Shown here: piece by piece, positions 1 through 29,214 of the stretch
How positions within the stretch are numbered: position 1 is the first letter of the stretch
Layout: each line of letters begins with the position of its first letter
Source of the DNA: a virus
Reading direction: 5' to 3' (one strand)
IMG/VR virus record: IMGVR_UViG_3300031687_000077
Span: 1-29,214 of that record
Length of the DNA stretch: 29,214 nucleotides
Position numbers and translations under genes: made by a program
Notes under the pieces: generated by a model
The model's database searches: none
Told to the model about the DNA's origin: nothing
Seen by the model: the letters and a program-made list of their open reading frames with translations, nothing else

Positions 1-1
1 T

Positions 2-202
2 CATGGATATTATCCTGAGTGGAGAACTGCAAATCCATCATTTACTGAAATTGGGTCAGACCAAAACAGTCATTCATGGGGTCAATGGGACTACTTCACT
101 AACAGACGTTCAGATTGGGATACAGAGGTAGCAACTTTAGGTACTGACTTAGGTCAAATGAGAAACCATCACGCAGAAATGCTTGCAACAATTCCTGAAT
201 AG
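2..202 (+). CDS. 3' end of an unknown phage protein (5' truncated)
   Basis: An open frame enters from the left edge and ends at TAG 200-202, giving about 66 C-terminal residues. The peptide is rich in aromatic and polar residues (Trp, His, Asn) and ends in MLATIPE. A strong terminator follows 20 bases later, so this is the last gene of its transcription unit. I do not recognise the family. Its place before a virion-type gene block makes a structural role possible, but that is inference from position only. Confidence 0.7.
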   Translation, partial: HGYYPEWRTANPSFTEIGSDQNSHSWGQWDYFTNRRSDWDTEVATLGTDLGQMRNHHAEMLATIPE

Positions 203-221
203 AAAAACACTAAGATATTTT

Positions 222-246
222 AAAGGGTCATAAAGACCCTTTTTTC
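222..246 (+). terminator. Rho-independent terminator
   Basis: An 8-bp perfect stem (AAAGGGTC 222-229 with GACCCTTT 235-242) closes a 5-base loop and runs into a T tract ending at 245. It lies 20 bases after the stop of the truncated gene and before the next promoter region. Confidence 0.9.
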
Positions 247-257
247 TAGCATTAAAT

Positions 258-286
258 TTGCAAACGACTAAATAGTGTGGTATACT
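258..286 (+). promoter_or_regulatory. Sigma70-like promoter enclosing a late-type box
   Basis: TTGCAA (258-263) and TATACT (281-286) are separated by 17 bases, a usable sigma70 arrangement. The CTAAATA late-type box at 268-274 lies inside the spacer, so host-type and late-type initiation would compete for the same DNA. A start near 293 suits the ATG at 316 better than the TTG at 298. Confidence 0.5.
268..274 (+). promoter_or_regulatory. T4-type late promoter box CTAAATA
   Basis: CTAAATA matches six of the last seven bases of the T4 late core TATAAATA and recurs in intergenic positions through the window. It precedes the ligase-like gene at 316 in the late block. The assignment rests on motif and position only. 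Confidence 0.55.
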
Positions 287-315
287 TACAATATTAATTG
301 CAACAGACTAAACTT

Positions 316-1521
316 ATGGCTGGAAAGAACTTACATTTAGAACACCTCGAAGACGAAATCATTAACTATGGAATCGCAGGTGGTCGTGCATCAATCAATT
401 TCTTAAGAGAGTTAAGAGATATGATGAAAGGTAATGCATCAGGTCGTGTCAACATGACTGTTAAGTGGGACGGTGCTCCTGCAATTTGGTGTGGCCCTCA
501 TCCTGAAACAGGAAAATTCTTTATCGCAAAGAAATCACTATTCAATAAAGGTGGTGGACTTTTCTATTCTAGTATAAAGGAAATCAACGACACTTCCGAC
601 TTAAACGGAACACTTAAACAAAAATTTACAGAAGCATTCAATGCTTTTTCAGGTATCGGAATGAAAGAAATCCTGCAGGGAGACTTGATGTTTACTTCGG
701 GAGACAAAAGTAACACTAAGATGGATGGAGTAGATTACATTACATTCCAACCAAATACTATTGTATACGCAGTTCAGAAGGATTCTAAGTTAGGAAAAGA
801 GATTGCAAGTGCAACACTAGGTGTAGTTTGGCACACAACTTACAAGGGTTCAACAATCGAAGGTTTGTCTGCATCATTCGGTGCAAAACTTCCACCTGCA
901 CCATCCAAGGTTTGGCAAGATGATGCAACATACAAAGATACAACTGGTTATGGTAACATGACTGCACAAGAAACACTTAAACTAACACAAGCACTTACTG
1001 CTACAGGTAAATCATTTCATGGTATCACTGCGAAAGACCTCAAAAAGTTCAATGACATACAGGGAGTTCTTAATTCAAAAGGAGCTGCAGGTGCATCGTA
1101 CAAAACGTACACTAACACCCTTATCCGTAATAATAAATGGAATCCCAATGGAAAAGACTATCTTACACACGTTGAGAACTACTGGAGAGATAAGATAGTT
1201 GCAAAGGTTAAGATGCAAAAGACTAAAGACATCAAGATACAGGTTGGTAAAGATGTCATGAGAGACTTAAATATCATTAAGAAGATGGTAGATAACCTTG
1301 CTCAATTCCAAGGACATCTAATCACATCAAAATCATTGATTATTACTGCGTTAAATAGAATAAAGAGTATAGGAACCTTTGTTAAGACTGATAAAGGATT
1401 CAAGGTTGTAAACCCCGAAGGATATGTCGCAATCGACTCAGACGGGTCTGCAGTAAAACTTGTAGATAGAATGGAATTCAGTCATAATAACTTTACAGCT
1501 GCAAAGGCATGGGACAAATAA
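316..1521 (+). CDS. DUF6267-type phage protein, ligase/nucleotidyltransferase-like
   Basis: The protein is 401 aa from ATG 316; an in-frame TTG at 298 would add six residues, and neither start has a clear ribosome binding site. Its N-terminus resembles a protein widespread in marine T4-like phages that I recall as DUF6267. Residues 48-56 read TVKWDGAPA, which fits motif I (KxDG) of covalent nucleotidyltransferases with K50 as the possible nucleotidylated lysine. QGDLMF (121-126) could be motif III with Asp in place of Glu. Near the C-terminus PEGYVAI (367-373) fits motif IV and AVKLV (379-383) fits motif V. The gap between III and IV (about 240 residues) is far larger than in ligases, so an inserted helical domain or a diverged fold is implied. 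It is followed by a nucleotidyltransferase-kinase gene. The family match is recollection; ligase activity is inference. Confidence 0.75.
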   Translation: MAGKNLHLEHLEDEIINYGIAGGRASINFLRELRDMMKGNASGRVNMTVKWDGAPAIWCGPHPETGKFFIAKKSLFNKGGGLFYSSIKEINDTSDLNGTLKQKFTEAFNAFSGIGMKEILQGDLMFTSGDKSNTKMDGVDYITFQPNTIVYAVQKDSKLGKEIASATLGVVWHTTYKGSTIEGLSASFGAKLPPAPSKVWQDDATYKDTTGYGNMTAQETLKLTQALTATGKSFHGITAKDLKKFNDIQGVLNSKGAAGASYKTYTNTLIRNNKWNPNGKDYLTHVENYWRDKIVAKVKMQKTKDIKIQVGKDVMRDLNIIKKMVDNLAQFQGHLITSKSLIITALNRIKSIGTFVKTDKGFKVVNPEGYVAIDSDGSAVKLVDRMEFSHNNFTAAKAWDK

Positions 1522-1715
1522 TGAAAACATTCGGAGAGTTATTAGATGAGACAATTAGAGTACCTATAAGTATAGGTGATACAGTTCTCGGTGGTAAGTT
1601 CAAGAACAAAAAAATGATAGTAAAGTCTATCGAGAAAAATGAAAAGGGAGACATTACTATTAATGGTAAACCTTTCATGAAATTTAGGGTAATGAATCAA
1701 GATGAAATCGTTTAA
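1521..1715 (+). CDS. Small protein with T4 internal-protein-like N-terminus
   Basis: The protein is 64 aa. The start is the ATG in the TAATG overlap with the upstream stop; an ATG 12 bases earlier (1509) is also in frame but lies within the upstream gene. The first ten residues, MKTFGELLDE, line up almost position by position with the T4 capsid-targeting peptide MKTYQEFIAE, which gp21 cleaves after I/L-x-E. The rest (IGDTVLGGKFKNKK, then a short basic and acidic segment) looks like a compact beta domain of unknown function. Its 3' end overlaps the next gene by 14 bases, so the two are probably translationally coupled. Confidence 0.8.
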   Translation: MKTFGELLDETIRVPISIGDTVLGGKFKNKKMIVKSIEKNEKGDITINGKPFMKFRVMNQDEIV

Positions 1716-3003
1716 AAAACTATTTGAAGCAAAGGGTGAAAAGGTTGTATTTACTTTTGGTAGATTCAATCCACCTACTGTTGGTCACGGAAAACTAATC
1801 GATGCACTTAAGAAAGCATCGGGTGGTGGATATGCACCCCTAGTGTATATGTCACATTCCCAAGACCCAAAGAAGAATCCCTTAGACTATAACACAAAAT
1901 ACAAATGGATGAAGAAATTCTTTGGTAAGAAAGTTGGTGTAGTAAATTCAAATTCAAGACAGGTATTTCAAATTGTAACAGAACTATATTCTAGAGGATG
2001 TAGAGACGTGAGAATGGTTGTGGGTTCAGATAGAGTTAGAGAATTTGATACACTTATAAGAAAATACAATGGGTCTAAAGGTAAACATGGATTCTATAAT
2101 TTTGATAATATTGAAATCATATCTGCAGGGGAAAGAGACCCCGACTCAGATGATTTGGTTTCAGGAATGTCTGCAAGTAAAATGAGAAAGGCCGCAGAAG
2201 AAGGAGATTACGATTCTTTTAAACTGGGTGTTCCATCTAAAATGATGACCGACCAAGCGTTACTTTACAAAGAAGTAAGAAAAGGTATGAGTATCAAAGA
2301 AGAAACAATGCCAAACTATATGTTTGAGGATATGTTAACTGAAGGTGTTTATGACCAAGGTATATTCAAAGCAGTATTTCTAATGGGTGGGCCAGGAAGT
2401 GGTAAATCAACAGTGGTTGATGCACTATCTTTAAAGACACTAGGTCTTAAAATGATTAACAGTGACGTTCACTTTGAAAGACTTATGAAAGATGCAAATA
2501 TGTCTATGAAAATGACCAAGACTGGTAGTGGGGAAGTCAACCCCGAAAGAGATGCACTCAGAAGTAAAGGAAAGAAGATTGCAGGGAAACAATTATCAAT
2601 GCACGCTCCTGCTAGATTGGGATTAATCTTCGACACTACTAGTGCAAAAGCATCCAAGATTCAGAACTACAAAAAAGAATTGGATAAACTAGGTTACGAA
2701 TACAAAATGATATTTGTTAAGACTAGTCTATCACTTGCACAACGACTCAACTCAATGAGAGCAAGAGTAATACCCCCTGAAATTCTTATTAAAGAACATG
2801 AAATGGTCGCTAAAAATGCAGAAGGATTTAAAAGATTATTCAAAAAAGATTTCATAGAAATCCTAAACGATGATACAGTTAAGTCACTAGAAGCAAAATC
2901 TAGTAGACTATACGGACAGATGCTAGGATGGACTTCAAAGTTCCCTACGAATAAAGTTGCACTCGACTGGAAACAGCGAGAGTTAACCTTAAAAAAGAGA
3001 TAA
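1702..3003 (+). CDS. Nucleotidyltransferase (NMNAT/cytidylyltransferase-like) fused to P-loop kinase
   Basis: The protein is 433 aa in two parts. Residues about 13-185 form a cytidylyltransferase-like Rossmann domain: FGRFNPPTVGH (19-29) is the HxGH region with Thr for the first His, GSD is at 108-110, and SGMSASKMR (154-162) corresponds to the ISSTxxR motif. Residues about 222-433 are a P-loop kinase with MGGPGSGKST (228-237), an Asp after strand 2 (NSDVHFERL) and an Arg-rich lid around RLNSMRARVIPPE. The layout recalls NadR (NMN adenylyltransferase plus ribosylnicotinamide kinase), but the kinase half looks more like zeta-toxin/polynucleotide-kinase types, so the substrate is uncertain. The N-terminus MKSFKKLFE resembles a capsid-targeting peptide, and the linker carries MLTE (211-214) followed by Gly, a possible second prohead-protease site that would separate the two enzymes. 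Confidence 0.85.
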   Translation: MKSFKKLFEAKGEKVVFTFGRFNPPTVGHGKLIDALKKASGGGYAPLVYMSHSQDPKKNPLDYNTKYKWMKKFFGKKVGVVNSNSRQVFQIVTELYSRGCRDVRMVVGSDRVREFDTLIRKYNGSKGKHGFYNFDNIEIISAGERDPDSDDLVSGMSASKMRKAAEEGDYDSFKLGVPSKMMTDQALLYKEVRKGMSIKEETMPNYMFEDMLTEGVYDQGIFKAVFLMGGPGSGKSTVVDALSLKTLGLKMINSDVHFERLMKDANMSMKMTKTGSGEVNPERDALRSKGKKIAGKQLSMHAPARLGLIFDTTSAKASKIQNYKKELDKLGYEYKMIFVKTSLSLAQRLNSMRARVIPPEILIKEHEMVAKNAEGFKRLFKKDFIEILNDDTVKSLEAKSSRLYGQMLGWTSKFPTNKVALDWKQRELTLKKR

Positions 3004-3006
3004 ATA
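3000..3006 (+). promoter_or_regulatory. Late-type box ATAAATA, 5 bases before the ATG
   Basis: ATAAATA overlaps the stop codon of the kinase gene and ends five bases before ATG 3012. T4 late transcripts start about six bases after the box, which would put the RNA 5' end at or next to the start codon. The same five-base spacing recurs at 6576 and 10719. Confidence 0.5.
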
Positions 3007-3011
3007 ACAAT

Positions 3012-4670
3012 ATGGATATATTAAACCAAATACTTAACGCACAAAAAGAAGTCAGAAAAGAAAAGGTTCAGAACTTCCAATCAATGTTTGAAGAAGACGA
3101 TAACCCTTGTTGGAAAGGTTTTAAGCAATTGGGGATGAAAAAGAAGAACGGTAAAGAAGTACCTAATTGTGTCCCTATGAGTAAAGAAGAACTTAAGTTG
3201 GCAGGTATCCGAAAAGAAGAGGTAGATTACTCTCACTTTAATGAACAGAATGTTGCAATCAAAACTGCAAATACAAAAGCAAAACAAATCGATGATTTGG
3301 AATCTCTTAAAATTAAACACGAAAAGGAAATCGAAAATCTAAAGAAAAGACACGATAGAGATAACGATAGACTTGCAGGTGAAAAAGAGAGAGAATCAGA
3401 AAACGATGCAATCTCTAAGAAGAGAGATGCAACTAGAAGTGAATCTATTGATGAGAAGTTCAAACCTTATGCAGATAAAGTATATTCTAGATGTGTAGAT
3501 TTCTACATTCAATTCAGAGGTGGTAAAGGAGACAGAATCACTTCAGAAGAGAATAAGAAGGACTTTGAAACTGCAAAGAAGATGATTGATGCATATTGTA
3601 GAACAAATAAAATCAAACAGAAACCAGTTTACTCAACACCTCAAGAAGGTTCAAGTGCATACAAAGTCGGTCTTATGATTGACAACTCTTATAGTAAAAC
3701 AGATGACTATGAAAGAGGTGTAGACTTACAACCTCTATATGTGTCATTAAGTAAACTAAAGACTGCAGAAGACCACGGTGGTGGTTGGGATAAAGCAACT
3801 CCTTCAGATTCCCGAAGATTGAAAGGGGCAGTAATTGGTGAAGAAAAGAATTGTGGTTGTGGTAAAACTCCTTGTGAAACATACGGTGAAGAAGTCCAAG
3901 AAAGAAATTCAGATGTAATGAAAAAGAGAAATCAGTCTCAACAAAAGGCCCATCAAAAAGCAATGATGAAGTCTGCAAAAAAGTCTATCAAGGACTATGA
4001 TGCAAAGAATAAGAATAAGAATGAAGATACCGAAGTCGAAGAAGGTAAAATCAAATACCGTGGTAATCTAAAAGACCTATTGAACTCTAAACTCAAGGAA
4101 GAAGAAAAAGTAGAATGTCCTGAGTGTAACGGTCAAGAAGGTGGATGTGACCATTGTGGTGGTACAGGTTATCATGTAACAGAAGGTAAATTAGTTTCAG
4201 CTATTCAGGACGTTATTGATAATGTTATGAATAAAATCAATCAACAAGTCGGAAAAGAGATTGCTAAGAACCAAGAGAAAGGTCTTGGTATGTTGAATAC
4301 ACTAGGTTCATTTGTTGGTTACAAGGTCACTGATAAGAAACAAGAGAAAGGAAAGTTATTCCTTAAGTTTGGTGACAATATGGACGAAGAATTACAAGAA
4401 AGGGACTATAAATCAGAGTACGAGAACTACCATAAAGACCCTGAACAAATCAAAAGACGTGCGAAGAGAAATGAAGCACGAAGAATGTTAAAGAATAGAA
4501 AAGGAATTAAAGGTAAGGATGTTCATCATAAAGATAACAACCCTATGAATAATGATAAAGATAATCTATCGATTGTTTCACAAAAGTTCAATAGAACCGA
4601 ACCAAGACTTAGAATCAATGCTCAGTGGGTTAAGGCCGCTGCTAAAAACAAGAACAAAAAGGGGAAATAG
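3012..4670 (+). CDS. Long modular protein with Cys clusters and C-terminal HNH-like nuclease domain
   Basis: The protein is 552 aa. Near the N-terminus it carries NPCWKGFKQLGMKKK followed by PNCVP, a short module common in marine phage proteins. Next come a charged probable coiled coil (about 80-150), a globular stretch (about 155-270), and a Cys cluster NCGCGKTPC encoded near 3850-3880. A second cluster near 4117-4164, CPECNGQEGGCDHCGG, looks like a DnaJ-type zinc ribbon. The last roughly 110 residues look like an HNH domain: a basic RRAKRNEARRM helix, then VHHKDNNPMNNDKDNL. Modules are joined by acidic linkers containing EEGK, VTEGK and LQERD. No SD sequence precedes ATG 3012. The likely role is a virion or packaged protein with DNA-nicking potential; this is inference from domain and location. 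Confidence 0.8.
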   Translation: MDILNQILNAQKEVRKEKVQNFQSMFEEDDNPCWKGFKQLGMKKKNGKEVPNCVPMSKEELKLAGIRKEEVDYSHFNEQNVAIKTANTKAKQIDDLESLKIKHEKEIENLKKRHDRDNDRLAGEKERESENDAISKKRDATRSESIDEKFKPYADKVYSRCVDFYIQFRGGKGDRITSEENKKDFETAKKMIDAYCRTNKIKQKPVYSTPQEGSSAYKVGLMIDNSYSKTDDYERGVDLQPLYVSLSKLKTAEDHGGGWDKATPSDSRRLKGAVIGEEKNCGCGKTPCETYGEEVQERNSDVMKKRNQSQQKAHQKAMMKSAKKSIKDYDAKNKNKNEDTEVEEGKIKYRGNLKDLLNSKLKEEEKVECPECNGQEGGCDHCGGTGYHVTEGKLVSAIQDVIDNVMNKINQQVGKEIAKNQEKGLGMLNTLGSFVGYKVTDKKQEKGKLFLKFGDNMDEELQERDYKSEYENYHKDPEQIKRRAKRNEARRMLKNRKGIKGKDVHHKDNNPMNNDKDNLSIVSQKFNRTEPRLRINAQWVKAAAKNKNKKGK

Positions 4671-4672
4671 AA

Positions 4673-6310
4673 ATGTCAGACGGTAACAAAAACAATAACG
4701 GAGTTCATGAAGTGGGAACAGAGGAAACTCGTCTTGCATACCAAAATGATACTCCTGGCCAACAGGTTGAAAGATATCTCAATACAATCAATCAAGTGAT
4801 TGAAGAAAAGAAAGAGAAACAAAAGAAAGCTTTCACTAAGGTATTCGATAACCCCCTTAAAGGATTCCCTTACAATGAAACTTTAGATGATTCTTTTGTT
4901 GATGATATTCAAGAAGCACCTAAGTTAAAGAACTTGATACCTGAATTTGAAAAGATTGTAAAGACTAAAGGTGCAGCTAAAGTACAAGGTACTATGGTAG
5001 ATATGTTTACTGCAAGTGTTATTGTAAAAGCATATGAACAAGTCAATGATAAGAACAAAAAGAGAATGGAGACATCAAATGTATTCACTCTTATTAAACT
5101 TGCACAAAAAGTTATGGGTATGAAAGAAGAAACTGTATCAGAAGCAATGAAAATAAAAGATATCTTCAAGAAACATAAAAGAGAACTTACAAAAGCATAC
5201 AAAACTGGTGATTTATCATTCTCAGGGTCGGCAGGTAAGAAAGCAGAAGATGACCTAACAACATGGGCGATGGACAACAATGAAATTAAGACTGATGACC
5301 CCGATGAGTTTTTTGATTGGTTGTCTCGTGACCTTGAAGATATAGTCAAAGGTAAAATTAGAGAAGAAACTGTTTCTGAAAAAGTAGAGTACGCAGAGTA
5401 CAAATTCAAAAACAAAAAAGATGCTCAGAAAGCACTAGACTACTTTAAAAGTCAACAGAGAATTAAACTAGACATCAACGATGATGGATTAAGTCAAGGT
5501 GAACTTGCAATCGATGCTGGTAATAAGGACATGACTAAACAACACAAAGAAGTGTTGAAAATGTTTAAACCAAAAGTTCTAACAACAGAAGGTACTGAAC
5601 AGGATGCTTCGGGTGAAGGAACACCAAATAAAGATGATGTTCATTTACCTACTGATGCCAGAGATGATAACGGAGTACTTTCAGAAGGTAAAATGAGTGA
5701 ACTATTCCTAGACATTCAACAAGGTGCTACAGCAAAAGACATCGCAAGAGACTATCCAGTTACACTTGCACAAGCAAAAGACTTCCTTAAAGATTACTAC
5801 GGTCAGAAGAAAAAACCTATGAATATGGGTGAAGGAATGCAAAGTTCTAAACTTACTGGACAAGAGATATCAGTATACTTCAAGAGAAATAAAGTTAGAG
5901 ATGCAGAAACAAGAAAGGCAGTTGAATTCGCACTTGACCATGGTGGTGCATACTCTTATGCAATCAAAGGTATTGAGAAGATGAAGAAAGGTCTCTCAAA
6001 GAATAAAGATGTTGTAAAAGCACTCAACTTTGCAAACTATGGTGAATCAGTTAAGGTTCCTTCAGTAGGATTCCAGTTTAAGGAAGACTCACCTGTTGCA
6101 GGTAATATGCAAGTCGAAGGAGACCCATATATACCTCAGAAGAAAGGAGTTAACAAGAACATTGCGAACTACTGGAATAAAGAGATTAAAGGGTTAAAAG
6201 ACAAAGAACTAGAAGCAATCCAATCCATGTACATGATAACAGACCATAGTGGTGTTGTTCAAATGTACAAGGCAGGTAAAAGAGACTTTATTAAGTCTAT
6301 AAAATCCTAA
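4673..6310 (+). CDS. Long modular phage protein, probable virion/internal protein
   Basis: The protein is 545 aa and starts three bases after the HNH gene. It contains several small charged helical modules joined by acidic linkers: ETVSEAMKIKDIFKKHKREL, ETVSEKVEYAEYKFKNKKDA, VLTTEGTEQDASGEG, GVLSEGKMSELFLDIQQGAT and MGEGMQSSKLTGQEISVYFK each begin or flank a module. The recurring [V/L]-x-E followed by G, A or K resembles prohead-protease sites, so cleavage into peptides in the head is possible. The module after LSEGKMSEL has an HTH-like pattern (AKDIARDYPVTLAQAKDFLK). I recognise no catalytic motif. A late-type box directly follows its stop. Confidence 0.8.
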   Translation: MSDGNKNNNGVHEVGTEETRLAYQNDTPGQQVERYLNTINQVIEEKKEKQKKAFTKVFDNPLKGFPYNETLDDSFVDDIQEAPKLKNLIPEFEKIVKTKGAAKVQGTMVDMFTASVIVKAYEQVNDKNKKRMETSNVFTLIKLAQKVMGMKEETVSEAMKIKDIFKKHKRELTKAYKTGDLSFSGSAGKKAEDDLTTWAMDNNEIKTDDPDEFFDWLSRDLEDIVKGKIREETVSEKVEYAEYKFKNKKDAQKALDYFKSQQRIKLDINDDGLSQGELAIDAGNKDMTKQHKEVLKMFKPKVLTTEGTEQDASGEGTPNKDDVHLPTDARDDNGVLSEGKMSELFLDIQQGATAKDIARDYPVTLAQAKDFLKDYYGQKKKPMNMGEGMQSSKLTGQEISVYFKRNKVRDAETRKAVEFALDHGGAYSYAIKGIEKMKKGLSKNKDVVKALNFANYGESVKVPSVGFQFKEDSPVAGNMQVEGDPYIPQKKGVNKNIANYWNKEIKGLKDKELEAIQSMYMITDHSGVVQMYKAGKRDFIKSIKS

Positions 6311-6317
6311 CTAAATA
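6311..6317 (+). promoter_or_regulatory. Late-type box CTAAATA
   Basis: CTAAATA begins one base after the stop of the modular protein and precedes a small gene that uses a TTG start. It matches the other intergenic boxes in the window. Confidence 0.5.
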
Positions 6318-6330
6318 CTTGGAGAAGTAC

Positions 6331-6579
6331 TTGAAGGATATCTTGACGGAACAACACGGAACAGGTATTAAATATCTGATTAGGACGTTTAATGATTCGG
6401 TTCCTTTAGAGATTGTGAATGGCATGAAGAAGACTATGCACATTCTAAGTGGTAATGGGTGGTGTATGAGAGAACGAGGTTATATGCCAATTGAACTAAA
6501 ACTGGGTAAAGAATATACAATGAAGGGAAACCTTGAAAAAGGGGAATCTGAGTTGGTAGTTAGAATCCAAATAACATAA
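6331..6579 (+). CDS. Small protein with TTG start
   Basis: The protein is 82 aa. I chose TTG 6331 because GGAG (6321-6324) sits six bases upstream; TTG 6319 (four more residues, MEKY) and ATG 6424 are alternatives. The N-terminus MKDILTE is again a short peptide ending in L-x-E. The remaining sequence is beta-rich and carries a GNGWCMRERGYMPIELKLG segment, with no recognised family. A late-type box overlaps its 3' end. Confidence 0.6.
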   Translation: MKDILTEQHGTGIKYLIRTFNDSVPLEIVNGMKKTMHILSGNGWCMRERGYMPIELKLGKEYTMKGNLEKGESELVVRIQIT

Positions 6580-6582
6580 ATA
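6576..6582 (+). promoter_or_regulatory. Late-type box ATAAATA, 5 bases before the ATG
   Basis: ATAAATA overlaps the upstream stop codon and ends five bases before ATG 6588. No SD sequence is seen for this start, so a late transcript would be leaderless or nearly so. Confidence 0.5.
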
Positions 6583-6587
6583 AAGAT

Positions 6588-6971
6588 ATGAGTCATAAAA
6601 CAGAAAACTGGCAAGATGCACTATTAAGAGTTCGTAAGGGTCTTAATGAGTCAAACACACCTGTTGAAAAAACAGAAGACGAAATCATCTCGGAAGAGAT
6701 TGATGCACTTATCGGGTTATTAGAAGACGATAAAAAGGATGCATTGAAAGATGTCCCTAGTGCTGGTGATAAATTTGATGCAACTAAACTTAAAGACGCT
6801 GACGGTAAAAAGTTGTATGATACTGGTATCAAAGAAAATGCACTAGAAGGTATGTTAACTAAACTTACCGAAAAAAATATGTTAGGTAGACTTGCAAAGT
6901 CAATGGAACTTAACGAAGAAAACAAACAAAAATTATTCGATTATTTCGAATCAGGAGAGTTAGAACAATGA
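6588..6971 (+). CDS. Acidic small protein, putative internal head protein
   Basis: The protein is 127 aa, strongly charged and mainly helical. The N-terminal 21 residues end in GLNE, then SNTPVEK, a possible L-x-E cleavage site. A long acidic segment follows (EDEIISEEIDALIGLLEDD), then a segment with DATKLKDADGKKLYDTG. It overlaps the next gene by an ATGA. No family recognised; the packaged-protein idea rests on the N-terminus and neighbours. Confidence 0.75.
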   Translation: MSHKTENWQDALLRVRKGLNESNTPVEKTEDEIISEEIDALIGLLEDDKKDALKDVPSAGDKFDATKLKDADGKKLYDTGIKENALEGMLTKLTEKNMLGRLAKSMELNEENKQKLFDYFESGELEQ

Positions 6972-7447
6972 GTTTTACAGGATTTCAATTAGGTTTAACA
7001 GATTCTTTAATCGAAGCATCTAAAAAAGTTGTAGAGTCATCAGCAGAATATAAGAAGTTCTTTGATGGTGCATTAAAGAAATTTGGTGTTACATCCCCAG
7101 CAGAATTATCAGATGAGAAGAAGAAAGCTTTCTTTGATTACATCGATAAGAACTGGAATGGTGAAGATGAGTCAGGAAAAGACGGTGCAAAATCAGAAGG
7201 AACACTTCCACCTGCTCTTCAAAAACACTTAGACAAGAAAAACGGCAAAAAAGACGATTCTAAAGACGAAGACAAAGAAGATGTCAAAGAAGGCGAATTA
7301 CCACCTGCATTGCAAAAAGCAATAGACAAGAAGAACGGTAAAAAAACTGATGACAAAGAAGATGTCAAAGAAGAAGAGAAAGACGAAGAAGAAGTAGAAG
7401 AATCTCCAAAACCATCGAAAAAATTCCTAAAAGCACGGTATAGTTAA
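6968..7447 (+). CDS. Small protein with LPPALQK tandem repeat
   Basis: The protein is 159 aa and starts at the ATGA overlap. The N-terminus ends in SLIE, then ASKK (residues 13-20), a possible I/L-x-E site. Residues about 28-63 form a helical module (KKFFDGALKKFG, AELSDEKKKAFFDYID) that I have seen in marine phage proteins. After it come two copies of a 17-residue repeat, LPPALQKxxDKKNGKK type (79-95 and 110-126), each followed by a Lys/Asp/Glu-rich spacer ending in EDVKE. The tail is highly charged and probably disordered, ending with a basic KKFLKARYS. Confidence 0.8.
   Translation: MSFTGFQLGLTDSLIEASKKVVESSAEYKKFFDGALKKFGVTSPAELSDEKKKAFFDYIDKNWNGEDESGKDGAKSEGTLPPALQKHLDKKNGKKDDSKDEDKEDVKEGELPPALQKAIDKKNGKKTDDKEDVKEEEKDEEEVEESPKPSKKFLKARYS
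7202..7345 (+). repeat. In-gene tandem repeat encoding LPPALQK...KKNGKK
   Basis: Two 51-base units (7202-7252 and 7295-7345) encode 17-residue repeats identical at most positions, separated by a 42-base acidic/lysine spacer. Many differences between the DNA copies are synonymous, so the repeat is kept at the protein level and is not a recent duplication. Confidence 0.85.
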
Positions 7448-7451
7448 TACC

Positions 7452-7841
7452 ATGAGTTTAGTTAGAGTCATCAAAGAACATAATATCCTTGCAGAAGCAA
7501 GTAGAGATTATTACAAACAGGTAGATGCTCTTATTGGTAAACACGGGAATGAAACAGCATTCAGGTACAAGTCACCTATGCACAATAAAATGATTACAGA
7601 TATCAAAAAATTGATGAAATCTGAAAAAGAGTTTCCTGAGTCACAAAAAACTTCTACTAACATCATGAAGAACATGAATGCAGGTTTTGAGATGATGGGT
7701 TACGAAGAAAACATAGTTATGACTGAAAGACAACACAAATCACTGGACAAAGATTGGACAGGTGATACTGCATTTAGAGAAGACCTTGCAAGAATATTAA
7801 TGCAAGACGCTATTATGTCACACGCAATATTTGGAGAGTAA
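7452..7841 (+). CDS. Small helical protein, putative internal head protein
   Basis: The protein is 129 aa and starts four bases after the previous stop, with only a weak binding site. Its first 15 residues, MSLVRVIKEHNILAE, end in L-A-E and are followed by ASRDYY, a good candidate capsid-targeting peptide. The rest is helical with several Met and Lys residues (MHNKMITDIKKLMKSEKEF). No catalytic motif or known family is recognised. Confidence 0.75.
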   Translation: MSLVRVIKEHNILAEASRDYYKQVDALIGKHGNETAFRYKSPMHNKMITDIKKLMKSEKEFPESQKTSTNIMKNMNAGFEMMGYEENIVMTERQHKSLDKDWTGDTAFREDLARILMQDAIMSHAIFGE

Positions 7842-7842
7842 C

Positions 7843-8151
7843 ATGAACTTATACGAAGCTTACAGAGATATGAAGCTTTCTGAAGAGATTGTAGATATTA
7901 CTGTAGATAAGAACAATAAAATCGCATCGTCTTCAAAACAGAATTCGATGGCATTGTTGGTTCATAATGCAGGAAAGAGAATGGGTCTTAAATCTTCAAT
8001 GGTGGGTAAACACATTAGAGTTAAAGGTTCAAAGAAGATGATACAAGACTTCATGATGGTAGTCATAGGTAAATCATCTTACGGTGACCCAACAGAACAA
8101 GACACATCAACACCTCAGATAGATAAGATGTTGTCAAAAGGATTAAGATAA
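7843..8151 (+). CDS. Small protein with capsid-targeting-like N-terminus
   Basis: The protein is 102 aa. ATG 7843 is chosen because GGAG (7833-7836) lies six bases upstream; an in-frame TTG at 7831 would lie in the preceding gene. The N-terminus MNLYEAYRDMKLSE ends in L-S-E. The body is a basic alpha/beta segment (GKRMGLKSSMVGKHIRVKGS) that could bind nucleic acid, but I recognise no family. It ends just before a GTG-started gene. Confidence 0.7.
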   Translation: MNLYEAYRDMKLSEEIVDITVDKNNKIASSSKQNSMALLVHNAGKRMGLKSSMVGKHIRVKGSKKMIQDFMMVVIGKSSYGDPTEQDTSTPQIDKMLSKGLR

Positions 8152-8152
8152 C

Positions 8153-8710
8153 GTGGAAAGAGTAGACGCTAGATTTAAAACTTTTAAAGAGAAAATTAAA
8201 AAACTCGGTTATATGAAAGGTGAGGCGAAGAAAGTCGCACAAGTCATGGAAAAGGTTGCAGACTTCGGAATGATGTCTGATGCAGGGAACCAAAAGGTTG
8301 CTCGTGCAGTATCTAAAGCAAAAACCGAAAAAGATTTGAGAGATGCGTTAAAGAAAATTGCTACGATGGCAAAAGGAAAGTACGCAGAAGCTGGTGAAGA
8401 TGACGTTATCCAAAGAGCAATTTGGGCAATGGGTTCTTCTGCAGTAGGGATGCAATTGCGACCTGATGCACAAGTATTAATGCAACTTAAGAAATTAATT
8501 GATACTGGAAGAGACCAAGACATCAGAACAGATGATATGAAGACTATGAAGGTCAAGGCGAAAGATGCAGAAAAGGTTCATGACGTTTTAATGCAACTTA
8601 AGACTCCTGATCGGTCTAAATACCTTATATTATTACAGAAAGACATAAAGTCTTTTAAAACCAATTTTAACGGTATACTTAAGTTTGCCAATAAACAACT
8701 TAAAAAATAG
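8153..8710 (+). CDS. Helical Lys/Ala-rich protein with GTG start
   Basis: The protein is 185 aa. The frame opens at GTG 8153, two bases after the previous stop, with a weak AGGA-like site upstream; ATG 8213 is an alternative. The sequence is basic and almost wholly helical, with KKVAQVMEKVADFG, SKAKTEKDLRDALKKIATMA and a Lys-rich C-terminus (KFANKQLKK). A DNA-associated or packaged protein would fit the composition, but there is no recognised domain. It holds the only GATC tetramer I found in the window (8609-8612). Confidence 0.75.
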   Translation: MERVDARFKTFKEKIKKLGYMKGEAKKVAQVMEKVADFGMMSDAGNQKVARAVSKAKTEKDLRDALKKIATMAKGKYAEAGEDDVIQRAIWAMGSSAVGMQLRPDAQVLMQLKKLIDTGRDQDIRTDDMKTMKVKAKDAEKVHDVLMQLKTPDRSKYLILLQKDIKSFKTNFNGILKFANKQLKK

Positions 8711-8721
8711 AGGAAATCAAA

Positions 8722-9270
8722 ATGGCATTATGGGGACATAAATCGGGAACAGAGAGTAAACCTAACTGGTTATCTACTGCCGAAAAAGAAAAAACACAAG
8801 CAACAGCAGGTGGTTGGGAACTTTCAACAGTTGTTGGTTCTAGAACTCGTAAAGAAGTTTTAGTATCAATCAATGGTTTGAATACTCTACTTGCAAATGC
8901 TAACATCACATCATTCTTATGGACTACTACTACAGTAGATAAATCAGAAGGATTCACACTTGCTCTAACTGCAACATTCAATGAAGCAGTAGACGTAACA
9001 GGTTCACCTACATTTACAGTAGTTAATGACCAACGTGCTGACCATGTATTAACATACTTGTCAGGTACAGGTTCAAATGAGATTAAATTCGCACTTGCAA
9101 TCGCAGCTGCTAACGCCGCTACTAACGCTGGTGACGTACTTTCAGTCGGTGCAAATCCAATCGCATTGAATAGTGGAACAATTAAAGATGCAGGGACTTC
9201 AGTAGTATCAACTATTACTTCAGTCGCTTCAATCGGAGTCACTGCTGGAACTAAAACAGTAGTTGCATAA
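8722..9270 (+). CDS. Putative virion protein with Ig-like domain
   Basis: The protein is 182 aa, with GAGG (8710-8713) eight bases before the ATG. The N-terminus MALWGHKSGTESKPNWL recalls structural proteins of marine T4-like phages. Residues about 70-160 look like a bacterial Ig-like (Big/SwmB-type) fold: LALTATFNEAVDVTGSPTFT, then VLTYLSGTGSNEIKFAL, then ALNSGTIKDAG. That pattern is common in surface repeats of adhesins, so a head-decoration or fibre-associated role is plausible. The Ser/Thr/Ala-rich, Lys-poor composition differs sharply from the charged genes before it and suggests a rigid exposed protein. Confidence 0.8.
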   Translation: MALWGHKSGTESKPNWLSTAEKEKTQATAGGWELSTVVGSRTRKEVLVSINGLNTLLANANITSFLWTTTTVDKSEGFTLALTATFNEAVDVTGSPTFTVVNDQRADHVLTYLSGTGSNEIKFALAIAAANAATNAGDVLSVGANPIALNSGTIKDAGTSVVSTITSVASIGVTAGTKTVVA

Positions 9271-9281
9271 GGTAGGTTAAT

Positions 9282-9545
9282 ATGAAAGTAAATGTATTAG
9301 GAACAGAAGCCGCTTGTGGAGTAAGTTCAACTAACGGTTCAAACTTTGGTAAAGGAACTTGTGTTAGACTTCACAATAGTGGTGCTAGTGCAAGATTAAT
9401 ATCTGTAGAAACTTCTGCAGCTGCACTAATTGGTACATTTACACTAGGTGCAGGAAGTACAGTTAACTGTTCAAAGAACCCTACAGACGAAGTATTTGCA
9501 GCTCACGCTGAAGTACTTGGAGTCTCAATAGGAATAATAGGATAA
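9282..9545 (+). CDS. Small beta-rich putative virion protein
   Basis: The protein is 87 aa with GGTAGG upstream. It is low in charge and rich in Ser, Thr, Ala and Gly, with alternating beta-strand patterns (TCVRLHNSGASARLISVETS, GTFTLGAGSTVNC). Similar small proteins follow Ig-like virion genes in marine phages. A capsid accessory or decoration role is inferred from composition and position. Confidence 0.7.
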   Translation: MKVNVLGTEAACGVSSTNGSNFGKGTCVRLHNSGASARLISVETSAAALIGTFTLGAGSTVNCSKNPTDEVFAAHAEVLGVSIGIIG

Positions 9546-9549
9546 TAAT

Positions 9550-9948
9550 ATGAAAAAATTTGCAGAATTTATGAACGAAGGATACTCACACGACAGTGCA
9601 GGATTGTCATCAACTCATGTCCCCCATGATATTAATGACCCTGAAGTAAAAGCAAGGATTAATGCCATCCTTGGTCATTGTGCAGTAAGTGAATTCTTAA
9701 ACCCAAGTGCCGCTATTGGAATAATCAATTCTAAACTAGGTCAACTTGGTATCGCACTTGACAGTGATGCTCCTGAGATATCTGAAGGTGGTAACTACAC
9801 TATCGGAATGAAAAGATACGGAGACCAGTTTGGTAAAACCGTAGACACTCCTCATGACGAATTTGATACTAAAACTGAAACAGTTACATTAACACTTAAG
9901 GTCGAAAAACTCGCAACAGGTTCATTCAAAGTATACGGAAGTATCTAA
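9550..9948 (+). CDS. Small protein with capsid-targeting-like N-terminus
   Basis: The protein is 132 aa. Its N-terminus MKKFAEFMNE has the length and spacing of the T4 peptide MKTYQEFIAE, with Met in place of Ile before x-E. It is followed by GYSHDSAGLSS. The remainder includes a helix with AILGHCAVSEFLNPSAA and a beta segment (TVTLTLKVEKLATGSFKVYG). It ends in a TAATG overlap with the next gene. Family unknown. Confidence 0.75.
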   Translation: MKKFAEFMNEGYSHDSAGLSSTHVPHDINDPEVKARINAILGHCAVSEFLNPSAAIGIINSKLGQLGIALDSDAPEISEGGNYTIGMKRYGDQFGKTVDTPHDEFDTKTETVTLTLKVEKLATGSFKVYGSI

Positions 9949-10196
9949 TGTCTAACCAGTTTGACACTATTCGTGCAATGTTGGAAGGTGTGGAATTAGA
10001 AGAAGCACCAAAGATGAAAGGTCTTTCCATATACGGTTCAGAAGTATCAGGACTAAGACGTTCTAAGGGTAGTTCAATGGGTACTTACACTGCTAAACCA
10101 GTTGTACTCAAAGGAAAATTAGGATATCGAGTAGAAGATGACAATGGTGGATTTGAAACTCTTGACCTTAAATCTTTTGCAAAGATGTACGGATAA
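9948..10196 (+). CDS. Small protein, translationally coupled
   Basis: The protein is 82 aa, starting inside the TAATG overlap. The first 19 residues end in VELEE followed by APKMKG, another short leader with an L-x-E. The body is basic with a possible SH3-like beta fold (GTYTAKPVVLKGKLGYRVED). Function unknown. Confidence 0.7.
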   Translation: MSNQFDTIRAMLEGVELEEAPKMKGLSIYGSEVSGLRRSKGSSMGTYTAKPVVLKGKLGYRVEDDNGGFETLDLKSFAKMYG

Positions 10197-10211
10197 ACAC
10201 AAAGTAATGTC

Positions 10212-10218
10212 CTAAATA
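10212..10218 (+). promoter_or_regulatory. Late-type box CTAAATA
   Basis: The box lies in the 54-base gap after the previous stop and 32 bases before ATG 10251, a normal leader length. This contrasts with the boxes that end five bases before the ATG. Confidence 0.55.
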
Positions 10219-10250
10219 CTTTTGAAATTTAATTATATTATGGAAATTCT

Positions 10251-10622
10251 ATGGGTCTATTCGACAAACTCACTGTAAAAAACTTTAGTGCATTCGCACT
10301 TCAAAACTATGATGACCCTCAATGTGCAGACATAGAGGAGTTTCAAGAAGACTTAAGAAGGTTTAGATACCTTAAGAGACTTCTACATAGATATCATGAA
10401 GCAGGTGAACTCAGAGAACGTCTCATGTTAAACCATCTCATTACTATATTCAATGTATTTGGATATGCAGCTTCAATGAGAATGTTAGAATTTAAAATCC
10501 AAGAACCAACATATTGGTCATCCATCAAAACAATGTTATTATATCTAGGTTACATCGAAGATACATGGGAAACAGACATCCCAGTTAACGGTGAATTAGC
10601 GCAAAAACTTAGAGATTTATAA
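10251..10622 (+). CDS. Conserved T4-like phage protein of unknown function
   Basis: The protein is 123 aa. It has a strongly helical core: EEFQEDLRRFRYLKRLLHRY, then a RERLMLNHLITIFNVFG segment and a hydrophobic C-terminal helix around IKTMLLYLGYIED. I recall this pattern as a conserved short protein in marine T4-like phages, without a known function. The next gene is tRNA-Thr, one base after its stop. Confidence 0.8.
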   Translation: MGLFDKLTVKNFSAFALQNYDDPQCADIEEFQEDLRRFRYLKRLLHRYHEAGELRERLMLNHLITIFNVFGYAASMRMLEFKIQEPTYWSSIKTMLLYLGYIEDTWETDIPVNGELAQKLRDL

Positions 10623-10623
10623 T

Positions 10624-10699
10624 GCTGGATTAGCTCAGTTGGTAGAGCAACTGATTTGTAATCAGTAGGTCGTCAGTTCGAATCCGACATCCAGCACCA
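10624..10699 (+). tRNA. tRNA-Thr (anticodon UGU)
   Basis: The acceptor stem GCTGGAT pairs fully with ATCCAGC. The anticodon stem ACTGA/TCAGT closes the loop TTTGTAA, giving anticodon TGT for ACA codons. The T arm contains GTTCGAATC, and the discriminator A and CCA (10697-10699) are encoded. It starts one base after the preceding stop. Confidence 0.95.
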
Positions 10700-10718
10700 T
10701 TCGGGGGGTTTAAAACAC

Positions 10719-10725
10719 CTAAATA
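10719..10725 (+). promoter_or_regulatory. Late-type box CTAAATA, 5 bases before the ATG
   Basis: The box lies between tRNA-Thr and the next gene and ends five bases before ATG 10731, the same spacing as at 3000 and 6576. No SD sequence lies between the box and the ATG. Confidence 0.55.
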
Positions 10726-10730
10726 GATAT

Positions 10731-11291
10731 ATGCGTATCGTAGACACATTAATAGTATTCAGAATTCTTAAGATGTTAACAACACCTTGGAAAAAGTTTG
10801 ACGCTCATAAGTTGGGTATAATCGATGATAAAGGAACTCGATTAAAAGATAAGAAAATAGAAACCAACGATGATAAACAAGCGTATTCTTTACTCCATAG
10901 GTTAGTATTCAACCTTAAACGAATTCTCAACAAGGTTCCATTCGGTAAAACTGCATTTGCATCTTATGCTGTTGCACTACTTTTACTGAAGGAAGAAACT
11001 AAACTAGACGAAGAACAAATGGATGAACTTTGTGAAAAGTTCTACAGGGTTCTAAAGACCGAAGGTATCCTACAATCAGAAATGATTACAGAAACTATCA
11101 AGGTTCCCGAACTTATGGTCGGATGTAAATATAGACTAAAAAGACAATTGGTCGAACAAAACGAAAAAACTTATCTTCCTAAAACAGAGGTGGACATCAT
11201 TTCAGAACACAGCATGGTGTTTGGACTGAAAGTCTATGTCGGTTATATTGACAACGAAAGAGTATTGGTGACTGGCGATGACTTATACTAA
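10731..11291 (+). CDS. Conserved marine T4-like protein, putative virion-associated
   Basis: The protein is 186 aa. The N-terminal half has a conserved-looking helical pattern (RIVDTLIVFRILKMLTTPW, then HRLVFNLKRILNKVP and FASYAVALLLLKEE). The C-terminal half is beta-rich (LMVGCKYRLKRQLVEQ, MVFGLKVYVGYIDN). I recall similar proteins in cyanophages and other marine T4-like phages without assigned function. The start is ATG 10731; no SD sequence is seen, but the late-type box is directly upstream. It overlaps the next small gene by 14 bases. Confidence 0.8.
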   Translation: MRIVDTLIVFRILKMLTTPWKKFDAHKLGIIDDKGTRLKDKKIETNDDKQAYSLLHRLVFNLKRILNKVPFGKTAFASYAVALLLLKEETKLDEEQMDELCEKFYRVLKTEGILQSEMITETIKVPELMVGCKYRLKRQLVEQNEKTYLPKTEVDIISEHSMVFGLKVYVGYIDNERVLVTGDDLY

Positions 11292-11433
11292 AAAACAACA
11301 TTTAAAGGTGTGGGAAGATGCACCAATGAACGCAACTGGTGTTGGAATGTCCTTACCAGTAGATGCAGTAAAGAAAAAAAAGAAGAAGAGAATGCCAGAT
11401 GAGGTATTCAAGGTACTAAAGCGAAAACTTTAG
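11278..11433 (+). CDS. Small basic protein (51 aa)
   Basis: ATG 11278 opens a 51-aa frame ending at TAG 11431-11433 that overlaps the previous gene by 14 bases. The sequence reads MTYTKKQHLKVWEDAP, then NATGVGMSLPVD, and then a run of seven basic residues (KKKKKKR) before the final MPDEVFKVLKRKL. Similar short proteins with a poly-Lys stretch after an N-T-G-V segment occur in marine T4-like phages in my recollection. Function unknown; the Lys tract would suit nucleic-acid binding. Confidence 0.7.
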   Translation: MTYTKKQHLKVWEDAPMNATGVGMSLPVDAVKKKKKKRMPDEVFKVLKRKL

Positions 11434-11443
11434 ATTTTAAATT

Positions 11444-12631
11444 ATGAAATATTTGAATTGGTTAGCACTAGTAACTAGTGTCGCAATTGCAGGAATAGCT
11501 GCATATTTTTCCGTACTCGGACTTGCAACAATATTTGCAGGTGCATTCATGGGTATAGTCATCATGGCAGGTGCATTAGAATTTGGAAAGATTGTTAGTG
11601 CCGCTTACTTACATCTCTTTTGGGACAGACTTAATTATCAAAAATGGATAATGGCATTCATGGTCTTTGTCCTAATGTTAATCACATCACTGGGTATATT
11701 CGGTTACCTATCAAAAGCACATTCAGAACAAACAGGTGATACTGCACAAGCACAATCTATTGTTACCCGAATAGAGAATCAAATACTCAGGGAAGAGAAC
11801 AAAATCAAAACTTACGAAGGTCGTATTGGAACACTAGGTGTTTCGAATATCGATGTAAGTGCATCAATATCCCAACAGGAAGAGATAAGAGACGGTGCAT
11901 GGGAAAGAGTTCAAGGTGATATTGACTATGCAAAGATTCAGATAGAATCACTAAGAGGTCAATTAAGTACACTAGACGAAACATTGTCTACTTTAAGAAA
12001 CAAAGGTGTGGCAACTATAACAGTTCAAGAGGGTGGAATATTCTCTCAAGATGATGTAGAGGTTATTGATTACGTTGCACAAGCAGATGAACTATTTACC
12101 CAACAGGGTGACTATAGAACTCAAATAAGAAACGACATTGCAGAACAACAGGGTAACATAGACAACTACAGGTCACAAGCACAAGACACTATAAACGATG
12201 CAAACGTAGAGATTAAGAGATTACAACAGTCATCCACGGGAGATGTGGATGCGATGATAGTAAAAACAGAAGAATTCAACTTGTTGATAGACCAATCATA
12301 TGATATAATAGATGGGTATAAGGACGAAATGTTTGATTCTAAACAAATCATACTTACACTAGAACGAGAAGTGGGCCCGATTAAGTATATTGCAGAGGTA
12401 ATTTACGGTCAAGAAGAGTCTGTCAAGTACCTTGACAACGCAGTTAGATGGGTCATTTATATGCTTATCTTTGTGTTCGACCCACTTGCAGTGTTACTAT
12501 TGATTAGTAGTGTTGGTCAAGTTGCAAGAGAGAAAGAGATAATAGAAGAAAAAAAACCACCAGTTATTGAACAAAGATATGTCCTACAGGTTCCAAAAAA
12601 CCGAGTTAGGAACATGGAAAATACTAAATAA
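11444..12631 (+). CDS. Membrane-anchored coiled-coil protein
   Basis: The protein is 395 aa. There are three predicted N-terminal membrane segments (about 5-25, 26-46 and 68-90), a long Gln/Glu/Asp-rich coiled coil (about 95-310), then a fourth membrane segment (about 334-357, around YMLIFVFDPLAVLLL) and a short basic tail. This suits a protein that reaches out of the host inner membrane and returns. Similar coil-containing membrane proteins occur in marine phage genomes. Possible roles are superinfection exclusion, membrane remodelling or lysis control; none is shown by the sequence. Confidence 0.8.
   Translation: MKYLNWLALVTSVAIAGIAAYFSVLGLATIFAGAFMGIVIMAGALEFGKIVSAAYLHLFWDRLNYQKWIMAFMVFVLMLITSLGIFGYLSKAHSEQTGDTAQAQSIVTRIENQILREENKIKTYEGRIGTLGVSNIDVSASISQQEEIRDGAWERVQGDIDYAKIQIESLRGQLSTLDETLSTLRNKGVATITVQEGGIFSQDDVEVIDYVAQADELFTQQGDYRTQIRNDIAEQQGNIDNYRSQAQDTINDANVEIKRLQQSSTGDVDAMIVKTEEFNLLIDQSYDIIDGYKDEMFDSKQIILTLEREVGPIKYIAEVIYGQEESVKYLDNAVRWVIYMLIFVFDPLAVLLLISSVGQVAREKEIIEEKKPPVIEQRYVLQVPKNRVRNMENTK
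12624..12630 (+). promoter_or_regulatory. Late-type box CTAAATA
   Basis: The box overlaps the stop of the membrane protein gene and precedes ATG 12666 by 35 bases, leaving room for the SD sequence AGGAG near 12655. Confidence 0.5.
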
Positions 12632-12665
12632 CAATAAGAATACAACCCATCAATAGGAGAACCCA

Positions 12666-12878
12666 ATGGCATTCGTAGAAAAAACAATTGCAGAAATGGA
12701 AGCAATGACTAGAGTAGAAAAGAAAGCATATTTTGAAGGTGACGGAAAACCACCTCAACCAACAGGTTATGCTGGTATGGCTGCAGACGATAGCAACAAA
12801 CTTGCATTTGACGAGTCACTTGCACAAAACTTGCGTCAAATCGCAGGTATAGATGACGCTATAGCAAACGCTGACTAA
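12666..12878 (+). CDS. Small acidic protein
   Basis: The protein is 70 aa with a clear SD (AGGAG) upstream. It contains a helical start (VEKTIAEMEAMTRVEKKAYF), a Pro/Gly linker (GDGKPPQPTGYAGM) and an acidic helical end. Function unknown. It is the last gene before the sigma70-like promoter of the replication operon. Confidence 0.75.
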   Translation: MAFVEKTIAEMEAMTRVEKKAYFEGDGKPPQPTGYAGMAADDSNKLAFDESLAQNLRQIAGIDDAIANAD

Positions 12879-12894
12879 TCTAACGCAAACCCCC

Positions 12895-12923
12895 TTGTAA
12901 AAAAGCATCACCTATAGTATAAT
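12895..12923 (+). promoter_or_regulatory. Sigma70-like promoter of the primase/nrd operon
   Basis: TTGTAA (12895-12900) and a perfect TATAAT (12918-12923) are 17 bases apart. ATG 12930 begins only six bases after the -10 box, so transcription would start at or just past the annotated ATG; the in-frame ATG at 12960 may be the true start of this transcript. Confidence 0.75.
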
Positions 12924-12929
12924 AGGTGT

Positions 12930-13967
12930 ATGCTTTGGTTAGAGAAAAAATATTTATCGATGGTCGTGTCCAATTTGGACAACGCCAAGTGGAAGGGTGA
13001 CACCACCCTAAATCATAGATGTCCCTATTGTGGGGACTCATCCAAAAACGAACATAAAGCACGTGGTTACCACTTTGTGATAGAGCAATCTTATGTCTAT
13101 AAGTGTCATAATTGTGGTAAATCTACCTCATCTATCAACTTCTTGAAAGACCATTTCTCAGTCATATATAAAGAGTATATGAAAGAGTGGTTAACCGAAA
13201 AAGGTTTCAAACCAAAGGGAAAAAAGATGCCAAGTGCTAACGCATTTAAGTTCCGACCAACCCAAGAATCCCTAAATAAAAATGATATTATGACCGTTGA
13301 AAATCTTAAGTTTCTAATGAAACCTTGTTCTGAGGTCTCAGTTGCTAGAGATTATCTGATGGAAAGACAGATACCTGAAGTCCATTATAAAGACTTATGG
13401 TACACTTCAACTCCTCAGAGTTTATCAATGTTGTGTGAAAAATATAAAGATAGAGTCTTAGGAACAGACCCAAGAATAATAATACCATTTTATAATGTAA
13501 ACAATCAGTTAATTGGTTTGAGTGGTCGTGCAATGAACAACAGTCCATTGCGATATATGACCATGAAATTTGACGACAATGAACCGTTAATTTACAACCT
13601 ACATAAAGTGGACAAAACAAAACGTATCTATGTGACCGAAGGCCCAATAGATTCAATGTTCCTACCAAATGCAATTGCTGTTGCAGGAAGTGACTTCACA
13701 AAACTAGACGATAGTATTAAAGAAAATGCTGTATTAGTCTATGATAATGAACCACGAAACGCAGAAATACTTAAGAAGATTGAACACGTTATCAACTTAG
13801 GATTTACCGTTTGTATTTGGGGTGACCGAAGAGTGAATGAATTGAAAGATGTCAATGATATGATATTAAACGGATTGACAGAAGAAGAAATTGTTAGTAT
13901 AATAGAGGACTGTTCCTATAGTGGACTCAGTGCCAAGGCCAAATTTATGGAGTATAAGAAAGTATGA
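12930..13967 (+). CDS. DNA primase, T4 gp61-like
   Basis: The protein is 345 aa, matching the length of T4 gp61 (about 340 aa). The N-terminal zinc-binding site has C31-x2-C34 (CPYCGD) and C59-x2-C62 (CHNCGK). The Toprim-like region shows YVTEGPIDSMF (234-244) with E237 and D241, followed by VYDNE (270-274). It would make primers for lagging-strand synthesis with the phage helicase, which is not in this window. It heads a coupled operon and overlaps nrdA by four bases. The -10 box lies very close to ATG 12930, so the start could be Met11 (12960). Confidence 0.9.
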   Translation: MLWLEKKYLSMVVSNLDNAKWKGDTTLNHRCPYCGDSSKNEHKARGYHFVIEQSYVYKCHNCGKSTSSINFLKDHFSVIYKEYMKEWLTEKGFKPKGKKMPSANAFKFRPTQESLNKNDIMTVENLKFLMKPCSEVSVARDYLMERQIPEVHYKDLWYTSTPQSLSMLCEKYKDRVLGTDPRIIIPFYNVNNQLIGLSGRAMNNSPLRYMTMKFDDNEPLIYNLHKVDKTKRIYVTEGPIDSMFLPNAIAVAGSDFTKLDDSIKENAVLVYDNEPRNAEILKKIEHVINLGFTVCIWGDRRVNELKDVNDMILNGLTEEEIVSIIEDCSYSGLSAKAKFMEYKKV

Positions 13968-16279
13968 ATTCCCCGATGTTAGTAGTTAAGTCAGATGGTT
14001 CTAAGGTTCATATAGACCTAGATAAAATTCATAAAATGGTTCATAAGGCGTGTAAAGGTATTGCAGGTGTATCAGAGTCTTTAGTAGAAATGAACAGTGG
14101 TCTTCAGTTTTCTGAAGGTATCTCCACAATAGATATACAAAAGATTTTAGTTAAGTCTGCATCAGATTTAATCTCATTAGAAGCACCCAATTACCAATAT
14201 GTCGCCGCCAGACTATTACTGTTTGGTGTTCAAAAACAAGTGTTTAACACTAAGTGGAAAGACTCTACCATCTATCCACCACTCAATGAAATCATAGATA
14301 AGAACATAAAGAAAGGGGTATATGACCCTGAGATTCTTAATATGTATACTCTAGAACAGATACAAGAATGTGACAAATACATTAAACATAGTAGAGACCT
14401 AACATTCACATATGCAGGTCTACAACAAATCGTAGACAAATACTTAGTTCAAGACAGGTCTAATTCTGAAGTGTTCGAGACACCTCAGTTCATGTATATG
14501 TTAATAGCAATGACTTTATTCCACAATTACGAAGAAGAGACGAGATTAGATTATGTCAAAAGATACTACGATGCAATATCAACTTTTAAAATCAGTATAC
14601 CCACACCTATTATGGCAGGGGTCAGAACACCTTTACGACAATTCGCATCATGCGTACTCGTTGATGCCGATGATTCCCTCGATTCAATCTTTACGAGTGA
14701 CATGGCAATCGGAAGATATGTCGCCCAACGTGCAGGAATTGGAATTAACATGGGGAGAATACGAGGACTTGGTTCAAAGATACGAGGTGGAGAAGTCCAA
14801 CATACAGGAGTCATCCCTTTCCTCAAAAAGTTTGAAGCAACAGTTAGAAGTTGCACCCAAAACGGAGTACGGGGTGGAAGCGCAACGGTACATTTTCCAA
14901 TCTGGCATCAAGAAATCGAAGACATCCTTGTTCTCAAAAACAATAAGGGGACAGAAGACAACAGAGTAAGAAAACTGGATTATAGTATTCAGATATCTAA
15001 ACTATTTTATGAAAGGTTTTTAAAGAACGAGGACATAACATTGTTTAGTCCTCACAACACGCCTGGCTTATATGAAGCATTTGGAACACCTGAGTTTGAC
15101 GAACTATACGAAAAGTATGAACGTGCAACCTCAATTCCAAAAACCAAGGTTAGTGCAAGAGAATTGTTTACGGATATGTTGAAAGAACGTGCTGAAACAG
15201 GACGTATCTATATTATGAATATCGACCATTGCAATTCTCATAGTAGTTTCACGGACAAGGTGAACATGAGTAATCTTTGTCAAGAAATTACACTACCAAC
15301 AGACCCATTGACTCATATCGATGGAGATGGCGAGATAGCGTTATGCATTTTAAGTGCAATCAATGTTGGTATCATCAAGATGGATGAATTATCAAACCTA
15401 TGTGACCTTGCAGTGAGAGGACTTGAGGAACTTATAGATTTCCAAGAGTATCCTGTAGAAGCTGCAGAGAGGTCAACCCTCGCAAGAAGGTCACTAGGTA
15501 TTGGTTATATTGGTCTTGCACATTTCCTTGCAAAGAATAGAGTCAAGTATGACGACCCTGAAGCACATAAATTAGTGCATGAACTTACAGAGTCATTCCA
15601 ATATCATTTACTATGTGCATCAAATCAAATTGCATCAGAGAAAGGTGCGTGTGAAGGTTTCGGTGGAACAAAATATGCACAAGGTCAACTACCTATCGAC
15701 CATTACAAAAAAGAAGTCGATGAGATTACCCCTCATGTATTGAAACATGACTGGGAAAAATTAAGAACTTGTATTAAGGTTCACGGGTTAAGACACTCCA
15801 CATTGACTGCACAAATGCCGTCAGAGAGTTCCTCAGTCGTCTCTAATGCGACTAACGGAGTAGAACCACCTAGAGACTACCTAAGTGTCAAGAAGAGTAA
15901 GAAAGGAACACTTAAACAAGTAGTCCCTCAGTATTCCATGTATAAGAACTTCTATACATTACTATGGGATATGCCAGATAACGATGGATACATAAAAACT
16001 ATTGCAGTGATGCAGAAGTTCTTTGACCAAGCAATTAGTGGTAACTGGAGTTACAACCCTGAGAATTTTACAGATGGAGAAGTTCCTGTATCAGTTCTTG
16101 CAGGAGATATGTTGAAGACATATAAGTATGGATGGAAGACATCATACTACCAAAATACAATGGACGGGAAAACTGAAGACGTAATTAAGGATGAGAATTC
16201 AGCAATGAATGAATACATTCCACCTATGTTAAACAGTCCCGATAGTGAAGAGGAAGATTGCGATGCCTGTGCGATATGA
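13964..16279 (+). CDS. nrdA: Ribonucleoside-diphosphate reductase alpha subunit, class Ia
   Basis: The protein is 771 aa, full length for class Ia. It reduces NDPs to dNDPs with NrdB. Residues about 5-90 form an ATP-cone-like regulatory domain. Active-site features are visible: C230 in FASCVLVDADD, N437/C439/E441 in MSNLCQEITLP (the same numbers as E. coli), C461 in EIALCILSA, and the radical-transfer pair Y728-Y729 in KTSYYQNT. The C-terminal C766-x2-C769 (DCDACAI) would be the redox relay, reduced by the glutaredoxin encoded downstream. The start overlaps the primase stop (ATGA). A 2OG oxygenase gene separates it from nrdB. Confidence 0.97.
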   Translation: MNSPMLVVKSDGSKVHIDLDKIHKMVHKACKGIAGVSESLVEMNSGLQFSEGISTIDIQKILVKSASDLISLEAPNYQYVAARLLLFGVQKQVFNTKWKDSTIYPPLNEIIDKNIKKGVYDPEILNMYTLEQIQECDKYIKHSRDLTFTYAGLQQIVDKYLVQDRSNSEVFETPQFMYMLIAMTLFHNYEEETRLDYVKRYYDAISTFKISIPTPIMAGVRTPLRQFASCVLVDADDSLDSIFTSDMAIGRYVAQRAGIGINMGRIRGLGSKIRGGEVQHTGVIPFLKKFEATVRSCTQNGVRGGSATVHFPIWHQEIEDILVLKNNKGTEDNRVRKLDYSIQISKLFYERFLKNEDITLFSPHNTPGLYEAFGTPEFDELYEKYERATSIPKTKVSARELFTDMLKERAETGRIYIMNIDHCNSHSSFTDKVNMSNLCQEITLPTDPLTHIDGDGEIALCILSAINVGIIKMDELSNLCDLAVRGLEELIDFQEYPVEAAERSTLARRSLGIGYIGLAHFLAKNRVKYDDPEAHKLVHELTESFQYHLLCASNQIASEKGACEGFGGTKYAQGQLPIDHYKKEVDEITPHVLKHDWEKLRTCIKVHGLRHSTLTAQMPSESSSVVSNATNGVEPPRDYLSVKKSKKGTLKQVVPQYSMYKNFYTLLWDMPDNDGYIKTIAVMQKFFDQAISGNWSYNPENFTDGEVPVSVLAGDMLKTYKYGWKTSYYQNTMDGKTEDVIKDENSAMNEYIPPMLNSPDSEEEDCDACAI

Positions 16280-17276
16280 AGATAAGTTAGTAAAGATAGA
16301 ATTAGAAGATGTACCTGAAGGTGCTAAAATTGATTCCAAAGATGGTAAAGCAACCATTAAAGGATGGACTAATGACCTAACAAGAGACTTTCAGAAGAAT
16401 GGTTATGTTATTCTAAGAAATTTCATACCTAAAGACATTATCAATATGACCTTGGACTCATGGTTGTCACTTGAAAATAAACCCGAATGGAATGAGACCT
16501 TCTTTGATGTAGAAGAAGATATCATTCACGATTCACCTAAAGAATCTTTGAATAAATCTTCGGGATGTTACTCCTTTCCACCTGCAGTTGCACTACATAG
16601 ATGGTTAAGAGATAATCTCGACAAGACTATTGATATGCAACTCGTAGAAACCTATGCATACACTAGGAAATACGGAAGAGGTTCATATCTTAAAGCACAT
16701 AGTGACCGACCTTCATGTGAAGTAAGTGCAACGATTTGTCTTAAGTATAAAACAGATGACAATACCCCTTGGAAGATATGGGTTCAGAAAGATAAGAACT
16801 ATATCAATGATGCAAGAGGTGAAGGTCAACAAGTATTCTTTGAAGAGATGCAAAACATCCCTCATAGAGATAGAAAAGGAATACCTATATCATTAGAAGT
16901 AGGAGACCTCTTACTTTATCAAGGGCCGAATGCAGTTCACTGGAGAGATACTCTTTTAGGTGACCATTCATATCATATGTTTTTACACTTCATCAATCAT
17001 GGTGGACAAATAAATGCATTTGATAAATTCCATCAACCCAAGGAGAGACCAAGGTCAGACGGAAGACCTCATAATGTATTTGCATATGATGGAAGAAAGA
17101 GTAGATATCATCATGAACAACAAAAATATTTCCATGATGCGATGGAATTTTGGAATGAGTGGGGTGCTGGTGAATACGATTGGTTTGACCCATCAGAATA
17201 TATAAACAACTATGATATCATAGAAGACGTAGAGTTAACAGACAGAGAAAAGAGACTAATAGATGACAGTATTTAA
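16263..17276 (+). CDS. 2-oxoglutarate/Fe(II)-dependent oxygenase between nrdA and nrdB
   Basis: The protein is 337 aa from ATG 16263, which has a GAGGA site about eight bases upstream and overlaps nrdA by 17 bases. The double-stranded beta-helix signature is present: H146-x-D148 in KAHSDRPSCEVS and the distal His in NAVHWRDTLLG (H226). A hydrophobic strand with HMFLHFINHGG follows. Residues 1-35 form a separate small segment with a DGKATIKGW beta turn. The family hydroxylates small molecules, proteins or nucleic acids; the substrate here is unknown. The overlaps on both sides place it firmly in the dNTP operon. Confidence 0.9.
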   Translation: MPVRYEDKLVKIELEDVPEGAKIDSKDGKATIKGWTNDLTRDFQKNGYVILRNFIPKDIINMTLDSWLSLENKPEWNETFFDVEEDIIHDSPKESLNKSSGCYSFPPAVALHRWLRDNLDKTIDMQLVETYAYTRKYGRGSYLKAHSDRPSCEVSATICLKYKTDDNTPWKIWVQKDKNYINDARGEGQQVFFEEMQNIPHRDRKGIPISLEVGDLLLYQGPNAVHWRDTLLGDHSYHMFLHFINHGGQINAFDKFHQPKERPRSDGRPHNVFAYDGRKSRYHHEQQKYFHDAMEFWNEWGAGEYDWFDPSEYINNYDIIEDVELTDREKRLIDDSI

Positions 17277-18360
17277 TAAGAAAAAGGTAGACTTCACTAA
17301 GGAACAAATGTTCTTCGGTGAACAGTTAAACACCCAAAGATTTGATGAGTTCAAATACCCAGTATTTGATAAACTCACTCAGAAACAATTAGGTTTCTTT
17401 TGGAGACCCGAAGAGGTGTCCTTGCAGAAAGATAGAAGTGATTATCAACAACTTAATGATGCACAAAAACATATCTTTACATCGAATCTAAGATACCAAA
17501 CACTACTAGATAGTGTTCAAGGTCGTGCTCCTTCTATTGCATTTCTACCATTTGTAAGTATCCCTGAATTAGAGTCATGTATCATTACATGGGATTTTAT
17601 GGAGACGATACATTCACGAAGTTACACTCACATTATAAAGAATATCTATAGTGACCCTAGTGATGTGTTCGACACTATCCTAGAAGAACCAGCAATCCTT
17701 GCTCGTGCAGAATCAGTTACACAAAAATACGATGAGTTTATTGATATCGGAAGACGTAAATTGATGGGTCATAAGATAGATGATTACGATTTATATAAGG
17801 CACTTTACCTTGCATTGATATCAGTTAACATCTTAGAAGGGATTCGTTTCTATGTTTCCTTCGCCTGTTCATTCGGATTTGGTGAATTGAAAATGATGGA
17901 AGGAAGTGCAAAAATCATATCTCTAATTGCAAGAGATGAGTCACAACATCTTGCAATCACAACACACATATTGAAGTGTTATCAGAAACACGAGAACAAC
18001 AAAACAATGAACAAGGTCATGAAGGATTGTGAACCTGAAGTGTATCAGATGTTTGAAGATGCAGTCAACCAAGAGAAAGATTGGGCAGACTTCTTATTCC
18101 AACACGGGTCAATGATTGGTCTATCTACTCAGTTACTTGGACACTATGTTGAATACACTGCAAACAAAAGACTAAGAGCGATTGGTCTCAACCCTATATA
18201 TGACAGAAGTTCCACAAATAATCCACTACCTTGGACTGAACATTGGTTCAATTCAAGAGGATTACAGAATGCACCACAAGAGACAGAAATTGAATCATAT
18301 GTCATTGGTGGTATTAAACAAGATGTTGATGATGATTCATTCAAAGGATTTACATTATGA
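17263..18360 (+). CDS. nrdB: Ribonucleoside-diphosphate reductase beta subunit, class Ia
   Basis: The protein is 365 aa. It houses the diiron centre and the tyrosyl radical for NrdA. All ligand positions can be seen: D83 (LLDSVQGR), E114 and H117 and the radical Y121 in FMETIHSRSYTHI, a later Glu in NILEGIRFYVSF, and Glu/His in ARDESQHLAIT. They match E. coli D84, E115, H118 and Y122 with an offset of one. It overlaps the oxygenase gene by 14 bases and the glutaredoxin gene by an ATGA. Confidence 0.97.
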   Translation: MTVFNKKKVDFTKEQMFFGEQLNTQRFDEFKYPVFDKLTQKQLGFFWRPEEVSLQKDRSDYQQLNDAQKHIFTSNLRYQTLLDSVQGRAPSIAFLPFVSIPELESCIITWDFMETIHSRSYTHIIKNIYSDPSDVFDTILEEPAILARAESVTQKYDEFIDIGRRKLMGHKIDDYDLYKALYLALISVNILEGIRFYVSFACSFGFGELKMMEGSAKIISLIARDESQHLAITTHILKCYQKHENNKTMNKVMKDCEPEVYQMFEDAVNQEKDWADFLFQHGSMIGLSTQLLGHYVEYTANKRLRAIGLNPIYDRSSTNNPLPWTEHWFNSRGLQNAPQETEIESYVIGGIKQDVDDDSFKGFTL

Positions 18361-18575
18361 TTGAGATATGGGGGAAAACACAATGTCCCTATTGTGACAT
18401 GGCGAAAACACTATGTGAAAGTAAGGGTATAGAATACACTTACCAACAATTAGGTGAGGACTTTACTAGAGAAGATTTAATGGAAATATTCCCAACTGCA
18501 CGAACCTTCCCACAAATAAAAGTGGACGGTGAATCGATTGGTGGATTTGATAACCTAAAGGACATGATTGCATGA
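18357..18575 (+). CDS. Glutaredoxin
   Basis: The protein is 72 aa with the dithiol active site CPYC (residues 10-13), the TFPQIKVDG segment containing the cis-Pro, and the GGFDNL motif that binds glutathione. This is a complete small glutaredoxin. Its gene overlaps both nrdB and the next gene by ATGA, so it is probably the reductant for NrdA. Confidence 0.95.
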   Translation: MIEIWGKTQCPYCDMAKTLCESKGIEYTYQQLGEDFTREDLMEIFPTARTFPQIKVDGESIGGFDNLKDMIA

Positions 18576-18823
18576 ACAGATGGTGGCAAGTGTTATGGGG
18601 TAGTCAAGAAGAGAACGACCTCGAACAGAAGATTGCAAACAAGGTTGTCAAGGAGATTAATCTCAAACAACATGAAATTGGAACTCCCGACCCCGATGAT
18701 TTAACAATAGAAAATGCATATAAGACTAGGTGGATATGGTATCACACTATACTTGCAGGACTTATGTTCCTAATAGTTATTGTCCAACTTGGTATATTCA
18801 CATTACTCGCAGTTAAGTTATGA
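18572..18823 (+). CDS. Small single-pass membrane protein
   Basis: The protein is 83 aa. The first 55 residues are soluble and charged; one membrane segment (about 58-80, around GLMFLIVIVQLGIFTLL) ends the protein. It starts at an ATGA overlap with glutaredoxin and ends with another. Its co-translation with RNR genes could mean a membrane-linked role, but no family is recognised. Confidence 0.75.
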   Translation: MNRWWQVLWGSQEENDLEQKIANKVVKEINLKQHEIGTPDPDDLTIENAYKTRWIWYHTILAGLMFLIVIVQLGIFTLLAVKL

Positions 18824-19065
18824 TTATTCACGCATACATTTTTAATGATGCACAACAGGGTGTCCAAGATATGAGGATTCAACATATGTTGAAGACCCTA
18901 GACCCCAAAGAACACGAAGTCCGAATTTTTATTCTAGGACAGGATTTCCATCAATCAGATGTAGAACATCCGTTGCCATTTGCAACACTGGATGGTAAGA
19001 AGAAGTCATTTGATAATTTATGGAATGAAGTAATAGGAGAAAAATTACATGATAAAGATATTTAA
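18820..19065 (+). CDS. Small unknown protein in the nrd operon
   Basis: The protein is 81 aa, starting at the overlap with the previous stop. It begins with a hydrophobic strand (MIIHAYIFN), then an acidic/basic alpha-beta sequence including HEVRIFILGQDFHQSD. The pattern could be a small alpha/beta fold. No catalytic motif or family recognised. It overlaps the next gene by 17 bases. Confidence 0.7.
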   Translation: MIIHAYIFNDAQQGVQDMRIQHMLKTLDPKEHEVRIFILGQDFHQSDVEHPLPFATLDGKKKSFDNLWNEVIGEKLHDKDI

Positions 19066-19210
19066 AATACACTGCAACGGTTGTAAAAGCGAATGCGACA
19101 TTCATCATGAGATGGATACAGACCCATATAATATCGAAAATTGTCCATTCTGTGGCGAAGAGATAGATGAAGATGAAGTTGAATTCATCGGTGAAATTGA
19201 AACAGAATAA
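19049..19210 (+). CDS. Small zinc-ribbon protein (53 aa)
   Basis: ATG 19049 has AGGAG about ten bases upstream and overlaps the previous gene. Two Cys pairs, CNGC near the N-terminus and CPFC in the middle, flank His residues, giving a Cys4 zinc-ribbon arrangement. The C-terminus is acidic (EEIDEDEVEF). Such small ribbons often bind nucleic acid or proteins; the role here is unknown. It appears to be the last gene of the primase/nrd operon. Confidence 0.75.
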   Translation: MIKIFKIHCNGCKSECDIHHEMDTDPYNIENCPFCGEEIDEDEVEFIGEIETE

Positions 19211-19224
19211 TTCCTAAAAACCCC

Positions 19225-19254
19225 TTGACCTAGACCCCTATCTTATGTTATACT
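19225..19254 (+). promoter_or_regulatory. Sigma70-like promoter of the zinc-peptidase gene
   Basis: TTGACC (19225-19230) and TATACT (19249-19254) are 18 bases apart in the gap after the nrd operon. A start near 19261 leaves about six bases before ATG 19267, so Met7 (19285) could be the translated start. Confidence 0.75.
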
Positions 19255-19266
19255 AGATGTATAGTT

Positions 19267-19725
19267 ATGAGAAAGAAGAACTACATGGTCAATGTTGGAA
19301 TAATAGGTCAAATCGCAAGAAAGAATGACATCCACGGGTATATCCAAGATACCATTTACCATTTACACCCCAAACTAAGACGAAATGTAGACCTAGAGTT
19401 GTCTATTACATCATATAAGATGGAAGAGGGTGACTACAACTATGCAACTTGTTCAGGTAACAAGAATACAATAGAGATTGTTTTGAATAGATTAGATGAA
19501 GACGGAGACAAATTCTCACATGACCAAATGATGTTGAACCTTGCACACGAATTAGTTCACGCAAAACAGTTTATTAAGGGTGAATTATCCCCAAAACTAC
19601 AAAGATTTAAACACAAATACCATGGAAAAACTCCTTATTCGAGACAACCATGGGAGAAAGAAGCATACAAAATGGAGAGTAAATTATTCAATATGTTTTG
19701 GGTTGGAAGAGAAAATTTCATATAA
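19267..19725 (+). CDS. Putative zinc metallopeptidase (SprT-like HExxH protein)
   Basis: The protein is 152 aa. The zinc motif is H94-E95-x2-H98 in NLAHELVHAKQF. A later acidic site in PWEKEAYKMES (E130, E132 or E136) could supply the third ligand. The layout resembles the small SprT-like proteins of marine phages. Possible substrates are host or phage proteins; nothing in the sequence names one. ATG 19267 is only about six bases from the predicted transcript start, so ATG 19285 is an alternative. Confidence 0.8.
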   Translation: MRKKNYMVNVGIIGQIARKNDIHGYIQDTIYHLHPKLRRNVDLELSITSYKMEEGDYNYATCSGNKNTIEIVLNRLDEDGDKFSHDQMMLNLAHELVHAKQFIKGELSPKLQRFKHKYHGKTPYSRQPWEKEAYKMESKLFNMFWVGRENFI

Positions 19726-19739
19726 AACCAAAATACTAC

Positions 19740-19769
19740 TTGACAATGACTCTCACTTTTTGTTATAAT
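19740..19769 (+). promoter_or_regulatory. Near-consensus sigma70 promoter
   Basis: A perfect TTGACA (19740-19745) and a perfect TATAAT (19764-19769) are separated by 18 bases. It faces a stretch of about 430 bases with no convincing gene until 20202, which argues that the product is RNA. Confidence 0.85.
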
Positions 19770-19886
19770 ATACATATAGTCGGAAAAGAAAACGACTTTA
19801 AAACCTTCTCGAAAGAGATAACCAAAGATTCTTTACCATTCGGAAATTTTGACAACCTGTTAAGTGTTTACGATAGTGAGTGGTAG
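19746..19886 (+). CDS. Possible 46-aa ORF, doubtful
   Basis: An ATG at 19746 opens a 46-codon frame whose second half (NDFKTFSKEITKDSLPFGNF) looks protein-like. The ATG has no binding site and lies between the -35 and -10 boxes of a strong promoter, so it could not be translated from that transcript. It could be the remains of an older gene, or a gene with an unrecognised start after 19776. Listed so that it is not overlooked. Confidence 0.25.
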   Translation: MTLTFCYNIHIVGKENDFKTFSKEITKDSLPFGNFDNLLSVYDSEW

Positions 19887-20180
19887 TAAGTGTAGTATAC
19901 AGTAAGTCGGGAATCCAGCGCAAAGAAACTCTTCAACCTCACCTTGACGATACCATGGTGTCCCAATTCTCCCCTTCTGCTTCGGCACGGGTGAACACGG
20001 ACAACTGAAAACGACTAAGACTGTAATTAATGATTAGCATCAACGGCAGATGGAATTGGGACTATAGAGAATAGCAATCTTGAACCCCTAAGTGTGTGCG
20101 TTTTTATGGACGACTGGAACCAACGAAACTTTTGATGTAGTCCCTCACGGTTCCTTCGTAAATTTCCACCTTTTTTATAA
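19777..20180 (+). ncRNA. Candidate structured non-coding RNA
   Basis: From the predicted start of the promoter at 19740-19769 to a TTTTTT tract at 20171-20176 there is no convincing reading frame. Several stable RNA elements are visible: TCTC-GAAA-GAGA (about 19808-19819), TGC-TTCG-GCA (19978-19987) with CCC/GGG outside it (19971-19973 and 19989-19991), a TGTCC/GGACA pairing (19959-19963 with 19999-20003) enclosing that hairpin, and a 9-bp long-range helix GGGACTATA (20058-20066) with TGTAGTCCC (20136-20144). GNRA and UUCG tetraloops are typical of folded RNAs. The GGGACTA/TAGTCCC pair faintly recalls the P7 helix of group I introns, but I could not find the rest of such a core. The boundaries are approximate. 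Confidence 0.5.
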
Positions 20181-20201
20181 ACTAAATTAGAACGGAGAAA
20201 G

Positions 20202-20378
20202 ATGGAATTTAGTACATTTTGCAATCATATGTTTCAAGAGAATTGTCACGAACGTAGACAAAACGAGGAACAGGAATATGAAACAGTCGAACAATACGTT
20301 GATAACGGAAGTAACCTTGTATTCTTAAGAAAAGAATATATGAAATACTTAAACAGTCCCCAAAATATCCTTAAATAG
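20202..20378 (+). CDS. Small acidic protein (58 aa)
   Basis: ATG 20202 follows GGAG (20194-20197) at a good distance. The protein begins MEFSTFCNHMFQENCHERRQ and continues with an acidic middle (NEEQEYETVEQYVDNG). Short proteins with a similar F-x-x-x-M-x-x-x-N-x-x-E-R pattern occur in marine T4-like phages in my recollection. Function unknown. The next promoter begins four bases after its stop. Confidence 0.75.
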   Translation: MEFSTFCNHMFQENCHERRQNEEQEYETVEQYVDNGSNLVFLRKEYMKYLNSPQNILK

Positions 20379-20381
20379 GGG

Positions 20382-20411
20382 TTGACAGTGACGCCACAAA
20401 AGTGGTATAAT
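20382..20411 (+). promoter_or_regulatory. Consensus sigma70 promoter of the HAD nucleotidase gene
   Basis: A perfect TTGACA (20382-20387) and a perfect TATAAT (20406-20411) are 18 bases apart, with the start codon at 20437 and an AAGGA site before it. Confidence 0.9.
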
Positions 20412-20436
20412 TACTGGGTAATAAGGAAATAATACA

Positions 20437-20937
20437 ATGAAAATAGAAAGAATATTCATCGACATGGACGGAGTCCTTGCCGATTTCAACACTGGAGTGG
20501 AGACACTCACTGGAACACCTTTTCCAAATACGGATAAGGGTCATAACGATTATGACGAAAGAAAAGAAGAGTTAACGAACAAGAGATTGTTCAGACACTT
20601 ACCCCCTATGCCAGATATGTATGAACTGATTGGATATGTCAGACACACAAATCTTCCTTGGGAAATACTAACTGCTGCTGGTGTTATCAACAGAGAGTTG
20701 GTAGTGTATGACAAGAACGAATGGATTAAAGAATACATTAGTCCGACAGTTGTAGTCACCTGCACAATGACAGGAAGTCAGAAGGGTGCATTCGCCTTTG
20801 AGGGAAGTGTCCTCATTGACGACAGAGTAAAGAACATAGAAGCGTGGGAAGCAAATGGTGGAATAGGAATACTACACACCAATGCAAGAACCACGATAAC
20901 AGAATTGAAGACTCTCAGAAATGGGAGTGCTTCTTAA
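20437..20937 (+). CDS. HAD-superfamily 5'-nucleotidase-like protein
   Basis: The protein is 166 aa. Motif I of the HAD phosphatases is IDMDGVLADF, with nucleophile D9 and acid D11. Motif III/IV is VLIDDRVKNI with D128 and D129, and K116 could be the conserved lysine. The size and the DGVLADF start fit the 5'(3')-deoxyribonucleotidase (NT5C-like) branch, which removes phosphate from dNMPs; other small HAD phosphatases remain possible. It has its own strong promoter. Confidence 0.85.
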   Translation: MKIERIFIDMDGVLADFNTGVETLTGTPFPNTDKGHNDYDERKEELTNKRLFRHLPPMPDMYELIGYVRHTNLPWEILTAAGVINRELVVYDKNEWIKEYISPTVVVTCTMTGSQKGAFAFEGSVLIDDRVKNIEAWEANGGIGILHTNARTTITELKTLRNGSAS

Positions 20938-20940
20938 CAA

Positions 20941-20960
20941 ATTCAACAATCAAGTTGAAT
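20941..20960 (+). other. Hairpin after the nucleotidase gene
   Basis: ATTCAAC (20941-20947) and GTTGAAT (20954-20960) form a 7-bp perfect inverted repeat around a 6-base loop, starting four bases after the stop codon. No T tract follows, so it is not a classical terminator; an mRNA 3' stabiliser or a protein-binding site is possible. Confidence 0.6.
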
Positions 20961-21008
20961 GAATAGATGGACATGGGAATGTATCATCGCTTATATGGAG
21001 AAAATATA

Positions 21009-21266
21009 ATGGCTTTATCTAAAACGCAAAAAGTGTTAAACCTACTTTCAAAAGGTAAAAATGTAAAATGGACTACAATTCGTAACCGTTTTGACTTACA
21101 GAGTCCTGCTAGAACAGTAGGAAAACTTCAGTCAATGGGTCATGTAATCTATACTAATGTAAGTTCAGCTGGAACTTCATATAGAATGGGTACTCCGTCT
21201 CTTGCAATCTTGGCCGCTGGTCAAGCTGCAGTAAATGGTGGTTCACTCTTTACATATGACAGCTAA
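21009..21266 (+). CDS. Small winged-helix-like DNA-binding protein
   Basis: The protein is 85 aa from ATG 21009, chosen because GGAG (20997-21000) is eight bases upstream; frames from 20967 lack a site. The sequence has a helix-turn-helix pattern (KTQKVLNLLSKGKNVKWTTI, then RNRFDLQSPARTVGKLQSMG) followed by a beta wing (HVIYTNVSSAGTSYRMG). This fits a small winged-helix domain of a type seen in marine phages. Regulatory function is inferred. The 3' end is followed by a T-rich stretch, a late-type box and a strong hairpin. Confidence 0.8.
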   Translation: MALSKTQKVLNLLSKGKNVKWTTIRNRFDLQSPARTVGKLQSMGHVIYTNVSSAGTSYRMGTPSLAILAAGQAAVNGGSLFTYDS

Positions 21267-21286
21267 GAAATAACTTTTTTAGTTGA

Positions 21287-21293
21287 CTAAATA
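21287..21293 (+). promoter_or_regulatory. Late-type box CTAAATA abutting a terminator-like hairpin
   Basis: CTAAATA ends on the first base of the 11-bp hairpin at 21293-21318. A late transcript starting about six bases downstream would begin within the hairpin's left arm and so could not form the hairpin in full, whereas read-through RNA from upstream would. Confidence 0.5.
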
Positions 21294-21318
21294 ATAGACA
21301 CCCTTATGGGTGTCTATT
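21293..21318 (+). terminator. Strong hairpin, probable terminator
   Basis: AATAGACACCC (21293-21303) pairs without mismatch to GGGTGTCTATT (21308-21318) around a TTAT loop. Only a short T run (TTT) follows, so it may act as a terminator or an RNA-stabilising structure between the winged-helix gene and the next unit. Confidence 0.65.
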
Positions 21319-21336
21319 TGTAAGAGGATACAATAT

Positions 21337-21573
21337 ATGATAAAACGAAAATTAAAACAATGGTTCAATGCTATCAAGTATTGGTTCCTACCCGAATACG
21401 AAATCACCGTTTTTAGAACGCAGGATTTGACGGGTAATGTTTATAAGGATGAGTATGTATCCAAAAAAATACTAATCCAAAAAGAGAAACATCTCAAATT
21501 CAGAGATAAAGAAAAACGAATAGTCGAACTTCGAAGTGCGAAGGGATTGGACTATAGAATAAAGGAGCTATAA
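21337..21573 (+). CDS. Small basic phage protein
   Basis: The protein is 78 aa from ATG 21337, which has AAGAGG about nine bases upstream. It starts with a basic amphipathic helix (MIKRKLKQWFNAIKYWFLP) and continues as beta strands (YEITVFRTQDLTGNVYKDEY, KHLKFRDKEKRIVELRSAKG). Similar short proteins occur next to spanin-like genes in marine phages. Membrane-surface binding is suggested by the helix; function unknown. Confidence 0.75.
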   Translation: MIKRKLKQWFNAIKYWFLPEYEITVFRTQDLTGNVYKDEYVSKKILIQKEKHLKFRDKEKRIVELRSAKGLDYRIKEL

Positions 21574-21574
21574 T

Positions 21575-21958
21575 ATGCAACAACTTTTAATAGGAGTAAT
21601 ACTTGTCCTCGGAATGGGTTCATATTACCTCTACAATCAAAATCAAACACTAAGTGCAAATAATGTTGCATTAGAGTATGCAGTCGAAGAACAGAAGGCG
21701 ACCATGACTGCACTCAGAGAAAACTTTGAGAGACAAACTGCCGCCCTTCAAAATATGTCTCGTAAGAACGCAGAGATTGAAGAAGACAAAGCAAGGTATC
21801 TATCCATCCTATCCAAACATAACTTTGAAAGACTTGCAACCGTCAAGCCAGGGTTAATGGAGAATAGATTTAATAAAGGAACGGTTGAAGTAATTGAGGG
21901 AATAGAAAATGACACTAAAGACATTAGCAATCTTGAGTCTCCTAATACTAACGACTAG
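21575..21958 (+). CDS. Putative inner-membrane spanin (Rz-like)
   Basis: The protein is 127 aa with AAGGAG before the ATG. It has one N-terminal membrane segment (about 3-20, LLIGVILVLGMGSYYLY) and then a long periplasmic coiled coil (about 25-90). That is the usual form of an i-spanin, which disrupts the outer membrane during lysis together with an o-spanin. The 3' end overlaps the lipoprotein gene by 50 bases in another frame, the arrangement typical of Rz/Rz1 pairs. There is no sequence match to lambda Rz, so the call rests on architecture. Confidence 0.7.
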   Translation: MQQLLIGVILVLGMGSYYLYNQNQTLSANNVALEYAVEEQKATMTALRENFERQTAALQNMSRKNAEIEEDKARYLSILSKHNFERLATVKPGLMENRFNKGTVEVIEGIENDTKDISNLESPNTND

Positions 21959-22406
21959 TTGTTCGTTAATACCTGAAAGAAAGGTAGAGATAATAAGTAA
22001 ACCGATTGAGATAGAAATCATTCAACCTACATTACCACGTCCCTTAGACCTACAACCACCAAAATGGTATGTAGTATCTGAAGCGAGAATCGCCAATCCA
22101 TGTAAGAAGGTTACACTAGAAGATGGAACAGAGAAGAGACCAAAGACTTGTGACCAAGACATGAAAACTAACCCCGAATGGAAAGAGGGTTACACTTACC
22201 TAGATAGATTCTTAGATGAAATGAGAGACCTGAACAGTGGTGATGTTGTATTTGTTGCAACAACTGTTGGTGACTACAAGGTCATGATAAAGAACAACCA
22301 AGAGATTAAGAGATACATCAAACAACTCGGAGAAGTGATTGTTGTATACAGAGACGTTACTATGTCAGATGGTCAAAAAGGAATAGTAGCAGAAGTTAAA
22401 AAATAA
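21909..22406 (+). CDS. Putative outer-membrane lipoprotein, o-spanin candidate
   Basis: The protein is 165 aa. The signal peptide MTLKTLAILSLLILTTSC ends at a near-lipobox Cys18, with Leu at -4 and Thr at -3, which is slightly atypical. After it comes a Pro-rich region (IQPTLPRPLDLQPPKW), as in Rz1-type proteins. A folded C-terminal domain follows (GDVVFVATTVGDYKVM and KQLGEVIVVYRDVT), making it much longer than classical o-spanins. The gene starts inside the i-spanin-like gene with a GAGGGA site. It could be an extended o-spanin or another periplasmic lipoprotein. Confidence 0.7.
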   Translation: MTLKTLAILSLLILTTSCSLIPERKVEIISKPIEIEIIQPTLPRPLDLQPPKWYVVSEARIANPCKKVTLEDGTEKRPKTCDQDMKTNPEWKEGYTYLDRFLDEMRDLNSGDVVFVATTVGDYKVMIKNNQEIKRYIKQLGEVIVVYRDVTMSDGQKGIVAEVKK

Positions 22407-22421
22407 GGAAACCCCTATATT

Positions 22422-23369
22422 ATGAAACCCCCAGTGATGCCAGAAGAACGAAGAGAGAAGACTGAAGAACAACTTAGTCATGAGGAGAAGGTATTCGATG
22501 CAATTAAAACAATACCAACTATGACTGAATTGAATGACGAAGGGACATTTGATGTTCCATTCGACCAAGTCCCCGACTCAGTAAAACGAAGTGCAGAGGA
22601 GATATATCCCCCTGTTCCCGATTCGTATCAACCTGCAGAGGCGATGTTACTTCAACTATTCCCTATACCATTTTTAAGAGGTCAACTTGACTTCGATACA
22701 GATGTAATTGCAGATTCATGTCGTGAGATATTACGAGATGTTGAACAAGGTGATGTAAACAATGAATACACTACCTATTTCAATGAAGAGGCACGAATCA
22801 AAATGCACGACACACAATGGTTCAAAGACTTCTCGAACAAAATCAAAGACTCATATATCACATTCATTGCGAATATGTTTCATACACCAGTCGCACATCT
22901 TTCAAGAAATGACATCCATCTATTCGCATGGATAAATCGTTACACTGGCCCACATCAACATGGCGCCCATAATCATGTCAACTCGCACATCAGTGGAACT
23001 TACTATGTCAAGACAGAACAATCAGACCAACCTATAAAGTTTTGGTCACCTAATATGATGGGTAATGCTAATCACCTTGCAGTCGATAGAAGTCAACAAA
23101 GGGAAGGATTCCCTAACATGGTATTTGATGGTGTCGCAGGTGTTGACTCTACAATTCAAGTATTTCCAACGAATGATGAGTTCCTATTTTGGCCATCATA
23201 CCTGTTACATAGTGTAGAACCTACTAATAATCAAAATGGGATTGCACATTACGAGAGAATATCAATCTCATTCAACCTTAAATACAGAGACACAATCGAC
23301 AATAATCTTACAGGTGATGATATGGGTTATGGATTCATGCAAGAGGAGATTGGCCATAATCGTGATTAG
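22422..23369 (+). CDS. 2OG-Fe(II) oxygenase, TIGR02466-like
   Basis: The protein is 315 aa with an AAGGAA site upstream. Residues 1-75 are acidic and probably flexible. The oxygenase domain begins near FPIPFLRGQLDFD. The metal site lies in GPHQHGAHNHVNSHISG (177-192), with the distal His in FWPSYLLHSVEP (H263) and an Arg in HYERISISFNL (R279) for 2-oxoglutarate. The pattern fits the putative 2OG oxygenase family TIGR02466, common in marine phages, whose substrate is unknown. It is the first of three oxygenase-like genes in a row. Confidence 0.88.
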   Translation: MKPPVMPEERREKTEEQLSHEEKVFDAIKTIPTMTELNDEGTFDVPFDQVPDSVKRSAEEIYPPVPDSYQPAEAMLLQLFPIPFLRGQLDFDTDVIADSCREILRDVEQGDVNNEYTTYFNEEARIKMHDTQWFKDFSNKIKDSYITFIANMFHTPVAHLSRNDIHLFAWINRYTGPHQHGAHNHVNSHISGTYYVKTEQSDQPIKFWSPNMMGNANHLAVDRSQQREGFPNMVFDGVAGVDSTIQVFPTNDEFLFWPSYLLHSVEPTNNQNGIAHYERISISFNLKYRDTIDNNLTGDDMGYGFMQEEIGHNRD

Positions 23370-23376
23370 TTGGATA

Positions 23377-23475
23377 ATGAAAAAGATATCCGATGCATTT
23401 GAAAGAATGATTGAACGAAGTTGGCAAAGGAAGGCAGACAGAATGCACAAACACTTAGGAAGAAAAAAGAAATGA
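23377..23475 (+). CDS. Tiny basic protein (32 aa)
   Basis: ATG 23377 follows the upstream stop by seven bases, and the frame runs to TGA 23473-23475, which overlaps the next start (ATGATG). The protein reads MKKISDAFERMIERSWQRK and ends in a basic LGRKKK tail. It is an amphipathic basic helix. It could be a real micro-protein or mainly a means of coupling translation to the next oxygenase gene. Confidence 0.5.
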   Translation: MKKISDAFERMIERSWQRKADRMHKHLGRKKK

Positions 23476-24173
23476 TGAACAAAACATACATAATGGACGA
23501 ACTATTTAAATTCTCAGATAGATTCGATGCAGAATTTGATGGTGAAGTATTGACCATAGACAACTTCTATGAGAACCCTGAAATCATCCACGACTATCTA
23601 GAACATAGAAGTTATCCCATGTGGAAATACTCGCAGGATAGACCATCACGCAACGGGATAGATTACAATGATTGCAGGATAACCGATAAGGTTGCACATC
23701 CTACTCGCACCTATTACAATGAAATGGATAGAGTGATAAGTCTATGTAGAAATTACTGGCATAAGGGAGAGTACGAATGGGACATGATTGAGGAGTGGAA
23801 TTGTTTCCAGTCAATCAACCAATTTGACACTAAGATGCAACACTACCCACATACAGATTCAACACTAGATTCACCCGATAATGAATCGATACTCAACATG
23901 ATTGTTTACATGGATAAACATGAAAGTGGTGGAACTGCATTCTATGACGGAACATGGTTATCTAATGATGAACATCAGAACTTACTATTTCCAGTATTAG
24001 ATAGATTTGAGTTACAGAGAGTAATCCCTGCAAAATTTAACAGATGTGTCATATTTCCTGGCAACCGTATCCACGGAGCATGGGTTGATGACTACCATAA
24101 ATATATGGGTAACGACTGGAGATATTCACAAGTCCAGTTTTTGAAACCAGTGAGAGAATGGAGAAATAAATAA
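23472..24173 (+). CDS. DUF6445-like protein, 2OG/Fe(II) oxygenase-type fold
   Basis: The protein is 233 aa, starting at the first of two adjacent ATGs (23472, 23475) with AGGA upstream. The iron site looks complete: H127-x-D129 in QHYPHTDSTL and H201 in FPGNRIHGAWVDD, with an Arg in WRYSQVQFL. Between them lies YMDKHESGGTAFYDG, typical of prolyl-hydroxylase-type domains. I recall similar proteins as DUF6445. It overlaps the next gene by one base (TAATG). Confidence 0.85.
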   Translation: MMNKTYIMDELFKFSDRFDAEFDGEVLTIDNFYENPEIIHDYLEHRSYPMWKYSQDRPSRNGIDYNDCRITDKVAHPTRTYYNEMDRVISLCRNYWHKGEYEWDMIEEWNCFQSINQFDTKMQHYPHTDSTLDSPDNESILNMIVYMDKHESGGTAFYDGTWLSNDEHQNLLFPVLDRFELQRVIPAKFNRCVIFPGNRIHGAWVDDYHKYMGNDWRYSQVQFLKPVREWRNK

Positions 24174-24766
24174 TGAGAAACCCCCCCGTAATAATAGTGG
24201 CACACGCCGCCGTCCCCGATGATATGTGTTTTGCAATCATTGACAAACACGTTGAAGCCGATGAATCCCTAATTGAATATGATGACCTAGGTGTAGAAAC
24301 CTATGCACTCATGGAAGGTACTGGAGACCATAGCGATGTTATGGAATGGATTGAACGGTATTTACCATGGGACGATGACTTCGGAAAGATATCCAACATG
24401 AGAATATTAAGGTATGGAATGGAATGTTCTAGACCTTGGATGTGTGACGACCCTGAATCAGGTGACACTGGTAAGGTGATATTTAACCTCAACGAGAATT
24501 TCGTTGGTGGTAACTTGTCCGTAGATGGACATAGATTTATTCCGTTTTGTGGAACTATGGTTGCATTCAACAATAGTACTGAAAGATGGCATGGAATCGA
24601 ACCTGTTCTAACTGGAGAAAGATTTAGTCTTGTAATACGATTTACAAGAACAGATGACTTCGTAGAACCTGAAGACAATATGACAGAGGATATGTTTGAC
24701 CAAGAAGAGTCTGCAAATGACCCTGTCGAAACAAAAGTATTCCCCAAGGTAATACTTAAAAACTAA
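24173..24766 (+). CDS. Diverged 2OG oxygenase-like protein lacking the first His ligand
   Basis: The protein is 197 aa, starting in the TAATG overlap. The fold pattern is present: RILRYGMECSRPWMCDD (77-93), IFNLNENFVGGNLSVDG (103-119), FCGTMVAFNNSTERWHGIEP (125-144) and GERFSLVIRF (148-157). H140 and R150 match the distal His and the 2-oxoglutarate Arg. The HxD position reads MCD (90-92), so the first His appears to be missing, which suggests a non-catalytic or altered metal site. Seven C residues directly after codon 2 (24181-24187) could cause slippage. The acidic tail (DNMTEDMFDQEESAND) is unusual. Confidence 0.78.
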   Translation: MRNPPVIIVAHAAVPDDMCFAIIDKHVEADESLIEYDDLGVETYALMEGTGDHSDVMEWIERYLPWDDDFGKISNMRILRYGMECSRPWMCDDPESGDTGKVIFNLNENFVGGNLSVDGHRFIPFCGTMVAFNNSTERWHGIEPVLTGERFSLVIRFTRTDDFVEPEDNMTEDMFDQEESANDPVETKVFPKVILKN

Positions 24767-24774
24767 TAATAAGA

Positions 24775-24984
24775 ATGTTCAATCCAACCATGAAGTGTGG
24801 AGAGTGTATGACAGATGTCAATCAACTCGACATTAAATATCATACCTCAGACGGTAGTAAGATATTTTGTGGGCCGAAGTGCAGTCTTGATTTTCATCAA
24901 AGGAAAAATAATGAGAAAACAAATAACAATATTGAAGATTTTAACAACACTAACAGCAATAGCACTACTAGTACAAGTAGTTGA
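24775..24984 (+). CDS. Small Cys-rich protein, zinc-binding candidate
   Basis: The protein is 69 aa. C8-x2-C11 (KCGECMTD) and a second pair in FCGPKCSLDFHQ form a possible zinc site. The last 25 residues are Asn/Thr/Ser-rich and overlap a second frame that encodes a hydrophobic peptide (24911-24997), which may explain the low-complexity tail. The binding site upstream is weak. Confidence 0.55.
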   Translation: MFNPTMKCGECMTDVNQLDIKYHTSDGSKIFCGPKCSLDFHQRKNNEKTNNNIEDFNNTNSNSTTSTSS

Positions 24985-24997
24985 ACTGTTCATATAG
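24911..24997 (+). CDS. Possible 28-aa membrane micropeptide
   Basis: ATG 24911 has AAAGGA upstream at a good distance and opens a 28-codon frame overlapping the Cys-rich gene. The peptide starts MRKQITILKILTTLTAIALL, one hydrophobic helix with basic N-terminal residues. Small phage membrane peptides of this form exist, but so short a frame could arise by chance. Confidence 0.35.
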   Translation: MRKQITILKILTTLTAIALLVQVVELFI

Positions 24998-25008
24998 GAA
25001 GGAAGAAG

Positions 25009-25260
25009 ATGCCGACAAAATTTAAAGACTCCCAAACCGTAAGGTCAAGAGGAGAAACCAAATCGACAACAACCCACCACTATATGAAAACTCAGAAAGT
25101 GGAAGTGTTGGAGAAAGAACTTGAGTCCTGTCGAGAGACAGACCTTGAGGGACGAGTGACTACTAAGAAAGGTAAGGGAAAACTGAAACAGAAAATACTC
25201 AACGAATTAGTTCGTAGACAAATCAGACCTTACAAAACACATTTCAAAGCAGTCGTATAA
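25009..25260 (+). CDS. Small basic conserved phage protein
   Basis: The protein is 83 aa with AGGAAGGAAG upstream. It begins MPTKFKDSQTVRSRGETKST with a THHYMKTQK segment, and ends with a basic helix (GKLKQKILNELVRRQIRP). I recall this N-terminal pattern in short proteins of marine phages. The excess of Lys/Arg suggests nucleic-acid binding; function unknown. Confidence 0.75.
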   Translation: MPTKFKDSQTVRSRGETKSTTTHHYMKTQKVEVLEKELESCRETDLEGRVTTKKGKGKLKQKILNELVRRQIRPYKTHFKAVV

Positions 25261-25280
25261 TAATGAAAGAAGGAGAATAT

Positions 25281-25934
25281 ATGAAAAATATATTAACAGG
25301 ATTGTTAATAACAATCTTATCTGCACCTGCATTTGCAGGGTCAGTATCGGGTGGTTTAAACTATGGTTCAGACTACATTTTTAGAGGGATGTCGCAATCG
25401 GGTAAACCGACTGCCGGCGCATGGTTACAATTAGATTCCGATTTAGGATTCTATGCAGGTGCATGGGGTAGTCAAGTAGACTTCTCATCCATGGACTCAT
25501 CAGAGACCTCTCAGGAAGTAGATTACTATGGTGGTTATAACCTACAAGTAAGTGATTCAGTGTCAGTAGACATGGGATATCAAAGACTTACATTTAATGG
25601 TTTAACACCCAGTGTTGAAGAGTTCTACTCTAAAACACAAATAGGTAATCTTGGTATCGATGTATATCAAGACTTAGAAACTAACGACAACTACGCAGAG
25701 ATATCATATGCATTCGGATGGTTATTCGATAACGCTTTTGATGCATCTCTAATGTTTGGTACTCACGATAGAAAAGGTGACGACTCATTCACTATGTTGA
25801 GGTTAGGTAAATCATTTGGTTCACAAAACCAATTTAACTTTGGAGTGTTAGTCGGTCAGAATGTCTTTGAAGGACAAGTTGCTGACTCAATCACTGCAAG
25901 ATTATCATATAACTTTAAGAGGAGTAACTCATGA
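25281..25934 (+). CDS. Outer-membrane beta-barrel protein, TIGR02001/Gcw_chp-like
   Basis: The protein is 217 aa from ATG 25281, chosen because AAGGAG lies six bases upstream; ATG 25263 is a weaker alternative. It has a signal peptide (MKNILTGLLITILSAPAFAG) cleaved after AFA. The mature part begins with SGGLNYGSDYIFRGMSQSG, the hallmark of the bacterial Gcw_chp/TIGR02001 family. It continues as alternating strands (LGFYAGAWGSQVDF, VDYYGGYNLQVSD) and ends with an aromatic C-terminal strand (ITARLSYNFKRSNS). In bacteria these are outer-membrane proteins of unknown function. In a phage it may alter the host surface or permeability during infection. It overlaps the next gene by an ATGA. Confidence 0.85.
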   Translation: MKNILTGLLITILSAPAFAGSVSGGLNYGSDYIFRGMSQSGKPTAGAWLQLDSDLGFYAGAWGSQVDFSSMDSSETSQEVDYYGGYNLQVSDSVSVDMGYQRLTFNGLTPSVEEFYSKTQIGNLGIDVYQDLETNDNYAEISYAFGWLFDNAFDASLMFGTHDRKGDDSFTMLRLGKSFGSQNQFNFGVLVGQNVFEGQVADSITARLSYNFKRSNS

Positions 25935-26113
25935 GTTGGTGGAATAACGTAACAGACTTTTTCGGATTTGAATGGGTCAGAGCAAGAGACGATAAAGGTC
26001 GTTTCGTTGCAGATGACAAGTCAACACCCGATATAGACGAGTCTAAAAAGAAGGTCTATAAGAGTAGAAAGACAACTACTCCTAAGAAAAAAACTACAAC
26101 CAAGAAAAAGTAA
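25931..26113 (+). CDS. Small protein with basic Lys/Thr tail
   Basis: The protein is 60 aa, starting at the ATGA overlap with the outer-membrane protein gene. The N-terminus MSWWNNVTDFFGFEWVRARD is amphipathic, then comes a DDKGRFVADDKSTPDI module seen in other marine phage proteins. The last 20 residues are Lys/Thr-rich. A run of eight T follows the stop, just before tRNA-Ala. Function unknown. Confidence 0.75.
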   Translation: MSWWNNVTDFFGFEWVRARDDKGRFVADDKSTPDIDESKKKVYKSRKTTTPKKKTTTKKK

Positions 26114-26123
26114 CTGTTTTTTT

Positions 26124-26199
26124 GGGGTCTTAGCTCAGTTGGGAGAGCGCTTCCCTTGCACGGAAGAGGTCGCAGGTTCGACCCCTGTAGACTCCACCA
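26124..26199 (+). tRNA. tRNA-Ala (anticodon UGC)
   Basis: The acceptor stem GGGGTCT pairs with AGACTCC (one G-U). The anticodon stem CTTCC/GGAAG closes the loop CTTGCAC, giving anticodon TGC for GCA. The T arm carries GGTTCGACCCC, and CCA is encoded (26197-26199). Confidence 0.95.
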
Positions 26200-26209
26200 G
26201 TTTCTAATT

Positions 26210-26299
26210 GGAAGATTGGCAGAGTGGTTGAATGCACTGGTCTTGAAAACCAGCAAAGGGTCAAACCTTTCGAAGGTTCGAATCCTTCATCTTCCGCCA
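26210..26299 (+). tRNA. tRNA-Ser (anticodon UGA)
   Basis: The acceptor stem GGAAGAT pairs with ATCTTCC. The anticodon stem CTGGT/ACCAG closes CTTGAAA, giving anticodon TGA for UCA. A long variable arm (AAAGGGTCAAACCTTT region) confirms a class II tRNA. Discriminator G and CCA (26297-26299) are encoded. It lies ten bases after tRNA-Ala. Confidence 0.95.
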
Positions 26300-26324
26300 C
26301 CTTTAAATCCATAAGGAGAATTGA

Positions 26325-26510
26325 ATGGATAAGATGACATTTATAGATTATAAATTTTATCTAAATGAGGATGGGAATGTATCGTTTGACGATGACCCCG
26401 ACCTCGGAAACAGAATAGGTATTAAAGAAGGTGACTTATTAAGAGTCACTAAGGATGCAAAGGGTCGGTTGACCCTTCAAAGATTCGGGTTTTTCGACTC
26501 AGGTGAGTGA
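26325..26510 (+). CDS. Small acidic protein, AbrB-like barrel possible
   Basis: The protein is 61 aa with AAGGAG upstream. It has an acidic middle (LNEDGNVSFDDDPDLGNRIG), then IKEGDLLRVTKDAKGRLTLQ, which resembles the GDxhxVxxDxxGRhxL pattern of SpoVT/AbrB-like swapped-hairpin barrels. The codons for KGRLTL form a 7-bp hairpin in the mRNA (26460-26477). Function unknown; a regulator is possible. Confidence 0.7.
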   Translation: MDKMTFIDYKFYLNEDGNVSFDDDPDLGNRIGIKEGDLLRVTKDAKGRLTLQRFGFFDSGE

Positions 26511-26535
26511 ATAACCTGTTGATAACCATATATAC

Positions 26536-26556
26536 TTATGTGACATTTATGTGACA
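26536..26556 (+). repeat. Direct repeat TTATGTGACA x2, 11-base spacing
   Basis: TTATGTGACA occurs at 26536-26545 and again at 26547-26556, one helical turn apart, in the 112-base gap before the 38-aa gene. Direct repeats at this period are typical of operators or paired protein-binding sites. The rest of the gap holds a weak GTC-GAAA-GAC hairpin and no gene. Confidence 0.6.
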
Positions 26557-26622
26557 AGACAAAGTAGTCGAAAGACGAAGTGCAGTTCACGGATAGTCAA
26601 CAACAATAACAAGGAGATAACA

Positions 26623-26739
26623 ATGCAATATTACGCATCATTGTCTGCCGAGTATATACATAGACTTGCAGACAACTTTCATACCATGATGAAGAGTGGA
26701 CGACTACATAAGGTTCTAAATCTTATGGAAAAGTCATAA
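26623..26739 (+). CDS. Small protein (38 aa)
   Basis: ATG 26623 has a perfect AAGGAG (26611-26616) six bases upstream. The peptide MQYYASLSAEYIHRLADNFH continues as a single Met/Lys-rich helix to MEKS. The strong binding site makes it a likely real gene despite its length; the in-frame extension to 26551 has no site. Function unknown. Confidence 0.65.
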   Translation: MQYYASLSAEYIHRLADNFHTMMKSGRLHKVLNLMEKS

Positions 26740-26746
26740 AAACCAC

Positions 26747-26775
26747 TTGACCTAATTCAATACCTCTTGTAAAAT
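26747..26775 (+). promoter_or_regulatory. Sigma70-like promoter
   Basis: TTGACC (26747-26752) and TAAAAT (26770-26775) are separated by 17 bases, upstream of ATG 26837. A late-type box at 26793-26799 follows, so the unit could be read both early and late. Confidence 0.65.
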
Positions 26776-26792
26776 AGGGGTACTGAACTGAA

Positions 26793-26799
26793 CTAAATA
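26793..26799 (+). promoter_or_regulatory. Late-type box CTAAATA
   Basis: The box lies 37 bases before ATG 26837, just downstream of the sigma70-like promoter, with an AGGA site between it and the start. Confidence 0.5.
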
Positions 26800-26836
26800 C
26801 ATTTATTAATTGAATTATATTATTATAGGATAAACA

Positions 26837-27700
26837 ATGGCAACGAATATTATCATGCACCAAAAGGATGGAGTCTCATCCGATGTTATAAACGACTCGT
26901 TCGTAAGACTACTCAAATACAGAATTAAGAAAATCTCAGAGGGATATAATGAAGTACGCTTTTTTTGTCTCACTAAAGATGCAACTGGTCTCTTACCCGA
27001 AATCATTCAAATCCCTATCAGAGAAGATGAGAATGTCGTGAATGAGGATTGGTATATCCTTCAATTGTTGGATAACCAACCTCAACTTGCGATTGACCAT
27101 TGTAAGAACATTCTTTGGAACCCAAGACTTATGCCACTTGACCTATGTCAGACTGCAATGTTGTTTGGAATGCCATTGAAGGGAACGACTGATAATCTAC
27201 CCGAAGGTCATGGACTCGATATTGAGACAAGACAAACCATAGAAGATAATGCATTACCATTCATGGAATGTCCTACAAAATGGTGGGATGATGGAAAGGA
27301 CAATACTTTCCTTGCACATTGGTATATGGCATGGTGTGGAGATGACCTCAGAAGTCTTGACAACCACTCAGAAGACACTAGTGGTTCCGTATGGGAATAC
27401 ATAGAGAACTCATTCAAAGGAGTTGTATTACCCACTAAACTTGCACAAATGAGTCCTTACTACCTTAACGATAAAGATAAGAATATTGAACTCAATGCAC
27501 AATACGAAGAAAAGGTCAGACCTTATTTCCCTGCAGAATTCTACCCACCACAAGCGGAAGAGATGGATTCAGAACTATTCTCATATGACCATGAGTGGAG
27601 AGACATCACACCACAAGTGCGATTTGTATATCTAGATGACCAAGGTGATTCGACCATTGAACCTAAATCAGATATGTATGCACGATTATGGTTTCTGTAG
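26837..27700 (+). CDS. Unknown 287-aa protein coupled to the DSBH/spermidine-synthase-like fusion
   Basis: The protein is 287 aa with AGGA before the ATG. It is acidic and rich in Trp, Pro and aromatic residues, with notable segments EDWYILQLLDNQPQLAIDH, FMECPTKWWDDGKDNTF and FLAHWYMAWCGDDLRS. A Pro-rich middle (YFPAEFYPPQAEE) precedes a final beta segment (QVRFVYLDDQGDSTIEP). I find no recognised catalytic motif. It shares a promoter and a 13-base overlap with the fusion gene, so the two probably act together. Confidence 0.8.
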   Translation: MATNIIMHQKDGVSSDVINDSFVRLLKYRIKKISEGYNEVRFFCLTKDATGLLPEIIQIPIREDENVVNEDWYILQLLDNQPQLAIDHCKNILWNPRLMPLDLCQTAMLFGMPLKGTTDNLPEGHGLDIETRQTIEDNALPFMECPTKWWDDGKDNTFLAHWYMAWCGDDLRSLDNHSEDTSGSVWEYIENSFKGVVLPTKLAQMSPYYLNDKDKNIELNAQYEEKVRPYFPAEFYPPQAEEMDSELFSYDHEWRDITPQVRFVYLDDQGDSTIEPKSDMYARLWFL

Positions 27701-29007
27701 GAACTACTGAACATCTAGTGTTTGACGACTTCCTCGGTAGTGAGGAGGCGTTGCATATCGCAAATATCCTTAGACGGGACGAACACAAAATACTTGCAAT
27801 CCCTAATACCTCTTCAACGGGGTATAAGGGAACAACTGCACAATATTCCGTTTATAATCTACTCACACATCCCGACATACGTCCCATGAATATACCTGAT
27901 AGGATATTCGACTTACCTATATTCCAACCCACACCTGAAAATGACTATGCAGAACTATGGGTGCAATGTTGGGGTAACGTACTCCATCAAGGACAAAACT
28001 TACCCGTCCATTGTCATGCAGAGAAAGAGGCGGAACATACCAATGATTTACTTGCGTGTTCAATCTACCTAGACGGTAAAGACCCATGTTATACGCATTG
28101 GGAAGACGGGAAACAAGTCAATGAACGAGGTACACTTCACGTTGCAGGTAAATTCCATGAACACGAAGTCAAGACCAACGTATTCACTGAACCACGCATA
28201 TCAATGGCGTTCGATATCTACTGGAATAGGGATAAAGTACTCACTGATTCACATAGACGATTCCTACACATACATCGAAAGGAAAACGTAGTCTATAAAT
28301 CCGACTTCAACGGAATGCCAATTGTCGTAAAGAAATCCGACACCCAAACCAAACTACATTTCGGACATCAATCAGACATAGTTCAAGCAATTATATTGAA
28401 CAAAAGTCCAACAACACTATGGTTCACCTATGTGAATCAATTATGTGGAGTAACCAATCAAGTCAAAGACCCAAAAACGGCACTTGTGTTAGGACTTGGG
28501 GGTGGAGTCATCCCTTCATGGTTACAAGAGAACACTAAGTGTGACATAGACGTGGTCGAAATCATCCCTGAACTCGAACAAATATCCCATGAATACTTCA
28601 ATATGCCAAAAGGTATCAATGTCATCATAGAGGATGCATTTGATTATGTCAGTAAAACCCCAAAACACTATGATATTGTCGTAGTGGATATAGGAGATGA
28701 GACATGGGAATTCATGGAACGATTTGATGATGCATTTTATAGAGACTTACAGAATATACTCACACCAAACGGATGTGTTGCAATCAATTACTTTGCATGG
28801 AAGGATACACCTGAACACGACAATCACTTAGAACAACTTAGAAAGACGTTCGGTCATGTAGAACTTCAACCCAACCCTTACCAAAAGAACAACAACTGCA
28901 TAACCTATTGTAGTAATCACAAACCCGACCATGGTACATACACAAACGCTGCTAGGTCATCAACACAAATAGATTCCAACGCAACTTGGGGCCCATTAGG
29001 AGAATAG
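27688..29007 (+). CDS. Fusion: oxygenase/cupin-like beta-helix domain plus spermidine-synthase-like domain
   Basis: The protein is 439 aa. Residues about 1-195 look like a double-stranded beta-helix domain: LPVHCHAEKEAEH (105-117) with H108/H110, then GTLHVAGKFHEHEVKTN (148-164) and EPRISMAFDIYW (168-179). A conventional HxD is not clear, so it may be a cupin-like or diverged 2OG oxygenase fold. Residues about 215-420 resemble spermidine synthases and related SAM-binding proteins: ALVLGLGGGVIPSWL (265-279) as the glycine-rich loop, VVEIIPEL (289-296) with the acidic residue, IIEDAFDYV (313-321), and YDIVVVDIGDE (328-338). The tail after about 420 is Asn/Ser/Thr-rich. The substrate is unknown; aminopropyl or methyl transfer linked to oxidation is inference. 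Confidence 0.82.
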   Translation: MVSVGTTEHLVFDDFLGSEEALHIANILRRDEHKILAIPNTSSTGYKGTTAQYSVYNLLTHPDIRPMNIPDRIFDLPIFQPTPENDYAELWVQCWGNVLHQGQNLPVHCHAEKEAEHTNDLLACSIYLDGKDPCYTHWEDGKQVNERGTLHVAGKFHEHEVKTNVFTEPRISMAFDIYWNRDKVLTDSHRRFLHIHRKENVVYKSDFNGMPIVVKKSDTQTKLHFGHQSDIVQAIILNKSPTTLWFTYVNQLCGVTNQVKDPKTALVLGLGGGVIPSWLQENTKCDIDVVEIIPELEQISHEYFNMPKGINVIIEDAFDYVSKTPKHYDIVVVDIGDETWEFMERFDDAFYRDLQNILTPNGCVAINYFAWKDTPEHDNHLEQLRKTFGHVELQPNPYQKNNNCITYCSNHKPDHGTYTNAARSSTQIDSNATWGPLGE

Positions 29008-29012
29008 AACAC

Positions 29013-29214
29013 ATGGAATTCAGTAAGACAAACCCAAAGGTATTATTAAACTTCACCCCCAACAACGAATTCACGGAAGGATTCTTCGTATACCTACAAG
29101 ACAAGGTGCCCTTCATGGATTGCGTAGACCATAACACACCTGAAGAAGACCAACCAAACGCATGGGTGGAACATACACAACGCCACGGGGTATTTGACCT
29201 CTACTTCCACCTTA
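29013..29214 (+). CDS. Unknown protein, 3' truncated by the window
   Basis: ATG 29013 follows AGGAG (28997-29001) and opens a frame that runs off the window after 67 codons. It begins MEFSKTNPKVLLNFTPNNEF and has an aromatic-rich pattern (EGFFVYLQDKVPF). It follows the fusion gene by five bases and may belong to the same operon. No family can be named from the part seen. Confidence 0.65.
   Translation, partial: MEFSKTNPKVLLNFTPNNEFTEGFFVYLQDKVPFMDCVDHNTPEEDQPNAWVEHTQRHGVFDLYFHL

Follow-up and report, generated by a model that had tools for sequence, protein, structure and literature searches.

Mutational mapping of the T4 internal protein IPIII assigns targeting to leader residues 4 and 7, and processing to residues 8 and 10 (PMC9026906). 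IPI, IPII, and IPIII are small restriction inhibitors which combine one leader form (MKxFxxF[IL]xE/, the slash marking the cut), the determinants 4/7/8/10, and the LxE specificity of gp21 with non-homologous mature parts. T4 also injects a large enzyme, the ADP-ribosyltransferase Alt, which gp21 trims at its N- and C-terminal ends (PMC9026906). A further T4 gene, gp61.1, encodes 54 aa with the leader MKTFKEFIKE and lies alone in the gp41–gp61 interval; no report of gp61.1 as an internal protein was found in the literature searched.

In cyanophages, the cytidylyltransferase T4-GC190 was identified in S-SM1 virions by mass spectrometry (PMC3037559). NMNAT-like enzymes, kinases, a SAM hydrolase, and a Cas9-like nuclease occur in purified cyanophage particles, and several groups have left undecided whether they are cargo or contamination. 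The published proteomes show presence and not N-termini, and their authors caution about carry-over in CsCl preparations (PMC10665884, PMC9602691).

A gene block between gp41 and gp61

The window, the whole stretch of 29,214 nt analyzed here (IMGVR_UViG_3300031687_000077), belongs to a marine T4-like phage of the Kyanoviridae type and carries a block of genes between the gp41 helicase and the gp61 primase, the interval that holds the single gene gp61.1 in T4 (Table 1). According to the initial annotation, a run of these genes begins with leaders resembling the T4 capsid-targeting peptide MKTYQEFIAE. All the genes and leaders that it named are present where it placed them, with the caveat that 6331 is an in-frame TTG start inside a TTG ORF beginning at 6319, and that 7843 is an alternative ATG start, also inside a TTG ORF.

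Table 1. Genes, leaders, and predicted sites of the block (all positions refer to the window; a slash marks the predicted cut)
Positions	Strand	Feature	Basis
316..1521	+	DUF6267 protein, first block gene, leaderless	Pfam DUF6267 7.9e-91
1521..1550	+	CTS leader MKTFGELLDE/ of 64-aa gene 1521–1715	PWM 13.3
1551..1715	+	Predicted mature part of 64-aa packaged protein	Conserved domain
1702..1728	+	CTS leader MKSFKKLFE/ of nucleotidyltransferase-kinase	PWM 11.9
1729..2343	+	Nucleotidyltransferase domain (NMNAT/cytidylyltransferase-like) and linker	Pfam CTP_transf_like at gathering score; PHROG cytidyltransferase 5.5e-60
2332..2343	+	Interdomain site MLTE/GVYD, residues 211–214, predicted second gp21 cleavage	Conservation
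2344..3003	+	P-loop kinase domain (AAA_33 / zeta-toxin / PSTK / PNK-like)	Pfam AAA_33 1.3e-8, Zeta_toxin 1.9e-8
3012..4670	+	Modular 552-aa protein, C-terminal HNH-like motif, without CTS	Weak HNH_3 and PHROG matches
6331..6351	+	Short leader MKDILTE/ (TTG start)	[LIVMF]xE/[QK]HGTG, upstream residues divergent
6588..6650	+	Possible cleavage site GLNE behind a leader unlike a CTS	L.E in 10/11 relatives, N-terminus conserved around
6968..7015	+	Possible leader MSFTGFQLGLTDSLIE/	Extended rule met
7452..7496	+	Possible cleavage site ILAE behind a leader unlike a CTS	Five close relatives only; without independent support
7843..7884	+	Leader MNLYEAYRDMKLSE/, aromatics at residues 4 and 7, distal LxE	Extended rule met
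8722..9270	+	Block gene, phrog_11617	MALWG N-terminus common to S-SM1_195
9550..9579	+	CTS leader MKKFAEFMNE/ of 132-aa gene 9550–9948	PWM 13.2
9948..10004	+	Possible leader MSNQFDTIRAMLEGVELEE/	MLE satisfies extended rule
11278..11433	+	Small basic protein upstream of primase	T4 61.1-like by eye, no statistics

The content of the block differs from phage to phage. No leader precedes DUF6267 in any fetched clade relative with a usable start; one is present in Melnitz, C48C1, and HTVC008M. The DUF6267 motifs KWDG, EGYV, and VK..D, which are ligase/nucleotidyltransferase-like, are invariant in 32 sequences, and the best Foldseek matches are weak ones to DNA ligase IV (E = 0.03, prob 0.75). Modules of the 3012 protein also occur in block proteins of Melnitz and C48C1. 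The likeness of the 11278 product to gp61.1 lies in the C-terminus (TTSGAVVNKGP..PKKKK in T4), and its relatives carry an LKVWE/D leader. No homologue of a T4 internal protein was recognized. Several block proteins are of low complexity, acidic or basic, and modular. A late-promoter-like TAAATA stands upstream of 7/20 block genes vs 3/23 others; being merely a trend (p = 0.09), this was dropped as proof of virion function.

Leaders of the block genes

We trained a PWM without any leader from the clade of the window and applied it to the 43 window genes. Exactly the three genes that the initial annotation had singled out as close matches (1521, 1702, and 9550) were isolated, the next best of the 43 scoring 2.2. 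When residues 2–30 of all 43 genes were shuffled, three such high scorers appeared in none of 2000 runs, so the three close matches are not due to chance. Since the leaders used for training were picked by eye, tests were run on genomes excluded from it. When a PWM trained on marine leaders only was applied to 268 T4 genes, the four best were 61.1, ipI, ipIII, and ipII, in that order; Alt, which starts with MELITELFDE, does not show the CTS pattern and obtained no score. Plain BLOSUM similarity to MKTYQEFIAE ranked some false positives (S-CREM2 gp83) and, taken overall, did not separate virion-detected from undetected proteins by rank (Mann–Whitney p = 0.44). The PWM outperforms it because it weights the functional positions.

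Among 25 ten-residue leaders, position 4 is Phe in 24, position 7 is F/Y/L/H, position 8 is L/I/M/V/F, and position 10 is always Glu. The three window leaders keep the IPIII determinants 4, 7, 8, and 10, gene 1702 in a 9-residue form. All three have Phe4, position 7 is L, L, and F in 1521, 1702, and 9550, respectively, and the processing residues are LDE, LFE, and MNE. Orthologues of 9550 have Ile8 (MKKFAEFINE, MKKFAEFIAE, and MKNFRDFITE), and its counterparts start with MKNFKNHIAE in Melnitz and MKSFKDFQNVNE in HTVC008M. As among the T4 internal proteins, the leader is common to proteins without any family match in common.

Leaders were compared across related phages, a check proposed in the initial annotation: the functional positions are kept, the others vary, and leaders are swapped between orthologues of block genes. 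Those of 1521 carry MSTFGEFLGE, MKSFKEHMTE, MKTFSQFNE, or MATFGELLDE before a constant mature start, [TNS]I.[VI]PI, and in HTVC008M this mature domain is fused within a larger leaderless protein. Relatives of 1702 show about 39 distinct leaders, and almost every one fits M-x(1-3)-F/L-x-x-[FIL..]-x(0-1)-x-E/A. The block leaders of HTVC008M are more divergent, and few reach a score. We also observed that a [LIVM/F]xE-type site marks module boundaries: in 30/30 distinct contexts for the kinase ([LIM]xE/GVYD), in 21/21 for the HGTG domain behind the 6331 leader, and in 12/13 for 1521-type proteins, where [LIVMF]xE falls exactly between leader and mature part. There is thus good support for T4-type CTS targeting of 1521, 1702, and 9550, from the T4-mapped positions, the retrieval of T4 internal proteins, and the published virion proteomes of relatives.

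The six weaker leaders of the initial annotation form an over-inclusive list. The loose motif [LIVM]xE at residues 5–20 is found in 9/14 block genes vs 3/25 genes beyond 11.4 kb (Fisher p = 0.0013), a background of about 12%, lower than the third that had been expected by chance. An extended rule, set post hoc after the data had been seen, asks for an aromatic near residue 4, a hydrophobic, aromatic, or His three later, and then [LIVMF]xE. It is satisfied by 1521, 1702, 6968, 7843, 9550, and 9948 and by 0/29 genes outside 1500–10200 (p = 0.0005). Genes 6331, 6588, and 7452 do not satisfy its combination of residues 4 and 7 with LxE, and a reading of them as carriers of CTS leaders was rejected. 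The 7843 leader, in contrast, fits the rule and is built like that of IPI; its orthologue in a relative (L008) has MNIFETYRTLKNIQE, and relatives are few. Judged from its sequence, the MKDILTE of 6331 is probably a cleavage site and not a CTS-type targeting signal, and in that role it appears better supported than had been thought. Genes 6588, 6968, 7452, and 9948 remain unproven. The 6968 site is kept in 10/11 relatives, yet the entire N-terminus is equally conserved (HTVC008M 103767, compared with it, starts with MLSFTGYSNLSE), and the segment homologous to 9948 is internal in L008, with SLEE just before it.

The kinase of gene 1702 is a separate gene in HTVC008M, with its own leader (start MIPFILKE/GLYDPGIFKA). 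In the AF2 model, pLDDT is below 50 at residues 1–11 and 200–221, making leader and junction the low-confidence segments. Foldseek matched the kinase domain to adenylate kinase, polynucleotide kinase, and zeta toxin, and the domain is closer to AAA_33/zeta/PSTK/PNK than to NadR. Annotation of the protein as NadR (NMN adenylyltransferase and ribosylnicotinamide kinase) was rejected because its TIGR01526 score, 16.2 bits, is far under the cut-off of 341. Neither this protein nor DUF6267 matched PDB sequences within the limits used, and profile searches gave merely weak kinase matches. A role in NAD or nucleotide/RNA-end metabolism, perhaps in counter-defence, is a guess.

Tagged proteins in cyanophage virions

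In S-CREM2, 28 non-canonical proteins detected in virions were compared with 167 undetected proteins (PMC10665884 Table 3). The marine-trained PWM found a leader on 5/28 of the former and 0/167 of the latter (p = 4e-5), and no undetected gene scores at least 7. The five are the SAM hydrolase gp6, gp13, the APH-like kinase gp14, gp136, and the cytidylyltransferase gp154. In S-SM1, T4-GC190 starts with MKKFSAFLNE/A. In S-SCSM1, the syntenic block comprises seven genes annotated as virion proteins (orf89, 90, 91, 92, 93, 95, and 97), among them the NMNAT orf91 with the leader MKSFLQFLKE, and orf95, whose homology to 8722 rests on block position and the N-terminal likeness to S-SM1_195, unaligned. 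The leader is not necessary, as four of these virion proteins (orf90, 92, 93, and 97) lack it. Nor is it fully predictive, as orf30 (MKTFKQFMSE) was undetected in virions.

The cytidylyltransferases found in virions of S-SM1, S-CREM2, and S-SCSM1 all carry the leader and share with 1702 the nucleotidyltransferase domain, and in S-SM1 and S-SCSM1 the relative gene order is that of the window. They differ from 1702 in lacking the fused P-loop kinase and the [LIM]xE junction. The earlier proposal of a packaged cargo including the nucleotidyltransferase-kinase is supported: packaging of the nucleotidyltransferase gains its support from the detection of tagged homologues in these three virions, but no proteome exists for this virus or its clade. 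In those parts of the cyanophage cytidylyltransferase studies available to us, the authors do not remark on the leader, and our literature search, with little coverage of subscription journals, found no paper linking a T4-type tag to cyanophage virion enzymes.

A search for a gp21 homologue elsewhere in the genome had been suggested as another check. Conserved copies exist in HTVC008M, in both cyanophages, and in 5/8 related contigs. The head region lies beyond the 29 kb window, and the two closest contigs are fragments without gp21. The cleavage column of T4 gp23 (FLTE/A) is L-x-E in five marine phages, and protease specificity is therefore probably conserved.

Proposed delivery route and alternatives

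We observe the motif, its statistics, its conservation, synteny, and agreement with the virion proteomes published for relatives; processing and injection are unproven in IMGVR_UViG_3300031687_000077 and are inferred from T4. On this basis, we consider it very likely that the block encodes proteins bound for the head interior, a tagged cargo that would be processed by gp21 and injected with the DNA. By analogy with T4, Phe4 of the CTS, together with Phe or Leu at position 7, would dock the precursor onto the prohead core, and a gp21-type prohead protease would cut after [I/L/M/F]-x-E, freeing the mature protein either ahead of DNA packaging or in its course. The protease would also split the 1702 protein into two enzymes, because a second [L/M/I]xE sits in the flexible domain junction. 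Injected alongside the DNA, the cargo could act ahead of phage gene expression. Because the particle proteomes of related cyanophages contain like-tagged proteins, this phage probably delivers preformed enzymes along with its DNA. Unlike the T4 internal proteins, such a cargo would come from a whole gene block between gp41 and gp61, include enzymes, and carry an extra junction LxE in one member; as a big injected enzyme cut by gp21, Alt offers a likeness.

The tagged proteins could instead be parts of the prohead core or scaffold, targeted and cut by gp21 for a role in assembly and mostly lost, not delivered. In two related contigs (G001 and G002), a gene at the gp67/68 position, flanked by gp20 and gp21, indeed has a similar leader (MKSFQQMTEELNE/AK and MKSFASISRELYE/AK), as does gp21, and the composition and modularity of several block proteins would suit a core. 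This is nevertheless unlikely, since enzyme-fold homologues occur in purified mature virions, cargo varies among phages while core proteins do not, and the same tag is borne in T4 by injected proteins.

Carry-over of abundant late proteins, with incidental LxE sites, was raised as a possibility by the S-CREM2 and S-SCSM1 study authors themselves, and the S-SCSM1 virion list also includes the regulator RegA. Carry-over would not, however, favor proteins with a T4-type tag, as the undetected S-CREM2 genes illustrate, nor place LxE at domain boundaries, and we regard it as quite improbable. That the leaders are relics of neighbor-gene duplication or recombination, or chance amphipathic starts without a packaging role, is hardly credible to us: they are short, their cassettes are swapped among block genes, and homology at gene starts could favor recombination, but the shuffles never reproduced them, the motif forecasts S-CREM2 virion presence out of sample and recovers the T4 internal proteins, and only non-functional positions vary across the roughly 39 leaders of 1702 relatives.

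A T4-type tag on several of the disputed virion enzymes supplies, under the delivery reading, both a mechanism and an easy way to test for cargo from sequence in a group of viruses that is very abundant in the ocean. It predicts cargo still undetected, for example S-SCSM1 orf30, T4 61.1, and a gene of a sibling contig (MKTFNEFLIE). More tentatively, and with our confidence just short of even, the T4 tag may have become a general, modular means of delivery in marine T4-like phages, in which LxE-bounded enzyme modules in tagged precursors or polyproteins would be cut by gp21 in the head and injected as a set acting before expression: nucleotidyltransferase and kinase here; SAM hydrolase, Cas9-like nuclease, and protein kinases elsewhere. 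In the Cas9-like gp12 of S-CREM2, a T4-type leader candidate, RFASFMAE/, lies at residues 18–25, away from the annotated N-terminus, and the codon before it is CTG.

Leaders of the window block and the T4 tag

The window, a 29,214-base IMG/VR virus record, represents a marine T4-like myovirus whose nrdA shares about 70% DNA identity with those of cyanophages and Pelagibacter phage HTVC008M. The initial annotation proposed that a run of its genes carries T4-like capsid-targeting leaders and encodes cargo packaged and delivered with the DNA, and we located all the listed genes and leaders. Scoring used a position weight matrix trained on leaders from isolates and T4, without any window-clade sequence. 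The close matches at 1521, 9550 and 1702 (gene starts) are beyond chance, since they scored 13.3, 13.2 and 11.9 against 2.2 for the next best of 43 window genes, and three genes scoring that high occurred in 0/2000 N-terminus shuffling runs. The loose motif [LIVM]xE at residues 5-20 was found in 9/14 block genes versus 3/25 later genes (p = 0.0013). A rule asking for [LIVMF]xE together with aromatic or hydrophobic residues at a spacing of three close to the N-terminus was satisfied by 6/14 block genes versus 0/29 others (p = 0.0005); this rule was devised post hoc and is weaker evidence.

When a matrix trained on marine leaders alone was run over 268 T4 genes, the top four were 61.1 (MKTFKEFIKE), ipI, ipIII and ipII, with the fifth-ranked gene far below (6.4 vs 13.0). 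Mutational mapping by Mullaney and Black, as summarised in PMC9026906, assigns residues 4 and 7 to targeting and 8 and 10 to processing. Among 25 leaders of ten residues, 24 have Phe at position 4; position 7 is occupied by F/Y/L/H and position 8 by L/I/M/V/F, while positions 3, 5, 6 and 9 vary freely; Glu 10 is found in 25/25, a count due to selection because E-ending ten-mers were picked. The nucleotidyltransferase of relatives bears about 39 different leaders, nearly all retaining the 4/7/8/10 form.

With high probability, the leaders are T4-type capsid-targeting sequences (CTS). Packaging of the tagged proteins is likely and processing of their leaders probable; delivery into the cell is inferred. 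The tag type itself is already known from T4. Novelty seems to lie in how widely it occurs among marine T4-like phages and in its use on enzymes, in the cleavage site kept where two domains have been fused, and in the connection of the tag with unexplained virion-associated enzymes of published proteomes.

A homologous block also occupies the gp41 helicase-gp61 primase interval in HTVC008M, Methylophilales phage Melnitz-3, S-SM1 and S-SCSM1 and, judged from flanking genes, in two related contigs (G005, G006). T4 61.1 sits in this interval too, between genes 61 and 41; our literature search turned up no paper that counts 61.1 among the internal proteins.

Coordinates and leaders of the features discussed (slash, predicted cleavage point)
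Feature	Sequence	Coordinates	Remark
Gene block	window	316-11433	upstream of gp61-type primase and nrdA genes
Short (D)TPGQ motif	window	within 4673-6310	repeated in otherwise unlike block proteins, also of HTVC008M, Melnitz, C48C1
tRNA-Thr	window	10624-10699	within block
tRNA-Ala, tRNA-Ser	window	26124-26199, 26210-26299	beyond block
Small overlapping genes	window	21575-21958, 21909-22406	membrane-anchored protein; lipoprotein-like protein (TSCS)
Outer-membrane-protein-like gene	window	25263-25934	signal peptide
Oxygenase-synthase-like gene	window	27688-29007	2OG-oxygenase-like N-terminal part, then spermidine-synthase-like C-terminal domain
Extra small gene (L130)	G005, close window relative	18020-18229	between 1521 and 1702 homologues; perfect leader MKTFNEFLIE
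Gene just before gp21 (L121, L127)	G001, G002	71973-72272, 48692-48988	gp67/68 position; MKSFQQMTEELNE/AK or MKSFASISRELYE/AK
61.1 (L032)	T4, NC_000866	18966-19130	best-scoring CTS of the genome
Cas9-like nuclease (L028)	S-CREM2, OR473000	7704-10313, minus strand	virion-detected; CTS-like RFASFMAE/A at residues 18-25
SAM hydrolase	S-CREM2		MKDFDSFLEE; virion-detected, score at least 7
gp13	S-CREM2		MKDLHSFLTE; virion-detected, score at least 7
APH-like kinase	S-CREM2		MKRFDAFLTE; virion-detected, score at least 7
gp136	S-CREM2		MQTFSMFFSE; virion-detected, score at least 7
Cytidylyltransferase	S-CREM2		MKNFSSFLTE; virion-detected, score at least 7

Tagged proteins in virions of relatives

For S-CREM2, 52 virion proteins were detected (PMC10665884, Table 3). 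Among proteins without structural names, 5/28 detected versus 0/167 undetected reached a marine-trained matrix score of at least 7 (p = 4e-5). In the Cas9-like nuclease, a CTG codon immediately precedes RFASFMAE, and the annotated start may be wrong. The S-SM1 T4-GC190 cytidylyltransferase, found in virions (PMC3037559), begins with MKKFSAFLNE/A. The NMNAT of S-SCSM1 begins with MKSFLQFLKE/A and belongs to a set of seven syntenic-block genes with a virion-protein annotation. The matrix alone at threshold 8 gave 2/17 vs 1/234 in this phage (p = 0.012), and orf30 has the leader MKTFKQFMSE yet is undetected. Taking these proteomes together, the leader is a good though incomplete marker of virion proteins. 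Some block proteins enter the virion without it.

Protease, cleavage sites and weaker leaders

Homologues of gp21, the prohead protease, were found in HTVC008M, 5/8 related contigs and both cyanophages. The T4 gp23 cleavage column (FLTE/A) is L-x-E in HTVC008M, S-CREM2, S-SCSM1, G001 and G002, which suggests that protease specificity is conserved. Boundary sites were retained in 30/30 distinct contexts for the kinase module ([LIM]xE/G[VL]YD), 21/21 for the HGTG domain (gene 6331) and 12/13 for the 1521 domain; as contexts share descent, these counts reflect constraint, not independent events. The kinase is the most telling case: a separate gene in HTVC008M (N-terminus MIPFILKE/GLYDPGIFKA), it is fused behind the nucleotidyltransferase in the window clade, where the junction still reads MLTE/GVYDQGIFKA. 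The AF2 model of the 1702 protein has low confidence at residues 1-11 (leader) and 200-221 (junction). A nucleotidase-like protein served as control: its in-block homologues (HTVC008M 111128, Melnitz 19277) carry additional N-terminal residues ahead of the conserved start, and the window copy (20437), outside the block, has none.

The weaker leaders of the initial annotation fared unevenly. That of 7843, MNLYEAYRDMKLSE, resembles T4 IPI, which has F4, F7 and a distal ITE. Those of 6968 and 9948 remain possible; that of 6331, without targeting residues, is probably cut; 6588 and 7452 have no support beyond the conserved site. The leader-like start of the gene preceding gp21 in G001 and G002 suggests that the tag extends to prohead core proteins.

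Probable cargo and other window genes

The 1702 protein combines a CTP_transf_like/NMNAT-type domain with a P-loop kinase (AAA_33/zeta/PSTK/PNK group); NadR was rejected on model score. In DUF6267 the motifs KWDG, EGYV and VK are invariant, and its top fold matches, which are weak, are DNA and RNA ligases; its leader is present in Melnitz, C48C1 and HTVC008M and absent from the window's clade. In T4, the internal proteins are injected and inhibit type IV restriction (PMC12373910), a theme that the S-CREM2 virion SAM hydrolase would fit. A role of the window enzymes in restoring NAD or repairing RNA ends at an early stage of infection is speculative. Besides (D)TPGQ, small shuffled modules recur in block proteins (PCWKGY..GMKKK, AEYQGKKVTLN, KAxKSGxPxxxLKKVYxRG). 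Elsewhere in the window, the small overlapping genes look like a spanin pair, and the outer-membrane-protein-like gene is phage-encoded.

Follow-up and report, generated by a model that had tools for sequence, protein, structure and literature searches.

A conserved cluster of oxygenase-like genes in T4-like marine phages contains a member with recurrent loss of iron ligands

Introduction

That marine myoviruses carry numerous oxygenases is already published, and this kind of locus is known: S-SCSM1 has 24 oxygenases (PMC9602691), S-CREM1 has 10 (PMC9964418), and we count about 18 in Pelagibacter phage HTVC008M. In a structure-based study, many marine-phage oxygenases fell near the human prolyl hydroxylase EGLN3 (PMC12774648). 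Arrays of such genes occur in cyanophage syn9, where eight consecutive genes (gp47-gp54) include members of phrog_2696, 81, 2297, 1644, and 2954, in S-CREM1 (ORFs 72-80), and in HTVC008M (gp034-gp042). Among cellular enzymes, the ribosomal prolyl hydroxylases OGFOD1/Tpa1p carry a second, iron-free beta-helix domain whose suggested role is to bind substrate or partners (PMC4396695).

Here we analyze a 29,214-base virus record from a T4-like marine phage (IMG/VR IMGVR_UViG_3300031687_000077; hereafter the window), which contains five oxygenase-like genes, each with a counterpart in the syn9 array. Like syn9, the window has a run of overlapping oxygenase genes from the same PHROG subfamilies, and the S-CREM1 run is similar; the order and companions differ from both of these arrays, each of which includes a JmjC gene, whereas the window has one oxygenase-like gene placed between nrdA and nrdB. 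HTVC008M shares with the window the grouping of PF13759, DUF6445, and small PF13640 genes, with a spermidine-synthase-like gene and a porin in the same cluster, but its cluster lies between baseplate genes and its transferase is a standalone protein with ~24-26% identity to the fusion found in the window. The porin that follows the HTVC008M cluster looks unrelated to the TorF-family porin of the window.

Results

Gene layout. The window carries primase-like, nrdA, nrdB, and glutaredoxin-like genes (nrdA and the glutaredoxin-like gene were identified by reading the sequence), followed by a spanin-like gene pair and then by the oxygenase cluster, whose members are all on the + strand. The open reading frames beginning at 22422, 23472, 24173, and 27688 were all found where an earlier note on this DNA had placed them, and family matches and motifs confirm its reading of three oxygenase-like genes plus the N-terminal half of the 27688 product within 7 kb. 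Between OXC, the third of these genes, and the orphan gene p26837 lie a gene for a 69-aa cysteine-rich protein (24775..24984), which adjoins OXC in most loci and has no match in a Pfam scan, and one for a putative porin of the TorF/Gcw_chp family (25263..25934; TIGR02001 1e-19, PF09694 3.4e-15), present in part of the loci only. Just upstream of the oxygenase genes, a small coiled-coil-like ORF with a membrane anchor (21575-21958) and an overlapping ORF with a lipoprotein signal (21909-22406) read like an i-spanin/o-spanin pair; the latter is kept in nearly all loci. A tRNA-Thr(tgt) gene lies at 10624-10699, and genes for tRNA-Ala(tgc) (26124-26199) and tRNA-Ser(tga) (26210-26299) lie within the cluster.

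Oxygenase families and metal sites. OX5 (22422..23369) matches the curated 2OG-FeII_Oxy_5 model (PF13759, 1.6e-15) and phrog_81 (2.1e-30). Its three-His signature, H183-x-H185...H263, together with R279, is present in 61/61 homologues, and the same His pattern is seen on alignment to the solved structures 2rg4 and 3bvc. OX1644 (23472..24173) matches phrog_1644 (9.5e-21) and DUF6445 (PF20043, 1.4e-10), so that its curated match is to a family without known function, with PF13640 (3.2e-5) below the cut-off; a literature search on DUF6445 found nothing. All 60 homologues retain H127-x-D129...H201 and R217, and in most pairs the dN/dS of OX1644 is the lowest of the set or close to it, making it the most constrained member. 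The metal triad and the distal Arg, which in 2OG oxygenases usually binds 2OG, are thus without exception in OX5 and OX1644 (60-61 distinct homologues), as they are in all scorable sequences of the N-terminal half of OXSpds, the 27688 product.

The earlier note also pointed to an oxygenase-like gene between nrdA and nrdB. OXnrd (16245..17276, + strand) belongs to phrog_2954 (5.4e-37), as does syn9 gp54, and has no match in Pfam and none in a profile search of the PDB; the one feature that makes it look like a further oxygenase family is H152-x-D154...H232, invariant in all 58 distinct homologues that could be scored. PHROGs names phrog_2954 “ferrochelatase,” while the window member lacks a Pfam ferrochelatase match and has the H-x-D...H motif, and the family has been counted as ferrochelatase in published AMG statistics (PMC11561400). 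More generally, the PHROG names on these families (“ferrochelatase,” “minor coat protein,” and “DNA endonuclease”) clash with Pfam matches or motifs. Matches to PF13640 (some below cut-off) and DUF6445 are found for HTVC008M gp034, gp037, and gp039 and for syn9 gp51-gp53, and the names “DNA endonuclease V” and “minor coat protein” on those genes appear to be wrong.

A beta-helix fold for the window oxygenases is predicted from their family matches. Each gene had been suggested to belong to a different subfamily, which is mostly borne out: none of the compared pairs of oxygenase family profiles align with each other, but OX5 and the N-terminal half of OXSpds share PF13759 and an H-x-H...H site and so are two branches of a single subfamily, OX1644 and OXnrd being of the H-x-D...H type. 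Because the compared profiles fail to align, recent tandem duplication was also rejected as the origin of the run.

An orphan gene and a transferase-like fusion. The gene p26837 (26837..27700, + strand; 287 aa) extends 13 bases into 27688 and is a constant part of the locus: all 27 loci that offer 7 kb of downstream room have it. It has no match in Pfam, PHROG, NCBIfam, or the PDB; a weak PDB match to RNAP-associated gp33 (E 0.82) was discarded. OXSpds (27688..29007, + strand) joins a PF13759-like N-terminal domain to a spermidine-synthase-like, SAM-binding C-terminal domain. The N-terminal half is weak by itself (phrog_81 4.1e-5), with 11 of 12 homologues matching PF13759 (best 1e-5), and H108-x-H110...H159 and R170 are invariant where scorable. 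This oxygenase domain is found in 18 of the 27 loci with downstream room.

The C-terminal half matches PF01564 (5.7e-9), NCBIfam PRK04457 (1.1e-22), and, by profile, spermidine synthases in the PDB (5e-17), and it misses the NCBIfam equivalog cut-offs by a wide margin (80 bits vs. 304 for PRK04457, 36 vs. 250 for speE). Spermidine synthases have catalytic or acceptor-binding Asp residues in GGGD and D-x-x-D motifs. The OXSpds fusions share with them the SAM/dcSAM-binding glycine motif, the Glu, and the first Asp, but read GGGV or GGGI in place of GGGD and vary at the second Asp position of D-x-x-D (D, D, E, G, and N in the five). The residues of a true aminopropyltransferase are not conserved, and a SAM-dependent transferase is a likelier identity for this half than a genuine spermidine synthase. 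The fusion is confined to one subclade, occurring in five contigs only (the window, L003, L004, L007, and L025); a close relative, L005, whose N-terminal half is 59% identical, and all remaining contigs are N-only or cut off. A literature search for the oxygenase/spermidine-synthase combination in phages found nothing.

Conservation across loci. The comparative set comprises about 80 IMG/VR loci retrieved with OX1644 as bait, with identity down to ~51%, and gene neighborhood is conserved across it as a mostly overlapping group. Of the 59 loci with room on both sides, every one has OX5 upstream of OX1644, and 55 have OXC downstream. Coupling (-20 to +12 bases) is seen for OX5-OX1644 in 64/81 cases, for OX1644-OXC in 66/74, and for p26837-OXSpds in 27/31; in the window, 102 bases separate OX5 from OX1644, and the OXC start overlaps the OX1644 stop by one base. 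As the genes usually overlap, OX5, OX1644, and OXC are probably co-translated. OXC is missing from at least four loci and the oxygenase half of 27688 from some, leaving only the 22422 and 23472 genes constant among the oxygenases: OX5 and OX1644 are the constant core of the locus.

Most loci come from one broad phage lineage with shared gene order, so the conserved order partly reflects descent. Clustering within single genomes is weakly nonrandom (permutation p 0.01-0.2; 9-13 oxygenases per contig), two ~150 kb contigs related to the window having 13 (in one of 146 kb) and 9. Since chance clustering in one genome is only weakly excluded, we do not rely on it and take conservation across diverged loci as the real evidence. 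The earlier note had named independent occurrence across phages as what would speak against its reading; instead, the same subfamilies are found together in distant phages. In P-HM2, S-8S56, and S-H25, the DUF6445 relative of 23472 is solitary, between gp55 and gp47; the set thus recurs in distant phages, yet its parts are not inseparable. A contig scan for a cellular source gave two small MAG contigs that resemble misbinned phage, and such a source was discarded. In three related contigs (G001, G002, and G003), a split pair reading as the N and C parts of a carbamoyltransferase lies a few kb downstream of the cluster, and the G002 cluster contains sulfotransferase-like and GNAT-like genes, all of these names coming from sequence reading only.

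Lost iron ligands in OXC. OXC (24173..24766, + strand) matches PF13640 above the cut-off (3.6e-6) and phrog_2297 (7.8e-8), and its profile finds prolyl 3- and 4-hydroxylases as its best solved relatives (3.4e-7 and 0.0015). Most of the 57 distinct homologues surveyed have H-x-D...H. The window reads W89-M90-C91-D92 where most homologues show H-x-D, giving a triad of M90-x-D92...H140 that retains Asp92, His140, and Arg150. The first His is missing from the OXC of the window and from that of locus L059, with no other His in the loop; Met replaces it in the window and in its nearest relative. Other lineages depart further: one clade has S-E...Y, another E-N...V, a third combines G-D...H with a substitution of the Arg, and in L099 the residues are N-D...N, so that some are without any iron ligand. 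No ligand-less OXC has another His in the loop, and misalignment is therefore not the explanation. In the same genomes, the ligands of OX5, OX1644, OXnrd, and the OXSpds N-terminal half are invariant wherever the residue is covered.

Ligand loss falls on at least four branches of a 68-row backbone tree of OX1644, OX5, and OXnrd; the automatic count was five, from which one frameshifted row was set aside, the apparent loss in L075 being discarded as a frameshift or truncation. Pairwise dN/dS is 0.20, 0.24, and 0.26 for ligand-less OXC (two very close pairs give 0.49 and 0.52) and 0.18-0.27 for ligand-bearing OXC; all are rough values, since they come from plain pairwise counting and synonymous divergence is high in some pairs. 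At about 0.2-0.5, these values point to purifying selection on ligand-less OXC, which in those lineages is apparently retained for a role other than ordinary iron catalysis, with a metal site that is predicted to be empty. We regard the window OXC as a member of the oxygenase superfamily by descent in which the H-x-D...H triad is broken and which may or may not be an active oxygenase. Human AspH variants are still active when only one Fe ligand comes from the protein (PMC10947486); ligand loss is accordingly no proof of inactivity, least of all for the window protein, which keeps Asp92, His140, and Arg150 and may still work as an enzyme.

Discussion

We tentatively favor a phage cassette of the peptidyl-hydroxylase type in which OXC is able to serve as a noncatalytic partner. 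In an infected cell, OX5 and OX1644 would act on a protein of the host or the phage, hydroxylating its side chains with Fe(II), O2, and 2-oxoglutarate, and OXC, made together with OX1644, would bind OX1644 or the substrate, possibly adding a hydroxylation of its own where its ligands are intact and acting elsewhere as a noncatalytic partner only; the p26837-OXSpds pair would be a further add-on. The partner role is modeled on the iron-free domain of OGFOD1/Tpa1p, which likewise sets a catalytic beta-helix domain beside an iron-free one (PMC4396695), although there both belong to one eukaryotic polypeptide, whereas the phage proteins would be separate, co-translated, and joined in a putative complex.

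The protein substrate is a guess from distant similarity, as PF13640 also includes enzymes that act on small molecules. Protein hydroxylation is favored because the OXC profile finds prolyl hydroxylases and because phage oxygenases fall near EGLN3 (PMC12774648). A collagen-like virion substrate was rejected, there being no G-X-Y repeat protein in contigs G001, G002, G003, G005, and G006. DNA, one target raised by the earlier note, found no support and was rejected as substrate, since Pfam, PHROG, and NCBIfam scans gave no match to a DNA-modifying oxygenase family.

A stronger claim, possible but held with clear doubt, is that OXC has repeatedly evolved into a pseudo-oxygenase, whose job as a co-translated subunit would be to keep OX1644/OX5 on a protein substrate or direct them there, in an active/inactive complex of separate subunits. 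About as doubtful, in our judgment, is ordinary accumulation, in which marine T4-like phages gather auxiliary 2OG oxygenases with unrelated substrates, this run is inherited whole as a lineage-specific island, and OXC ligand loss is relaxation; numerous oxygenases per genome (PMC9602691, PMC9964418), weak within-genome clustering, and the solitary 23472 relatives of several cyanophages suit this account, but the OX5-OX1644 pairing holds without exception in the 59 loci with room, down to about 50% identity, the genes are tightly coupled, the same subfamilies are grouped in distant phages, and the dN/dS values indicate that ligand-less OXC is not decaying.

The earlier note had taken the set to suggest a multi-step modification pathway; in such a pathway, the oxygenases would act successively on one molecule and the SAM-dependent transferase half of 27688 would finish it. 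The conserved grouping on which such a pathway would depend is real, two chemistries are joined in one fused protein, and carbamoyltransferase-like pairs downstream, with sulfotransferase- and GNAT-like genes in one relative's cluster, would be in keeping with it if those readings are right. We nevertheless consider it improbable: phages such as HTVC008M and S-SCSM1 carry so many oxygenases that finding several side by side does not in itself indicate a pathway; OXC lacks an intact triad in the window and all its ligands in some lineages, and so need not be a catalytic step; the 23472 relatives can be solitary; and steps are absent from many loci, the fusion partner being in five contigs only. 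More improbable still is that the genes consume 2OG or O2 and thereby shift host nitrogen signaling, a drawdown proposed for cyanophages by Sullivan et al. 2010 (PMC3037559); this published hypothesis would account for the large copy number, but it has no need for invariant gene pairs or conserved distinct subfamilies and leaves the retention of ligand-less OXC unexplained.

Recurrent iron-ligand loss in one conserved cassette member is the new, testable point; our literature search found no description of it for cyanophage arrays of the syn9/S-CREM1 type. The question is narrowed to two genes that form a constant core, a third, co-translated protein in which ligands were lost several times, and an orphan partner, of a size that can be co-expressed. 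The common PHROG names on these genes are probably misleading, which would affect published AMG statistics. The natural ligand-less versions of OXC are ready-made controls for an enzyme versus a scaffold role, and the pseudo-oxygenase reading, if true, would offer natural ligand-bearing and ligand-less versions of one protein for comparison.

Follow-up and report, generated by a model that had tools for sequence, protein, structure and literature searches.

A phage gene joining an oxygenase-like domain to a spermidine-synthase-fold domain, a probable methyltransferase, and its conserved upstream partner

What could be the task of a marine phage protein that carries an oxygenase-like domain and a spermidine-synthase-fold domain in one chain, and what does the gene overlapping its start contribute? 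The pair lies in a viral fragment of 29,214 bases (the window, i.e. the whole stretch of DNA analysed), which carries aerobic ribonucleotide reductase genes and a primase whose nearest relatives, at <40% identity, are those of T4-like cyanophages. We refer to the upstream partner as UP and to the two halves of the fusion as OX and SYN. Our results suggest that UP and the fusion are probably a small kit for chemically decorating a molecule during infection.

Architecture and conservation of the locus

The initial annotation described two genes with a 13-base overlap, and the features of the locus confirm this layout:

26747-26775, + strand: sigma-70-like promoter, TTGACC-17-TAAAAT, ahead of the UP/fusion pair (consensus scan and alignment)
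26793-26800, + strand: CTAAATAC, a possible T4-late-promoter-like element (copy count and alignment)
26837-27700, + strand: UP gene, 287 aa, without family assignment; residues 1-203 weakly GT-A-like
27688-27700, + strand: overlap of the UP and fusion genes, 13 bases
27688-29007, + strand: fusion gene (OX and SYN), 439 aa
27688-28257, + strand: OX, N-terminal oxygenase-like domain, residues 1-190, double-stranded beta-helix (PF13759/phrog_81 relatives, model)
28009-28017, + strand: codons of H108-x-H110, presumed metal site with no Asp/Glu ligand, invariant in 19/19 relatives
28162-28164, + strand: codon of H159, presumed distal iron ligand, invariant in 19/19
28195-28197, + strand: codon of R170, presumed 2-oxoglutarate clamp, invariant in 19/19
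28282-28923, + strand: SYN, C-terminal spermidine-synthase-fold domain, residues 199-412, probable SAM methyltransferase (PF01564, structure matches)
28924-29004, + strand: C-terminal tail, predicted disordered (pLDDT <50 at residues 417-439)

A scan for sigma-70-like consensus sites counts no more promoters than in shuffled sequence. In the alignment, the -35 CTTG and the -10 TA(A/T)AAT are conserved in position across eight loci with differing surroundings, and promoter-like sites within the UP/fusion pair occur at chance level, so UP and the fusion gene are likely carried on a single transcript. The element CTAAATAC is present in four copies in the window, against 1.1 expected, and in the alignment the window has it in common with L010 and L011 only.

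Four further viral contigs have the complete fusion as an open frame, namely L010 (= L001), L011 (= L002), L012 and L013, giving five with the window. All three parts of the locus are under purifying selection, with dN/dS values of 0.19 (UP), 0.17 (OX) and 0.30 (SYN) between the window and L010, and of 0.22, 0.44 and 0.28 between L012 and L013. An AlphaFold2 model of the fusion, built on 25 relatives, has a mean pLDDT of 87.4. Together, the intact reading frames, the dN/dS range of 0.17-0.44 and the confident model argue against a chance fusion. The fusion was previously noted as unusual, and indeed no match to the full chain was found in Pfam, NCBIfam, PHROGs, the PDB or phage records; no bacterial genome with a fusion relative was confirmed by tblastn. 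A limited literature search returned no description of the fusion or of UP. Pelagiphages are already known to carry clusters of 2OG-Fe(II) oxygenases (PMC9599517), and genes annotated as 'spermidine synthase-like' exist in Pelagibacter phage HTVC008M. The fusion is thus a new combination of known domains, with a predicted function.

UP belongs to a conserved family (A10) with members in 15 viral contigs, counting the window. OX lies directly 3' of UP in each of the 14 that continue past UP, while the fifteenth (L072) ends inside UP; the tight link between the genes proposed earlier therefore holds. The overlap is also 13 bases in L010-L014 and 19 bases in L017 and L073, and is replaced by a gap of 5-10 bases in L015/L016. 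OX relatives lacking UP occur in two other phage groups (L021-L032-type contigs and L033/L034), which makes UP an obligate companion in one lineage that is dispensable for the OX family overall. SYN is missing from L014, the sister to the fused proteins, and from L015, L016, L017, L018, L020 and L073. In the contigs with UP and OX but no fused SYN, a SYN copy was not found elsewhere, except for a separate gene in G013. The earlier suggestion of a two-component enzyme thus agrees with the pairing of UP and OX, but OX is found without UP, and both are found without SYN.

The fused SYN halves make up a single clade (support 100/99) adjoining standalone genes, those of L074 and L077 among them; a single clade is likewise seen for the fused OX halves, but its support is weak (80/77). 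The simplest reading is a single fusion event, in which SYN was joined once, in one clade. Judged from the sequences, UP and OX are the older unit and the SYN half came later. HTVC008M contains a split version of the arrangement, in which a PF13640 oxygenase gene (AGE60373) overlaps a spermidine-synthase-like gene (AGE60374) amid baseplate genes. It differs from the fusion in that the genes are separate, the oxygenase is of another subfamily, and UP was not found. AGE60373 (L009 5574-6059) is annotated as 'DNA endonuclease V' and matches 2OG-FeII_Oxy_3; the annotation looks wrong.

The spermidine-synthase-fold half

SYN matches PF01564 (Spermine_synth) above the cut-off (E 5.7e-9) as well as solved spermidine synthases (E 1.2e-11). 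Structure prediction, the check suggested in the initial annotation, yields the spermidine-synthase fold for SYN and a double-stranded beta-helix for OX (pLDDT 87). The SYN model superimposes on the spermidine synthase 3gjy (VIA Z 22.8, 2.8 Å, 223 residues) and on METTL13 5wcj (VIA Z 20.7, 2.6 Å, 180 residues). Its structural relatives include the rRNA m4,2C synthase 8vyd (Z 16.7), and the tRNA 5-hydroxyuridine methyltransferase 8k1f is among its profile matches.

In the spermidine synthase PfSpdS, His103, Asp127 and Asp196 serve the aminopropyl group, while Tyr102 and Asp199 serve putrescine (PMC4356361). His103 contacts the aminopropyl amine, Asp127 binds decarboxylated SAM (dcAdoMet), and Asp199, which has been called invariant in SpdS, binds the distal amine of putrescine (PMC4356361). 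The equivalents of these residues were mapped in 25 phage SYN domains by profile alignment. The position of Asp127 is Gly272 in the window and G or A in 25/25, and that of His103 is Val249 in the window and never His among the 25 relatives. Asp199 corresponds to Asp337 of the window protein, but is D in only 15/25 and is E, G or N in three of the five fused proteins. The equivalents of Tyr102 and Asp196 are Y and D, respectively, in 25/25; that of Glu147 is E or D in 25/25 and that of Asp178 is D in 24/25. The window protein keeps Y248, E291, D316 and the catalytic D334. A missing acidic residue in the GxG(D/E)G motif separates methyltransferases from spermidine synthases (PMC10349129); the window sequence reads GLGGG at residues 269-273, with the acidic residue absent.

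Thus, the residues that hold dcAdoMet are lost, while the acids that bind the adenosine of SAM are kept together with the catalytic Asp and the Tyr, which makes SYN a probable methyltransferase and not a spermidine synthase. We reject the aminopropyltransferase reading on the loss of the Asp127 and His103 equivalents in 25/25 domains. Spermidine synthase (PF01564, SpeE) shares with SYN the fold, a small N-terminal beta domain, the adenosine-binding acids, the catalytic Asp and the Tyr, but differs in the residues holding the aminopropyl amine and in Asp199, which is not conserved in SYN. The METTL13 C-terminal domain and the fungal NHMT resemble SYN in the fold, in the non-acidic residue of GxG(D/E)G and in the SAM-binding Glu; unlike the phage protein, they have no fused oxygenase, and SYN is 23% identical over the aligned part. 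Residues and model together predict that SYN is, most probably, a METTL13-type SAM methyltransferase with a spermidine synthase fold. The 'spermidine synthase' labels across this phage family, including that of the HTVC008M gene, are probably wrong.

SYN-like genes also occur alone. In L048 (1008-3586), L050, L081 and L065 (4167-7204), a separate conserved three-gene module combines a standalone SYN-like gene with genes for an N6_N4 DNA-methylase-like protein and for a protein of 342-358 aa without family assignment; the L048 module also has a PLP enzyme gene. The L013 contig carries the SYN copy of this module alongside its fused SYN. In L076 (1-750) and L080 (2175-3461), a standalone SYN-like gene lies a few genes 3' of genes for a C5-type DNA methyltransferase (phrog_116), an epimerase-like and a glycosyltransferase-like protein.

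The oxygenase-like half and the upstream partner

OX of the window protein resembles phage 2OG-Fe(II) oxygenases (phrog_81, E 4.1e-5). PF13759 is matched weakly by 17 of 19 OX relatives (best 2.5e-6); the L073 relative exceeds the cut-off (35.9 bits vs 27), and the window protein itself falls below it. This places OX near the PF13759/PhyH/Asp-Arg hydroxylase families and not near AlkB or TET/JBP. The OX model is beta-rich, with a pLDDT of about 90. Since a cyanophage 2OG-Fe(II) oxygenase gives its best fold match in the viral library (TMt 0.80, 22% identity), the 'beta-helix' of the initial annotation stands as a double-stranded beta-helix (jelly roll) in the model, but in no other sense. In the PDB, a sequence search with OX gave only a weak match to 2rg4 (E 0.79), and the fold-match lists for the fusion model were occupied by the SYN half.

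The putative active site deviates from the canonical one. The carboxylate ligand of the HxD/E motif is absent, with H110 in its place in all relatives, and no conserved D/E was found two residues past H108 or H110 among them. The HxH is also present in neighbouring phage PF13759-type proteins. OX is a putative iron-dependent oxygenase, perhaps with a three-His site; the replacement of the carboxylate by His110 makes its 2OG chemistry an assumption. OX has in common with the phage PF13759/PHROG_81 oxygenases the double-stranded beta-helix, the distal His, the Arg and the HxH; it differs from them in the fused transferase and in the obligate pairing with UP in one lineage.

UP itself gave no match in profile searches of Pfam, PHROG, NCBIfam or the PDB, and a comparison of UP with OX did not indicate that it is a distant copy of that domain. 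The UP model is of low confidence (pLDDT 51), with the first 95 residues better predicted. Most of its top structural matches are GT-A glycosyltransferases or related nucleotidyltransferases. The best is the metal-independent BoGT6a (4ayl; Foldseek E 0.05; VIA Z 8.0, 3.5 Å, 144 residues), at a level that chance can reach. A conserved DxD motif is absent from the family, as it is from metal-independent GT6 enzymes. The comparison with a phage GT-A-like protein by hhalign scored 0.2%, giving the glycosyltransferase assignment no sequence support. UP may be a divergent GT-A-type glycosyltransferase, a lead hinted at by the model.

Candidate targets

The simplest reading of this anatomy is hydroxylation followed by methylation, with UP presenting or co-modifying the target. 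The phage operon would yield UP and a second, bifunctional protein, composed of an iron-dependent oxygenase-like domain and a SAM-dependent methyltransferase. OX would hydroxylate the target, and SYN would then methylate the same target or a neighbouring group. UP would position the target, and may itself glycosylate it as a divergent GT-A-type enzyme. We infer the two activities and their order from the domains and residues described above; the target would most likely be a protein, e.g. a phage tail or adhesin protein. Taken as a whole, this hydroxylate-and-methylate reading with UP as the obligate partner is tentative, a plausible candidate that falls short of being probable.

Two lines of evidence point to a protein. 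The spermidine-synthase-fold methyltransferases METTL13 and fungal NHMT modify protein N-termini (PMC10349129), and OX relatives elsewhere have tail-fibre or baseplate genes as neighbours, as does the split gene pair of HTVC008M, which is surrounded by baseplate genes. The OX relatives directly follow glycine-rich tail-fibre-type genes (phrog_863) in L023 and similar contigs, the L021-L032-type contigs have four tandem oxygenase or oxygenase-like genes 3' of glycine-rich fibre-type genes, and in S-WAM1 the OX relative precedes a baseplate-wedge-like gene (phrog_719). Such genes are neighbours only in other phage groups, whereas the fused genes themselves adjoin an outer-membrane protein gene and tRNAs. 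As the substrate, a phage structural protein is slightly favoured over tRNA, DNA or an envelope glycan.

The window contains three tRNA genes, the latter two just upstream of the operon:

10624-10699: tRNA-Thr(UGU)
26124-26199: tRNA-Ala(UGC)
26210-26299: tRNA-Ser(UGA)

All three carry U34 anticodons. The tRNA-Ala(UGC) lies about 0.6 kb upstream in 5/5 fusion contigs, and two of these have the tRNA-Ser(UGA) as well. The fusion might thus act on nucleic acid, with OX hydroxylating and SYN methylating a base in tRNA (e.g. the wobble uridine of the adjacent phage tRNAs) or in phage DNA. Among the SYN relatives, 8vyd and 8k1f are nucleic-acid enzymes, and standalone SYN genes are often found beside N6_N4_Mtase-like or C5-type DNA methyltransferase genes. 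The animal ALKBH8 is a precedent, a 2OG-Fe(II) oxygenase and SAM methyltransferase in one chain that acts on tRNA; its oxygenase and methyltransferase are of other families, and the likeness to the phage fusion is one of architecture. Against a nucleic-acid target, OX groups with PF13759/PhyH/Asp-Arg hydroxylases rather than AlkB or TET/JBP. The tRNA-Ala also accompanies UP and OX lacking SYN in L073/G012, so that its co-occurrence with the fusion says less about a tRNA target, and the association is confounded since the fusion contigs are one clade. Overall, we regard a nucleic-acid target as somewhat unlikely.

A small molecule or a cell-surface glycan as the decorated target, with the downstream carbamoyltransferase genes taking part, is an unlikely reading. 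Carbamoyltransferase genes of the NodU type, split in two, are located 4-5 kb downstream in L001, L002 and L003, and both the GT-A-like hint for UP and the outer-membrane beta-barrel gene upstream of the pair would fit. However, contigs that lack the fusion (L016, L017) carry the carbamoyltransferase genes just as well, so these are not tied to it, and the glycosyltransferase hint lacks sequence support. A literature search for phage carbamoyltransferases in DNA modification found no papers.

The split carbamoyltransferase (NodU/CmcH type) has its N- and C-terminal domains in separate genes (L001 11734-13382; L002 11242-13169). The upstream gene at 25263-25934 of the window encodes a signal-peptide-like Gcw_chp protein, probably an outer-membrane beta-barrel, and its position is kept in related contigs. 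Near its own copy of the cluster, HTVC008M carries a gene annotated as 'outer membrane porin'.

Returning to the hydroxylate-and-methylate reading, its fullest form would be a cassette of three activities, a GT-A glycosyltransferase, an iron oxygenase and a spermidine-synthase-fold methyltransferase; together they would hydroxylate, methylate and possibly glycosylate a residue of some macromolecule, such as a phage adhesin. This form is decidedly doubtful; if true, both the modification chemistry and the enzyme fusion would be ones not described before. Were UP a glycosyltransferase, the locus would resemble LH3/PLOD3 and the mimivirus collagen lysyl hydroxylase-glycosyltransferases, which combine a GT-A-type domain with a 2OG hydroxylase acting on protein side chains but, unlike the phage fusion, have no methyltransferase.

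It is very unlikely that the fusion, UP or both are non-catalytic, serving as ligand-binding or host-takeover proteins built on enzyme folds. OX does lack the carboxylate metal ligand, and UP has neither a DxD motif nor a family match, but the strict conservation of the metal-site histidines, Arg170 and the SYN catalytic Asp334 and Tyr248 argues for catalysis. Finally, a polyamine was among the targets first envisaged for this locus. That SYN works as a genuine spermidine synthase, or as another aminopropyltransferase, and raises polyamines during infection is extremely improbable: its Pfam and NCBIfam family name and the working spermidine synthases of other phages and viruses (PMC9992855) speak for it, but the aminopropyltransferase-specific residues are missing, the NCBIfam spermidine synthase equivalog cut-offs are far out of reach (80 vs 304 bits), and no gene for the AdoMet decarboxylase SpeD (PF02675), which the host could supply, was found in 11 virus records, mostly fragments but including the complete HTVC008M.

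Oxygenase genes are numerous in the phages of abundant marine bacteria. The methyltransferase fusion and the dedicated partner narrow what one such oxygenase may do, and the fusion would allow both steps to be assayed in one protein. Three more oxygenase genes stand in a row at 22422-24766 of the window (PF13759; DUF6445/2OG-FeII_Oxy_3; 2OG-FeII_Oxy_3), making the OX half of the fusion the fourth such domain in 7 kb. Between nrdA and nrdB, the gene at 16245-17273 has no Pfam match as either a ferrochelatase or an oxygenase. It matches phrog_2954, 'ferrochelatase', yet both this gene and its relative in L023 (6885-7508) bear HSD...H motifs, which are typical of 2OG-Fe(II) oxygenases. The phrog_2954 name, and the pelagiphage reports of ferrochelatases beside oxygenases (PMC9599517), may thus rest on a mislabel.
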